Shown one piece after another: positions 1-64,000 of a DNA stretch of 64,000 nt. The position numbers and the translations under genes were made by a program. Where the stretch lies: NCBI GenBank assembly GCA_037576215.1, contig JBANDB010000012.1, positions 744,001-808,000 of the forward strand. Direction: 5' to 3'. A model generated the notes under the pieces. That model was not told the origin of the DNA. It saw only the letters and a list, made by a program, of their open reading frames with translations, and ran no database searches. Source of the DNA: Armillaria gallica. Lineage: Eukaryota; Basidiomycota; Agaricomycetes; Agaricales; Physalacriaceae. How positions within the stretch are numbered: the stretch's first letter is position 1; every line of letters begins with the position of its first letter.

Positions 1-157
1 AAAAGGATTAGTGAATGGCAATGAACACCAACAACACTAAACCTATCACTAACTCTACACTTATCACCAATGTATTGAATTTGGGCGTTTTGAGTATGAT
101 AGAAGCACTCTGCAGACTTTAATAATCAAGGAAAGTTGTTTTAAAGACATTTTATTC
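1..157. repeat. LTR C2, left fragment (cut by element B)
   Basis: This is AC-rich repeat DNA that resembles the start of LTR C3 at 39,703: both share the run tatcaccaatgt followed by a stretch ending in gatagaagcactc or ggtagaagcactc. It continues after element B at 23,540. The junction is marked by TATTC here (153-157) and TATTT at 23,540-23,544. The true left end lies outside the window. Confidence 0.6.
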
Positions 158-209
158 TGTGAAGGCATTGGTGGCGAGATTGAAGAGTAACATGTAGTGT
201 CATAGTTAC
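158..209 (-). repeat. LTR of B, left copy, first segment
   Basis: It starts TGTGAAGGCAT and matches 23,242-23,293 with a few transitions. It is cut after GTTAC (205-209), the target duplication of element A, and resumes at 9,665. Confidence 0.9.
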
Positions 210-2237
210 TGTTAGACCTGATCTCCAATCAAGAGTAAACAATGGCTGTATCATGTTCATACAGTCACCGTTGAGTCTCATGGTGAAAGGAGGTAGGACT
301 AAGTCTTTAGCCTTTGGCAGAGAGAGAGAATAGTTCAGTATAGATTAATGATAGCTCGAAGCTGGGGAATATACAGCAAGAGCTACACTACTTATATACT
401 AAGTTGAAGATTCTAAGTATAAAATTAGCATACATGAAAGAAGCGAAAACATGTGTAGAAGAGCAAGAGGACCATGCAGTGTTACATGTGCTACTTTGTT
501 GGGTCTAGGTGCTGAAGAGACTGTCCATACAAGCTAGAAATGCAACAGCATTGAAGACACTGATCACACCCACACCCAACACTACACACACAAACCCTCA
601 AGTTCGTGGGGGATTCTGATGTGATAGAAGCAGATAGAAACAAGGCAACCAGACACTCTGAATATAGGATACACATGTATAGTGATAGTGCACGTCAAGT
701 ATCTAGATTTCTCTAAGTCCAAAGGCTTTTAATAACAAGAGGAGTGACAGTTGTTGCTGGGCCTCAAAGCAAGGTGTAATCACAATACACACAATGTCGA
801 GAGACGCACACAAAACCCTCACTAAGTCTAGAGCAACACACGAAATGACCTCAAATGACTTGAAACACACAACACATGACTCAAAGCTTCACGCTCTAAG
901 CAGAAACACTTCACAAAACCTTTCACGAAAGCCACAGGATTCAAACCTACACACTCAAGCTTCCAAACTGATTGTAGATCCACAGGGTTCTAACCTATGC
1001 GATCCAGAGGCACCATAACCTTATAAAACACCATCCGCAAGCCACAGGGTTTGAACCTATGCCACTTGGGAAATGTATACCCTCAAAGCAAGCACTAATC
1101 AAGCCAAAGGGTTTGAACCTCTGCCACCTGTAGTGCCTCACATCACAAGAAACCTTCAAAGCACAAGAGTGTGTCCTCAATGACACTATACTCTTCTTCT
1201 CAGGTTAGAGTGCAAGTCACCCAACCAATTAACAGTCACACAAGTGCTGCGTTAGCTTTCTATACCTTGCGCACAACTTAATTCACTCAATATGATATCA
1301 ATTCTAGGTATATTCTCTCGCTTGAAGTTACAAACTAATCCTGATGCTAGGGCATCAAGCTGGAGGCTTGCGTGTGACTACAATGGGGGTCCAAAACTTG
1401 TACACTATTACTACACTATGGTATTTATACTATGCGCTCTACATATTCATACAACCTTAAATAGTAACTCTTGGCTGGCAGAACTTCCTTTCCTGGGTCC
1501 CACGCATGTTGCCATAATCATGCCATTGCTTGGTGCTTACTCAGAGCTCTGGCTCAGGGCCAGATCCTGGTCTCTCAGCTGCACAACATTGGTTAGCCAT
1601 GCTATTCACATGTGCTGATGTTGCCTAGTATCTCCTTGGAGTTGTAGCCTAGTGTGCAACTCGTCTTTATGGTAATAATATCTTCTAGTGATTTCCATGG
1701 TCTTCTAGGATCACCAGTTTCTAGTCTAGGCCTCGCACGCATCGGCTGAAGTCAGAGACATTGGTCTTACTTCAATTCTAAACATTCTGAGGTCCAGAGT
1801 GCTAGCTCCCGGCATGGCAGTGCCTTGTGCATCATAGATCAAGGTTGCATGAAGTATCAATTATCTCCTGAGCTTTGCTGGTTCTATTCTTAGTGTGCAT
1901 CTTCTGTGCATTGTCAGTGTACTCAGTGTCAAGTGCTGGGGCTTTAGATTTAGTGTGACCCTTATGGTATCACTCTACAGTTAAGCCTTGTGCTCCACCA
2001 AGCATCACTCAAGGTACTTCATTGTCCACACTTAGGACACTGTGCTCTAAGGTATATCTCATTGCCTTGGTATCTAGGTTTTATAAAATGTATGTATTGA
2101 TACATTTCGTGAAATTACATGTGTGAATGCTTTTCAAGCATGTCAGTGCAGCGATCAGTCCAGGTTACCTATAGATAAGATAAGCGCTGAAGATAAGATA
2201 GGCGCTGAAGATGAGGAAAAGTGAATAAATTGTAACA
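210..2237 (-). repeat. LTR of A, left (3') copy, split by LTR D1
   Basis: 210-512 and 2,146-2,237 together match 9,276-9,664. The two copies differ mainly by transitions (C/T and G/A), for example around 2,146-2,165 against 9,576-9,595. Confidence 0.9.
513..2145. repeat. LTR D1, solo LTR of about 1.63 kb
   Basis: It starts TGAAGAG, ends CATGTCA, and is flanked by the 4-bp duplication GTGC (509-512 and 2,146-2,149). The matching LTR of A at about 9,575 lacks it, which confirms insertion. Its last 510 bp are about 85-90% identical by eye to 24,734-25,235. No coding region or second LTR with an internal domain is visible, so it is a solo LTR. Between 930 and 1,130 it holds four spaced copies of a motif like cacagggtttgaacctatgc. 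Confidence 0.8.
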
Positions 2238-2252
2238 TTACCCCCTTCTTAA
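2238..2252 (-). other. Polypurine tract of A
   Basis: On the minus strand this reads aagaagggggtaa directly before the TGTTACAATTT start of the 3' LTR. This is where plus-strand DNA synthesis is primed in Ty3/gypsy elements. Confidence 0.8.
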
Positions 2253-2272
2253 GGCAGGCATCCCGACTGCTG

Positions 2273-2758
2273 TTAAGGTATGCTTGTCGGTTTGAAGGGC
2301 AATTTAGTGTCCATTGAAGGATCATCATGGCCTCCTAGTAGGTCCCACATTTTGTCTTCATCGTACCACACTTTCTTGCCTGTGACCTTGTCTGTGTAAG
2401 ATTGCCAGTTCCTGGCAGCGACTCGGTCAACATGCTCAGTGAGAAACTCTTCGATTAACTCGTTGGCATCCATGATGTCCTCCCATACCCAACTGTTTGA
2501 TTCTGGTCCATAACCTTTCCACTTGACAAAGTAGTTGCTGACTCTCCTGGATGGTTCTCCCTGCCTTCCTCTGACTTTACGAAGTCTACTGTCAAGGACT
2601 TTTTTGACTTCATAATGTTCGGTGCCATCAATGAGATCTGGTGGTGGCAGCAGTGGTTGCTCTTGATTGGGAAAGGCAGGTGGTGTGTACAGCATAAGAA
2701 GTGCCTCATTAAACATGGGAAGAACATGCCAATTTGTAGGGAGTTTGAGGGTATACAC
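2273..2758 (-). CDS. Element A pol C-terminus: chromodomain
   Basis: This open stretch of 161 codons is the end of the pol polyprotein. Residues about 48-105 form a chromodomain: YEVKKVLDSR, then NYFVKWKGYG, then SWVWEDIMDANELIEEF. The family uses this domain to target integration to modified chromatin. It ends just inside the polypurine tract, as expected for the last pol domain. The first residues belong to the integrase-chromodomain linker rather than to an independent start. Confidence 0.85.
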   Translation of the reverse strand: MYTLKLPTNWHVLPMFNEALLMLYTPPAFPNQEQPLLPPPDLIDGTEHYEVKKVLDSRLRKVRGRQGEPSRRVSNYFVKWKGYGPESNSWVWEDIMDANELIEEFLTEHVDRVAARNWQSYTDKVTGKKVWYDEDKMWDLLGGHDDPSMDTKLPFKPTSIP

Positions 2759-3004
2759 TGAAGCTCCCTTTTTGGCAATGATTTCAAAGGGGCCTGTTTG
2801 TTTGTCTGTGAGCTTCTTCTTTGGATGAGGGAGATGGAGGTTGGTCGTGTCAAGCCAGACTTTATCGCCTCAGTTGTACTCAACCGCTGGTTGTTTACTT
2901 TTGTTGTATTGGGCTTTCATTTGGTTGGCAGCTTTTTCCAAGGTGTGTTTGGGGTTGGCATGGATCTGCTGCATTTTAGAGACAAAGGTATGTGAAGCAG
3001 GGGT

Positions 3005-3720
3005 TCAGAAGGGAGTCTGCTGTTTTGCTCCTGGAAGTACATTAATGTTGAAGCCATAGTTGACTTCAAAGGGGCTTTTGCTGGTGGCCAAATGAACTCG
3101 GTTGTTGTGGGCAAAGGTAGTGAGGATGAGCCATTCTTCCCAGTTGGTTTGGAGATGGTTGACAAAGATACGAAGGTACTTCTCGACTTCTTGATTGACT
3201 CTCTTGGTTTGCCTGTCAGTCTGTGGGTGAAAGGCTGTGGACATGTTACTCTGGATCTGGAGCAGATCATAGAGGTCCTTCATGAACTTGGAGACAAACA
3301 CAGTTCCCCAGTCAGAAATGACCACTCATGGCATCCCATGTTTGGAGTATACTTCATCATGTAAGATTTTCATCCATCCTTCTGATGACAGTTCTGTGGA
3401 GCATGTGACGGGAATGATTTCTTTGGAGAAGCGGTCTACGATCATGATGATAGTGTCGTAGCCATTGCTTTGGGGTAGGCCGGTAATCATGTCGACCGAG
3501 ATGTGAGTCCAGAGTCGAGAGGGGATGGCATTGGGGTGAAGTGGTGCTGCTTTTGCTTGCATGCTTGACTTGGTTTGTTGACACATTTTGCAATCGTGAA
3601 CGTAAGTTTCTACATCCTTTTTCATCTTGGGCCACCAGTACTCCCATAAGACCAGCTCCTTTGTCTTCTCAATGCCTGGATGTCCTGCGGTGATGTGATC
3701 ATGCGATCATGCTATGATCT
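3005..3720 (-). pseudogene. Element A integrase (broken)
   Basis: The HHCC zinc-binding module reads H-DHITAG-H then CKMC at about 3,715-3,560. The DDE core follows: VDMITGLP holds the first Asp, VISDWGTVF the second, and FHPQTDRQT leads to the Glu in RVNQEVEKY. An in-frame TGA interrupts the core between GMP and VVISD near 3,325, most simply a CGA arginine codon that has mutated. The third and last pol enzyme is therefore inactive in this copy. Confidence 0.88.
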
Positions 3721-4069
3721 CCCCTTGCAGGGCATGGTCTCTGGGCACGTAAATCCTACTGTCATACCAGACTAGTCCTTCCTTCAGCTCCATTCCTCAG
3801 TCATGGTTGACAAAGCCTAATATGTTATTATCCCATAGGTGAATATTACAGGTAGCATCTTTGATACGGCTATGGGCTTTGTCAATGGTGGGCATGATCA
3901 TAGCCCAGAAGTGATTCGGCTTGAGAACTACGACTTCATTATTATCGTCTTTGCCTTGTGGATGGTCTGCACGTCAACTAAGTAAGTCTGCCTTCTTGTT
4001 CGCGGTGCTGGCTTTGTGATGTAGAGAGAAGTGATACTCTGCCAGTTCAGTAACCCAATGAGCTTGTCA

Positions 4070-5230
4070 TCAATTGAGTTTCTGTGGCTTCTGGAAGTAC
4101 TGGAGGTTCTGATGATCAGTCCAGATTTCAAAGTCTTGGAAGGCTCCCATGAGATAGTGCCTCCACTCATCCAGTGCAAGCATGATGGCAAGGAGTTCCT
4201 TGTCATAAATCTTGTAGTTTTGTTCCGTCACTGAGAGTGCCTTTGATAGGAATAAAACTGGTCTCCACTTCCTGTCTTGCTCTTGTGACAGGACGGCACC
4301 AATCGCTCCCTCACTGGCATCTGCTTCTATGCAGAACTTTCCCTCCTCTGTTGGTATTGCCAGCACCATGTCCTTTGCTAGTTGGTCTTTTAGCTGCTGG
4401 AACACCATCTGCTGTGCCACTCCCCACTTCCAGATTTTGTTCCCAGTCAGCTGTGTCATTGGCTTCACAATTTTGCTGTAGCCTTGGATGAAGCGCCTGT
4501 AGAAGTTGGTGAACCCTAAAAAGGATTGAAGTTCCTTCTTCTTGTTAGGCACTGGCCACTCCGTGATCCCTCTGACTTTGACTGGATCCATTTGGATGCT
4601 TCCTTCACTGATGATTACACCCAGATACTCTGTCTCCAGAACCTCAAACTCGCACTTCTCCAGTTTTAGGAACAGCTTGTGTTTTTGCAACACCTTCAAG
4701 ACTTCTCGTGTTATCTGACGATGTTCTTCTTTTGTTTTTGACATAATGAGAATATCGTCGAGGTAGATGGTGACTGCTCCTGATGCAATTAAGTCTTTAA
4801 AGATGTCATTCATCATCCATTGGAATGTAGCAGGCGAATTTGTGAGTCCAAAGAACATGACTGTAGGTTTGAACAACCCTTAGTTAGTTCTGAAGGCCGC
4901 CTTCCATTCATTGCCCTGTTTGATGCACACATTGTTGTAACCCCAATAAACATCCAGCTTGGAAAAATACTTGGTGCCCTGCAACTTGTCCATGAGCTCA
5001 GAGATGAGTGGTAACGGGTACCAATTTTTGATCATCATTTCATTGAGCTTTCAATAGTCCTGGACTGGTTGTAACTTGCCATCTTTCTTTTTGACAAAGA
5101 AGAATGGTGAAGCCATGGGGGATTTGGAGGCATGTATTCTTCTGCTAGAGATATTCTCATCTAAGAACTTGTTGAGCTCCTCTTGTTTGGTTCGATTGAG
5201 CGGGTAGACTTTGCAATCCAAGTTGGCATT
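4070..5230 (-). pseudogene. Element A reverse transcriptase and RNase H (broken)
   Basis: The long open part, 4,876-4,070, contains IYLDDILIMS (catalytic YxDD box), the FLGFTNFYRRFI thumb motif and RNase H motifs CIEADASEGAIG, YDKELLAIM and IWTDHQNL. Upstream, from 5,230, the fingers motif [20 protein letters not shown] and then YFSKLDVYWGYNN are readable but interrupted by two stops: TGA near 5,052 after QDY, and TAA near 4,879 after RTN. Both replace codons that are Arg in related elements. Order and motifs are typical of chromoviruses. Confidence 0.9.
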
Positions 5231-5439
5231 GGCATTTGGTCCAGAAACAATTCAGGATGTGACCATTGTCACAATTGAAAAGTTACTCCAAATGCCAATG
5301 CCAACTTGGACTGCAAACAAAATTGTCTTTGTCAAACAAATCTTTGAAATCCCTACACCAATTGGGAACCATTTCCTTGAATGTTTTCATCTTCTTGTCT
5401 GCATTCGCTTTTGCAGCAAGGTCATTTGTGACATGTCAC

Positions 5440-5960
5440 ATTGCTCTGATCCGAATAGCTTCCCCAAAGTCTATTGCCAGGATCATATCTCCTTCTTCCA
5501 ACTCCTCGTCCCACTTGTCGTATGGGTCAGCATCCGGCAACACGATCAGCATTTTCCGGCACTGGCATCAGCCAAAGATTGTTTTCCTGGTCTTCCAATT
5601 GATCAGCGGATTGTGTCGTGCTAGCCAATCATGTCCCAGGAAGATCACCCGGTCTTTCAACTCAGTGATGGCGAGGTCAATTCATTTGGAGTGATCCCTG
5701 ATTGTGATGTGGAGTTCAGCAAAGGCTGTGATCTGCCCTGCTTGATTCTTTGTTCTGTCTGCATTATAGACTGTGATTGGGGCAGCAGTGGCATGAGTAG
5801 GGATGCTGTGTTTTTCAATGAACTCTCAGCTGATAGCACTGTTGGTGCATCTGCTGTCAACTAGTGCACTTGTGGAGATTTGAGTTCGGTTTTCTAGTGT
5901 CTTGATTTGAATGTTGGTTACTAGATCCTTCCCTCCCCCGCTTTGTCAACAAATGTATCG
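5440..5960 (-). pseudogene. Element A aspartic protease, active site altered
   Basis: The retropepsin region reads SALVDSRCTNSAIS near 5,850-5,810 and ends in FLGHDWLARHNP near 5,625, the usual gypsy protease signature. The catalytic triplet is expected to be D-S/T-G but reads D-S-R, which a single G-to-A change would explain. A TGA also interrupts the frame near 5,681. The protease cuts Gag-Pol in intact relatives; this one is very probably inactive. Confidence 0.75.
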
Positions 5961-6014
5961 CCTTGGCTGTTGCAACTCTTCAAGCCATTCAAGGGCATTG
6001 ATTCATTCTGCATG

Positions 6015-6479
6015 TCACATTCCCTCGAGCATCTCATTGACCACCTCTTCGATTTGTGCTTTGTGAATCCAATTCTTTAGGATTGCTTTGGCCTCCAATT
6101 CTGTCTTTGCTTCTTTAATCCCATGTAAAGTCCATTTGGCATCAAAAGGCTTTAAACATTCATGCAGGACCTTCTCAGTCTTTGCACCAGAACTCAAAGG
6201 TTCAGTTACCGTCGACTGGGTCACCTTGGATGCTACAGGGGGTATTATGTCAGCTTTCTGCCCCATTTGAAAGCTCATATCATCTTCATCATTGGGAATT
6301 TCTTCTATATGCACCTTAGGTGTCTCTCGCCTTGTTTGGGCCCTCTCATTCCTGTTGGTAGGGGTCTCTTGCACAGGGTCAATTAAGTCCATGGTCTTCA
6401 CCAAAGCCCCTTGATGTATAAGGGATTTAGACTTCAGCATCCTTACGGTAATCTCCATTCCCAGAGGAGGTTTTGCCAA
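6015..6479 (-). CDS. Element A Gag-Pol linker region
   Basis: This open stretch of 154 codons lies between the zinc-knuckle Gag and the protease. It is charged, with an acidic patch (EEIPNDEDD) and a C-terminal helical part ending in VVNEMLEGM. No catalytic motif is visible. It most likely belongs to the start of the pol polyprotein, and a similar linker is common in mushroom chromoviruses. Confidence 0.5.
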   Translation of the reverse strand: MAKPPLGMEITVRMLKSKSLIHQGALVKTMDLIDPVQETPTNRNERAQTRRETPKVHIEEIPNDEDDMSFQMGQKADIIPPVASKVTQSTVTEPLSSGAKTEKVLHECLKPFDAKWTLHGIKEAKTELEAKAILKNWIHKAQIEEVVNEMLEGM

Positions 6480-6840
6480 AGCTATTCCTCAAAGCTCCCA
6501 GCGAGGCTGGGACTCCATGGAGCTGCTTTGTCAGGGGGGGCACCAGGCGCTTGTTCCCCTGCCCCATCTGGTCTAACCATTATGATGGGTGTCACTATGG
6601 TAGGTGACTTGTTGTTCAATGCTTTCGCCTGTAATGGGTTACTTACCGAACGTTTAGCCAGTAGTTTAACTGTTATGGCATGCTGTACTGTTGATTCTTG
6701 CTTAGTTTCTGGTCTGGAAGTCATAATCATGGGTATATTCAAATGCGTGTTGATAACTACTGAAGTACTATAAGTCCAACTAGCAGGCATGATATGTGTA
6801 CCAGATGAAACTAAGTCCTTGGCCGGGTAAGTTGAATCAT

Positions 6841-8367
6841 TTACTTCCTGGCATTATCTTTTACTTCCTTGACCTTTGACTCCATCAGTGCTTCTTCTGT
6901 TGGTGCATGGTCCCAGTAATAATTGAGGTGTCTCATTGCCTCCTCCCATGTCTTTGGCTGGTCAGGGCAGTCACATTTGAAGTGACCGAGCTTGCCGCAT
7001 TGGAAACACTTGGCTACTGCATGTGCTCTGTCAATGTCCATGGGCATGCCTTGTCCCCCATAAGTCATTCCGCTGCCTGTCTTTCTTTCAGGCATGGTGG
7101 CTGATGTTTGTCCTCCCCTCTGTGGTGCAGTTGCCTTTGACGCTGATGACTTGTTGTCGCTGGTATGACCAACAGTAGGATTCTCTGCCTGCTTGAGGTG
7201 GTAATTGTAGTCCATGTGGAGAAGACAGTCCTTCCATCCTTGATAAGTGGTCGGGACTTCTCCATCCGCTGCGAAGATAATGTTTTTACTGGTTTCATGG
7301 GCCACTTTCCTCATCTGTGAGTACATCATCTGCTCATTGTCACATACTCCTGCCTCAAAGGCTAACTCCTCAAACTTCTGGAAGAAGAGGTCTCCATCCT
7401 TGAAGGCAACCTGTCTTAGCTTCTCCCATAGCGCATACTTGATCTGTGCATCTGAGTCCTTCCAGAACCGGCATCTGACTTCTGTTTTGAAGTCGTCATA
7501 AGCTGGGTAGAGCTGGTCCCTGTTGGTGTTGACACCAAGGGTTCGGGTTCCTAGCTCCCACCATTTCTGTGCTTTGTCATCAAATCGCAATGTGCAGAAG
7601 ATGACTTTATGGGGATGGTGGCGGAAGTACTGGTTGAAGACTGAGAAGTACATCTCACACTGTGAGAAGAACCAGGTAATGTCTGAGGCCACCCTCTTGA
7701 AGATGCTGGGTTCTCGCACCATATTTGGCTTGAGCCCTGCCCAGGGTCCCAGTTCATCATGGGTTAATACCCAGGGAGCTGGAGAAGCTGGGGGGTCAGG
7801 AGGTGCCAGGTGTTGTAGTAGTGCCCATCGTTGTGCGTTTGCTGAAGGGGGAGGCGGTGGCAAGTCAGGGGGTAGTGGATCCTCCCTGTCTGCCCCAGTG
7901 AAAGGTACCCATCCTCGTGGATAGGTTCCTGGGGGTGCCTCACCTCGACAGAAGGGGTATGCAGTTACCGTTGCATGGGGTGGTGGAACTGGTGGTTTGT
8001 CTGGCATTGGTTCTGGAGTGTCAGTGTCAGGGGGTAGATCTATTTTGGGCCCCTGATAGGGAGAGATTACCTGTAAGGTGTCATCGGGGTGGATCATATT
8101 CCAGGTGACGCAGGTGTATCTCCCTGTGTCTCCTTGGAGTATGTAATTGAGCATGAGGTTCTTCTGTTCCTTAAAATAAAAGTAATCAAATCCTGTATCT
8201 GTGTTTCTCCAGGCCAGATCGGATACTAATTCATGAGCAAAATAATTAAATAACTCCAGGTAACTTGTTAGTAGTAGTACTTCTGGCATATGAATGATTT
8301 TGCTGCATATGAGTAGCCGAAGCCCTTCATGCAGCATCATCAGCATTGGGAGTCTCATTGGTGTCAA
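6841..8367 (-). CDS. Element A Gag (capsid and CCHC zinc knuckle)
   Basis: This open frame of 508 codons starts with a proline-rich linker (PPVPPPHA, then DLPPPPPSANA). A capsid-like helical domain follows, with KAQKWWELG, YDDFKTEVRCRFW and KDGDLFFQKFEELA, the retrotransposon Gag signature. Near the C-terminus CFQCGKLGHFKCDC is a canonical CX2CX4HX4C RNA-binding knuckle. Gag assembles the cytoplasmic virus-like particle. This is the best preserved ORF of element A; the true start may lie further upstream through splicing or frameshift repair. Confidence 0.9.
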   Translation of the reverse strand: MTPMRLPMLMMLHEGLRLLICSKIIHMPEVLLLTSYLELFNYFAHELVSDLAWRNTDTGFDYFYFKEQKNLMLNYILQGDTGRYTCVTWNMIHPDDTLQVISPYQGPKIDLPPDTDTPEPMPDKPPVPPPHATVTAYPFCRGEAPPGTYPRGWVPFTGADREDPLPPDLPPPPPSANAQRWALLQHLAPPDPPASPAPWVLTHDELGPWAGLKPNMVREPSIFKRVASDITWFFSQCEMYFSVFNQYFRHHPHKVIFCTLRFDDKAQKWWELGTRTLGVNTNRDQLYPAYDDFKTEVRCRFWKDSDAQIKYALWEKLRQVAFKDGDLFFQKFEELAFEAGVCDNEQMMYSQMRKVAHETSKNIIFAADGEVPTTYQGWKDCLLHMDYNYHLKQAENPTVGHTSDNKSSASKATAPQRGGQTSATMPERKTGSGMTYGGQGMPMDIDRAHAVAKCFQCGKLGHFKCDCPDQPKTWEEAMRHLNYYWDHAPTEEALMESKVKEVKDNARK

Positions 8368-8503
8368 GACAAGTCTCTAGGATTGAGGATGGGGAGGGGC
8401 TGTTGAATCTGGTTCCGTTGATGTAGGCTTCGGCAGGGAGTACCTCGGTACTGATGGTGCTCATCTTGCTTGGCCAGCGACCAAACCTGACCATTTCAAG
8501 GGT

Positions 8504-8983
8504 TCATGGATTGAGCTGGGGCTGTGTTTGGGGTACTCGCCTACGATGGGGAGGATGGGATGGTCCAGTGACTGGCTCGGTGACAGGGGCAACAGTGTTT
8601 TCCTGCTCAGTGATTCCCTTGATAACCCACTCGGGGATCTGCCAATTGGGGAAGTAGGTGCTGAGGGGAATAACAAGGTTATCCCAGAGCTCAGCAGGAG
8701 TGAACAGGGCATCGGATGATACAGATCCTGCAGTCCTAGTACCGATATTGGCTGTTGTGCTGGGATAGGGAGTGGCGGGTCTGCTGAAATATGCCTTGCC
8801 CAGCTGGAATCTGGTGAGCACCATGGCAAGCTCATCCCCAGATAGGGGAGAGGGGCTACAGATGTGATACTTGGGAGAATTGGGGATTGGGCTGGGAGCT
8901 GCAGTGGAGAGGAGAATGACAGGTCTTCCAGGAGGGCTGGCAAGTCTGACTGAGCAAACACTGCTTTTGCTTTGCCAAACCAC
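8504..8983 (-). CDS. Element A upstream gag region, fragment
   Basis: This open frame of about 159 codons lies directly 5' of the main Gag ORF. It contains a structured stretch (GDELAMVLTRFQLGKAY, then TPAELWDNLVIPLSTYF) and a Pro/Ser-rich remainder. Its position suggests the Gag N-terminus, separated from the rest by a stop near 8,504. I recognise no specific domain. An overlapping frame at 8,461-9,087 is Ser/Pro-rich and judged a shadow. Confidence 0.45.
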   Translation of the reverse strand: MVWQSKSSVCSVRLASPPGRPVILLSTAAPSPIPNSPKYHICSPSPLSGDELAMVLTRFQLGKAYFSRPATPYPSTTANIGTRTAGSVSSDALFTPAELWDNLVIPLSTYFPNWQIPEWVIKGITEQENTVAPVTEPVTGPSHPPHRRRVPQTQPQLNP

Positions 8984-9061
8984 AATTTCTTCCTGCTCAC
9001 GGTGGAGCTCAGGGAGGTGGTGGACTGGTGATGACCTGCTACGTGATACAGATGGCTGGAC

Positions 9062-9235
9062 TCACCTTGGCTGGAGTGGGATGTCATTGCCGGTGTTCTG
9101 GGGGTCTATGTACTGGTTGATAATGACTGTGTCTGCTTGCCTGTGAAACCGTACGGTGATTATGACTGCCATGGTAATAAGCACAAGGCTGGGGAACAGG
9201 GATGAGGCTAGGATGATGGCGCTGTCTTTTTCCAT
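9062..9235 (-). CDS. Small 57-residue ORF with one membrane helix at the 5' end of element A
   Basis: It begins at an ATG at 9,235, about 40 bp inside the 5' LTR, and ends at TGA 9,064-9,062. Residues 6-28 are strongly hydrophobic (IILASSLFPSLVLITMAVII) and are followed by a basic turn (RFHRQ). The final codons CCAAGG run straight into TGAGT, so the sequence also reads as a splice donor (AAG|GTGAGT). The ORF may therefore be a short first exon spliced to gag. No function is known; presence in other copies would decide whether it is real. Confidence 0.4.
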   Translation of the reverse strand: MEKDSAIILASSLFPSLVLITMAVIITVRFHRQADTVIINQYIDPQNTGNDIPLQPR

Positions 9236-9275
9236 GAAGGCTCCGGTAAAGGAGCTAGGGAAGCTTTGAGCTAAT

Positions 9276-9664
9276 TGTTAGACCTGATCTCCAATCAAGA
9301 GTAAACAATGGCTGTATCACATTCATACAGTCACCATTGAGTCTCATGATGAAAGGAGGTAGGACTAAGTCTTTAGCCTTTGGCAGAGAGAGAGAATAGT
9401 TTAGTATAGATTAATGATAGCTCGAAGCTGGGGAATATACAGCAAGAGCTACACTACTTATATACTAAGTTGAAGATTCTAAGTATAAAATTAGCATGCA
9501 TGAAAGAAGCGAAAACATGTGTAGAAGAACAAGAGGGCCATGCGGTGTTACATGTGCTACTTTGTTGGGTCTAGGCACGGTGATCGGTCCAGGTTGCCTA
9601 TAGATAAGATAAGTGCCAAAGATAAGATAGGCTGAAGATAAGGAAAAGTGAATAAATTGTAACA
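9276..9664 (-). repeat. LTR of A, right (5') copy
   Basis: This is an uninterrupted copy of 389 bp, TGTTAGACC...TTGTAACA. The following GTTAC (9,665-9,669) repeats 205-209, the target duplication. As the 5' LTR it should hold the promoter. Confidence 0.92.
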
Positions 9665-9915
9665 GTTACTGAACGTTGTCTGTAGCAGAGAATATATCTA
9701 GTCACTGACTGCAGTTATGGTTGCGAGCCTAAATGATTGGCTCATTTGGTGAGCTCTTACCTCTAGCAGAGCTAGAAGTTCCTACAGCTTATATGTGAAG
9801 CAACATTGGTAAAGATGCAGTGAAAAAGTAGATGATAATCTCTAACTATGAAACATTGAGCTAAGTAACTGAGTATGCTTATGTAATCCTAGGGTTGTTA
9901 ACTAGAGGTGTCACA
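9665..9915 (-). repeat. LTR of B, left (3') copy, second segment
   Basis: It matches 23,289-23,539 and ends GGTGTCACA. Together with 158-209 it restores a full LTR equal in length to the right copy. Confidence 0.9.
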
Positions 9916-9930
9916 ATATCCCCCTGTATG
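9916..9930 (-). other. Polypurine tract of B
   Basis: On the minus strand catacagggggatat directly precedes the TGTGACACC start of the 3' LTR, as expected for the plus-strand primer. Confidence 0.8.
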
Positions 9931-9934
9931 AGGT

Positions 9935-10250
9935 TTACAAGAGATAATCTGCAAGGGAGTGAGGAGTCACATCACTAATTCACTCCTGCAAGAAACTCTT
10001 CAGGCTTTCCTGTGACCCTTCTGCTACTTGTCTGTCCTCTGAATCTTGCTTGTCATGGACTAGAATCATTAGATGCTTCACAATCACTTGAAGTTCATGA
10101 GCTGAATGAGTGAGGGTAGCCATTCATCTTTGTCTATGGCACGCTGCTGATATGAGGGCAGGGACAGGGGACAATCTTCCATCAGTGGGCGAGCCATTAG
10201 AGCTTCCCCAGGTAGTATCGTAGAGGTCTTCCTTGCTGGACACCTGTTGT
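9935..10250 (-). pseudogene. Element B extra ORF (ORF3), C-terminal part
   Basis: On the minus strand a readable frame runs from SSKEDLYDTTWGSSNG through HELQVIVKHLMILVHDKQ to SDVTPHSLADYLL, then TAA at 9,937-9,935, only 4 bp before the polypurine tract. Two stops interrupt it. It continues the frame cut at 13,303 by the DNA transposon and has helical, charged character. I do not recognise the protein. See the N-terminal part at 13,303-15,127. Confidence 0.6.
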
Positions 10251-10255
10251 CACAG

Positions 10256-10505
10256 GGATTTTGCTTGGGCTCTGGAGCTAGCCACCAGGACCTGTTAAAT
10301 CCTCTGGGGAGCTACCCAGAAACTGGCTATATCCACATTCTCACAAGTGAGCCATATTCCCAATGTGGTTTGCTTTGTAATTGTTGAAAAACACTGCCAC
10401 AGCCAAAATGGCCTGTTCAATGCCTGGGATGGCATTGATTTCCCACCCTCCCACTCATTGCTGGGATGGGTAAATATTTTCCTGAGCTAAAAATATATGT
10501 TAGAA
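10256..10505. repeat. Left terminal inverted repeat of the 3-kb DNA transposon
   Basis: It begins ggattttgc and is the inverse of 13,030-13,297. By eye identity is high in blocks (ctcccactcattg, ctttgtaattgt) with scattered transitions and small indels. Confidence 0.75.
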
Positions 10506-10608
10506 CCTATTCCTGACCTGATCCCCACAATAGGCATGCACAAAATGATGGATTCATCAAAAGCAGACTGGATTACCTTTTTTTTTATGGAATAAAAAAA
10601 TGATCAAG

Positions 10609-10687
10609 CGACCAGAAGGATTCAAATGTGTGCACTAAGATTTAATTAGACCTGCACAATACAATACTACCACTACACCATAAGAGC
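10609..10687 (-). repeat. tRNA-derived SINE-like sequence
   Basis: On the minus strand TGGTGTAGTGG (10,680-10,670) fits a Pol III A box and CATTTGAATCC (10,628-10,618) approximates a B box, about 50 bp apart. The would-be acceptor arms do not pair, so it is not a working tRNA gene. Confidence 0.45.
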
Positions 10688-13029
10688 ATTATATATGTAT
10701 AAAGTAAAGGCTACTTGTAGGTAAAATTTACATTTTTCCTAAATAAAAAAAAATATCCGGCATTGCAATGGGCACTACAGGTGTGGGTATTGTCAGTGGG
10801 CATGGCAGGCATGCTAGTTGGGAGGGAACATCATCCTATACATGTGAATGGACACTTGCTGGATATCCGAGGCAGCCAGAGTGTTGTTGAGATGTGCTAG
10901 AGGGGCAGAGAGGGGCCTGTGCTGTTTTGACACAATGGTGAGGTCTGAGGCAAGAAAGGACCTCACTACAAGATTCCCCAATGTCAAAAACAGGGGTGGT
11001 GAGGTCCAGGTGGCAGTGGCAAGGCTGTAGGGGTTTTTAGAGGGTGGAAGGGGTGGACATGGCGATGGGGTAGCAACACCCAGCGACAAGGGCACCAGGG
11101 ACATTGGTGCACAATAGAGTAATATTCTCCCACCCAAAAGATGGGAGATGCATGACTCAGGGGTCACTGGGTCGCTTGAGCCCTGGGTGGAGTGGTGCAT
11201 GCTGATGTTGGATAATGGTGGGGTAGGCAGCAGCAGCAGCGACAATCATTGTACATCAATGATTCTCAAATAGTTCAATACACCCTAGGGACCTCCTTTG
11301 ATGCCTAAGGGGATGGAGCTGTTGTCATCATTGTTGGCTGTTGGTGTCCCAACCTTTGTCCTGCCATCCCGCTTAACCTCTTCTGCCCTCATACCTCATC
11401 TGTTTCTCCTCTCCTTCAGCATCAGCACTCCCCAAGATAATGCCAGGGCCCTGCCTCAGAGCATAAGTCCCTCCACTCCCATTGTTGTTGTTGTTGTTAT
11501 CATCCTCAGTGTTGCTGCTCTGGTTTTTGCTTGTGCATTTTGTGGGGGTTTCCACATCGAGATAGCATCCAATATAAGTCCTGGGATGTATTTCACACTG
11601 CTTGAGTGTGCGGAAGCTGTGTGTGGTGGTGATTGGCCCCAATGTTGATGTGGGGGGTGCTCAGTTGGTCAGGGTGGGGGTGGGGGTTGTCATCATGGCT
11701 GTGGCAGGGAAATAGCAGGCATTGTGGTCATCTTTGATGGTGGGGATATTGTCCTAGTTGTCGTTGGGTGAGCACACAGTGCTGCCTTATTCGAGGGCTT
11801 ATGCAGCTGGTGGGGGTAGGATACATGCAATCCAGGGCTCTTGGGGCCACTGGATGCTCTTAAATAACCTAAAAACAACATTAGAAGTAAAAGAATGAGT
11901 AAAACTTACAATTTAACAAAGAAAAGGCACAATTTGCATGCTATGTGAGCATAGATGAGAGGCAAAGTGGTGGTGAGAGGAAGAAAAGGAAGCCGCACAG
12001 CCACTTGATCACTATGCAGACTTATGGTCCAGGGCAATCAAGCAAGCGGAATCAGCACTTGGGATGCTTCTGCTGCTCAATGTATGCATTCCGAGGCCCC
12101 AGATATCATCAGGAATGTATTTAATATACATATATTACACACATATGTAGTTATTTCTGGAGCGCTGCACCAGTACAGCATGATAATCTCCATTTATTCT
12201 GAATTACCCCACATTTTGGTACTTCTTGAAGCATATATCCAGTTTATGCACTTCAATATTGCTTGTATCAGCATATTTTCTACTGGAGATACTTTAATAT
12301 ACATCCTAGTAAGTAACCTATGTGCCTGATCCACCCTGATCCACTGCTATGCACCCCATTATCCACCATATTGCTTACAGTGAAAGTAAATTCAACATAA
12401 ATATCAGTATGGTTGTTTTGCATTCTGGGGGCCTTGCAGTACATTAATTTCAGGGCAGGGTCTTAAAGAAGTATAAAATGATGTTAAATAATGCAATGCA
12501 TCCTCATTTAAGATATATATTACCATCTGGATGTACAGAGTAATATATACCCTCCAAAATATCAAATTTAGGTGGTTCTAAGTATATTTTTGCTATCATT
12601 TGCCCTTTGAATTAATGCTCTTTGACTGAAAACTATATGTACATGTCTTACAATCCTTCTTTCAACTGTCTATGATATTTATAATGTAAATAAAGCTTGC
12701 AAGATACTCAAATGAGGAAAAGGTTGCTTCCTGCCAGCCATTGTAGGTATTCTCAGCAAATTCCAAAACTTGCCGAATTGCCATTTTTCTCAATCGTTTC
12801 TCATGTTTGAAGCAAATACAATGCTAGTCTCACTAAATAACGATAGAGTAAGTTAATGTATATAAATTTATATAACATTCTACTACTATACAGTATTCTA
12901 GCCAAAATTGAGCCCAGTTTTCAAATTGAGTAGCTATCATATTGGGCATGATATTTTCCCATGAGTAAGTACATCCAGAGTTGGATTGGTGCATCCAACT
13001 AATATAGGCACTGGATTGATGGGGTCAGT

Positions 13030-13297
13030 GTGTAATCTAAAAATATATTATTTTCTGCTCCCAGGGAATTTTTTTCAGACCCAAACAATGAGTGGGAGAG
13101 TGCAATAGGCAGCCCCAACAGCCCCAAAGAACATTTAACCCAAATGGGAGGTGGCAGTGCCTCAAGACAATTACAAAGCACCCATTCCAGTAATATTGGT
13201 GAAAATGCACCTGGCTGGACCTAGCCAGTTTCTGGCTAGCTCCCCAGAGGATTTAATGGGTCTGCCTGGCTAGGACCTATGGGAAAAGGCAAAAATC
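13030..13297. repeat. Right terminal inverted repeat of the 3-kb DNA transposon
   Basis: This is the inverse copy of 10,256-10,505. It ends gcaaaaatc and is followed by TACAG. Confidence 0.75.
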
Positions 13298-13302
13298 TAC
13301 AG

Positions 13303-15127
13303 CTAGGGCTCTGCTGGAAGCATGAGACAAATTGTCAAAGGAGTATTCCTCCTCAGAATCCATTCCTTCAGTATGCTCTCATAACCTGTCTTTCTCATTC
13401 TTTGGGCCAGGGTAGAAGGTGGTATCTTCAATGAGGTAGTTGCTATCATGTCACAGGAGTAGATGGACATCCAGAGTTTTTGCAATCTGCCCCATGGTCT
13501 GAGGTAGAGATTTGTATTCAGGGTATATCCAGAATAGGGGTTTGTGCTGGGTTATATAGCCATCAATGATACTGTAGATCCTCCAGCGTGGGATGGGGGC
13601 ACTATAAGTATTAACATCAGCAACATATCCTGAGAGAAATTCGAGGTGACCTTGGAAGGTGAAGTGTATGACAATGCTCTTCTTCCTGTCAAACCAAGAT
13701 TCTCAAACCCTACTGTTAAACCTCAGATCTCCCCAGTCTGTGTACAGGAAGCACCACATGCCTTTCTCCTCACTGCAAATGGAGCCATCTCTCACTTGAA
13801 ACACATGCAACCACTTGTCCTTTGGCACTGTTGATCTACTCACTGGTGGAACTCAAACAAGAGGTATATAATCCTCTGCTATAATCTCCCTAGCCACCTC
13901 ATGCATATCCTCGTGCCAAGCCCAGTACCCTTCTGTCAGTGCTTTGAAGCAGAAGAAACCATGCCCTGGTAGCTCCTGATGCTTCATAGCAGTGTTAAAG
14001 TCTCTTGCCTGCCTCAGCTCCTCATACCCTTGCACTCGACTAGATGAAAACTCAGTACAACCCTCCCACTCAATGTCCTCTGAAGGTAAAGCACCTGAAG
14101 GAACTCCTTCATGCATGTATTTGGTGCTGAAACATATGGCAAAGTCATCGTAGCTGTCAGATGGCTTGGGATTGAATCAAGTCTCCAGGATGGTCATGGA
14201 TCCTGCCTGGTAGACATAGCTTTCATGCTGGTTGACAACCTCTTTTGGGGTTTACTCATGCACAAAGTATACTGGAGGCTTGACAATGTTAAGGAACCAG
14301 GCCAGCACCTCTCTATTCATGGAATTACCCCAGACGCCTAGGTAGTTCATATTTGCCAGAGGTACACAAGAGTTGCGATAGGTTTCAGATAAGGTGTGAT
14401 TGGCTGAAGACATGATATGAAGGGGGATGCCATAGTTTTCTATGCAAGCAGCTTTGCGATATAGCCTTCTCTAAACAGCAACAACCTTGTCAAGCAGGGA
14501 GAAGTATAGGGTTGTTCTGTTAGCTTGCGAATGGCTTTGGGCTTGGGATATTCGGGAAAGCATCTGTCCTATACATGCTCCTTCACCAGGATCTCCCTAA
14601 ACTTCCACATCTGTACATCCAGCTTGAAATTGTGGTGAAGGAGTTCCTTGACGTAATCTTGCTTGACTCTGCAAGAATCTCTCCCCAAATTCCATCATTT
14701 TGACCACATTGGACCATTCTATCTCTCCTGAGTATGGGTGAATAAAAGCTAGCCATGGGCATTTGGGATTGTACTTCTGTGGATGTTCCATATTATCAAA
14801 GAGTCCCAAGTGGCCATCTAGATGTTTGTGCTTGGTGGGAAGGGCATAAGGGATGTGCAATGGATCCTTGACTCTGGGGAAGAAAGGGAAGTGGTTTATG
14901 TCAGCATTGATTGACCACAGCTCAATAGTCTTCTTGAACTCCTTCAACATCTCCTTCTCAGAATAAGCAACTAACCTGCCTGAGTAAGTGTCCCTTTGTG
15001 CAATTAGAAAGTTCAGTTCTCCTCTAACTGTGGGCATGTAGTCATATCCAGCCCAACTGAGAGTTCTGCGTTATCCTTGCAGAGTGAATCCTACATTGTG
15101 GCCAGGATAGAGGCCATCTACATTCAT
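13303..15127 (-). pseudogene. Element B extra ORF (ORF3) in the env position, N-terminal part
   Basis: A reading frame starts with ATG at 15,127 (MNVDGLYPGHNVGFTLQG), 60 bp past the chromodomain stop. It runs about 600 codons in the same orientation, broken by a few stops and about two frameshifts. Clear stretches are 15,037-14,597 (AFIHPYSGEIEWSNVV), about 14,440-14,260 (NYLGVWGNSMNREVLAWFL), 14,116-13,853 (GHGFFCFKALTEGYWAWHE) and 13,485-13,303. Its end is cut by the DNA transposon and resumes at 10,250. Amino-acid composition is protein-like and rich in aromatic residues. I see no signal peptide, membrane helix or known domain, so despite its position it is not an obvious envelope gene. 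Confidence 0.65.
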
Positions 15128-15185
15128 CGGGATTGAGTTTCAGTAAGAGGGTTTGACATCTAAACAGCCATCTCTTATACTCAAA

Positions 15186-15380
15186 CTAAAGGTTCTGAGA
15201 CTTCTTGTATCGCCTACAAATTTCTGGGGCATTTCTTAGAGCATCGGCGGTTTCCCATGTGTCATCTTCTGGACCATACCCCTTCCATCTAACTAGGTAC
15301 TGTTTCTGGCTGCTGGTTCTCTTGCCAGTGTAGCAGTGACCAATTATTGCCTCGACCTTGTATTCCTTGTGGATGTTCAA
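15186..15380 (-). CDS. Element B pol C-terminus: chromodomain
   Basis: This open stretch of 64 codons reads EYKVEAIIGHCYTGK, then KQYLVRWKGYGPEDDTWE, then APEICRRYKK, a compact chromodomain with the aromatic and WKGY core. Its stop at 15,186 separates pol from ORF3. It lies about 450 bp beyond the integrase core. Confidence 0.85.
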   Translation of the reverse strand: MNIHKEYKVEAIIGHCYTGKRTSSQKQYLVRWKGYGPEDDTWETADALRNAPEICRRYKKSQNL

Positions 15381-15830
15381 CCCTTCTCACAGAGAGGGCA
15401 GGGTTTCTTGTGGGCCCCAGTTGGCAGGGGAATTGTGATACAGTTTGATATGCTCAACGTTGATGACAGGGTGCATGGGGTATTCCTCTGGTAAGTGGAT
15501 TCAATACATGTTGTCATTTATCTTTTCCATGACTTTGAAGGGCCCATTCGAACATTGAACAAGCCTCTTACCCATGCCTTGGACCTCCACAAGTTGCAAT
15601 GAATGCATGCTGACCAAAACCTTATCACCCACTTTGATGTTCTCCACAGGTCATCATCCCTTGTTGAAAACTCTGATCTGACATTCTTGGGCTGCTGCTA
15701 GGGAGTCTCTGGCTAGTGCTCAATGATATTTGAGCTTGCCTGCAAATTCTTCTCCTAAAGTGCTGTCCAGGGTGAGTCTCCATATAGCATTCCCCTCTCC
15801 TGCATAGATGCCAATAGTCACGCTCAGTTT

Positions 15831-16845
15831 CTAGCCCATCAAAAGCTCATCTGGGTGATAAGTTGAGGTATGTTTTGATGAATTGTAGGAGCGGCACAGT
15901 TTGCTTAACCATCTTTCCCAGCTCTCCCTATCACTGGCTACATATGCTCGAAGCATTTGCTCGATGGTAACATTCAGCACTTCTGTCTGGCTATCTGTCT
16001 GAGAGTGATGCAAAGATGACAAAGCTAGCAAAGTACTATAGCATTTTACCATGGCTTTCCAAAATACACTGGTCCAACATTTGTCTTGGTCCAATATAAT
16101 CTTCTTGGAGAGTCCATGTGTGTTGACTACCCTCTCAACAAATAGATTAGTGAAGCCTTCGGAGTTTAGTGAATCGTGCATTGGAATCATCAAAGTGAAC
16201 TTCATCAGCTTGTCAACTATAACCAACACAGCCATGTACTGCTCGTCTCCTGATAGGGGAAGCTGTGTAATCAGATCCAAAGTGACAGTCACAAATGGTC
16301 TGGTTTGTATCGCAGCTGGTCTGAGTCCTCCATTATGTCCTGTTCTATCAATTTTGATTTTTTGACAGATATCGCATGACCTCACAAAACTTTTCACATC
16401 CTTAGCCAGGCTGGGCCAATAGAATGAATCCCTCAACCTGGAGATGAACCTTTGTGGTCCTTCATGAGCTCCTTTGAAAGGGGAGCTATGGATCCAATTT
16501 AGCATGAATGTTACCATCAAATTTGGGATGTAATTGCCAATCCGCATTTGCAAAATATAGGAGACCGTTTGCAGCTTTCATGTAGTGGGATGGAGTTAGC
16601 TCCTTGTATGGGCTTTGCATGGTTTCCATATAGCAGTTTTGAAAGCTAGGATCCTTTTTGTAGCCCTTGATGAAGCAATTTATGACTTGCTGATCCGTTG
16701 CCACTAGTAAGTGCAGTTCCTCCTTGCTGAGTTCCTCATTCATCTGATCTGTTTGCTTTGAGCTAGGTAATCCCCAGTCTTGTAGCACATCTGTAGCTGG
16801 TAGGAGGTCAGGAAAGGGTTCTCTATTCACTGCTGGCTCATTCAT
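15831..16845 (-). pseudogene. Element B integrase
   Basis: Two overlapping open frames (16,845-16,486 and 16,553-15,831) cover the domain, so a frameshift lies near 16,520. The zinc module shows HEGPQRF with FVRSCDICQKIK. The DDE core shows VTLDLITQLP, then ILDQDKCWTSVFW, then SQTDSQTEVLNVTIEQMLR. The first Asp of the core is intact, and the acidic residue pattern of the other two positions is recognisable. The frameshift and downstream stops make the copy inactive. Confidence 0.85.
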
Positions 16846-16884
16846 CTTTGAGTCCTCTGTTTGTTCCTCTGGAGATCCTTTTGG

Positions 16885-17532
16885 TCACCTCAGCTTCCCC
16901 TTGCAGGTTTCCACTCCATTAGTGACACTCTCCTTCACTAGGGATCCTGGGTTATCTAGTACTTCCTCCCACCACGAACATGTAAAGGCAGTGAAGCATA
17001 GGGCATTAGTCTTCCTGTCTTCTGCTTCCTTTGCTCGATCCAGCTTCTCTTGATCTTGGATGATTGGTATGGTCGGGTCGATGGTCGGCAAATGGTGCAG
17101 CAGAATTCTGGGCAATCTTGACAACAGATCTACATTTGAGTGGATTCTTCTGGGTCTATAGATGATGTGTAGGCCAGGAAATCCTGCATATACTGCCCCC
17201 CACACTGCTAGACGCTGATTAGCATTTTCATACACTTGACCCCATTGTAGCACTACATGATCCGTAATGAGAATGACAACTTCTCCCTCAATAAATGGTT
17301 GAAATTTCACCAATGCCTCCTTTGCAGCTAGCACTTCCCTTTCTGTAGTGCTGTAGTTCCATTTGGCTGGCTTGAAAGTATGACTCCGATAAGCTATAAC
17401 CCTCTCCATGTAGACTTCTGTTTCCTCGAACAAAGCCCCCCACTCCTCTATTTCCTTGAACTCTTCTACATCTTTGACCAGGGTGTTAACCAGTTTGGGA
17501 GGAGGTAAAACATTTTCAAAGGCCTTCTTCAA
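16885..17532 (-). CDS. Element B RNase H region
   Basis: This open stretch of 215 codons has YSTTEREVLAAKEALVKF (RNase H helix with catalytic Glu), VVILITDHVVLQW (Asp strand) and a C-terminal IYRPRRIHSNVDLLSRLPR, typical of the RNase H to integrase transition (the usual form is N-x-ADALSR). It follows the reverse transcriptase after a short broken stretch at 17,533-17,754. Confidence 0.82.
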   Translation of the reverse strand: MKKAFENVLPPPKLVNTLVKDVEEFKEIEEWGALFEETEVYMERVIAYRSHTFKPAKWNYSTTEREVLAAKEALVKFQPFIEGEVVILITDHVVLQWGQVYENANQRLAVWGAVYAGFPGLHIIYRPRRIHSNVDLLSRLPRILLHHLPTIDPTIPIIQDQEKLDRAKEAEDRKTNALCFTAFTCSWWEEVLDNPGSLVKESVTNGVETCKGKLR

Positions 17533-17754
17533 CTTTTTATATGTCAGGGTGTCCTTCAGGTTGGTTATTCTGATCTTCTGTATGTGTTGAAGGCTGGAGC
17601 CCAGGGTGTCATCTGAAGTGTCAGTATATAGGTGATATAGATGTCCTTGCTAGGGGTGACCTAGCACTGGAGTGAGTGATAGAGCTTCTTTCACTTGTTG
17701 AAAGGTGACTTCTTGCTCTGCATCCCATCGCCATTTACTGCCCTTTTGCAGAAG

Positions 17755-18585
17755 TCAGAATAAAGGCACTGTGATCATTGAGTAGAATGGTATGTAGGTC
17801 AAGAAGTATACAATCATGCCAAGGAATTTCTGCAATTCATGCACCGATGATGGTCTTTTCAATTTCATGATGGTTGTGACTTTTTCCTGATGCATTGAGG
17901 GTCCTAACCTTGATACCTTTTGACCCAGTAACAAGATAGATGAGTAACCTATGAAGCACTTTGAAGGTGCTAGAGTGATTCCAGCTTGCAAGATGGCTGT
18001 CAGAACCTTGTCAAGGTGTATTAGATGTTCCTCCCATGACTTAGAGTACACAATGATGTCATCAATGTACACCAAGGTGAACAGCCAGAGGTATGGAGAA
18101 AGTATTCCCTGCATGACACATTGGAAAATTGACAGGCCATTACACAATCCAAACAGCATTCGTTTGAACTGCCACAACCCAGTATGGCTGCAAAAGGCTG
18201 TCATTTCCTTTGCTTCTTCCACCATTTCTAACTGCATAAAGCCTGCTAAAGCATCAAATGATGATAACACTTGAGCTCCTGATAGGGCTTGCAAAATTTC
18301 AGATTGCCTCAGAATGGGAAATTCATCAAGGATGGTCTGAGCATTCAATCGTCAATAATTGATGACTAGTCTTGCCTTGCCATTGCGGTATACTACTATG
18401 CAGGGAAACCCCCATGGACTCATTGACAGCTCTATTACCTCCTTTTTGAACCAGGAGCTGATTTGTTTCTCTATCACTTCCCTCTTCACTGGTGGTGCAG
18501 GGTACATAGGGATAGACACTGTTTGAGCACCTGGCTTCAGCAGAATGGGCACTTTAGTTTTCACTCTGCCCAATTGGCCATCCAT
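17755..18585 (-). pseudogene. Element B reverse transcriptase
   Basis: Two abutting frames, 18,585-18,352 (WGFPCIVVYRNGKARLVINY, fingers) and 18,348-17,755 (VLSSFDALAGFMQLEM, then LVYIDDIIVYSKS with the catalytic YIDD, then HELQKFLGMIVYFLTYI), are separated by a single in-frame stop after VINY. Where FGL-NAP is usual it reads FGLCNGLSIFQ. The domain is almost complete. Confidence 0.9.
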
Positions 18586-18598
18586 GCTGAAGGTGTTC

Positions 18599-19640
18599 TC
18601 ATGCTTCCTTAGCAGAGCTTGTAGTCATGGCTTTATCTCTTCTGGCACATCCAGGCCAAAATTGACTAATTCTTTGATTGTGCCATTTTGATCTTCCTCT
18701 GGTGTAGCCGCAGTCTTGGGGCCCCAATTCTCTTCCTCTACTTTCATATCCAGTGACTCTAGAATTATCTTCCTCATTCAATGTTATGCCAATCTTAATC
18801 AAGGAAGCAATCATCTCTGCACTCACTGTGTACCTTGCATATTCTTCTGATTCTTCGACCAGACAGTCTAAGGCTATCTCTGGATCGAGTAGGTGACCCA
18901 TGGTCTCCCCTGCTTGTATGATTATTGGGCGAGATCCTAGGTTTGCTATGGGCAGATACAGGTTTGCAACATTGACTCAAGTAATTGGGGCTGCAGATAC
19001 CCCCCCTTCCTCACTTCCAATTATCAACTTCTCTATGATCCAGTCATCTCTTCCAGACCAGTCTGCCAGGATGGGAACATTTCATACATGTCCTGGGAGA
19101 ATCCTGCAATCAGTATTCACATACACTGGCATGGGTACACTCTGCCATCTACTCCTAAGCCTTCGGCTCCTTCTGTGATGAGAAATCTTCCTCTTAACAA
19201 AGGTAGCACTACTTTTTGTTGACTGAACCACATCGAATCCTAATGAGTAGGCCATTGTAGAAGAAGCAGGGATCCTTTTCTTCTTGCATGGGACCGTAAT
19301 CCAGTTCCTCCCAGAGGCACTTCTATCAACTCCAATCTCATAGCTGGTCTGGAAATCTTCACTTAGTAGGAGGGGTGCTATCATTCCCTTTACTACATAA
19401 GCCTCAATTCAAAGCTGAGCCAGTCCCCATCTTCCATTTGAAAGAGTAGGTTGAAGGTGGTGTATCCTAGAATCTTAGCTCCACCCATTAGATGATATAA
19501 CTTAATTCACATCCCTTCTCTCAGTTTTGGCAATTGTGGTTGTGAAAGGTAGTATTCTTCCAACATCAGGGTGATATCCGCTCCAGCATCCAGACAGCAT
19601 TTCACTGCCTCCATGTCTTTTGATCCTATATGGCCTCAAA
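18599..19640 (-). pseudogene. Element B protease and protease-RT linker
   Basis: Near 19,610-19,570 the minus strand reads KCCLDAGADITLML. D-A-G-A is a retropepsin active site and appears intact. Downstream, open pieces at 19,384-19,082 and 18,901-18,599 carry the linker (WITVPCKKKRIP; EALDCLVEESEEYA-like acidic stretch), with stops near 19,510-19,390 and 19,080. The region lies between the Gag knuckle and the reverse transcriptase, as expected. Confidence 0.65.
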
Positions 19641-19845
19641 CAAAAAGGGCATTGATTCCTGCAGCCATCCTCCCCAGGGTGCTACTCCAACTGATAGGCA
19701 CTTGCGATACTCCTCCTTTGGTACTCTTCAGCAAATTCTCCTTGGTAAATACACCTGACTCACATTTGACCCTATGATTGGGGGAAATCTCCTTAGCTTT
19801 CAGCTTGCCAACAGCAACTCAGCATCTCTCATATGATTTGCATCT

Positions 19846-20157
19846 TCAAGTGTTTCTGTTCTTGCTTCCAATCAATTGCGCTTGTCCCTTCCCTCCGCAG
19901 TCCTTGGGTCCTTTGATGTCTATGTAGGCAATCTTTGAAGTGGATGGCATCTTATCATTATCCCTTGGTTCAGTCCCACTAGCCAAAGTGTCAATGGAGG
20001 ATTCAATTCTGGACTTGGCTAACATGGCTATGTATTCCTTGTAATCCTGGTCTATGATCTGATCATCAACATCCATCATAATGAAATTAACTGATTTCAG
20101 AGTCATCCATTTCCCATAGTGAGGGCATTCCCATGCATAATGGTAAGGGCTTTTGCA
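19846..20157 (-). pseudogene. Element B Gag C-terminus with interrupted zinc knuckle
   Basis: The frame reads CKSPYHYAWECPHYGKW, the CX4HX4C half of a zinc knuckle. The 5' half of the coding sequence lies beyond 20,340, because a MITE is inserted at the TA immediately upstream of the first readable Cys. The remaining ORF continues through an acidic segment (MMDVDDQIIDQDYKEYIAM). Confidence 0.6.
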
Positions 20158-20161
20158 TATA

Positions 20162-20338
20162 CAGTCAACTCTGTAATAACCCATATCCCTCTGTTCTCAA
20201 TTGGTGCTATGGGTTATGAGGGAGTATGGGTTTAAAGAGAGGAATTTGAGTGTAATTTGTACTTTGGTAGATGGTCAAACCTATGGGTTATGGGGGTGTA
20301 TGTCCTTATAGAGGTATGGGTTATTACAGAGTTGACTG
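20162..20338. mobile_element. pogo/mariner-type MITE of 177 bp in gag of B
   Basis: Perfect 24-bp inverted repeats CAGTCAACTCTGTAATAACC... bound the element, with TA on each side (20,160-20,161 and 20,339-20,340; a second TA follows on both sides). The interior is GT-rich and non-coding. TA target duplication and the CAG ends fit the Tc1/mariner (pogo) group. Confidence 0.85.
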
Positions 20339-20621
20339 TATAGCAGTTACATGAAGGCTTCTTACTACTTCACACACTGTTGTCCCTCACAAACAAATAG
20401 TCATTGATTGTCTTCCCTTGAGGCCATGGTTTGTCTCTATCCTTCTTGTGACCTGCATGCAACGTTTGCTGAGCTCTTTCTATGGCTAGTGCTAAGGTTT
20501 CCAAGGCCAATGTAGGATCCTCTGATGTCTCCTTGATAATGTCCTCTGTCTTTTCCCCAACATGAGTGGATTGTTGCAGTTCAGGATGATGAGATCCCAG
20601 GTACTGATAGTAATTCCAATC

Positions 20622-21254
20622 TCACAATTCCCTCCACAGACTAAGCAGACCATCCTCATGTCTTGAAGCTGCCAACAATAATTCCAGAATAGTGCTGTAT
20701 AGCCGGTTGTTAAGAATCGAGGCCCATTGCAATGGCTGTGTTTGTAAGATGTGATGTACAGCCAAAGGGCCATCAGTGTCATCATAAAGAAATGAATGAT
20801 ACAGAGCCCTTCTCTGTATAAAATCTTCGGGCATTTCCTTACTATGTCTGGGCTGTTGGAATCTCATTTCTTTGAACTCCTGGCTCCTCTGCTCCACCCA
20901 ATTATCATTAAGGAAGTGATCATGGATGGCTCTCATGAGCAAATACCAGTCTTTCTGCAGGTAATCCTTGGTGTTTGCTCTCTGTGCATCCCACCACCTT
21001 TTTGCTCGTCCTTTCCAATTTAGCGGAGCTAGAGCACCTAGGCCTATTTGCATTTTGGGTCCTAATTGTGCAAGGTTGCCCATGTTTGTTAGATATTCAA
21101 GCACTTCTTCTCTTAGGCCAGACCACGAAGGGATTATTACCAATGAAAGCTTATGATTAAATTGCCACTCTTCAACTGCCCTTCGAGGATTACTATCTCC
21201 ATTGTTCTGAGTCATGGAGTCATCTGGGTCATCTCCATTGGGAGGTTGCCCCAA
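20622..21254 (-). CDS. Element B Gag capsid-like domain
   Basis: This open frame of 210 codons has APLNWKGRAKRWWDAQ, DYLQKDWYLLMRAIHDHFL and EFKEMRFQQPRHSKE. This W-R-WW...L....FL arrangement matches the retrotransposon Gag family. It sits between a disordered stretch (21,623-21,357) and the zinc knuckle. No CCHC motif is in this piece. Its stop at 20,622 is probably secondary, as readable coding continues below it. Confidence 0.8.
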   Translation of the reverse strand: MGQPPNGDDPDDSMTQNNGDSNPRRAVEEWQFNHKLSLVIIPSWSGLREEVLEYLTNMGNLAQLGPKMQIGLGALAPLNWKGRAKRWWDAQRANTKDYLQKDWYLLMRAIHDHFLNDNWVEQRSQEFKEMRFQQPRHSKEMPEDFIQRRALYHSFLYDDTDGPLAVHHILQTQPLQWASILNNRLYSTILELLLAASRHEDGLLSLWREL

Positions 21255-21896
21255 ATAGAAGGAATTGTGATATCCCCCTTCTTCACTCCTCTCCTCCTTC
21301 CTTGAGCTGGAATCGTCATTTTTCTTTGGTATCCTTCCTCCCAGCCCTTCACCACCCTATTCCAGAGAGAACTTCCAAGAGCTCTGCAAGGGAGCTCCCC
21401 AGCTGTCTGTAGGAGTGGTATGTTTTGTCAATGGAGGTGGAGGTGGGATTTGAACGAACAATTCTTCCTTGTGCAGGCTAGGGCATAATCCAGTTGGTAT
21501 GGCTATTATCCCTTTGTTCCTTTTCAGCCTTGACTCAGTGTCATCAACCAATGGCTTCAGTTGACCCATGCCTAGGATGACACTGATAGGGTGCATGTCC
21601 ACTCTTGCTGACTTTGCTGGCAATTCCTCTCATGTCCAACTAGGGTTAAAAGGATGTGATGGTTGTTTTGATGGAGTTTCTGGTGCTTGGTTCCTAATTC
21701 AAGCTTCCTTGTGTCCATACATCATAGGTTCAGATTTCCTGTAGTACTGTTCCAATCTCTGGATGTTTGCTTCTGTTAGACAGTTCTCTAGTCTAGCAAC
21801 TTCCCCAGGAGCAACAGCCTCTATCTTCTCCTGATAATTGGGTCTGGCTACTAGTTTGGCCAATTCCCAATCTACTTTGCCTTTACCAAAAGCAGA

Positions 21897-23171
21897 TCAT
21901 ACCTTAGTGATAGTGGATAGCATTGAACAATGTTCCTCCTGAGTATGAGGTTGAAATGATCCTCTGAGTCCTATAACATATAATTTAATTCTTTCCTTTG
22001 ATTGAGTTAAATTTTCCACTAATACAGTCCAAACTGTCAACACCTGGCTCAAGCTTGTGGTACCCTCCAGGACTTGTAGGAATTTGTATTGAGGATCAAT
22101 TTCATAGGCCATGTTTTCGCTTTGCCAAAGAAAGCTTGTGAATCCTCTCAACACCTGTTTGACCACTAAAACCACATGTCCCCACATCTTTAATTGGTCA
22201 AGAGTCATGCATTGCATCACCCTTCCATCTATGATTTCTTTGGTCAAGGCCTCACAGTGTACTGGTTCATGGATCAATGAGTCCACCATCTTGGTAAGTT
22301 TGTTCCATGGTGCTTTGCGATTAGGATAATAGAGTTTGATCATGACATCTCTAAGCAGCATCGTCTCCTCTGCTGACACTTCTGGCAGATATCCCCCCTC
22401 TGCTCTGAACATCTTCAATGGATCCTTATCTCCCATGAAAGGATCCCATTGTTGATGGAATTTTTCGATGGATGTGTGTAGCGGCTCATCCTCTAGTTCC
22501 AGGTAGCTGCTATAAAGCAAAAACACTGGTGGGATGCCTCTATCTGAGCCAACAACTCAGTGGGTACCTATCAGCCCAGAAGTTATGCTATCATGTGCAG
22601 TAATGGGGGTCCATTTATCACCTTTGTCTTCTACTTCCTCCAGCACCATTGCTTTTCCTTTTTCCTTGCCCTCCTTCATCTCAGACAGTTTTTCTCCAAT
22701 TATGAAGAATGGGGCAGTGAGATTTAGGTTACTACTATCTTCAGCCTGCAGTTTGATGGCTGGGGTAGGTGGAGTAGGAGCTTGGGAGTCTGACTCGGTG
22801 GGAGCTCATTTTTTGAGAGCTGACATGGCAGGGTTGTTGCTCACAGGGGTGGCAGGCTTACTTGACAGTGCACTCAGGTTCAATGGTGATGAAGGATTTA
22901 GTGCTGACCCCAAGGTGTTCTTGTTGTGATTCGAATTTGGATTCTTGTTCTCTGTTGGGTTGTCATTCTTGAGTTCTTGGACTCATGAATTTGCTTTTGG
23001 GGTTGTTGATGCATTTAAAGAGTTGCCAGAAGGACTGCACATAGGTTTTGTCTTGGGCTTATGGGGGTTGCTAGGTTTGGACAAAGAAGAGGATCCCCTT
23101 CCCATATCTGCAGAGAGGGAGTTGTTGGTGACTTGTGTCATGGTTGTAACAGGGCAAGATGAAAATTTCAA
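21897..23171 (-). pseudogene. Element B Gag N-terminal region
   Basis: One minus-strand frame can be followed from MKFSSCPVTTMTQVT at 23,171 through a Ser/Pro/Asn-rich disordered part into a folded part at 22,526-21,897 (LEDEPLHTSIEKFHQQWDPF, then AEETMLLRDVMIKLYYP). At least three TGA or TAA stops interrupt it (near 22,983, 22,810 and 22,560). The sequence ATGAGAG|GTGAGA at about 23,225 resembles a splice donor upstream of this start. I see no enzyme motif. Confidence 0.6.
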
Positions 23172-23222
23172 CTTTGGCCATCACATGTTGACACTTGTGA
23201 TATGTTACTTTTCCCATCTCAC

Positions 23223-23240
23223 CTCTCATGGTGGGCTCCA
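23223..23240 (-). other. Candidate tRNA primer-binding site of B
   Basis: One base inside the 5' LTR the minus strand reads TGGAGCCCACCATGAGAG. The leading TGG would pair with a tRNA CCA end. I cannot name the tRNA. Confidence 0.45.
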
Positions 23241-23241
23241 T

Positions 23242-23539
23242 TGTGAAGGCATCGGTGGCGAGATTGAAGAGTAACATGTAGCGTCATAGTTACTGAATGT
23301 TGTCTATAGCAGAGAATATATATCTCGTCACTGACTGCAGTTATGGTTGTGAGCCTAAATGATTGGCTTGTTTGGTGAGCTCTTATCTCTAGCAGAGCTA
23401 GAAGTTCCTACAGCTTACATGTGAAGCAATATTGGTAAAAATGCAGTGAAAAAGTAGATGATAATCTCTAACTACAAAACATTGAGCTAAGTAACTGAGT
23501 ATGCTTATGTAATCCTAGGGTCATTAACTAGGTGTCACA
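23242..23539 (-). repeat. LTR of B, right (5') copy
   Basis: 298 bp, TGTGAAGGC...GGTGTCACA, followed by TATTT (23,540-23,544), the partner of TATTC at 153-157. Confidence 0.92.
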
Positions 23540-24733
23540 TATTTGTTATTAGTGAGCTATACAAGTGTACTACTTGCACTAATGGAGTTGGTAAGACACA
23601 ATTGGGTGAATAGTGACTTGGTTTGAGCTACTGTGCTTGCTCTGACTGGGACTGCTTCAAACTAGTAGCTCTCTTGGCCCTATACTGCTTCCTACAAGTG
23701 ATAAACACTTGACTAGTCACACTCTGGGCTGACCAGTGGCACTCTTGGCCTAAGAATAATACTTTAAACTTGGAGAAATTGCTTAAACTAACTTCAAAAC
23801 ACTTTTGGCCTTTGCAGGACATGAAAGATTGCTCTAAGACACTTTATTCACTCAATGCTATGGGTAATTTAGCGACTAGTAGCTGCTTCATCGAGGTTAA
23901 GCACAAAAGCCTTTAATTGGGGCACTAGATACTGACTAGTAGATCACAATTGCAGGGATGGCTTGCCTCCTTCACATGTGTGCCTATTCTACTACTTATA
24001 TACTGACAATCAAGGTACAATTGAGACATAAATAACTGACTAGAGGGGTATTATTAATAAGGATTTCTTGGCTAGTCATGAATAATGGTGAATAATCATG
24101 CAATAGTCAGTCTAGAAATGGTTGCTTGCTGACTAGTGAGCCTTGGAGCTCCACTAGCAGTTGTATTCCATATCCTTGGCACAGCAATGCTCCACTAGTG
24201 TCAAGGATAAATGGCTAGGCCAGCAAATGTGCCTGTAGCAGCTGTTCATCATGATTGAAGGCACAGCCCAGCTATACTAGTGCTGATCATAATAGATCTG
24301 TATCACACTAGTTGGATCTGCCACAAAGTTAATCCATTGCTAATTCATTTCTAAGTCCTGCTTTGAGATTGCCATGTGACTAGTTAACCTGACTTAGATG
24401 TTTTATGCCCAGATCAGCCCACTAGTGACTGAACTTCACAAGATTTGTGTCCTCTGCCTCTTGTTTGGTGCACTAGTCATGTTACTCATCTGCTAGTAGC
24501 TATATTTATTTAGCTCTGCTAGCATTCAAGTCACTAATATGGTCGGCTGGTAGATTTGACCCACTAGTGGTATTGCATCTAAGTCCTGGCTCTACTAGCT
24601 GCATACTAGTCTAACTATCAGCTCGAAGCCTCAGCTATAGTCCTCTTTGTATCACTACTGTAAGACAGATATGCAATAGTATTGTTATAAAATCGCAAAA
24701 TCTAGGTGTGAATGCATAGACAGTGTATCATCA
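23540..24733. repeat. LTR C2, right part
   Basis: This continues the repeat interrupted by element B. It ends in aaaatcgcaaaatcta...gtatca, which parallels the end of LTR C3 near 41,330. It carries an unusual density of ACTAGT hexamers. Non-coding; ORF 23,628-23,822 is not convincing. Confidence 0.6.
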
Positions 24734-25235
24734 GAGTTGTAGTCTATCTTGCAACTCATCTTTATGGTAATAATATCTTCTAGTGATTTCTATGGTCTTC
24801 TAAGACCACCAGCTTCTAGTCTAGGCCTCACATGCATTGGCCAAAGTCAGAGACATTGGTCTTACTCCAATTCTAAACACTCTGAGATCTAGAGCACTAG
24901 CTACCAGCATGGCAGTGCCTTGTGTGTCATAGATCAAGGTTACATGAAGTATCAATTATCTCCTGAGCTTCACTGTTTCTATTCTTAGCACATGTCCTCC
25001 ATGCATTGTCAGTGTACTCAGTGTCAAGTGCTGGGGCTTTAGACTTAATGTGACTCTTATGGTATCACTCTACAGTTAAGCCTTGTGCTCCACTGAACAT
25101 CACTCAAGGTATTTCATTGTCCATACTTAGGACATTGCACTCTAAGGTATATCTCATTGCCTTGGTATCTAGGTTTTATAAAATGTATGTATTGATATAT
25201 TTCATGAAATTACATATCTGAACACTTTTCAAGTG
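24734..25235. repeat. LTR D2, right end only
   Basis: It is homologous to the last 510 bp of LTR D1 (from gagttgtag to tgtgtca). Its left part would lie upstream of the window, because LTR C2 is inserted in it. It abuts the gag-like relic that starts at 25,236. Confidence 0.7.
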
Positions 25236-26330
25236 TGTCAATGTGGTCCTCCATGATTACTGTTTTCCCCTCCTCCAGGGGGACTGGGAGGACCAGGTGG
25301 ACCAGGGGATCCATGATTTTCTTTCCTTTCTTGTGGTCCCATGAACCCTTGTTCTCCTTTCTCCCCTGTTCTTCCTCTTGGCTCAGGTTCTTCTTGGGGA
25401 CCTCAATGTCCTCATTTACCTTGCTTTTTCCTGTCATCATCGTCTGATTTGCTTTTGAATTCTTCTCCTGAAGAACTAGGGAATGAAGAAGGTGGAGGAC
25501 TAGGAGGGCATATGATAGGAGGTGAACTGTTTCCCTCCCTTCCATAGGATGGAGATGGTGGAGGTGTCGAGAAGAAAGAAAGCTTTTCTTTCAGGTCATC
25601 CTTTAGAGAGCTGTTCTCATTTTCTGAAGGAGATTGACTTTCTGGTAGAGGATGAATTGATACCTGAGAACTGTTGGAGGAAGGCATAGGGCTAATATGA
25701 GCTGTAGTCAGATAAGCAAATGATGCACATTCCTTTCCTTTGTTAAAGAAAGATTCTTGGCTTAAATCCAGGATATGTTCAGCAAGCTCCTCATGGTCTT
25801 AACTATGTTTATGCCTTCTAAGTGTTCCACTTACTTCTCTCTCATCAGCATCAAAACTATCTTTGATGGTGGATAGTTTGAGGTTATGAATATTCATTTC
25901 TTGATTCAAGCCAGTACTAATGCTGGATCCGAATCCATAGCTTGAAAACCTAGGATCTATAGGGTACAGGTACTCAAAGAACTTGCTATTAGCACTTTTG
26001 AACAGTGTGTATATTCATTGTGATTTCTGAAATGGTGTTTAATGGAGTTTTAGGCCTATTTATCTTAATTGCTCTGGCAGTTGCTGCTGGTATTCTGGCA
26101 GGAAGAACTTTAGAATCTGATTCTGAAACTAGTGGAGTAGTCTGGTTGTCCAGATGTGGTGACAGTTCCTTCTCACTGTGAGACATCGAAGATCAGGGTG
26201 GGCATACCTGTGGAATAGATGGTACACTCCAAAGCAATGGGTTTTCTGGGCACATTCGACACATCCATGATTCCACATTTTAATATGACCATGATTGTTG
26301 AAAGTCTTTGAAGGAATCTGAAGCACAAAG
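25236..26330 (-). pseudogene. Retrotransposon gag relic with collagen-like repeat
   Basis: Minus-strand frames carry a Ser/Pro-rich acidic region (25,687-25,412, with TPPPSPSYGREGN and SKSDDDDRKK) followed by RTGEKGEQGFMGPQ and GSPGPPGPPSPPGGG. GPP repeats of this kind sit in the N-terminal half of Gag in several mushroom gypsy elements. Stops interrupt the frame at several places, and the 3' continuation is lost at the junction with LTR D2. The 5' part (26,326-26,129) has Cys and His residues but no clean knuckle. Confidence 0.5.
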
Positions 26331-26399
26331 ATTTAGCCATGTATCATCAGCCTTGACTTGACCTTGTCACTCATATTATCATTACTCATGTCCTCCTGC

Positions 26400-28110
26400 T
26401 GATGAGGCTGGTGACAGGCACTAATGGAACTAAGCACAGCCTAGCATGAACACACTAAACCTACACTCAATCCCACTAAACACACACACACACATAATCT
26501 CCTTAAGTGCAGAGGGGAGCAAGGAATTTAATTCCAATTGTGCACTGACAGTATCTCAATATATCTCAGCAAGCTTGCTAGAATGAAGTGTGTAGCAATG
26601 TATAATTCTCAAGCTGTTCTCAAATTCTCTGTTTCCTTGAAGCTTTTTACAAGAGAGCACAGTGAACCATGCAACCCTCAAGGCAAAGGATATTTCAAGA
26701 CACAATACACATGGACACTCAGATCTGCAAAATGACCAAGTCCAGTCAGTGAGCTCGCTAAGTATGACTTGCCACTAGATCCAATCTGCATGCAACACCG
26801 CCTTTCTCTTAGTTGCTAAACCTGACTCCCAAACTCATCACGATAGAGGCCCTCAGCACTCCCAATCAATTTACAATACTCTTAGAAACTGTCCCCACAA
26901 GTCCTCACACACAGTGCACTCACTCTAACAATGGTGCTGCAAGGTCCAACTGCACACACCTGTCACACTTTGTGCAACTGCTAGGACAGCTCAATCTGGC
27001 TGATTCTCTTGCAAAACTACTCAAGACTTACACAGAGGCCAGCACAACACAACACTCTCTTACACTGAACCAGAAAAGGAACAGAGCTCTCTCTCAGATA
27101 GAATCCAGTAAACTCTCAAGATGGGTGCAGCATCACTGCCCCCAAATCTCTCTCTTATCTCAAGTAGACTGAAGTTTTATCCAAAATGTTTCTCTTATTC
27201 TATTTCTCTATAAGCTTGCTAAACTTGTGTTCTAGCCAAGACTTGAAGTTACTAACTCTTACATGTCACAACCAGTCCAGATCCAAACTGAAACTGTATT
27301 ACTATATGTGGGGGGTAGATAGCTTGCTTTAATACATGAAACTCTACTCTACTTATATTACAGGAGCTTGATTGTTACAAACAGTTCTTTAGTAATTTAA
27401 TTTGTTGTCAGCTGATAATTCCTCATCTGAGCTGACACAGTGCTCTTGGCAGAGCACCGCTTGCTCCTCCTTTTAGTAGTCTCAGAGGGCTAAGTGATGT
27501 CTACATTCCTCATCCCAGCAGCAGAGTAGCCCATGGCTTGCACTCAATAGCTGCTTAATCCTTGATCACTGATCATACTTCATATTTGGTTTTTGGGTCT
27601 GCTCCAAAGATGACAGCATCATATTCTAGACTCGGTAACCAAGGAATGCTTCAGGTTTTGAGCCTGCTCACTATTCCCATTGGCTGAAGCCTGTTTCTAG
27701 GCCATGCCTGGGGTTCTCTTGATTACCCCTGCACATGATATCATTCCTCCAGATCTCCAGAACCATGTGTCATAGATTACAGACACATAGTTATCTAAAT
27801 TACTCTTGGCCCATGTGCAAGCACATCCCACTGTGGTTGGATTCTCTAATGCAAAATGAATCCCTTAGCAAGTGAGCTCACTCTTTGGCCTTATTGCCAT
27901 GCATGCCCATAAGGTACAGTGCAATGATGAAGTCCTTATGTCTTAATGTCATTGCTTCTTTTTCTATCATAGAGCTCTCCACCTTCATGATCTTGCTTCT
28001 TTGTGTGCCACTTGCACTGCCAGCCCACTCACTATGGTTCTGCATTGCTAACATGTAAGGTATGGTATTTTGCAAAATTACACCCTTAGACATGCTGTGG
28101 GTGTGACACC
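26400..28110. repeat. LTR E1, about 1.7 kb, CpG-depleted copy
   Basis: It starts TGATGAGGCTGGTGAC and ends near gtgtgacacc. It aligns end to end with LTR E2 (33,844-36,890 minus its insert), for example ctccttaagtgc..ggaggggagcaaggaatt near both starts. Where E2 has CG, E1 usually has TG or CA. I found no clear target duplication. ORFs inside it are chance. Confidence 0.75.
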
Positions 28111-29090
28111 ATGTATCAAGCACACACTCAATAATGTCTTGGGAAGGCGGCATGAGGGTAGGCCACAAGAACTAAGTGCCTGGCAGAAAGAATTGAAGTC
28201 GACATGGTCAACACTCAGCAAATCAGATGAAGGACATCATACACAGGAGGAGTTCAGGTGGAGAAAGATGCCGAAAGACACCAAGGGTTGAGCTGAGAGA
28301 CTAGCCCAGATCGAAGAGGAATACACAAGGGAACCTGGCAAACATCACACAGATGTTTTGACATGGACATGCAGTTGCCATGCATATCTATTCAGCCACT
28401 TCTTGACCTGCAAACATTTGGTCGAGAAAGTGAATGGACTGCTTGATAACAGGCTAATTAATACAAATACAAGTTTCAAGTTTTTCTTGGACTTACAGAA
28501 AAATCAGTCAGCACCATTCTATCACATCCCCAGCATTCACTACTGACCTCCTTCCCAGCCAGCACAGTTGGATGAAAGTGAGGTAAGATTAAAGACCAAG
28601 GTTAAAGTACTGGTCCTTGGTGCCAAGACACAAACCTCATGCATCATCTCATCAAGTCCAGCCTGCTGAAGCAGTCCTGTAGCCATGGAAATAGATGTTA
28701 TATTATCTCAAGCAGATCATCATTTGAAGTCAGCTGAGAGGTGGGAGAACAATGATATAGATGAGCTAGAGAAGACTGCAGTGGTGGAAGGGAACAGACA
28801 AGCTTCAACAAGTTATGTGGAGGAAGAAGGAGATGGTAATAAACAGGTGAGATTTCTGCTGCTTTCCAACATGTGGCATATGTTTGAATTACTCATCATT
28901 GATATGGCACAGATGTTCACATCATCAGCTCACAAAGAGAATCTGAAATGATGTTTTGAAGAGGTGAGGAATGCCTATAACAATCCTTGTGGCTTACACC
29001 CAAAACTCCTGTATGAGCTTGAGAAAATTGTTGCACCAGTTGAAAAAGCTGGAGAGGAACTTCAGAGGTACAAGAGGCATCAAAGGAGTT
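28111..29090 (+). pseudogene. MULE transposase C-terminal relic with SWIM zinc finger
   Basis: The plus-strand frame reads GRRHEGRPQELSAWQKELK, then HHTDVLTWTCSCHAYLFSHF, LTCKHLV. CxC...CxH is a SWIM finger, and the W-x-C-S-C-x-A-[FY]-L...F..CKHL context is what follows the MULE transposase core in mushrooms. Downstream (28,685-28,951 and to about 29,090) is an acidic tail. Stops at 28,288 and 28,543, and loss of the DDE core, which should lie upstream where LTR E1 now sits, make it a relic. Confidence 0.6.
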
Positions 29091-29779
29091 GAAGGACATG
29101 GAAAGATCATAATTCATTAACAATGTATCTTGATTAGAGGTATCCAAATTGTAAATTAAGGTATATAAGAAGATGGTGGTATGGTAGAAGAAATGGGTGC
29201 GGTACAGACTTAGCAGTAGTGAGCATTGAGTACCAAATGAGGTGACTGGTAACTTATTTTGCTGGTCATATGCCAGTTTTTCCCAGGGGTCTTACTGGGT
29301 AAGTCATTTGCCTACCAACCTCTTTACCAGACTTGGGCTACCTCAGTCTGTGTAGATTCTACAATGATGTTCCTATTCCTTGTGTGCTTGTAAAGTTCAT
29401 GGTAGGATTTTCCAATATAAGACTTTTTTAAATCTCTTTGTCCTTGCACACTATAAAGTGTTTAGTCAACTTCTTATGTCTGCTTATAGGAGAAATTGAG
29501 GTTCTACAATATATTATCACCCTTTTGTCTCTTGCCAATAGCATCTCTACAGGGTCACTATAGTAGCTTGAATGCCCTGCTAATGATGACCTCACTTATC
29601 AACATCATTATTTTATTCAAGATATCACTATAGTTATTCCAAAATTTATCTAACTCCATGAGAAGTGCTTAGCCCAAACAGCCAATGTGATATTGTGTTG
29701 TTTGTCAATGATGGTGCAGAAACATTAGCTCATGACTCATTCTCTGGTAGTGACTACTACTACAACTACTTGAGTACAA
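29091..29779. other. Intergenic stretch without a recognised gene
   Basis: AT-rich sequence between the MULE relic and the end of the seven-helix gene. No conserved ORF, repeat with ends, or RNA gene was seen. Confidence 0.4.
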
Positions 29780-31043
29780 TTACATTCTTTCAACAACTTC
29801 TATGAGCTCATCTGACTGCTCCTGCTGAGCTTCAATATCAATTTCATGGACTGTGCTCTCTATGGTGGATTCTTGGTAGCTTGTTGTGCCAGCTTCTGAA
29901 AGTGTTTGGAAATGAAGTGATGACACAGTATTTTCAGAGTCTCCATCATTGGGGCGTGTATGTCCTGCTGCTGCCCGACCAATAAGGAGGGTGGGTGCTA
30001 CTCCCTACATAAGGTGTTTGATCAATGACAAGAGGGTTTAGGGTTATAAATGCACCTTTGTGATAGCAACTAGAACATCAAGGTAATTCTGTTCAAAATC
30101 ATTGTGAATAAGGAAAGCCAAACATATAATCAGTGATATTGAGTAGAGAGCTGAGGATTCAACCAGCACTGTAATGAAACGGTGAAAAACTCTCAATCGA
30201 CCACCTGCTCTGTGGTTAACCCCAGTAACAGTCAAAATGCGGTAAATGATGAGGAGGGTGCACCATAATGTTGTTGCCAGGATGAAGGATATGTAAAGCA
30301 TTGGGAATATCACTGCAGACATATGCCTATAGTTGTAATTTGTTATGATGATTTTAAACACTACATAGAATGTTAGATATGGAGAGAGAGTAGATGAGAT
30401 TGGATACTTTACCAAATCCAGCAATTAGAGAAAGTACTGGAAGCAGAACAGCAACCCAGTGCCGTCCCCAAACCATCCAGCAGCACCAAATCTAAAGGCA
30501 GAATGATGATGAGCTTATGTGGGTAATTCCTACAGAGTTGTATGCACCATATATAAGTCTGTGATGATAGTACTTATAGCAGATGTAATACCCCCCACCA
30601 AGAAGGTTGATGGGGCTGGGTTTACAAGCCTCAAATATACAATCCAAAAGCTTTTCCCATTTTCAATGAACACAGAGTGCACATATGACCAATTGATAGC
30701 AAGATTGATAGTAGTTAGACCATGGAGGAGAATAATAATCATAACTAGGCCTTGTTGGATCTTCCAACATTTATGGATAACTGTGCCATTCAACATCAGT
30801 TTGGATGTCATAGTGGAGATATTCCTGTCTCACAAATATTCCACAAGGTGACAGCAAGAATGCCTGTGTATATACCTATGCCCATCATTAATCAGCACAG
30901 ACATATAAAGATATAAAATAATGCTGCTCACCATGCAATAGTGCATATAGGATCATTGAGCTCAACTCAGCATCAAGAGCTTCAAACACAAGAGCTTTGT
31001 CATTGTCAGTAAGATCTAATGGAATATCTGCCTGAGTTGACAT
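29780..31043 (-). CDS. Seven-transmembrane protein of an agaricomycete-expanded family, intact
   Basis: Six exons join into a single 331-residue frame: 31,043-30,932, 30,875-30,834, 30,780-30,548, 30,491-30,413, 30,360-30,056 and 30,004-29,780. All introns are GT-AG and 43-57 bp. It starts MSTQADIPLDLTDNDKALVF and ends EQSDELIEVVERM. Hydrophobic helices include YALLHGIYTGILAVTLWNIF, LVMIIILLHGLTTINLAI, IWCCWMVWGRHWVAVLLPVL, ISFILATTLWCTLLIIYRIL and LVESSALYSISLIICLAFL. The W-C-C-W-M-V-W-G-R and GGRLRVFHRFI motifs are hallmarks of a large uncharacterised mushroom family, probably plasma-membrane proteins. Ligand and function are unknown. It is one of the few unbroken host genes in the first 48 kb. 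Confidence 0.88.
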
Positions 31044-31139
31044 AGAAGAAAGTAAGTGCAATGGGGTAATGGTTTGTGAGAATAGTATACCAAACCTCAC
31101 ATTATATAAAGAGCACCAGAGGTCCATCCAGATGGAAAA

Positions 31140-32395
31140 AGATGGTCACTAAGGAATCTTAAGAGGGGAGACAAAGACAGGACTCCTAGATGAGTTCATT
31201 ATTTCAGCCACCATAAGCCCTAATAGGTTACACATATACCACAACTACTCAAGTTATCAAAGAGATGATGGCACAACTAACAACTCAGACACCTTTATCA
31301 GCTCAGATCATTAGCATTTTACAGCATCCATCTAGATATAGAGTCATAAACACATATATGACCTTATAAGGCTTACATATTTTGTCCTTCTTGGGAATCA
31401 TCTCCCTTCTGATGATGATGGATTGGATGTACTTGAGGATCATTAGTAGTAGAAGTTTAACTAGAAAATCCTACTATAAGACTCTAAGAACAACAGTTGA
31501 TGGAATGTTGCCTGCTTTGTCAACAATGGCATAGAAACATTAACTATTCTCTTGATAAATAGGGACCACTTGCTAGTGTGACAACTACCATTACTTATGC
31601 TGTAGAAAGTGCTTGGCACACATCGGATCTAGCACTTGAGTTTGTCACTCATGATTCTGCTCTACATAAGTACAAAGCTAGGCTGTGTCTGACATTTTGT
31701 ATTTGCCTGATAAGGCATTTTTAGCTGCAATTATGCCATATTAGGCCATTATGTGGCTGGGACATTAATTAGGCCTAATGACACGAAAGTTCTTTATGAT
31801 AAGATAACTAACATGATCCATAATAAGGCCCCCCATCAATTACAATAAGCACGATTATTATGCCCTTTGTAAGCCCCCTAATGGCCGGGTATATTAAGAT
31901 TACTGGATGCCTAATAAGGCCATGCCCCAGCTAATAAGCCGACTAATTTTGTTTATTATAAGTTGATTATAAGTAGCTAATGTTCCTTCAGAAGAAAAAT
32001 AATATCATGGCGATCAGAAGCAGAAAAATAGATTTGAACCTTTTACTTTGCACTGTTACAGTATGTATTTTATTTTAGTTTTTGTTTTGTTATGATTGAT
32101 TAGTTTCAAATCATTAAGCAAATGGATCCACTAGGGATCGAATGCACACCAAGCCAATAAGATTACAAATAAATTACAATAGAAATACATCTTAACCATT
32201 ACACTATATGATACATATATGTTTAGCGCATTTGGGTTATTATGATATGCTTGCACTGCCTGCTAGGTAATTTCTTATCATTGCGGCCATTGTTTTTTTT
32301 TGCTTTCATTGTAAATTGTGATGAGTAAGGTGCATCAATTCAAGAAATATGCTATTATAGAACATCTGCAAAAAGGAGTAGACTACGGAATGGAC
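31140..32395. other. Non-coding AT-rich stretch with short repeats
   Basis: No ORF is supported. 31,690-31,990 repeats the motif taataaggcc or taaggcc several times, and the same motif appears at 48,030-48,055, so a dispersed repeat family is likely, but I found no paired ends. A tRNA-derived sequence lies at 32,130-32,210. Confidence 0.35.
32130..32210 (-). repeat. tRNA-derived SINE-like sequence
   Basis: On the minus strand TAGTGTAATGG (32,206-32,196) fits an A box and GCATTCGATCCC (32,145-32,134) a B box. Spacing and lack of a paired acceptor stem exclude a working tRNA. Confidence 0.5.
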
Positions 32396-33843
32396 TACTT
32401 CTACTCCTCCTCCTCCTCATCATCATCATCATCACTTTGCTCTATGTTGTTACCAATGGATGTTCCCTGGTTCGGTGCCATGTGAGACACAACTGTTGGT
32501 AATGGTGCAAAAGTTACGGTCTTGGATAAGGTAGTTGCTGGAGACTTTGCACGGCCTACTAAAACACTAGCATCAGAGGGACCTGCCATTGTGCTGCTCT
32601 TTCCCCCCTTCCGCTTTCTTGTAACTGGTGGAACGGGAACTTCAGCTCCGACCACTTCTTGGCCCCCTCGACTATGTGTTGCTCTGGTCACCCTCAGAGC
32701 TGGTTCGCTTCTTTTCTTGCCTTTGGCCTTTGATCGGACCCTGTTGCTGCTATCAGCAGCATCCAAAGGGACCTCGTTTGTCACCAGTACTGGTTGCATC
32801 AGAGTTGTGGCTTCGATAGAGATGGCTGAAGGTGCATTCACAGATGCAATGGGTGCCATAAGAGCTTGGACGGCTGACAATGCATTTACAGATGCAACAG
32901 GTGCTGTAAGAGCTTGGATGGCTGACAGTGCATTTACAGATACAATGGATGCCATAAGAGTTTGGTCAGTGCCATCAGAATCCAAGTCAGCTTCTTTGTC
33001 AATTGCTTCAATTTCATGCCAGAAATTTTCCTCCTCCTCAGTGAGCGATATGGGGATGGTAGTAGTAGCCCTGGATTGACGATCTCACGTTGGAGGAAAG
33101 ACATGGTTGTTGTAGAACTTGAGGGTGTCATGCATTGATTTTGTGCCTTTCTTGAGCTGGTCTTCGGTTTGCTTGATGTTCAACATAGTACTCGAAGTCA
33201 GCCATATAATTGATACTGGATATCTTTCCTATCAGCATAAATTCTGGGTCGCCTGCGAGAAGATAACGAATCTATAGCATTATGTATTTGAAAACAAGCA
33301 GACAAGGACATCTTCATAAGAACTTACCACTATCATGGCAAAAGCGATTGCCACAGAGTTCACTTTGGTGATGTGCCATAAATCACCATTGGTGCCTTTT
33401 GTTGCTATTGGTTGGTTGTCAAAGGCAGTGCTACCCCATAGCAGACATGTAAGGATCTACAGAGATAGTCACACTCTGTTTTTAAAGAAAGGTAGCAAAC
33501 TCAAACCTTGATTCCATAGATTGTCCTGAATACAGTGGCCCCCGACACAAACTGGTTAGCAAACAGACAGGGTGGATGTCTGCTATAAACCTTCACCGAC
33601 TTGTAGCCCAAAAGGCATTGGCAAAGCAGGTCCTTGTTGTGGTTGAAACCCCACCTAAAATGCCCTTGTGGAACATCGCCCTTGAACACCTCAGCCGCAA
33701 CATTTCTAAATCGGTTGAGGAAGGTTGACTGGCGGATGCCTCTGACATCTTCCATCTACATTGCAAAAGAGTCAGTCCAGTTAATTATGATTGAAATGGT
33801 ACCATAGTCTTACAATTTTGAAGAGTTTTTGATACTGACCCAT

Positions 33844-36800
33844 TGATGAGGCTGGTGACGGGCACCCGTGAAACTTAGCATGGTCTAGCGTGAACACACA
33901 CTAACCCTATACTAAATCCCACTAAACACACACACACACAATCTCCTTAAGTGCGGAGGGGAGCAAGGAATTTTAATTCAATGGTGCGCCAACAGTATCT
34001 CAATATATCTCAGTGAGCTCGCTAGAACAATGCACGAAACAACGTATAATTCTCGAGCCTATCTCAAATTCTCTGTTTCCTTGAAGCTTTTACAAGAGAG
34101 CACGGCAAACCACGCAACCCTCAAGGCAAAGGATATTTCTATAGCCGAAACACAAACGGACTTGCAGATCCGCAAATGACCAAATTTGGTCAGTGAGCTC
34201 GCTAAGTATGACTCACTGCTAGATCTAATCTGCGCGCGACGCCGTCTTTCTCTTAGTTGCTAAACCTGACTTCCAAACTTGTCACACTAGAGGCCCTCAG
34301 CACTCCCAGTTAATTCACAATACTCTCAAAAACCGTCCCCACAAGTCCTCACACACAGTGTGCTCGCCCTAACAATGGTGCCGCGAGGTCCAACTGCGCA
34401 CACCTGTCACACTTTGTGCAACTGCTAGAACAGCTCAAGCTGGCTGATTCCCTTGCAAAACAACTCAAGACCTACACAGAGGCCATCACAACATGAATTC
34501 TCTCTTTTACACTGAACCAGGAAAGGAACAGAGCTCTCTCTCAGATTGAACCCAGTAAACTCTCAAGATGGGCGCAGCATCACTGCTTCCGAATCTCTCT
34601 CTTATCTCAAGTAAACCGAAGTTTTTATCCAAAATGTCTCTCTTATTCTATTTCTCTGTGAGCTCGCTAAACTTGCGTTCTAGCCGAGACTCGATGATGA
34701 GCCTCAAGGCTCTGTGCGCTCTGAAATCGCAAACACCACTTACAATTTATCGCCTATCTCCCTTACGCGGCCTTTCACTAAACCAAACGTTGCAAGTCCG
34801 GCACAGGTCGAATCATATTAAATTTCCCACTCCACGCGAACTTTCACTCCGATATCTATGAGTCATTGTGCCTCAAGGCACATTGATTGCCAATCCTTCC
34901 GCAGTAAATTAGACACGCGTCATTATTCTGGGCCTTTGCACGTGGACAGAGCCATACGATCACGCGGTTTAACTACGCGTAGGCTATGCATAGCTACGGA
35001 TTCTCAAGAGGCCATATGGATACACCTTTACAGCTTAGAAATATAGTAGAGATTAGTGAGCCATTAACTGCGGCTGAGTAAGTAGTAAGTAAATTAGTAA
35101 ACCTTCCGTAGCTTTATTAGGCTACGCGAACTTTTAATAAGTATGCACAGTAGAGTAGCACACGGTATAGTGAACTACGGTTACAAATAGTTCGCTACGC
35201 TCACAAATCATGTACTGCGGTTATCAAGCCAAGGCAAAAGTTCACTTACTTAGCAAGTACAGTTCTGTAGTATAAAAGATAACGGCCTGTAGATAGAAAA
35301 AGGACAGTTCTCCATAGAGGATACACACACCACACATACCACCCAATACACGCGAATTAAAGTTAATATCTCTACGTTCTTAAGAGATATAACACTTTGC
35401 GAAGTTTCTCCAAAACTCGCTAGCTACCCAGTGTTAAATAACTTGATTCATGTCCTCTTGTCCAAAACACAAGCAAGGGTATCATATAAAGACTACCTTG
35501 TTTGTCATCCTCCTGTCATAAATTCGCATACCTGAAGACTTCACAGGGTAATCCGTAGCTAGGATTCCGAACTTTAGTCTCTAACACCAACAGCATACTG
35601 TTCCTATAAGTTAGGAACGATACTAATTCGAGTTTCTCTAGATAAGCCAGCTCCATCTCTGCGTTTCTCTAAAGAAAGTATGCGAGCATAGGAAAATAGA
35701 TTCTACCGGAACCGTAGCCAGGATTCCGACACCACATAGTTCGCGCCGCATCTAGGTCGCCCCCGCTCAGCATACATCCACATTTATGTATCTTTTCCCT
35801 TCCAGGAAAGTTCGCGTACATACTTTGAGCCTCTGAACAGCCTTCAGAGAATCATAACAAAGCATAGCAATACTTCACTACACCACCAGGAAGCTACAGT
35901 CATTGCACAGAGGTGCAAGACTAGACTCGCTAGAACCTGCCTTCAGATTCTGTGCTTGACTACACTCACCGTTACAGGTCTTGTGTTTTCTGCCTGCAGG
36001 AGTCTATAGGTTCATCATCGAAGTCACTAACTCTTACGCGTCGCAACAAGTCCAGATTCAAACTGAAACTTTATTACTATATGTGGGGGGTAGGTAGCTT
36101 GGTTTATTACATGAAGTTCTACTCTACTTATACTACAGGCAGTTGCTTATTACAAATGGTTCTTTAGTAAGTTAATGTATTGTCAGCCGATAATCCTTCA
36201 TCCGAATTGGCACCACACTCTTGGCAGAGTGCTGCTTGGTCCTCTTTTTAGTATCTTCAAAGAGCTAAGCGACGTCGACGTTGCTCGCCCTAGCAGCAGA
36301 GTAACTCGCTGACTGGTACTCAATAGCTGCTTAATCCTCGATCACCGATCACGCTTCGTACTTGGCTTTCGGGTCTGCTCCGATGGTGACAGCGTCATAT
36401 TCTAGACTCAGTAACCAAGGAATGCCTCGGGTTTCGAGCCCGCTTGCTATTTCCATCGGCCGAAGTCTGTTTCTAGGCCATGCCCGGGGTTCGCTTGATT
36501 CCCCTCGCACATGATATCGTTTCTCCAGATCTCCAGGGACTACGCGTCATAGATTACAGACGCGTAGTTATCTAAATTGGTCTCGGCCCATGTACAAGCG
36601 CATCCCACTGAGGTTCAAATCTCTAGTGCAGCACGGATTGTTTTGCAAGCAAGCTCACTCTTCGGCCTCATGGCCGTGCCTGCCCATAAGGTACAGTGCA
36701 CGACAAAGTCCTTATGTTTAATTCCATGGCTTCTTTTTCTATCATAGAGTTTTCTTCCTCTGTGACCTTGCTTCTTCGCGTGCCACTTGCACTGCCAGCC

Positions 36801-36890
36801 CGCTCGCTATGCTGCTGCATTGCTTATAATGTAAGGTATGGTAATTTGCAAAATTACACCCTTAGGCACGCTGCGAGCGTGACACCGTCA
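33844..36890. repeat. LTR E2, about 1.72 kb, CpG-rich copy, with LTR F inside
   Basis: It starts TGATGAGGCTGGTGAC and ends near gacaccgtca. It is homologous to LTR E1 throughout but retains many CG dinucleotides. It lies within an exon of the gene at 32,401-37,351. The flanks share only ATG (minus strand), so the duplication is short or eroded. LTR F occupies 34,695-36,017. Confidence 0.75.
34695..36017. repeat. LTR F, 1,323-bp solo LTR inside LTR E2
   Basis: It starts TGATGAGCC and ends GGTTCATCA (inverted, one mismatch), flanked by the 4-bp duplication TCGA (34,691-34,694 and 36,018-36,021). LTR E1 has the empty site (gacttgaagttact at about 27,240). It is CpG-rich, with many cgcg and tacgcg runs, so it looks young. 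No coding capacity. Confidence 0.85.
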
Positions 36891-37353
36891 TGGTTGCGCC
36901 AATGACTGGATGGAACGCTTCGGGGAGAAACTCGTAGAGCTTCAATACCAAGCGTAGAACCATAACACAGTCCTGTGATGGTTTCTGCACACCGGTATCC
37001 AGGGAATTTGTGAGAGTGGCAGCATCAAGTTCGCGACAAGCAGATTCCAAATCCAACCTGATTCCGAATAAACCTTTTTTCTCCCACCAGACATGAGCGA
37101 ATATGATCATTTTCATAGCACAGTACTCCAGCTCCTTACGGCTCTCTTTACTGACAAAAAGAGCTGATACATTGGTTCGCGGTGCCAAGTCATTTGCAGA
37201 TCCTTCGGCCCTACCACTGAGACTGTCCAGTGTTGGGATGGAGGATCCAGTAACATTGGGATGAATGGTAGGGGCAGTCAAGAGCCTGTGATTTTGTTCT
37301 TGCAGGGCTTGATTTTTCAGCTGAATGTCCTTTAACACCTTGTGATGTTTGTA

Positions 37354-38250
37354 TTACATGAGCTTGAAGCTGACTAGAGACGGGAACTCAACGTACCAAT
37401 AAGACATCTTCCATGGACATCGTTTTGAGTGTGGTAGATAGCCATGTAGCAATGTCCATGGTTGAAAGAGACAAAGTTGAATGTAGAGAAAAAAAATTGT
37501 GGTGGAAGTTCTGACAAAGATGCCAAATAACATGCTTCCCCAAGTCAACCTGAAAGCAACCCTGCAACTCCGCTGGCAACAAGCTCAGACACTGGCATCG
37601 GTATGTAGGATGCTCCAAAGTGGATGCTCCTTCAGTACAGTGGTCTGAGGAAATATTGTTCAATCTTTGCGAATGCAAGCAGGTCCTGGAAGACGAATGC
37701 GAATAGTTTTCTAGTTTGCTCATTGACTATCAGGGACTGATTTCAACATCAAGCACAGTGTCCGTTTTATTTCCAGTCACCCTTAAAGGTGCTGTGCATG
37801 AACAAACTCCGGCAGCATCTACAGCAAGCTGAGAGGCAGACAATGCTATGGATTCAGAGTCGATAAAACAGCATATGTTGACCTGGAGACAAATGTTGGC
37901 TTGGAATGAGAGTATACGATCCAGGTAAATGTACTCAGTAGACAAGTTCATTCATCATGTTTTTTCCACATCTTCTTCACCCTCACCCCACGCATCAATA
38001 ATCGTCTTGGCTCCCTCACCAGCATATACGCCTGGGACAAAGTTGAACATGGCCTCACACTCCCCTTCAGGGTGCTTTGTGCGATACAAAGCAAACATGG
38101 AAAGGTGTCAACTGCCATATCAGTACTGCACCTCAGCATCCATAGTTTTGAAGCCTTCAGGGGTCCAACAATCACGAATATCAAGAGAAATCTAGACCGG
38201 AGACACAGCGATACCAGGACCATCCAAATCTTTGTGATGTGCAATAACAT
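37354..38250 (-). pseudogene. Unrecognised minus-strand coding fragments
   Basis: Several minus-strand pieces look coding: 38,240-37,970 (DIRDCWTPEGFKTMDAEVQY, then FALYRTKHPEGECEAMF, interrupted by TGA), 37,951-37,730 and 37,723-37,388 (FQVDLGKHVIWHLCQNFHHN). They lie upstream of, and in the same direction as, the gene at 32,401-37,351 and may be its earlier exons or a neighbouring gene. No known domain is evident. Confidence 0.35.
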
Positions 38251-38950
38251 ATGGCATTGTTGGAGTTGAAGAATTGAATCCAGAGTAAGTATATGCGAGG
38301 ATCGTGGACAGTATTCGTCTACACAGTCTAGTGGGTGACGCGAGGTCTAACCCAAGCAGAATATAGGGTGACGCAAGGTCTAACCCTAGTGCAAGTGGTG
38401 GTGGGAGGACAAGAAAAGACAAATCCAAATAAGGCAACTCTTGTCTGCTAACATCACGACTTCTTGGCGACTTCTGTGTGCCTTACTCACCTCTATACTG
38501 CTGTTTTCGCATGCTGCTCATCTCTACTTGCTTTAAATTACCTTCATTGTAAGTCAACGTCTTCAAGGTTTTTCTCCAACGACTTGTTCTGATTCCATTT
38601 GTACTTGCATAGTTTATACTCCTTCAAACCCACTCCGCCCTGGAACACCTAGTATGTAGGTGATTTCTTGTTCATCTTTAGTACCTAGACACTATTGTCA
38701 GTGCATTATTTGAGTCCATGTAGCACTTAGATGCTATCGTCAGTGCCTTTCTATTCTACAAATCTCAGCATCTAGACAATTCATCGGTGCCATTGGGCTT
38801 ACAGTGCTCATCGACATATGGGATCCTTGCACTTGGGGATGATTTCCGAAAGTCCTTTCAAATTTATCATGTCCTTGGAGGATTCCATCGGCACACTCAT
38901 CTGATTTGATATGTGAACTGATACTGTGCTAGACTATTACCCTGCTTTGG
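38251..38950. other. Non-coding stretch with short direct repeats
   Basis: A 20-bp unit, ggtgacgc(g/a)aggtctaaccc, occurs twice at about 38,333 and 38,367. A looser unit ending in gtcagtgc or catcggtgc occurs three times between 38,680 and 38,800. No ORF is supported. Confidence 0.4.
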
Positions 38951-38959
38951 TATTTGGTA

Positions 38960-41900
38960 CTTGCTCTACGCTATCCTAAAGTGAGTTATGCTTCTAGAGA
39001 GGCACACATCGCTAAGTATACTATGTCTACTAGCACCATGGAACATCAATTTACCTACACGCACTTGTCCAAAAACCCTACTGGCCTGTTGCACAAGAAA
39101 AACACTGTGGATCATATGTTCATTCTTTTCTTTCTTTGAACCCTTGGCTGATTCAATGGGAACACAGCGATCAGGCCTTTTGATGGGTGCATTGGTTGAA
39201 GAAGGATGGTTCATGGTGACCCCCAATGCATTAGGACTGTACCACCCTCCTCTTGGTGTCAACTGGGAGATGTACATGTGAGCAGACTTTAGATACAGCG
39301 CTGACAACCCCCTGCTGTGACTGCAATTCTATGTGCACTCAAACTCATGGCTTAGCTGCATATGAAAGCATCCCAATGACCCACTTGACCCCTTGTGACC
39401 ACTTTATGATCCTGTCAAATGGTCTGACTTCAGTTCTCTTGATTCTGCATCACCAGGCAGTCAGCTCAGAAAGTTTTCGAACGTGTCCTTCGTTCGTCTA
39501 TGCATGGCAGCTCAAAAAGTCATCAACATGTCCGAATCTCAGACAGCGAGTTGGGGGCCTTCGGACATGTTACTTCGAGATTTCTGCTGTGGACTGCACA
39601 TGCTCCTTCACTGCCTGGAATCTTTGCCTTTCATTTTTGATAGACTTTGTCTGACAGTTGTGGAGACACAGCACGTTGATGTGCTCAGTAACAGGCAGCG
39701 CACAAATGAAACTAGTGTCTAGATCATCAATCTAGATACTAAAAACACACACACACACACTATCACCAATGTTTAAGTTCAAGGGTGAGTACGGTAGAAG
39801 CACTCGTGGTGTACTTAGATATCGATAATCAATTGGGTTTTGCTTCAAAACAACTTCAATTCAAATCTAGAAGTGTTTACACGAGATACACTAATCGCAA
39901 CAGCAAGGTATATGGACGTGGGGGGTTTGTAAGGTATAATTTGAGTGGTTTAGACTTGAAACAACTTTGTCTAGAGGAGCTGGTAAGGCTTTAACTAGGG
40001 GAGCTTTTAACAATTGAACAATCAAAGACCTAGAGGTCTACAAAGAGCATAATTGCTCTGGAGTACATGGACTCTATTACAACACAAGCACATACACTTG
40101 CAACAAAGAACCAAAGTTCTACAAAGAGTACACAGACTCTACAAAGAACACACAGGTCCTGGCTTCAAGTACAAGACTTGCAAAGAGTACACAGACTCTA
40201 GAGTACACTGACTCACTAACTGTTCGAACTTAAAGCATTCTAGGGCTTATTTCACTTCAACTAGGCAATGTCTTTGGTCTGTGGTTGGCTTAGCACGTCT
40301 AGATCACTTTAGTCGGTGAGGGAGCATGAGGCCTTTGTATGTGGAGCAGTTCAATTAACTAGCAAGGCGCAAACACAGGGATGACTCTTCTTCCTACTTA
40401 GTTCTTCTAGATTACTTATAGCCGCCCTTTTGGGGTTGACTTGGTAAACTTAATTCACTTCAGTCGAGGATATGCGATTAAACCAGTGATTGATTAGGTA
40501 GCTATAAGGCTACTAGCACAAACACGGGGGAATGCTTTCCTGCCATTATGCATCTAGTCGCTGCTAATTTATACGATTTCTAACCTAGGTATAGGAGTTT
40601 GTATCCAAAAGTAATTATGGTATGAGCTCTGGGTATCAATACAAACGATGAGTAATTAATTTACAAGGATTGTGCCATTCTGAGGTTTCTATTCAGTTGG
40701 TTAGAATGGCTAGCAGTCATTCTATTGCTGAGGAGTGCCCTAATGGTCTGTAGGAACTCCTCGCTCTTCCTTCATGCCTTGCCACGTGGTTTCCTATTCA
40801 ATACTATAGCTTGTGTGGTATTTCAAGGATGTAACCACCGATCGTGATTGATCGTTGGACTGAGATTATATGGCTTCGATCAGTGCGCAATCTTAGCTAT
40901 CTTGGCGCCAAGCATTGGTTTATTCAGTTATTCCAGGTTCTAGTCATGTTCTAGACTAAGTTCATTTCATGGTGTGAATCGTTGTGGACTTAGAAATCCT
41001 TTTCTAGGGTCATTCAAGTCGTCGAGATGATGAGTAATCTAGTCCTTCTGTGTTCTGCTTTATGTTGGTAACTCATCTCGATGTGTCCCTTGGTTCTGAC
41101 TGTAAATAGTCTTGTTTTGGGCAGGGAATAGCATTCAGTATTGAAGGCTTATAGAGTTGATTCGTCTAGATGTTGCTTCTAAGTCTGTTCTGATACTGTA
41201 TTGCTCACTATCTTATGTAGTATACTAGCTATCAGTGTAAAGCCTTCACTATAGCTCTCTGTACTGCTTGTAGACTGCATTATTTGATACAAAATCGCAA
41301 AATCTATGGGTAGCCCGATACCAAGCATATCAGCGTAGCCATTTAAATGTGTGCTATCATGGACTATATCACAGTTTACTGCCCATGTATGCTAGTAACC
41401 AATCAAGCTCATTGGACCGATACCACTGCCAACCTAGAGCTCATTGGGGCCTTCACAACAGACCCTGTTATTGTCGAAGAGTTTTTCAGAGCCAGAATTC
41501 CAGTCTGGCATTTGCTCAAATTGGATTGACTCCCTTTCACGTGAATTGATGCCCACACCCTCCCTTTGGATCCAAACCAACATCTTACTCTTGAGCCTCC
41601 ACGTATATGGCTTCGATCAGTTTTTATCAGGGCATCCAACCAAGCTGAAAAGTATCAAGCATTCCAGCGCTTTACTCGTAATCACTTGCGGTTGCCGAAC
41701 CCTTTTGCACTTGTCCCCAGCCAAGTTCGTTTGGATCCTCCTCTTCCAGAGCCACTGCCGTCAACATCATGCAGCAAGCCATGTAAGTCTAGTGTTCCTC
41801 GTTTATCATCAATGTCTTGAAATTGGTTGTAGATGGCCCTCCCAATCAAAGAGTAAAACAAAAACACTCAAGTTCAGCTAGCGAGATGGGATTCCTTTCT

Positions 41901-42869
41901 GTCATTGTTCACTTTCATTTGCCACCTGCTATTCCAGTGTGGCAGGTGGCAGTGGAGGTCACAAGTTCAGATTGTTCTCAATGTTACCCAGAAGCGAGGG
42001 TTCCCGAGGCGAACAGGTATATATTTCCATGGCCAGATATCTTTGTCGGTGTGCAAGACAAACGCAGAGCCCTCAAGCTCATCAAAGTGTGGCTATGTCT
42101 ACACCCCCTGCTGCTTGCCCATGTTTCTTGCTCATCATACTCAGCGCAGCCAATGGCTCATCAATCATGGCATGTTATTTTAAATTTGGATCATTTGATG
42201 AAGACAGCAAGCTCAGGTGGTGCTAGCTCATCCAGAGGCACACCAACAAAAGCTGCAAGGCAGAGAGAACAAGCTGTTGATTTTTTGCAAGGCTGCGCTG
42301 GTGAGTTACGAATTGACGCCAACTTTAATGTTGGTCCGACAGTTTGGAGAGGCATAGAGCTCGAGAAGCTAACTGATGATCATTGTTGCAAAATTGCCTG
42401 GGAGCTTGCAGAGCTCAACTTCAGGTTTGAGTTGCTTGCATTGGATGCACAAGTGGCAACTAATGGTGGCAACCACAACTTGCTCCTACACTGTCTGCCC
42501 CATGGTCTTACTATGGCCTTTGTTGCAGTCAATGTTGGTAGCTCTAATCATGGACTGGGACACCTGACTTGGCAGCAGAGAGCACCCTATATATTTCCAC
42601 TGAAGAATGCAATGTGGTCCTGGAGGGCCTGGCCTCATTTGATCCAACAAACAAAGACCAGTTACATGGAGGTGGAATTTACTGAAATGGAGAAATGTGT
42701 TGCCATCTTCTATACGGAATCATTCTTCTGCTTCTTTGGTCATGCACCAGTCATTCCACGTCACCTGTCCCACTCTCCGCAAACATTGTTTGTGCCTGAG
42801 ACATGTGGGGAAATGTACATGGAAAGACCTGGTCTCATGTTTGATCATGCACAGTTCCATGAATTGTGA
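38960..42869 (+). pseudogene. Agaricomycete-expanded hypothetical gene split by LTR C3
   Basis: The left part (about 39,130-39,700) reads EPLADSMGTQRSGLLMGALV and, after stops, FVRLCMAAQKVINMSESQ to FDRLCLTVVETQ. After the LTR the frame continues MDYITVYCPCML, ELIGAFTTDPVIVEEFF, RARIPVWHLLKL (41,356-41,526) and on into an open 350-codon stretch, 41,817-42,869, with ELEKLTDDHCCKIAWELAEL and MEVEFTEMEKCVAIFYTE. The combination ...LTV.DTQR...YITVY...GAFT.....EEFF.A.IPVW resembles a mushroom protein family of unknown function that is often found among transposons. Stops in the left part and near 41,529 make it a relic. Confidence 0.5.
39703..41330. repeat. LTR C3, about 1.63 kb, inserted in the gene above
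   Basis: It is bounded by near-identical 7-mers CAGCGCA (39,696-39,702) and CAGCGTA (41,331-41,337). Its left and right ends align with the two parts of LTR C2. A unit like acaaagagtacacagactct occurs three times at 40,120-40,200. Exact ends are uncertain by a few bases because no clean TG start is present. Confidence 0.6.
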
Positions 42870-43017
42870 TAAATGTCAGAGTATACCCAGTTGGAACATC
42901 ATCAAGTTAGGTGAGTTCTCTGGGATCATTTTGCACTGTCCTCTCATTGTTAATGGCATTGCAGTATAGTATATATTTGTATTTTCGCAGCTACTATGTA
43001 TTACACAACTTTAACCC

Positions 43018-46000
43018 TCAGTTACGGTGCCCAGCATACCTGAGTGATTTCATCCTGAGAAACAAATCACTATCAACACTATCAATGATTAAATACTCCT
43101 TGAATCCATCAGCTGGTTTGACCCTGGAATCCTCAACCAGGAGCGCCCCCCGGATAATCATGTAGACGGACACAAACACTGATTCTTGTCTTTTTCGTGT
43201 GCGGACTCAATAAAAGCCCAGGTCCTTGTCCAGCTTCTCAGTAGCTACATCTATGGGTCGATTGAAAGGATGAACAAGAGCCAGAGGAAATTCTTTCCCA
43301 CCAATAATGCAGGTGAAGACCATTATAAGCTGTGTGAAGAATGGACACTCGGTGCTGTCAACAAGGAGATAATCATATCGAGGATGATTATAGAAATTGG
43401 GGCTGCACCGCAAGTAGTCAGTGGATGTGGTCCAGTCAACTTTGTTCTTGTAGTTGACTTTCAAAAGTCCATGTAGCTGGATCTGTAAGTGGTATATCAA
43501 TCAAAAAACAGCTTTACTAACCAAATTATTGCTTACTTTGTCATGTGGTTCAAAAGACTTGAGCGTCACCTTCTGTCCATCAACTTCGGGGATTATATCA
43601 GGGTATTTTGTGAACTGTCCAACCATGAACTTCAATAGACAGCTCCAAAAACTTGTGAACACTAGATCATCTGCTTTCAAGGCTCGGATTTCCCCAATTT
43701 TGAAGACCCCACCCCCTTTACCATGTTGACCGTGCAAAGTCACATTTATAGAGTGTTCCACCTGCATATCTTGATCTTCTGGCTCATCGTCATCGTTGTT
43801 TTGGGATATTTGCTCATCATGTAAGTCAATTTGCTGCCGTATAAAAGACACAGTATTACACCATGAATTAACCCATAGAATCTAAATCAAAACTGATTCA
43901 GCTCATATATCAAGACACACCGAAATTATAAGACCTGTTCTGCGACATCTTTAAAGTTTGTTCACATTTGATATGCATCCTTTAGGGGACCATGCATTTT
44001 CTCATTTGGCTCCGTATTATAGTTGAGTGTAACTCCTTTTTCCAAGATATCGTTGACCATGTGCTGGTGAGAGTGGACTTTTGGGAAATTCCATGATTTT
44101 GCACCTGGATTAATGGATTGCATGAGTTGTTCGTACTCCTATGTTTTATCAGACCTCTGTTCATGAATATCAGGAGATGTCCTACCCTTATGAGTGTCGA
44201 AAACTTGATCAGTTCATCCCAAATGGCTTGAATACTGCACTCAGTATGGAGGTTGAAGCTAGCGTACATACAAAGCTCAATATAGCTTCGGACACATTTT
44301 AGCAGATGATAGCCGTGCGTATCATTGATCTCTGTGAGGATATTGTGGGCAATGAAGATGATGTGCTAAACATTGATCCATTATTTGCTTGCAATGTCTT
44401 GAAAGGTGAACATCAGACTTACTTTGGATAGGTCTTCGTATTTTGTATCATCAGCAAAATGAACTGCCATGAAGCCACTTTCAAAGTGGTATAAATTCCT
44501 CCAATGTGGAAAGCACTTGATCCTGTATCAAAGAAATCAGAATGTGAATAAATGTGAGTATGAAATAGCACTTACTGATCATCTGCCCAACCCACAGATT
44601 CTGAGCCTAACACTTCAATTCAGGAAACGACTGCACCTCAGAGATGGGATCTAAAAAGGCCATTATCATGAGCATGAAGGGGATCAAAAGAAAGTGCCCA
44701 GAATGGATCATAGTCCTCGATGTTCCAAAAAGTGTTCTATTCAAGTTCAGTCCATTAGGCAAGAAAGATGGCACAAAGCAAAGATTCAGCACCTCACTGA
44801 TGTTTCTCAAGCCAAATCCAGAAAGAAACATGTTCCGTCTGTCCTTCCTGGGGATAGCAGTGGCATCCGTAAGTATTTCTTGAGTTTGCTGTTTTGTCCA
44901 TAGTTCATATATGATATGCAGACAATTTTGCTCCGACTTGGGTACCAGACAGATGACACAGGGCTTCTTACTGTTGGAGCCCTGAGTAAGGACAACAAAA
45001 TTCCTATTATCATGGTATTTGGTGAGCTCATACAGCAATAAAGCAAGACTTATGACTGATGCTTCTTCATAATCACAACTTTCAATTGGTACTCAATGGA
45101 AAAGTTGAAGGTCTTCATCTGCTAAATTGAGGTGAAGCCATGCCTCTAATTTGCTTGGTGCAAATATTGGCTCCAGAATATATTGGAAGGCAGCATGCCA
45201 CACACAGCAGTTGAAGTCAACATAATAAACCTTCCTCCTCAATTTTGCTTCCTCCTTTATCTAGGAACAGACAATTTAGCTGAAATTAAATGCCAGATCA
45301 TGGTAGAGGACAAATACCACTGGTAGCCACCCAACAACATGTCCGCCGCCAACTCCATTACTGTTTTGTATGCCAATCTTCAGATTTCCCCAACGAGCGA
45401 TGACAGGATAGCCTTGAGCTGCCCCAAATGAAAAGAGATGTGTCTTGTCAGCATATATAATATAGTAAAGGACCTTTGCTCCTTTTGGGAGCTTCGTCTA
45501 TGTAAGTCAGCCAATAAGCTTAATGGCCCTCGAAAGAAGTTCTGAAGCACACCTGTAGATCCCAAAAAGCCTGGGCTGTCCATGGTTCATTTATGAACCT
45601 CTCAAAGGCCTCTCCATTCCATTTTGAAAGCTGAACAGCATCCCATACAAAATGCAGCTCCAGCATTGGGTCCTGGATCAGATCCAATGCCCAGGTCCAT
45701 AAATTCCACTGGTAAACATTGTAGGTATAGTCTTCTCCCTGAAGTGACACAGTGACCATCGATTTCTTGAACTAAAACAACAGTATAAGATAATATATCT
45801 TTAATATTGTGGGACATGACGAGAACTTACTAGCACAATCAAGTTTGCTGCACGATCCCAGTGTTCCTTGAATTCCTTTGGGCTATGGATATTGAATTCA
45901 GTGCTGTCCTGGTTGCTTGTGGCCTCCGGTTTCAGTAGTCCAAACAGAGTCTTCATCTGCTTCTTGGTAAGAGCTGCATTGAGAATGAATTCAGCAAGTT

Positions 46001-46625
46001 CAAAGTCATGATGTGATTCAAATGGTCACCATGGATGCAGGTCAATGGGCAGTTGGGAATACTGGAATGCAGGGCGTGATTGATAATCTTGAAAATGATC
46101 TATCTGGGTTGCTCATCCACTGGATGGGTGGTATATTGTTTGTATGTCGTTGAGTTTGTATTCTGGTTCATTGTGAATGCTCTCTTCATGAATTTCAGGT
46201 GGAACAGTAACTACGTGGTCGATTGGGACAGGATGGTTCACTTTGTATAAGTATTAGCAGCGCAAAGCAGGATGTAAAGCAAGAATTACTAACATTCTGG
46301 TTCATGGTCATTTTTGGGTGGGCAATTATTAATACCAACACTGATATTTTTCCCTGGTGAGGGTACTGCAGTGACCATTTCCACTGAACCTAGTTTAAGC
46401 TGTCAGAATACAGACAAGGAAAGGAAATGCACAGTAGTAAACTGCTCACCAGCTCAGAATAGTTGCTGCTCATAAAGCGTGTCAGCCTGCTGCTCATCAA
46501 AAATTTGTTTGCAGGCTGTTTCATGTTTCTTCAGACCCTGGAGCCCAAATAGAAGACGGCAGTATTGGCACCACTCCTGACAAGGGAGGCATCGAGATTT
46601 GAAGTTATGAGGATGCCAAGTTAAT
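43018..46625 (-). pseudogene. Plavaka-like DNA transposase (KDZ-related superfamily), decayed
   Basis: The minus-strand order matches Plavaka transposases. It begins with an N-terminal zinc finger CLPCQEWCQYC...HETAC (about 46,600-46,520), then EFKEHWDRAANLIV and WTWALDLIQDP, then FVWDAVQLSKWNGEAFERFI with EPWTAQAFWDLQ (45,759-45,520). Next come YADKTHLFSFGAAQGYPVIA and NGVGGGHVVGWLPVV (about 45,460-45,310), then CVICLVPKSEQN (about 44,945). The C-terminal domain has VDWTTSTDYLRCSPNF, FFTQLIMVFTCIIGG and IIRGALLVEDSR, ending LRYAGHRN at 43,018. Short introns and several stops are present. I could not identify its terminal inverted repeats. Confidence 0.78.
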
Positions 46626-46664
46626 GGCTGGGGGATTCAGGTCTGTATGACAATGGCTCACCAC

Positions 46665-47154
46665 TAGTGTACAGCCCAGGTAGCCTGGGTCATGCCAGGT
46701 TGCCAGGTCGGGTGCCTGCTGGGTTGGGCTTGGGTCAGAAATTTTAGACCTGGGGTATACCCAGCTCACCCGGATGACCCGGCTGTATTACTAATGTGTC
46801 CATGAAAACTTAAACTCGGTTGGCTCAGTTGTTATAACATTTGTCTCTTATTATTTTGGATGGTCCATGGATGTTCAAATCCCATGCCAACCAAATATTT
46901 GAGCTGTTAGCAGGGGTTATGACGCACTTGGATATCTTGAAATCAGTTTTCGAGAGGCGCAACTGCGTCATAAATCATGTTCTAGGTAAAACAATTCAAT
47001 TTCATATATTAAAAATTTAATTCCACATCTATTTAAATCAATCCAGGTTGGGTGACCCAGTAACCTATGTGACCCATGTGACAGGTACAGGTTTTTTCTG
47101 GGTTCAGGTTGGGTCAGAAAATTCAGACCCAGACCTGACCTGGGCTGTACACTA
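46665..47154. mobile_element. hAT-type MITE, 490 bp, with a SINE-like insert
   Basis: Perfect 17-bp inverted ends TAGTGTACAGCCCAGGT and a perfect 8-bp target duplication CTCACCAC (46,657-46,664 and 47,155-47,162) fit the hAT superfamily. Subterminal copies of gggtcagaaa(t)tt(t)agacc(t/c) occur on both sides. It lies just upstream of the Plavaka transposase start. Confidence 0.9.
46813..46975 (+). repeat. tRNA-derived SINE-like sequence inside the hAT MITE
   Basis: It has A box TGGCTCAGTTG (46,821-46,831) and B box ATGTTCAAATCCC (46,871-46,883). The outermost 7 bp GGTTGGC (46,818-46,824) can pair with GCCAACC (46,886-46,892) like an acceptor stem. The T arm does not fold properly, and unrelated sequence follows, so a SINE or tRNA pseudogene is more likely than a working tRNA. 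Confidence 0.5.
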
Positions 47155-47162
47155 CTCACCAC

Positions 47163-48418
47163 CAAGCACAGCAGGTTTTATATTCTTGAATTTTCAAAAC
47201 TAGAGTGTGGAGACTCCTAGCGACTTGACTGCAGCATACATTTTTGGTAGTAGATGGCCGTTACCCAGCAACTTTTCACATACCTCCATTAACACTTGTG
47301 AGGACATCTACAGCACAAGAAATCATAAAACATGACTGGTTCATACAGTAATGATGCAGAGAACACCATTCATTATGGAATTGTGAGGTTCAGGACTTGT
47401 AGCGACCTTATAAAATTCAGACCGGTGGGAGTGGGATTATCTTATCTCTTATTATGTTACGATAAGATAACAGAGCCTAATATTCTACATGTTATGATAT
47501 TGGGCCAGATAATTTTTCAAATTGCCTAATAAGTAGTCTCTCCTAGACAGACGACGATATACCTTTTTTGACAGATGAGGACAGTATATGTAGTCTGTTG
47601 CCTAACTCAGCCAAGTACCGCATGACTAACCTTATTATATAATCTTAACTCGACGCGTCGATTCTGACCGCGTCGCAGAGCACATCTGGCCCCTCTCAAT
47701 ACAGAAAAACCTTATGAAGATGAAATACAACCTACTTGTTCATCTACGAGCAGTCAAATTCTTCTGAAGATGTGGTTCACACCAGATGTAATTGTCAATG
47801 ACTGAATTAGCACTGAGGGTGAAAAGAAGGTCAAGGGAACGTCTTATTGGGGGAAAAAAAACTCAGATAAAGCAAACATGCTTCATTAAGATTTTTGGTT
47901 GGTCAAATTACAGCTGGAAGTGGCAATAGCATAGCGTCATCGAGGGATAAAGACAAGACCGGCTGCCAGATTATGTAAAATTACATAATAGACCCACTTG
48001 CGCAGTTCTTGGGGCATGACAACTACTAGACTACCTAATAAGGCCCTTGCACAATCTCTGACATACCAGGTAAGAACTTCCTGACACCCTTTTCCTTGCT
48101 AAGTAAACTGTGGCGAAGTCACCTACACATCACAGTAGTCCACCAAAGATAATCTTTGACGACGAAGCGAAACCCCGGGTTCCCGCTCTTTAGTTTGACA
48201 TCAGTCTCAGAAGATTTGATCAGAGTGGATCCTCTGTACCTGGGTTGAGCTTCTATCGACTACATACACCCTTCCTGTGCACTTGAAACACTAGCCTGCG
48301 CTGTCTGCAACAAGGATGGCAATGGTGGAAGGAGAAATCACCCAACCTACAAGGAGGTCAACTATCTCATTATACACATGCAAGATTTGATGCAACCTAC
48401 CAGATGAGAGCTCCCAGA
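47163..48418. other. Intergenic stretch without a recognised gene
   Basis: No coding signal was seen. The stretch includes the taataaggcc motif at 48,040 also found near 31,900, and marks the transition towards CpG-rich DNA. Confidence 0.4.
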
Positions 48419-48420
48419 TA

Positions 48421-48664
48421 CTGTACTATTTTGACCATATCTTCACATAATGCATAACGGGGGTCCATTATGTGAAGATAGGTGAACTTCATAACGCATA
48501 ACAGGCCCCTTTAGTGCCTTAAATTACTCAATAAAGCAATAAAGTTTCGGTCCGGCATACACCGGACTGCCTATTAAGGTATATGACATCATAATGAAGA
48601 TGTAGTTTATGAAGATGTTGCATAACGCGTAACACCCCGTGAAGATACGGTCGAAATAGTACAG
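48421..48664. mobile_element. mariner-type MITE, 244 bp
   Basis: 26-bp inverted ends CTGTACTATTT(T/C)GACC... differ at two positions and are flanked by TA (48,419-48,420 and 48,665-48,666). The interior repeats a gcataac motif and has no ORF. Confidence 0.82.
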
Positions 48665-48720
48665 TACTCTTTTTTTTCTCCATCGTCGTTAACCCCGGAA
48701 ATGAAGATCTGCTCATACAT

Positions 48721-48993
48721 CAACGAATAAGGAGGGAACTGAGGTCAATAGCTTACCTGAGAAGAGGAATGGCCCTAATAATCGCATAGTACCAACGAGA
48801 GCTGCGATGCTCGTCGCCTACGGTCACGTCGCCGTCGCGTTGAACAAAGTGTATAAAGCAGCCGAGGACACCGAAAAGTCGAGATTCGGAAGGGTAGAGG
48901 GAAACGACGCGTTGGACGATGGTGGTCAGGACGGTGGATGAGGCGTGGGATTTCGACTCCGTTTTCGTACTGCCCGTCTAATAGTAAATTCAC
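48721..48993 (-). repeat. Tandem duplication, unit 1
   Basis: It shares long blocks with 49,022-49,290 (cttacctgagaagaggaatggc, agtaccaacgagagctgcgatgct, gtgggat.ttcgactccgttttcg). On the minus strand each unit ends with an apparent exon followed by a donor, CTTCTCAG|GTAAGC, so a 5' gene fragment may have been duplicated. Confidence 0.65.
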
Positions 48994-49021
48994 ACTTACG
49001 ACCGTCCTCGTGTTCTACGAT

Positions 49022-49290
49022 CCAAGGTCAACGAACAGGGAGGGAAGTAAGGTCAATGGCTTACCTGAGAAGAGGAATGGCTATGGTAAACGCGCAGTAC
49101 CAACGAGAGCTGCGATGCTGTTGTTCGTTCACCTGCTGCGATCGCGTCGCCGTCGCATTAAAGGAAGGCGTATACAATAGATGAGGACATTAAAAAAGTC
49201 GAACAGAGGGAAAAGGCGCGTTGGATAGTCGATACCAGACCAGGGTAGTCACTGGCAGAAGGAAAGGAAGGCCGTGGGATATTGGCTCCG
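49022..49290 (-). repeat. Tandem duplication, unit 2
   Basis: Second copy of the unit at 48,721, diverged by substitutions and small indels. It overlaps the 3' end of the hypothetical ORF at 49,249-49,668. Confidence 0.65.
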
Positions 49291-49668
49291 TTTTTGGCGA
49301 AGGGCTCCGATTTGCGCCATGGCTCTTGGAATCGAGAAGAATTGGACAGCGACTGGCTGTCGAATGTCTATCCGAATTAGATATTGTATTAAATTAGGGA
49401 TGAATGCTTTGCTTCTGCTATAAGCAGCCGAGCTCACAAAACGACGGATATTGGGAGCATTTCGGACTGTATCATACACTGTATTGTCACCGAAATTGTT
49501 AAAGTCTGCACCTGACATAACCACCGACGCTATTGACGACGCTGGTCCACTACCCGTGACAGGAACATCAACGGACAGGGAATCGGCTGGTATTAATAGT
49601 GGGTTTACATGATATAGATTGAGCCGGGGCCCGGCCGTAGTACATAGATGATGAAATATAACAGTCAA
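49249..49668 (-). CDS. Hypothetical protein, 139 codons
   Basis: This single open frame has plausible protein composition (LNLYHVNPLLIPADSLSVDV, then VYDTVRNAPNIRRFVSSAA). I recognise no domain, signal peptide or membrane helix. It lies downstream of the permease remnants and could be an exon of a larger gene or chance. Confidence 0.3.
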   Translation of the reverse strand: MTVIFHHLCTTAGPRLNLYHVNPLLIPADSLSVDVPVTGSGPASSIASVVMSGADFNNFGDNTVYDTVRNAPNIRRFVSSAAYSRSKAFIPNLIQYLIRIDIRQPVAVQFFSIPRAMAQIGALRQKRSQYPTAFLSFCQ

Positions 49669-49769
49669 GGGGAAAGACGAGAATGCAACAGTGGCTTCAT
49701 AGTATCTTAGAGCGTGTATCGAAACTATTAAAGGAATTGAGAACTAAAAGCCGGGTAACAAATCGGGGA

Positions 49770-50600
49770 CAAACGTACGGGTAGATTCTCAAAGCCGGTC
49801 ATATCGAGCACTCCGTTAATCTAACCTTGCATTGCGCTCTCATCTTCGGTTAGCCCCTCTACAATAAGGTTCCTAATCAGCGTCACTGTATCATTATACC
49901 GAAGACTGCACGCACCAACAATGACGAGGGACTCTAGCCCAAAGCATATGCTACATCCGATAACTCCTAGCGCGTAGGTTGACTCGACAATAGAATGACG
50001 AAGAGTATCCGAAAAGAAAGATTGCAGGAACTACAGCGTCCTTTGTCTAGGATATCTGTGACCCGCACATATTTCCGACACAGAAACTGCAGGGAGACGC
50101 ATAGAACATTGGAGATAACATTGAAGAAAGCCAGGATTACGCACCAAAAGAACATAAACGAAGTCGTCACTAGTACGCCTGGGAAGGTCGGAAGGAATAC
50201 GCGACCACCACAAGAACGTGCTCAGCACGATCGAAATCTGTCGGAGGATTTGATCAAGCCCTGCGCGAATCATATCCAGAGGTATCTTACCGTCATGAAA
50301 TGCATCCGATATTTCATCCACTTCTAAGGGTATCAGGTTAGCAAGTGTAAAATGAAGTACAGTCCGCCGCAAATTCGAGCTTCTTGTACTGCTCGGGAGT
50401 ATACTCGGTCGAAGTAGCGCCAGCGAGTGGGTCATCGTCAAATTACAACTTCTCCTTCCTGGAAATTCTTAGTGAGTAATAAGACTTTGAATGAGGCAGT
50501 CCCTTATGCGCATCACAGGTGCCAAACAATGTGCTCACAATACGGGAGATTCTTCCGTTCTGGGGGGGCGTTCTCGGTATCGTGATCGATCTGGACTGAG
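49770..50600 (-). pseudogene. MFS permease remnant, copy 3 (Dal5/allantoate permease type)
   Basis: An N-terminal tag TEYTPEQYKKLE (about 50,420) is followed almost directly by C-terminal sequence: VTTSFMFF, an intron of about 55 bp, FCVGNMCGSQIS then a stop, and finally GVIGCSICFGLESLVIVGA (about 49,970-49,905) and LTEDESAMQG-INGVLDMTGFENL (about 49,840-49,780). The same motifs occur in order in the better copy at 52,270-53,990. The middle helices are missing and a stop is present, so this is an internally deleted pseudogene. Confidence 0.65.
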
Positions 50601-50969
50601 GGAGAGAGAACGGCAAGATATTCGTAGTCGAGGTGCCCAATGTGATGGAACTTGATTGTCTCAAGAATCCAAGTCCAGGTAATATAGACCTAGAACAGCG
50701 TCAGTGTATATCCCATCCAGTTTTGTCGCTGTAAGAATACCGTATTAGCCTTTCCACTATCGTCGCTTAGCCGTTGTGTTGCCGAATCCTTCAATATACG
50801 GCGTGGTCCAGTCTTATTTTGCTGTGGCTCGGGGTTCTAGTGCCGCGTACATGCACATAGCACTCTGTTGCGCAGTTCAATGGTGTGGAGTTTTTATGTT
50901 CGAGGCCTAAGTTCAACCTATAGTGTGTGGCGACATAATGGTCAGCCAGAGTACTATAATCTCGAGGTA

Positions 50970-51600
50970 GGATTTATCTTATTACCTTCCACATATTCAC
51001 GATGAGACTCCTGAGGGTTTGAACGTTACTTTCATGCCAACGACTCGTCGCTGAAGACGCTGTGGCGTTCGATTGACTAAGTTGGTCAAAGAGGCACCGA
51101 GTTTGTTTGTTGATGAACGTTTGAAGCGATCCACTGATTACATAGTACTCACCATGAATACTGTTGTCCAATAAGACCTGTGTCCTCGCGCAGACCGAAT
51201 ATAGCCATGATCCCTGTGAAAATCATGTCATGGTTGGTATGGACTAGCGAGAGCTTTGGCGTACCTAATACCGCCTTGTCCGCTGCTTGCAGGCCAACTG
51301 ATGACCGAGAATATGAGCCGCTGAGAGCAATACACAATAATTACTGACAACATAGCCACATGAGCGGGAGAAGATGCCAGTCGATCTTGCGTTTGAGCTT
51401 CTTGTACTGCTCGGGAGTGTACTCAGTTGAAGAGGTGACTGCCAGTGGTATACTATTAAGTGGTAGCTCCGCCGATTTCCTGTAAAATAATAGTCAATAA
51501 CAAACGGAAAATGAGCGGCGTGCGCCACGAAGTACGAAGCAATTGACTCACAATACGGGAGATTCAGTCTTTCCTAAGGGTGTTCCTTCCATCATGATCT
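50970..51600 (-). pseudogene. MFS permease remnant, copy 2, N-terminal part only
   Basis: It begins MMEGTPLGKTESPVL at about 51,596. A 60-70-bp intron ends at about 51,481, then KSAELPLNS leads to EYTPEQYKKLKRKIDWHLLP and LMWLC (about 51,430-51,360). After a second intron it reads GLQAADKAVLG, and after a third IMAIFGLREDTGLIGQQYSW (about 51,215-51,152). This is the first helix and loop of Dal5-type permeases, which import allantoate, nicotinate or similar organic anions at the plasma membrane. The sequence then degenerates. Everything after helix 2 is missing or unreadable. Confidence 0.65.
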
Positions 51601-52269
51601 AGGGAAGACTGTTTGACAAACGAGACAGAGTGACGATAGTAGGTGCCTGAGCTCCGTTTCGTAAAGAATAGTCTTAAGAGCGACAAAGAATATTGACTAT
51701 GGCGACCGACGTATGTACCTAAATAGTCGTCAGCGTCAGCGTGCATTCCATTCACCCCCATTTCTGTAAGCATACCGTATGCGCGCATCCGTTTCCCTAC
51801 TAGTTGAATCTTCGCTACTGTTTGGTGTAGTGCCCGATGAATTATGGGCTGTCCGTGCCACGGCTCTTTGGCGTGGTAGGTTACCCTAAGATAGGAGTCT
51901 GTACGATGGCAGTGCGACCCACTAAATTTCCGCACATTGTTGAACTCGGACGATCATGAACGGTCGCTGGCTCGTTGACAACCCGTTGTTCAAGATGGCA
52001 TAGCACCGTATTTGCGTCTGCCAAGGGTTCAGCGAGTACACCGTCGAATCGGTATGGCAGGGTAGATGAGCAATATTGCGAAGAACCCGGAGAAGTTACA
52101 GCTCAGGGACGCTCCTTATAGCAAGACGTAGTAGTATGCGGCGAAATTGAACCTTTCATAGTCGGGTCGGAGCCAATATAAATAAGCTAAATCAATAGCG
52201 TGCCTCAGAGAGTATAATGGAACTATTCCACACGATGAGGACAGGGTGTGTGGACATGGAGATGCAAGA

Positions 52270-53990
52270 ATGCTCACATGAGGATTCTCAAAGTCCGTCA
52301 TGTCGGACTCCCCATTAACCTTACCCTGAATTTCCCTCTCCTCCTGGCTCAGCCCATCCGTGAGCATAGCCTTATCCCTTCGTCTATTACGCAACACTCG
52401 AGCCGTCCGCGAAGCTAAAATAAGGCACCGAATTAAGATTAGGCTTTCATGATATTGAAGACTGTAAGCACCGACGATAACAAGGAACTCTAACCCGAAG
52501 CATATGCTGCATCCGACGATTCCTGGCATGTAGGTTGGCTAGAAAACAAATTATGCAGGTGATTCGAGAAAGAGGCAGGAACGTACTGCGTCTTTCGTCA
52601 TGAATATTTGTGACCCGCACATGTTTCCAACGCAGAAGCTACAGCGAGTCCGTTGAACATTCACCATCAAAAGAAAGAGGGACAACGTACCAGACGAACG
52701 TAAATGAGGAGGTCACCGTTCGCTTAGTACGCCCGGGAAGGTTTGAAGGAATAAGCGACAACCCCAAGAACAGACTAAGAAGATGAGGAGCCTGTCGGAG
52801 GTATTTGTTAAACCAGTGATCAATGATATTCAAAAGCTTCTCACAGTCATGTAATACATTCCCCATTTTGTCCACTGTTAGAGGATTAGTATAGCATGGC
52901 TAAAACGGAGAGAAAAAAATGAGGACCTTAGTAGATGCACTCGTCCCGATGAAAGCCATCCCAAGGACTCCAACGAATCCACGGATCGTCGCGAATGCCA
53001 TGATGTATAGGCAGAGGTTCTTCCGCTTGGATGTGATCTATCATTGCGTCAGTTCAGTGTCAGCATTTGAATGGAAAGAGCACTGCAAACCAGTCCGACA
53101 ATGGCGAAGATGGCGACATCGGTCATACTCCGAGGGATGTTGTATAAGATCACTTGGAGAGAGGCTTTAAAGAGCCGTTGTGAATGGCTACTCCTCGTAG
53201 GTAAAGAATGCACCCACTAAAACCAAAGCTTTCGTTTATGATTTTTCCGAATGTTGTCAGGCCTTCGTTAGGTACCTGTAAAAGGGTCAGCCAAGTTCCG
53301 TAGACTAAGCGATAAGCCTACTGATGACAGAAAGGCATTGATTCCAGAATGTAAAACTGAACTGCTCTTAGCACAGGATGACCCAACGTTGGATACACGT
53401 ACACATGGATCGACCAAACACTCCCTAGCTTGGTCCCACTTCCATGCCTTCGTACCTGTCCGGTCATGCCCGCTCTGGTTCTCGAGGATCCTGGTGTTGG
53501 CCATCCGGTTTTCCTCATTTGTGACCCAGGGAACTTCAGATGGGGTACTATGAAGTACAGACAAAGGAACCCGAACGGCGATAGTGAGAGAGCCGAGGAC
53601 TGTTAATAGGTCAGAGGGTATAAAGTGTAGAGATTGGAGTAGCGTACATAGGACATATACCGCCATGCCTGGGTGACTTTGCCGCTATACTCAAACGTAC
53701 CGATTCCATAGAGGAGCAAGTCGTCGATGATACTGAACCCATTTAAGGCGCTCTACAGACAGAGATTCAGCAACATAAAAGCACGAGGGAAGACAGCAAT
53801 GGTAGACGAACCTTGAATACCAAAGAACGTGACGACTGTTCCTGTCGGGTATACCAGCTGGCGGTGCATACGGTTTGACAGGACGTAGAGAGACGAGGTC
53901 TGATATGAGCATGCATAACCGTTCGTAGTAAGTGGGAGAACCGAGACCGTGCCCACCTGCACGTGCAAGGCTGCGTTGAAAGCGGGGTGG
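52270..53990 (-). pseudogene. MFS permease, copy 1 (Dal5/allantoate permease type), C-terminal two thirds
   Basis: In order: ASWYTRQEQSSRSLVFK (about 53,860), ALNGFSIIDDLLLYGIG, GKVTQAWRYMSY, WVTNEENRMANTRILENQSG (about 53,510), WKWDQARECLVDPC, INAFLSSV, PNEGLTTFGKIINESFGF (about 53,240), SLQVILYNIPRSMTDVAIF, ITSKRKNLCLYIMAFATI (about 53,020), LSLIPSNLPGRTKRTVTSSF (about 52,730), FCVGNMCGSQIFMTKDA, GIVGCSICFGLEFLVIVGA (about 52,520) and GLSQEEREIQGKVNGESDM. Exons are joined by GT-AG introns of about 45-60 bp. The first helices upstream of 53,990 are not readable as MFS, so the 5' end seems replaced or badly decayed. Confidence 0.7.
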
Positions 53991-54189
53991 ATAATACATG
54001 AAGAACTGATAGAGATCTCGTACAGGAGTGTGGTAGAAGCGAAAGAAGGGCAGATGGAAGAAATCAAGAACCAGACCCGCAGATCAACTAACACGCTGGA
54101 GCCCGGCACTCCTACTAGAACCATTTCTGTCATCGGCGGATAGGTAATAGCGTAAGCGGAGGTCAAAAGAAGAGAGGCCTGGTTTGGTA

Positions 54190-55140
54190 GACCTGCAGAC
54201 ACAATATTAGAACGATGTCAAGGGAAAGAAAAGACGTTCAGTCTTCCATACATGACTACATCTGTTTCATGCCACGCAGTACCCGCATCATTGCATCATC
54301 CCTTAAGTTGAGGGAACCCACCACGACTCTGCGACGGAGAAGAAATATGAACAATCAATACTCAAGCCTAAGAAAAAAAACCCTGGTTAATCAACGTTCA
54401 ACGTCAACGTCCGCAAAAGGTGGGCCACCCACTGCGAGGTCCTGATTCTCGTAGGTCGCAGAAGTGCAATTGGCATCCGATACAGCAAACACAGTGGTGA
54501 TCACTGATTGCAAGGTCGAAGCGGCACGGAAGAGGAAGCGGACAAGAGGCGTGCACATCATCATCTGGTACGGCGAGAAATTACAAGGTTAACGAGGTGC
54601 GGGAGAGGAAGCATACACAGCGAGGTGTTTAAACTGCATCGGACGTGGATCCCCCTGAATAGACACGACATCAGAGCAACGTAAAGTGAAAGCAGAGAGG
54701 CGCGCACCGCCACTACCAATCCATCCTCCAACTGCGACTACTCCAGGCTGCCAGCTCATTCAAACGTCGGAGGAAAGGTTCAAGTCACCCGTGAGCCATC
54801 CGTATGTGCATGTCTCTCGCGTTCTCTACCATCGCTGGCGGTTACAAGTCGCCTGGTCTGGAATGAATTTTGACGGAGGACAGACACATCCACACAAGGA
54901 AACGCTTGTTCTTGTTGAAAGGCTACGAGTCTGCGCTTAGAAGATCTGCGAAAAAATTATACAGCAGACGCACCTACCGAGGACATCCACAGTGGTCGTG
55001 ACTGATATGAAATCGGTAAGGCAAAGGAACCAATTGTTCCGACCTCGGTCTCCCCAGTACACGGGGTCTTCCACGTTAGCGTTCAACCCCTTTGGCGTAA
55101 TGGTATGGTTGGGGGACGAGCAGGTAGGGTTGACCTAGAG
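54190..55140 (-). CDS. Multi-exon membrane or secreted protein gene of unknown function
   Basis: Readable exons on the minus strand are: VNPTCSSPNHTITPKGLNAN to GRNNWFLCLTDFISVTTTVD (55,132-54,978, preceded by CTCTCTAG), GDPRPMQFKHLA (about 54,652-54,617), an exon from MMMCTPLVRFLFRAASTLQS to SDANCTSATYENQDLAVGG (about 54,569-54,400) and, further down, RVVVGSLNLRDDAMMRVLRG (54,330-54,270). Cys and Asn-x-Thr sites suggest an extracellular loop, and the third exon could form a membrane helix. Partial copies lie at 55,455-55,870 and 57,290-58,490. I do not know the family, and the 5' end is unclear. Confidence 0.45.
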
Positions 55141-55200
55141 AGCGGAAGTCTGTGACACCTGCGGCGAAAAAGAAAAAGAATGCACGCACACCCATCGATT

Positions 55201-55443
55201 TAGTGTTGCCGCGACTCGGCTTATCTCGGCTTAACGCCGAAGTCGACTTTTGAGTCGCCGAGGATAGAGGGACAGAGGGAACAGCTGCGCTGTCACCAAC
55301 ACTACTAATAATTCTTGTGAGTGAATATGTACTTCAGATTATCTGCCATTTTGAACCATTGTGCAGTCAGAGCAAGCTAAGTGAAATCGGCTCAAAGCCG
55401 ACTTCGGCGTTAAGCCGAGATAAGCTGAGTCGCGGCAACACTA
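55201..55443. mobile_element. hAT-type MITE, 243 bp
   Basis: Inverted ends TAGTGTTGCCGCGACTC(G/A)GC... match over about 45 bp with one or two mismatches. The 8-bp target duplication CATCGATT is perfect (55,193-55,200 and 55,444-55,451). Its TAGTGT start resembles the MITE at 46,665. Confidence 0.92.
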
Positions 55444-55454
55444 CATCGATTCTT

Positions 55455-55870
55455 TGCAGACCCCCCAACGATCCTAGTGCGAATAGAAAACCTTGGCAGT
55501 AATGGCCTCGACAACTCTGAGTTTTGTTGATAATCAAATAGTGGGCCTCGAGCTAATTGTAGAACGGAGACGGGCCTGGGAAGACAGCAAAGCTTTGAGC
55601 ATTCTGCGGAGGGTCAACGTTCAACCACCAATCTTCCATTGGCAACTAGCGTAACACAGTGAATTGATCAATGCACGTCTCTTGAGGGGATTCTCCAGGC
55701 TCAATTCGCTCGGCACAAAGGTGTGGTTCATTGGGCAGAGATGAGGAAGACGAATGCGTCGACCTGGAGAGCTAAAGTCAGTGGCATTCCAATTCCGAAA
55801 GAATAATAAACACGCCTCCATGACCTATCCGTACCGTGTCCGGTGCCTCCTAAACAATACCCGCCTCGCT
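55455..55870 (-). pseudogene. Degraded copy of the 54-55 kb gene
   Basis: CPMNHTFVPSELSLENPLKR (about 55,720) corresponds to SPNHTITPKGLNANVEDP of the copy at 55,110 and is likewise preceded by an acceptor-like CTCTCCAG. Downstream 55,455-55,615 aligns with 58,280-58,440. Stops and missing exons mark it as a relic. Confidence 0.45.
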
Positions 55871-57289
55871 CAAAGTTGGAGGGTTGAATCCTTTGTGAGG
55901 CTGATATGAACTTCGGATTGGTAGTAACGCGGCAGGGGCATCGAACAGAGAATAGTGGCTATGTCCGACTTGTCAACTCCGCAACAAGGGTAAATTTTGA
56001 GTAAAATATCCTGGTAGTATTCGCTTCAAACGGCTACGTATCAAGCTGCGCGATAACTAGAGTCCTCTGTGATGTTGTAGTGAGCTTGGAACTCATGTAG
56101 AACGTAGAACAGAAAAAAGGGCGTCAATGAAAAGCTCTGACGGATACAGTGACCATGGCACACATTCTTCCCACGGCCAAATTCGCGCTACATGTGATCT
56201 GAACGCGCCGGTTCCTCAAATTTCAAATTCCTGTTGTCAACATGTCATTTAACATCTGCTCTGTCGCATCCGCGTCTCACAATATGGATTATTTTCTTTC
56301 GCACAATAGAGCAAGAGAATATTGCAATATCTCATGCTATGACATGGCCTTGTAGAAAGTCGACACGAATTGGTAACGAACTGCATGGAATTTGCTGGCC
56401 CGTTGACACGGCTTCATTCCTTCGGCTCACTCTTAAAATTACCTCTTTAGATGAAATTTGGTTACCCAGATGACCGATAGTCATAGAAAGTCTTGTTCAT
56501 TGACTGCGTACGTGATTGTCCCCATTGAAGCGACTAGTGTATCAAGGTTCTCGAGTAGGTGCTGACCGAAAGCGTTGTACAAACAGAACATGCGCCGCTT
56601 TCATCCACCTCGAATTCTAGCAGGTTACAGTGTAGCCCTTCGAGCTATTTGTCAGTTGGTTGGAGTCCGTTGAACAGATATCGTGACACAGATATCGACT
56701 GAGGAATCGCCGAGGTATCTGTTTTCTTCATGGGAGAATCTGCTACGACATTTCAGGGGGTCACAAGAGCCGTAAACTGTACCCCATTTCGAATAATTAC
56801 TATCCACAACTTCACTGGTTTCATGAGCTGTAGACGTCAGAGAATATTTAACGCTTCTCTCTTGGCTGGTGACTATCTCCTCAGCGTTGCCGGATCCTTG
56901 CACCATGGGTAGATGATGGCAATTAACTGAGCACTTCTCTCGTGATTCATGGAGTAGCAACAAACATAGAACTGAAGGCTTGACATTTTCTTTCGCAAGA
57001 CCTAAGTCTACGTTGCTTTAACCTGGCCGGCACTGCTGGCATTTAAGCAACGAGGAGGGGAGGCGGAAGGCGAGGCGCGGGTGATGGAGAGGCTGACTGA
57101 GAGGTAAACACGGATGGAGCGGTGGAGGTATATCTAAATACGGACCTAGAAGCGTGCGCTCGCTTAGCGAAGGAAAGACGAAGGAAATAAAATGACTCAG
57201 GTAGACCTGAAGACCTGAAGACCTGGGAAAACACTAACCAGACCACCATGCATCATCAGGGACCGATCATCTCATCTGGTTAGAAGTCT
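55871..57289. other. Stretch without a recognised gene
   Basis: Several short ORFs exist (56,234-56,473 plus, 56,652-56,963 minus, 57,043-57,249 minus) but none has a recognisable motif or a paired intron. 57,043-57,249 is Ser/Pro-rich and could be a 5' exon of an unknown gene. Confidence 0.3.
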
Positions 57290-58490
57290 ATGAACCGTTG
57301 GGCAAAACCCCGCTGCAGCCACAAAATCAGAACGACGTCAAGCAGAAGAAAGACGCTCACACCTCGACTTCCTCTTTCTTGCGCTACTTCGCTCCTTCAT
57401 GCGCAATATCAAGGGCACCCAGGTCTCTACCAATATGTAGACATCCTGTCTTTCTATCGCATCCCAAAAGGCCCAAAGATGAAAAGGCAGACAGAACGGT
57501 CGACCTTCTCGCGTAGGTGACCTGCAAAGTCAATCTGGATAGCTAAAATTGGCGACACCTTGACGTTGAAGGGACGACTGCACACCTCACTGCGCATCCA
57601 GTAGTCTTGGCCTTGATTTCGACATCGCCGTAGCCCGCATGTCAGGCTCAGAACTTGGAGTAAGTGTCGATGGAAGTGGGAAGAGGAGGAGAAGCGTATA
57701 TTTTCCCATGGTAAAATGTAACTTGTCTATCACGACAGCCTTTGAAGGACGTGGCTCACTCACAAATCTTGTATGACCTGGATAGACATGAAATTAGAGA
57801 GACATCAAGGCAAAGAAGTGATGCCCGCACTTGAGACCTATCAAGCTCGTCGAGGGTAACGTTGAACCAATTCGTACGTACGCATCTCCCATCCCTCTTC
57901 TCCTCGTGTACTCTGACATCGCTGGCAGCCTTTAGTTGCCCGGCCTGGAACGCTTTGACAGAGGATGTACATATCCACGCAGGGGGCTCTATGTTCCTGT
58001 CAATATGCCACGGGTCTAGGCATAAAAGATAAGTGAAAATACTATACTGTAAACAAATCTACCAAGTTCATCCATATCAAGGCAAAAGAAGCGATGACTC
58101 CGGCCTTGGCCTCCGGTCACGATTCGTGAATCAGTACACGCACGTTAACATTATATTCGCTTGGCGCAAAGGCATGGTTGGGAGAAGAAGCGGGTAGAGT
58201 TGACCTGGAGAGTCAGAGTTGGCGATACCCGCGTCAAAAGAACGATGCACATACCCCTATAGATTTCTTGCCGACTCCTCAACGTCAACAATCCTTGTGT
58301 AGGTAGAGAATCTTGGCAGCAAATGACTACGACTCGGCATTTGGCTGATAACCGAACACTGAGCATCGAGCCAGGCGTAAAATGGAGTCGGCCCTACCAG
58401 AGGTTTTATTCGTGACGCGAAGTAGTCGATGTGGGTCGCGCAGGCATCAGCTCCGACCGATGCTTCGAAGCACGTGCTCATGCCTTGCAA
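57290..58490 (-). pseudogene. Second copy of the 54-55 kb gene, degraded
   Basis: 58,215-58,140 reads VNSTR, then (after a one-base shift) SPNHAFAP, the counterpart of SPNHTITP at 55,110. 57,880-58,015 aligns with 54,790-54,925 (shared cgctggc.g...ttg or tcgcc.ggcctgga), and 57,300-57,440 aligns loosely with 54,200-54,300. An open 5' exon, MQGMSTCFEASVGADACATH (58,490), is present here but not in the first copy. Frameshifts and lost exons indicate a pseudogene. Confidence 0.45.
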
Positions 58491-58748
58491 ATTTGGCCTG
58501 ATGATATCATCGGCCGATGACGATCGCTTACTTCTCTACGACGACAACGGAAATGCCTGTAATATGTGGGTAACTCGTGATAACGGCGCGAGAAAAAAAT
58601 TAGTAAAGACTGAAAACAGCCTATGAAACGGGTCCGGGAATAGAAAAATGTCGAGCGAAGTCGGCCTCTTTGGGACAAAGTCCCAGCCAGGTTCCTTCGT
58701 GCCACATTTTTCTTACAATGTTCTTCCAAGTAACTCTCTCGCGTCAAT

Positions 58749-59353
58749 CACTGCTGGGGTCCGTGAGTGTTTTGTCCTGAAAGACCGTTAGTAAACACAG
58801 GCATGGGTTTATGCAGATATTTCCGACAATAAACACCAGCCCAAAAGGACACGAAGAAATACTATTGGTTTTTTCAACAATTTCTATCTTCGTATTCATG
58901 CGAGTGTTTTGACCATAAAATACCTAAGTATGTACATAATGTAATTTGGTCCGTTTTTCATACCAGTTTTTCCACCATAAGTGATATTAGGTGTTTACTT
59001 CTTGTGTTTCCGATCATGTTCTTTGTCCCAAAACACCCAAGTAACCGCACCACATGTTATGATAGGTGTTTTGGGACAAAGAACATGATCGGAAACACAA
59101 GAAGTAAACACCTAATATCACTTATGGTGGAAAAACTGGTATGAAAAACGGACCAAATTACATTATGTACATACTTAGGTATTTTATGGTCAAAACACTC
59201 GCATGAATACGAAGATAGAAATTGTTGAAAAAACCAATAGTATTTCTTCGTGTCCTTTTGGGCTGGTGTTTATTGTCGGAAATATCTGCATAAACCCATG
59301 CCTGTGTTTACTAACGGTCTTTCAGGACAAAACACTCACGGACCCCAGCAGTG
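58749..59353. mobile_element. 605-bp foldback element with perfect 289-bp arms
   Basis: Arms 58,749-59,037 and 59,065-59,353 are exact reverse complements as far as I can read, separated by a 27-bp spacer. The ends are CACTG...CAGTG with the 3-bp duplication AAT (58,746-58,748 and 59,354-59,356), which fits the CACTA (En/Spm) group. There is no ORF. A transcript would fold into a 289-bp hairpin. Confidence 0.92.
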
Positions 59354-59356
59354 AAT

Positions 59357-60393
59357 AAAGGATATTCTGGATACTTTTATGTTCTCGTCTCTCCAGCATT
59401 TTGAGCTCACCTTCCTATATAGAGGTGTGATCCACGTGAGTTCCCAACCCTTAACTCGCCTTGAGTCTTTCGCTACGCAGTGCGCACGCTTCTACTTCTA
59501 GGGCATCATTTTAATCTGCTTCTAACTTCTTCGTCACATCCACTTCTCAGTCAGTGTCGTCATTGAATTCAAGACGGAGTATCGTTATAGGGGTGTATAA
59601 TTCAAAGCAGCTGTGATCGTGAAACGGAAATTGTTATCGACATGCTGTTGAAACAGCATCGAATAAGGTGCACCCGGAATCCAGTGGCACCGAAACATAG
59701 CCTTGGTACTGAATGGTTGGAGCGAGATTTGACATGGGAAACACGGGATAGTACTTAATCTAACAACGATGGCTACAGGATTAATCATTATACACCGCTG
59801 TTTAATCCTTCCTCCGACACCAACTTTGTCAACCCCCCGTTTGGGAGCTAAGGGAATGAGACAACGGGGTCTCGACACTGCTATCGTCGTGCACCCACGG
59901 CCTATCACGATGCCCTTACCTCCGCTCCCCTCACGGTATGTGATAATCGGTACAATCTCAGCCTTTCCATTGTCGACCATGGGAAATGTAACAGTAGACT
60001 CTGTTTCCCTCTCCCACCCCGTTGTCACTGTGTAAATGACGTAAACATCGCCCCGCCCATTCTCCCCAATTTATATTAGCGTAGTCGACCAATTATTACT
60101 GTTTCACTGTTTCCTCATCCCGTCGATGTACCCACATCATAGCTGCTGCGTGATGATAAGCATAAGCGAACAGGATGCGGATGACTCCAAAGCCTTATGG
60201 CCACCACCAATACTTACAATACAATGCTATTTTAATTCGAAACACGTTACACGAGAAGTATTGATATATGTAAGATGACCGGGTACACTGGCAGGTCTAT
60301 GCACAGGTTTTCGTGATCTTCTCATGGAGGCCTAGTGCTCCTTATTGAGACCATATTCATGTTTTGTAAACTCTGAACTCTCTATACTGGCCC
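59357..60393. other. Stretch without a firm gene
   Basis: The longest frames are 60,028-59,585 on the minus strand (147 codons, begins MTTGWERETESTVTFP) and an overlapping plus frame (59,769-60,035). Neither has a recognised motif or intron partner, so I leave the strand open. Confidence 0.3.
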
Positions 60394-61063
60394 ATGTTGT
60401 TAAACGCTCACTCCTCAAGGACCGAGGGCAGCATTTTGCTTAGAAGCGGTCCGCGATCACCCGCCAGTATAGAAGTCACCTCCATTATAATCTTCTCTAG
60501 TATCTGCCTTATTTCTCTCTGCGTCATCGAGTTTTTCTGCAACCACAGCTTCTTTAAAACTCTGGTTTCAATTGTTTTGTGGCCTTTTCCAACCTTCAGG
60601 GCAAGGACGGTAAGCTGGTTTTCTTGCATATGCTTCGGCCCTGCCATTCTAATTGGTGAACAGGTCGAGAGTCTCATGAACCGCTTTCATAAGGAATGGA
60701 GTAAGAGAGAGCTTGCGCGGTTGACTCAGATGATGAAGTATTCGGCATTGAACATTGATCCAGTGTCAAAGCAAGGGAAACGAAATATGGAAGAAATTCA
60801 TGCCCTGTAGGATGACATTGTTCTTTTCTGGCCTTTGTATTGAACATGTGTGCTACAGACACCTCGAAGAGCAAGTAAAACTACTGAGGGAGTTGGAAAA
60901 AATGCAAGCAAATAAATTAGTCCTTGGCTTCTCTATGATGATTGTTAGTATCGCTATGGTGATTGACAATTCTTCCTTCAAAAAAAATTCGTTGGACAAT
61001 GCAGGCATGGTGAAAGAGATCCAGTCTCTAATATTCTGGCTGGTGCTTATTATACTTAGGTAG
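60394..61063 (+). CDS. Hypothetical two-exon membrane protein, 205 residues
   Basis: Exon 1 is 60,394-60,806 and exon 2 is 60,859-61,063, joined across a 52-bp GTAGGA...CTACAG intron that keeps the frame (EEIHAL-HLEEQVKLLRELEK). Hydrophobic segments are IIIFSSICLISLCVIEFF and FSCICFGPAILIG in exon 1, and LGFSMMIVSIAMVI and IQSLIFWLVLIIL in exon 2, with a charged helical middle. I do not recognise the family. The open antisense frame at 60,677-60,408 is the alternative, but the in-frame intron favours the plus strand. Confidence 0.5.
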
Positions 61064-61067
61064 ATTG

Positions 61068-61361
61068 CTATTTACATATTTGCGTTTTGTATGACAATCG
61101 ACTAACCTTTTGACCACCATGATATCCGTTCACTATGTTTCGCCTATGCCCATAAGTTGAAGTAGATTGGCATAGTATACTGACAACCGTAGATCTTTCA
61201 TTCTCCTTACTTTGGAGCACGTCGGTAAATAGTGAGCCAAGAACATGCGGAGCAAACGTGACGGTGAACTCCTCATTAGCATTTAGAACCGATGCCCGAT
61301 TGAGACTAACCGAGAGTAAAATATTTGTAAAAGAAACTTTGAAAGCATTGCTTGATGACAC
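61068..61361 (-). CDS. Hypothetical ORF, 97 codons
   Basis: It has plausible composition (NEEFTVTFAPHVLGSLFTDV) but no recognised domain. It is convergent with, and 5 bp from, the end of the preceding gene. It could be one exon or a chance frame. Confidence 0.22.
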   Translation of the reverse strand: MSSSNAFKVSFTNILLSVSLNRASVLNANEEFTVTFAPHVLGSLFTDVLQSKENERSTVVSILCQSTSTYGHRRNIVNGYHGGQKVSRLSYKTQICK

Positions 61362-61675
61362 TGCATCTGATGCTGATCAGCGCAACCTCATTTGATACAT
61401 GATGTGGGCGACATTTTCCTGAGAGTGTATCTGGAAGCACAAACTCTACTCGGCCCAGCCCATCCGTGATTCTGCATATTCCCAGGGCCTTCCAGATGCT
61501 TGCGCAGTACTTCCACGGGAGATGATGATGTAACGTGTAACACCAGCAGTACCGTCAATTAAGATCCACATATCCCCAAACGATTAGATTTCCAATAGTC
61601 CATAAATCCCGCGAAAGCAGTGCATGCCAGTCGTCAATAGATATAAGGGCAAATCAGGCATTAGCCAAAACATTC

Positions 61676-63965
61676 ATGGCTGAACAGCGCCCTCACGTCC
61701 TGTATACGAAGCAGCTCATCCGCAAAGGTCATGGCTATCCATTGTGGTATCCAGAGCCCGACTCTAGTGGTTCGACAGAGTACCGGCGAGAGGGTGTGTC
61801 TCCCGGCGATGTCGGGATTCTCAATGATATTGGGGGTTTCAATTTCCTCTTCAACATCTTCAGAGACGCCGATGATCCAATCAATGGGGGAAATGTACCT
61901 CCCGGCTTTCAACCTCTCCATAGACCAACTGCCCGAGATGTACAACATATACCAGCCTGCTACGGATGCATTGTTAGCAGTACAAATGTATCCTGCACAG
62001 AAATTTCCATGGGGGCGTCCATTCAAGGTTTACCGAGGTGTGTGGATGATCAACCGCTTGATTTCATTATCTGGAATATTTATCTTTGCACTAGCATTAT
62101 GGGCGCTGGTGCGTCCTTTGACTTTAGCGTCTCAGACGAGTCTGCTGCCGTCCTATGCCTTCCGGACCATGCGAAGAAATGCGAGAATCTGAACAAAGCA
62201 TTAATCGAAGAGTACGCTCGATCAAATGGCATATCATGGTACCATTACATCAACCATTCGGAATACTTGGGCCGACAGGCACCAAATGGCTCTCTGTACG
62301 TTGTCACTGGATGTGATAAAACGACATCCTGGGGAACTGCAGCCATCGCAAAAGCGGACCGCTCTCTCGGATTTTCTCTTAATTTCACTGCGGGTTCTAT
62401 TAACGGAGACGTTAGACTTAGAAACTCATGGAGAGCTGGTCCTGCGATGGATACACGACTGTACCCGCTACATTCTGCCGATTATTCCTACCCTTTAGGT
62501 CTCGAGAACCAGTGTATCTTCTCGCGAGGGTATACATTATCGATTTCGGGGAGTTTGTTCGATAAATCGAAGTATATGGCAATTTCTACACCAATCAATG
62601 GCTCCCTCAAAGACAAGGTTCCCTCGTTCGAGAGGAAGACACCTATCCCGCCAATCGACGAGAATCCTAGCTTTTTATCCCGTCTTATATCGTCCTTCCA
62701 CATCAAATCACCATTTAGTCTGTCATATGATATGGAGGAGCCCGGATCAGATCAGAGAAGTAGGTCGACAGAGGGATTTGATCACGGGTCCGAGTCTGTC
62801 GCACAAGTCTCTCAGTTTCCACCTAGAGGAGGCGAGGTGAGAGTAATATTTTAGTACGCCACTGGATACTAAAAACGTCTTGCATTAGATTCTGAATCCT
62901 TCGGCGGCAAGGAATGCGTATCTATTGAGAAAGGTAAATTATTGACTATGACAGACAAGTCGTATTGAAACCTTCTTCATAGGACCCTTACCTTGGTATT
63001 GCAATTACCCATGACGAAGAGTGGATGGGAGTAATGCAACAGTACGGCCAAGACGTGGACTTTGCCGACGAGGATCTTTGGTGCAAGGTCAAGGATCGAT
63101 TGGATCCCAATATTTCCAACTTATCCAGCCAGGCTGGCGTACCTTCGCACGCGATCGAGAGAACATTGCTCGTTGACAATAGCGATATATCCGATCAAGC
63201 CGCATTCATTCAGCTAAATCTTCATTCCGAAGTTGAAGCTCCCCTGTCTATTGCAGATCCTCAGAGCGTAAGTGCATACTTATCTTTGCCCGCTTGTCTT
63301 GATACTAATCGGCTTTGGTTTAGCCCCAAAACCACATTGACGGAACACGATTTTGGGCAGTATTGATTGGTATTGATGCATATCCATCTTCACCGTTACG
63401 TGGTTGCGTATCAGATGCGATGGAAATGAAAAACTACTTAATCGAGGACCTTGGTGTCCCAGGAGATCGTATTCAATGCCTTCTCGGTACCGAGCCTTAC
63501 ACTTCCTCAATCCATCCCCTTTCCAACTACGCCAGAAGATCACTTCGTTTCCTCAAACAACGCTTCTACCAAACTATGGGTCTCTCTTGGGAGTTCCCGG
63601 ACGACATCCCTACCCGTGCAAATATCATCGATACTCTCCTCAGTTTATCTACCAACTCCCAGATACAGACAGGCGACAATATCATTATATACTTTGCCGG
63701 ATATGGCTCTAGATACAGCCATTACAATTATCGGAACATTTCAGGCTGGAGGAGCTACATCAATGCTCTTTGCCCTATCGACCGCGCCGTCCTTAATAAC
63801 TGTGAAGTCCCCGACATCAGTGACTTGGAAATGGATATCATTCTCAACGAAATCTCTCGCACCAAAGGGCACCGAATCACCTTCATCCTCGACAGCTGCC
63901 ACTGCAGGTGTCACCGAAGATTTCGGAAATACAGCACGTTATATCAGACCGCTGAGACCTCGTGA
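61676..63965 (+). pseudogene. Caspase-like protein with basidiomycete N-terminal domain, catalytic site damaged
   Basis: Exons 61,676-62,836, 62,889-62,933, 62,983-63,267 and 63,324-63,965 are joined by GT-AG introns of 49-56 bp that keep the frame (about 710 residues). Residues 1-400 form a mushroom-typical domain (KGHGYPLWYPEP, GDVGILNDIGGFNFLFNI, NGSLYVVTGCDKTTSWG, ENQCIFSRGYTL). Then comes YLGIAITHDEEW, and a caspase/metacaspase fold from WAVLIGIDAYPSSPLRGCVS. The catalytic His motif reads IIIYFAGYGSRY (His to Tyr, codon 63,702-63,704). The catalytic Cys is present in LDSCH (63,897), but the normal frame is lost just after it; the downstream reading AGVTEDFGNTARYIRP lies in another frame, consistent with a 2-bp deletion. 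It is probably a pseudogene, or a pseudo-enzyme if the shift is an assembly error. Confidence 0.75.
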
Positions 63966-64000
63966 TGATCTTCGTGAAGCTGAAACCGTCAGACAGAGAG

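Follow-up and report, generated by a model that had tools for sequence, protein, structure and literature searches.

A broken third gene with stand-alone host homologs behind the chromodomain of an old Ty3/gypsy element in Armillaria gallica

Where does a long coding frame without a recognisable domain, lying behind the chromodomain of a Ty3/gypsy element, come from, and what could it do for the element? This question is raised by a 64,000-nucleotide stretch of the genome of Armillaria gallica (GenBank assembly GCA_037576215.1, contig JBANDB010000012.1; hereinafter, the window) in which one element, denoted B, had been predicted to carry a third open reading frame (ORF3) of roughly 700 codons in the env position. 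Chromoviruses are usually described as gag-pol elements with a chromodomain at the end; a third ORF in the env position is found in errantiviruses and other gypsy elements that bear an env gene.

B is an old, dead Ty3/gypsy chromovirus (Table 1). The reverse transcriptase, RNase H and integrase domains follow one another in the chromovirus order on the minus strand, and the element is bounded by paired LTRs and a short target duplication (TATTC at 153-157, TATTT at 23540-23544), the empty, uninterrupted target being present on contig C11. Given that another element, A (210-9664), is nested within the 3' LTR of B, the full extent of B is from 158 to 23539. The two LTRs differ by 15 transitions and 1 transversion over 296 sites (K2P 0.057). 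Within the gag region, the segment 20625-21254 matches PF03732 at E 0.0021, below the cut-off for that family, and the segment 21897-22526 has no Pfam match; a tRNA search across the window returned nothing. A genome search with the LTR of B yields 3 matches, two being B's own, so that this search detected no second full-length B and, accordingly, no full-length copy devoid of ORF3, which the original prediction had named as evidence that would speak against it.

Table 1. Coordinates in the window of element B, its ORF3 and the repeat nested in ORF3
Feature	Position	Strand	Basis or remark
Element B, whole	158-23539	minus	LTR ends and flanks; element A and the dispersed repeat nested inside
5' LTR	23242-23539	minus	compared with 3' LTR
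Gag region, broken pieces	20625-22556	minus	frames and Pfam
Reverse transcriptase	17758-18351	minus	PF00078, E 8e-20
RNase H	16888-17649	minus	PF17917, E 9e-17
Integrase	15834-16577	minus	PF17921, E 2e-15; rve 0.0028, below its cut-off
Chromodomain, end of pol frame	15189-15386	minus	PF00385, E 8e-16
ORF3 (alpha family), first part, ~605 codons	13313-15127	minus	pieces align in family order; broken by stops and frame changes
Longest open ORF3 piece, 157 aa	14600-15070	minus	50-54% identity over 123-127 aa to five other loci
Nested dispersed repeat splitting ORF3, ~3.05 kb	10259-13312		both ends approximate
ORF3, C-terminal part, ~93 codons	9980-10258	minus	weak match only
Purine-rich tract before 3' LTR	9916-9927	minus	sequence
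3' LTR, main piece	9665-9915	minus	remainder at 158-209, beyond nested element A
3' LTR, distal piece	158-209	minus	severed by element A; 50 identical sites and 2 transitions against 5' LTR

The predicted position and direction of ORF3 are borne out: its ATG (15127) is located 58 bp past the stop of the chromodomain frame, the coding region runs on the minus strand in the same direction as pol, and its stop (9980-9982) lies just ahead of the purine-rich tract, which is followed by the 3' LTR starting at 9915. What does not hold is the single open frame. In-frame stops interrupt the coding region at several points and the frame changes at least twice, the longest open pieces being 157, 107, 83 and 72 aa, and the entire 5.2 kb interval cannot be taken as ORF3 because approximately 3.05 kb of it is a dispersed repeat; the predicted ~700 codons are recovered as the sum of the parts on either side of this repeat. 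The repeat has 64 matches genome-wide, 3 of these within B, and possesses inverted arms of 58 nt (10278-10335 and 13216-13273) that are 84% complementary; several copies end at 13310-13317, and one extends to 10241.

Six pieces of ORF3 match, in order, a single protein family, denoted alpha, with profile E-values from 4e-49 to 4e-06, the profile having been constructed without the B sequence; the segment 9983-10123 is weakly similar to the C-terminal end of the family (E 0.006 in a search of a small set). For the 157-aa piece, the genome contains 7 matches, namely B itself, five loci at 50-54% identity and a fragment on C4; for the 107-aa piece, it contains 6, B itself and these five loci again, the latter with 30-33% identity. 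Open alpha frames are present at three of the five loci (711 aa at C2:6726240-6728372, 711 aa at C1:2186626-2188758 and 723 aa on C7), the best of these host frames containing no interruptions, so that intron loss would be no proof of an RNA route. Whereas the copy in B resides in an LTR element, the alpha genes at the five loci stand alone, outside LTR elements, with neighbours in common, in a duplicated block; thus, the same host harbours a homologous gene outside LTR elements, as would be expected of a captured gene. No gypsy pol was detected within 7.5-10 kb on each side of the five loci (tblastn, E 1e-3, with the B reverse transcriptase, RNase H, integrase and chromodomain and the A reverse transcriptase and gag as queries); the sole match in that search came from the C4 locus, which contains an A-like element. 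As for the edges of the host block, four 801-base probes from C2, at approximately 10 and 30 kb beyond the ends of the 20 kb covered, were unmatched in the 4 kb of C1 where counterparts were expected, although an insertion could shift the register. Beyond this genome, 16 public proteins match the alpha alignment at E <=0.01, nine of them named, all from Armillaria or Desarmillaria, and seven unnamed; ORF3 of B belongs to the same family as these (P0001, P0002 and others) and can be aligned with them, piece after piece, along most of the protein. We found no element other than B that carries alpha.

Has this gene evolved under constraint? Because NG86 gives a saturated dS when B is set against the host clades, codon positions were compared instead, with the ORF3 piece 14572-14694 and the C-terminal tail left out. 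Among the sites on which three host clades agree, taken only from the 365 codons that B shares with all of these clades, B differs at 48 of 219, 48 of 236 and 42 of 75 sites in codon positions 1, 2 and 3, respectively (position 3 versus positions 1 and 2, Fisher P 2.6e-9), and the B branch lengths for the three positions are 0.40, 0.36 and 1.08. Thus, neutral evolution of ORF3, the other outcome that would have counted against the prediction, is not what this comparison with the host clades reveals. In the agreeing-sites test, the rate of change at positions 1 and 2 relative to position 3 is about 0.38 in B compared with 0.13-0.25 in the host clades, so the constraint on the B copy looks weaker. 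The simplest reading of these sequence comparisons is that alpha in B would have been under constraint during the greater part of the time since its separation; the constraint could date from its time as a host gene. In the alpha tree, which has no outgroup, B, on a long branch, falls outside the group formed by the other copies, so that the tree points to no particular donor lineage, and the element-to-host direction fits it equally well. The topology differs among the trees for individual codon positions.

The relatives of B show what else can occupy the place of alpha. Six of them, picked not at random but by match strength, the lists containing 150 and 43 matches, were compared, relatedness between B and the elements with a second ORF3 family, beta, being judged solely by integrase and chromodomain identity. 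Alpha is present in none of the six, and beta follows the chromodomain in five (L057, L059, L060, L061 and L062; L057 was among the sequences used for the beta profile). Alpha and beta cannot be united in one family (profile comparison probability 0.35%); unrelated ORF3s thus fill one slot in related elements. In the best relative by integrase E-value (C1:4628106, flank L058), the 2.8 kb past the chromodomain contain no alpha and no beta, and so beta is not established as ancestral to B. The beta piece of L060 lies 0.2-0.36 kb downstream of the chromodomain match at five of the six loci that it matches, its own included, and one beta element, with LTRs identical at 464 of 467 sites, retains an open 1031-codon frame that stops ~13 bp before the 3' LTR. 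Two beta copies (C19b and C5) differ with dN 0.30 and dS 1.98 over 186 codons, dS being near saturation, and the other five pairs yield dN 0.42-1.04, with dS saturated or 1.8-2.6. PF28437 is precomputed on two beta homologs; a suspected likeness of the beta C-terminus to one of the neighbour genes in the host block did not survive profile comparison (best probability 1.6%). An extra gene, deemed unusual for a chromovirus, is thus indeed present in B, but is less surprising when five of six relatives carry a long ORF of another family.

Basidiomycete Ty3/gypsy chromoviruses include clades such as MarY1, Laccy and Tcn, and the legend of Figure 3 in the same source mentions an additional ORF of unknown function, the legend itself stating neither the element nor the position (PMC2864245). 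B resembles the chromoviruses of that account in its reverse transcriptase, RNase H, integrase, C-terminal chromodomain, LTRs and 5-bp duplication, and differs from them in the long ORF3, drawn from two unrelated families, between the chromodomain and the 3' LTR. LTR retrotransposons of bdelloid rotifers contain varied, unrelated types of ORF3 after pol, with a canonical envelope in one lineage only (PMC5408684). B and the beta elements are similar to these in placing unrelated ORF3s in the slot after pol, but the rotifer lineages covered there lack a chromodomain and their ORF3s include esterase and exonuclease domains, in contrast to alpha and beta, which have no known domain.

So which scenario best accommodates these findings? 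The one that we favour, with modest confidence, is that a host alpha gene was captured by an ancestor of B between pol and the 3' LTR and was long kept as a working accessory gene. The acquisition might have involved readthrough transcription, template switching or DNA recombination; alpha would then have been retained for a long time in the element lineage as a functional accessory gene, after which B would have inserted at the present site, decayed and taken hits from the dispersed repeat, which is DNA-transposon-like, and from element A. The sequences themselves show the anatomy, the homology, the constraint, the lack of membrane-like stretches in the scanned alpha sequences and the use of one slot in the relatives; the direction of transfer from host to element, a time of capture preceding this insertion, expression from the element and a function are what we infer from them. 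The original prediction had offered a captured host gene or an accessory protein, and both fit these findings.

The opposite course of events, in which alpha began in an old chromovirus, as its ORF3, and the stand-alone family in the duplicated block arose by domestication of that element gene, is in our view unlikely, but it is the strongest competitor. The placement of B outside all stand-alone copies, the long uninterrupted frames of the latter and the presence of an ORF3 in several related elements are all compatible with it, but it has to reconcile a single alpha element with five stand-alone loci and the homologs in Armillaria and Desarmillaria, as well as the lack of alpha in all six relatives. 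Slightly less probable still is that alpha never was an element gene, being host DNA that was inserted by chance in one copy of B, before or after the insertion of B itself, and never expressed from the element. A single copy with a frame that is now broken is what one would expect under such an accident; chance would, however, have to account for the sense direction, the start 58 bp past the pol stop and the end just before the purine-rich tract, in the very slot that beta occupies in the relatives.

An origin of ORF3 as a true retrovirus-like envelope gene appears very improbable. In agreement with the prediction that ORF3 has no recognisable domain and is no obvious envelope protein, the scanned pieces match no Pfam family at E up to 1, and in a hydropathy scan, five pieces of B contain no stretch resembling a membrane helix (highest 19-residue mean 0.96). 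Membrane-like and signal-like stretches are likewise lacking in the two alpha homologs scanned, P0001 and P0002, so that neither the signal peptide nor the transmembrane helix of an envelope protein was found in this set, which makes an envelope unlikely; the position between pol and the 3' LTR, similar to that of the third ORF in errantiviruses, is the one point in its favour, but the homologs of ORF3 also include stand-alone fungal genes. Comparison of alpha and beta proteins with Pfam, NCBIfam and PHROGs produced nothing above a cut-off, and the best profile matches to solved structures (E 0.27 and 0.05) were taken as chance. Most likely, then, judging from these scans, the alpha product would be a soluble intracellular accessory protein rather than an envelope; it might, for example, influence how the host deals with the RNA, the particle or the chromatin target of the element. 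Finally, the notion that ORF3 is a chance reading of decayed DNA, to which the many breaks in the frame might lend some appeal, has next to no credibility, being refuted by the ordered match of six pieces to one family.

More generally, and tentatively, we envisage a chromovirus lineage with a modular third-gene slot in which unrelated non-envelope proteins of ~700-1000 codons, not described elsewhere and kept under selection, would have been installed on at least two occasions, with alpha exchanged with the host and the products aiding the element in the cell, a proposal that we hold with somewhat more doubt than confidence. Which functions other than gag and pol a retrotransposon requires in the fungal cell becomes a testable question with a group of elements in which a third gene, long, apparently under selection and not an envelope, occupies a fixed slot and has two unrelated fillings. 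Through the alpha family, an LTR element is connected with a family of host genes, which offers a concrete case for the exchange of genes between retrotransposons and fungal genomes.

Element B, a dead retrotransposon, carries an unusual passenger in the form of a broken gene copy from a fungal family that we denote alpha. B belongs to the Ty3/gypsy elements and reads on the minus strand; Pfam recognises its reverse transcriptase, RNase H, integrase and chromodomain. The chromodomain frame has its stop at 15186-15188, the ATG at 15127 then opens the ORF3 region, and the last ORF3 frame ends with a stop at 9980-9982, directly before a purine tract and the 3' LTR. This is the region of the ~700-codon ORF3 of the original prediction, but the frame is not intact: its longest open pieces span 157, 107, 83 and 72 codons, and a dispersed repeat is nested within it. 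From the layout of this repeat and of the pieces, it follows that ORF3 amounts to about 605 + 93 codons, interrupted by stops, frame changes and the insertion.

A genome search with 10298-13290 of the nested repeat returns at least 64 matches, three of them inside B (40 of 198 candidates scored), and its arms are 58-nt inverted repeats, 84% complementary. Several copies end at 13310-13317 whereas the low end is approximate because only one copy extends to 10241; by eye, an imperfect 8-base repeat is apparent on both sides. Within this repeat, the stretch 10600-10690 resembles, again by eye, a tRNA A-box region; ARAGORN found no tRNA in the window.

LTRs of element B and the insertions nested in it (window coordinates)
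Feature	Position	Strand	Basis or remark
LTR of B	23242-23539	-	LTR comparison
Second LTR of B, two pieces	9665-9915 + 158-209	-	split by element A
Element A (second LTR element)	210-9664		inside 3' LTR of B; GTTAC copy on each side
Dispersed repeat nested in ORF3	about 10259-13312 (~3.05 kb)		inverted ends; genome search, arms

The identity of ORF3 is indicated by its relatives in the same genome. With the 157-aa piece, seven matches are obtained: B itself, a fragment on contig C4, and five loci that are 50-54% identical. The 107-aa piece has six, namely B and, at 30-33% identity, those five loci again. The alpha frames are open on C1 and C2 (711 aa) and on C7 (723 aa), and split on C11 and C13. 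The pieces in B are collinear with the alpha protein, with 45-49% identity across 365 shared codons, and the C-terminal tail beyond the nested repeat matches alpha weakly (E 0.006). Protein searches retrieved three proteins with the C2 copy as query and 16 with the alignment as query; all homologs with a named source (9 of the 16) belong to Armillaria or Desarmillaria.

Outside B, alpha appears as a stand-alone gene. A tblastn search with the reverse transcriptase, RNase H, integrase and chromodomain of B and the reverse transcriptase and gag of A gave no match at E 1e-3 within the 7.5-10 kb examined on each side of the five loci; in the same search, the C4 locus alone holds an A-like element. 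The C2, C7 and C13 loci have neighbour genes in common, in conserved order on the F-box side, part of the other side being inverted on C7 relative to C2; two C2 neighbours show F-box-like matches, one above and one below the Pfam cut-off. The ~20 kb around alpha on C1, C2 and C11 are 96-98% identical (94-96% in one 453-base piece), and both ends of the C2 stretch have exactly three full-length matches each in the genome. This gene block, at least ~20 kb long (stretches L017-L020 and L023-L024), is present three times, on C1, C2 and C11, and C7 and C13/C4 bear older relatives of it. The alpha-bearing block may be a large mobile unit.

In the alpha tree (13 sequences, 126 columns, no outgroup), B branches off outside every other sequence, with a branch length of 1.04 substitutions per site. 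At sites where the three host clades of stand-alone genes agree, B differs at 48/219, 48/236 and 42/75 of codon positions 1, 2 and 3 (365 codons; Fisher P 2.6e-9). The host clades, taken as controls, yield 0.06-0.11 at positions 1 and 2 and 0.44-0.48 at position 3, so the share of changes falling on constrained positions is higher in B, which is what a longer branch that terminates in a dead copy should produce. Under HKY, the B branch lengths are 0.40, 0.36 and 1.08 for positions 1, 2 and 3, in trees that differ in topology; dN and dS of the recent host pair C1-C2 are 0.020 and 0.047. By these sequence comparisons, the alpha copy of B was under constraint for the greater part of its separate evolution, be it within the element or before capture.

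The LTR pair of B differs at 16/296 sites (15 transitions, 1 transversion; K2P 0.057) and that of A at 9/300 (9 transitions, 0 transversions; K2P 0.031). The lower divergence implies that A inserted later than B, as its position also shows, and the transition excess in both pairs suggests cytosine-directed decay. The outer flanks of B are TATTC and TATTT, and C11 has an uninterrupted copy of the repeat that B targeted. In the host block as found on C11, this ~1.37 kb repeat, which B interrupts in the window (1-156 + 23546-24730), is in turn an insertion (L023 ~450-1818). A relative of B lies on C1 (L029 4890-7703; LTR 73%, leader/gag ~66% DNA identity), with no B-like pol stretch seen in the DNA examined around it.

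Do related elements carry anything in the same position? Integrase relatives of B show 27-50% identity (150 of 780 candidates scored), and the chromodomain has at least 43 matches including itself (150 of 388 candidates scored). Among six relatives examined over ~3 kb downstream of the chromodomain, five (L057, L059, L060, L061, L062) contain pieces of a second family, beta; L057 contributed to the beta profile, and for the other four the best-matching pieces score E 8e-30 to 2e-12 against it. Neither alpha nor beta was found in these ~3 kb of L058, which adjoins the integrase match that, B excluded, ranks first by E-value among the matches listed. A genome search with the L060 piece produced seven matches at six loci, L060 included, all behind chromodomains except a weak one on C16 (E 9e-4); the five others (C19, C5, two on C2, C6) sit 0.2-0.36 kb behind one of the chromodomain matches above. 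In the C19 element (C19:484972-497446), whose LTRs are identical at 464/467 sites, beta is open over 1031 codons (493871-496963), and after it come a purine tract and the 3' LTR. Beta homologs were found in A. ostoyae and A. solidipes. Copies C19b and C5 give dN 0.30 and dS 1.98 (186 codons), the other five pairs being saturated or near saturation; these values indicate selection on beta. A single family comprising alpha and beta was rejected, the two being unrelated in profile comparison.

The expectation that ORF3 does not look like an envelope protein is borne out by a simple, untrained hydropathy scan: the 19-residue stretch of highest mean hydropathy scores 1.09 in the alpha homolog P0001 and 0.92 in P0002, and neither shows a signal-like stretch at the N-terminus. 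In the four beta proteins the maximum is 1.57-1.73 and, since two of the four exceed the usual cut of 1.6, a membrane helix is possible in beta.

A survey of chromoviruses in fungi and plants, published in 2010, has, in the legend to its Figure 3, an additional ORF of unknown function in an element that is not named there (PMC2864245), and rotifer LTR elements include several unrelated ORF3 types (PMC5408684). Nothing on a fungal ORF3 of the alpha or beta kind was found in the accessible portions of PMC2774666, PMC10799480 and PMC7487993, and no description of either family was recognised among titles and abstract openings of the open-licence literature, which is not proof of absence. The function of ORF3 is a matter that we infer; the slot that it occupies in B is used by related elements for another extra gene.
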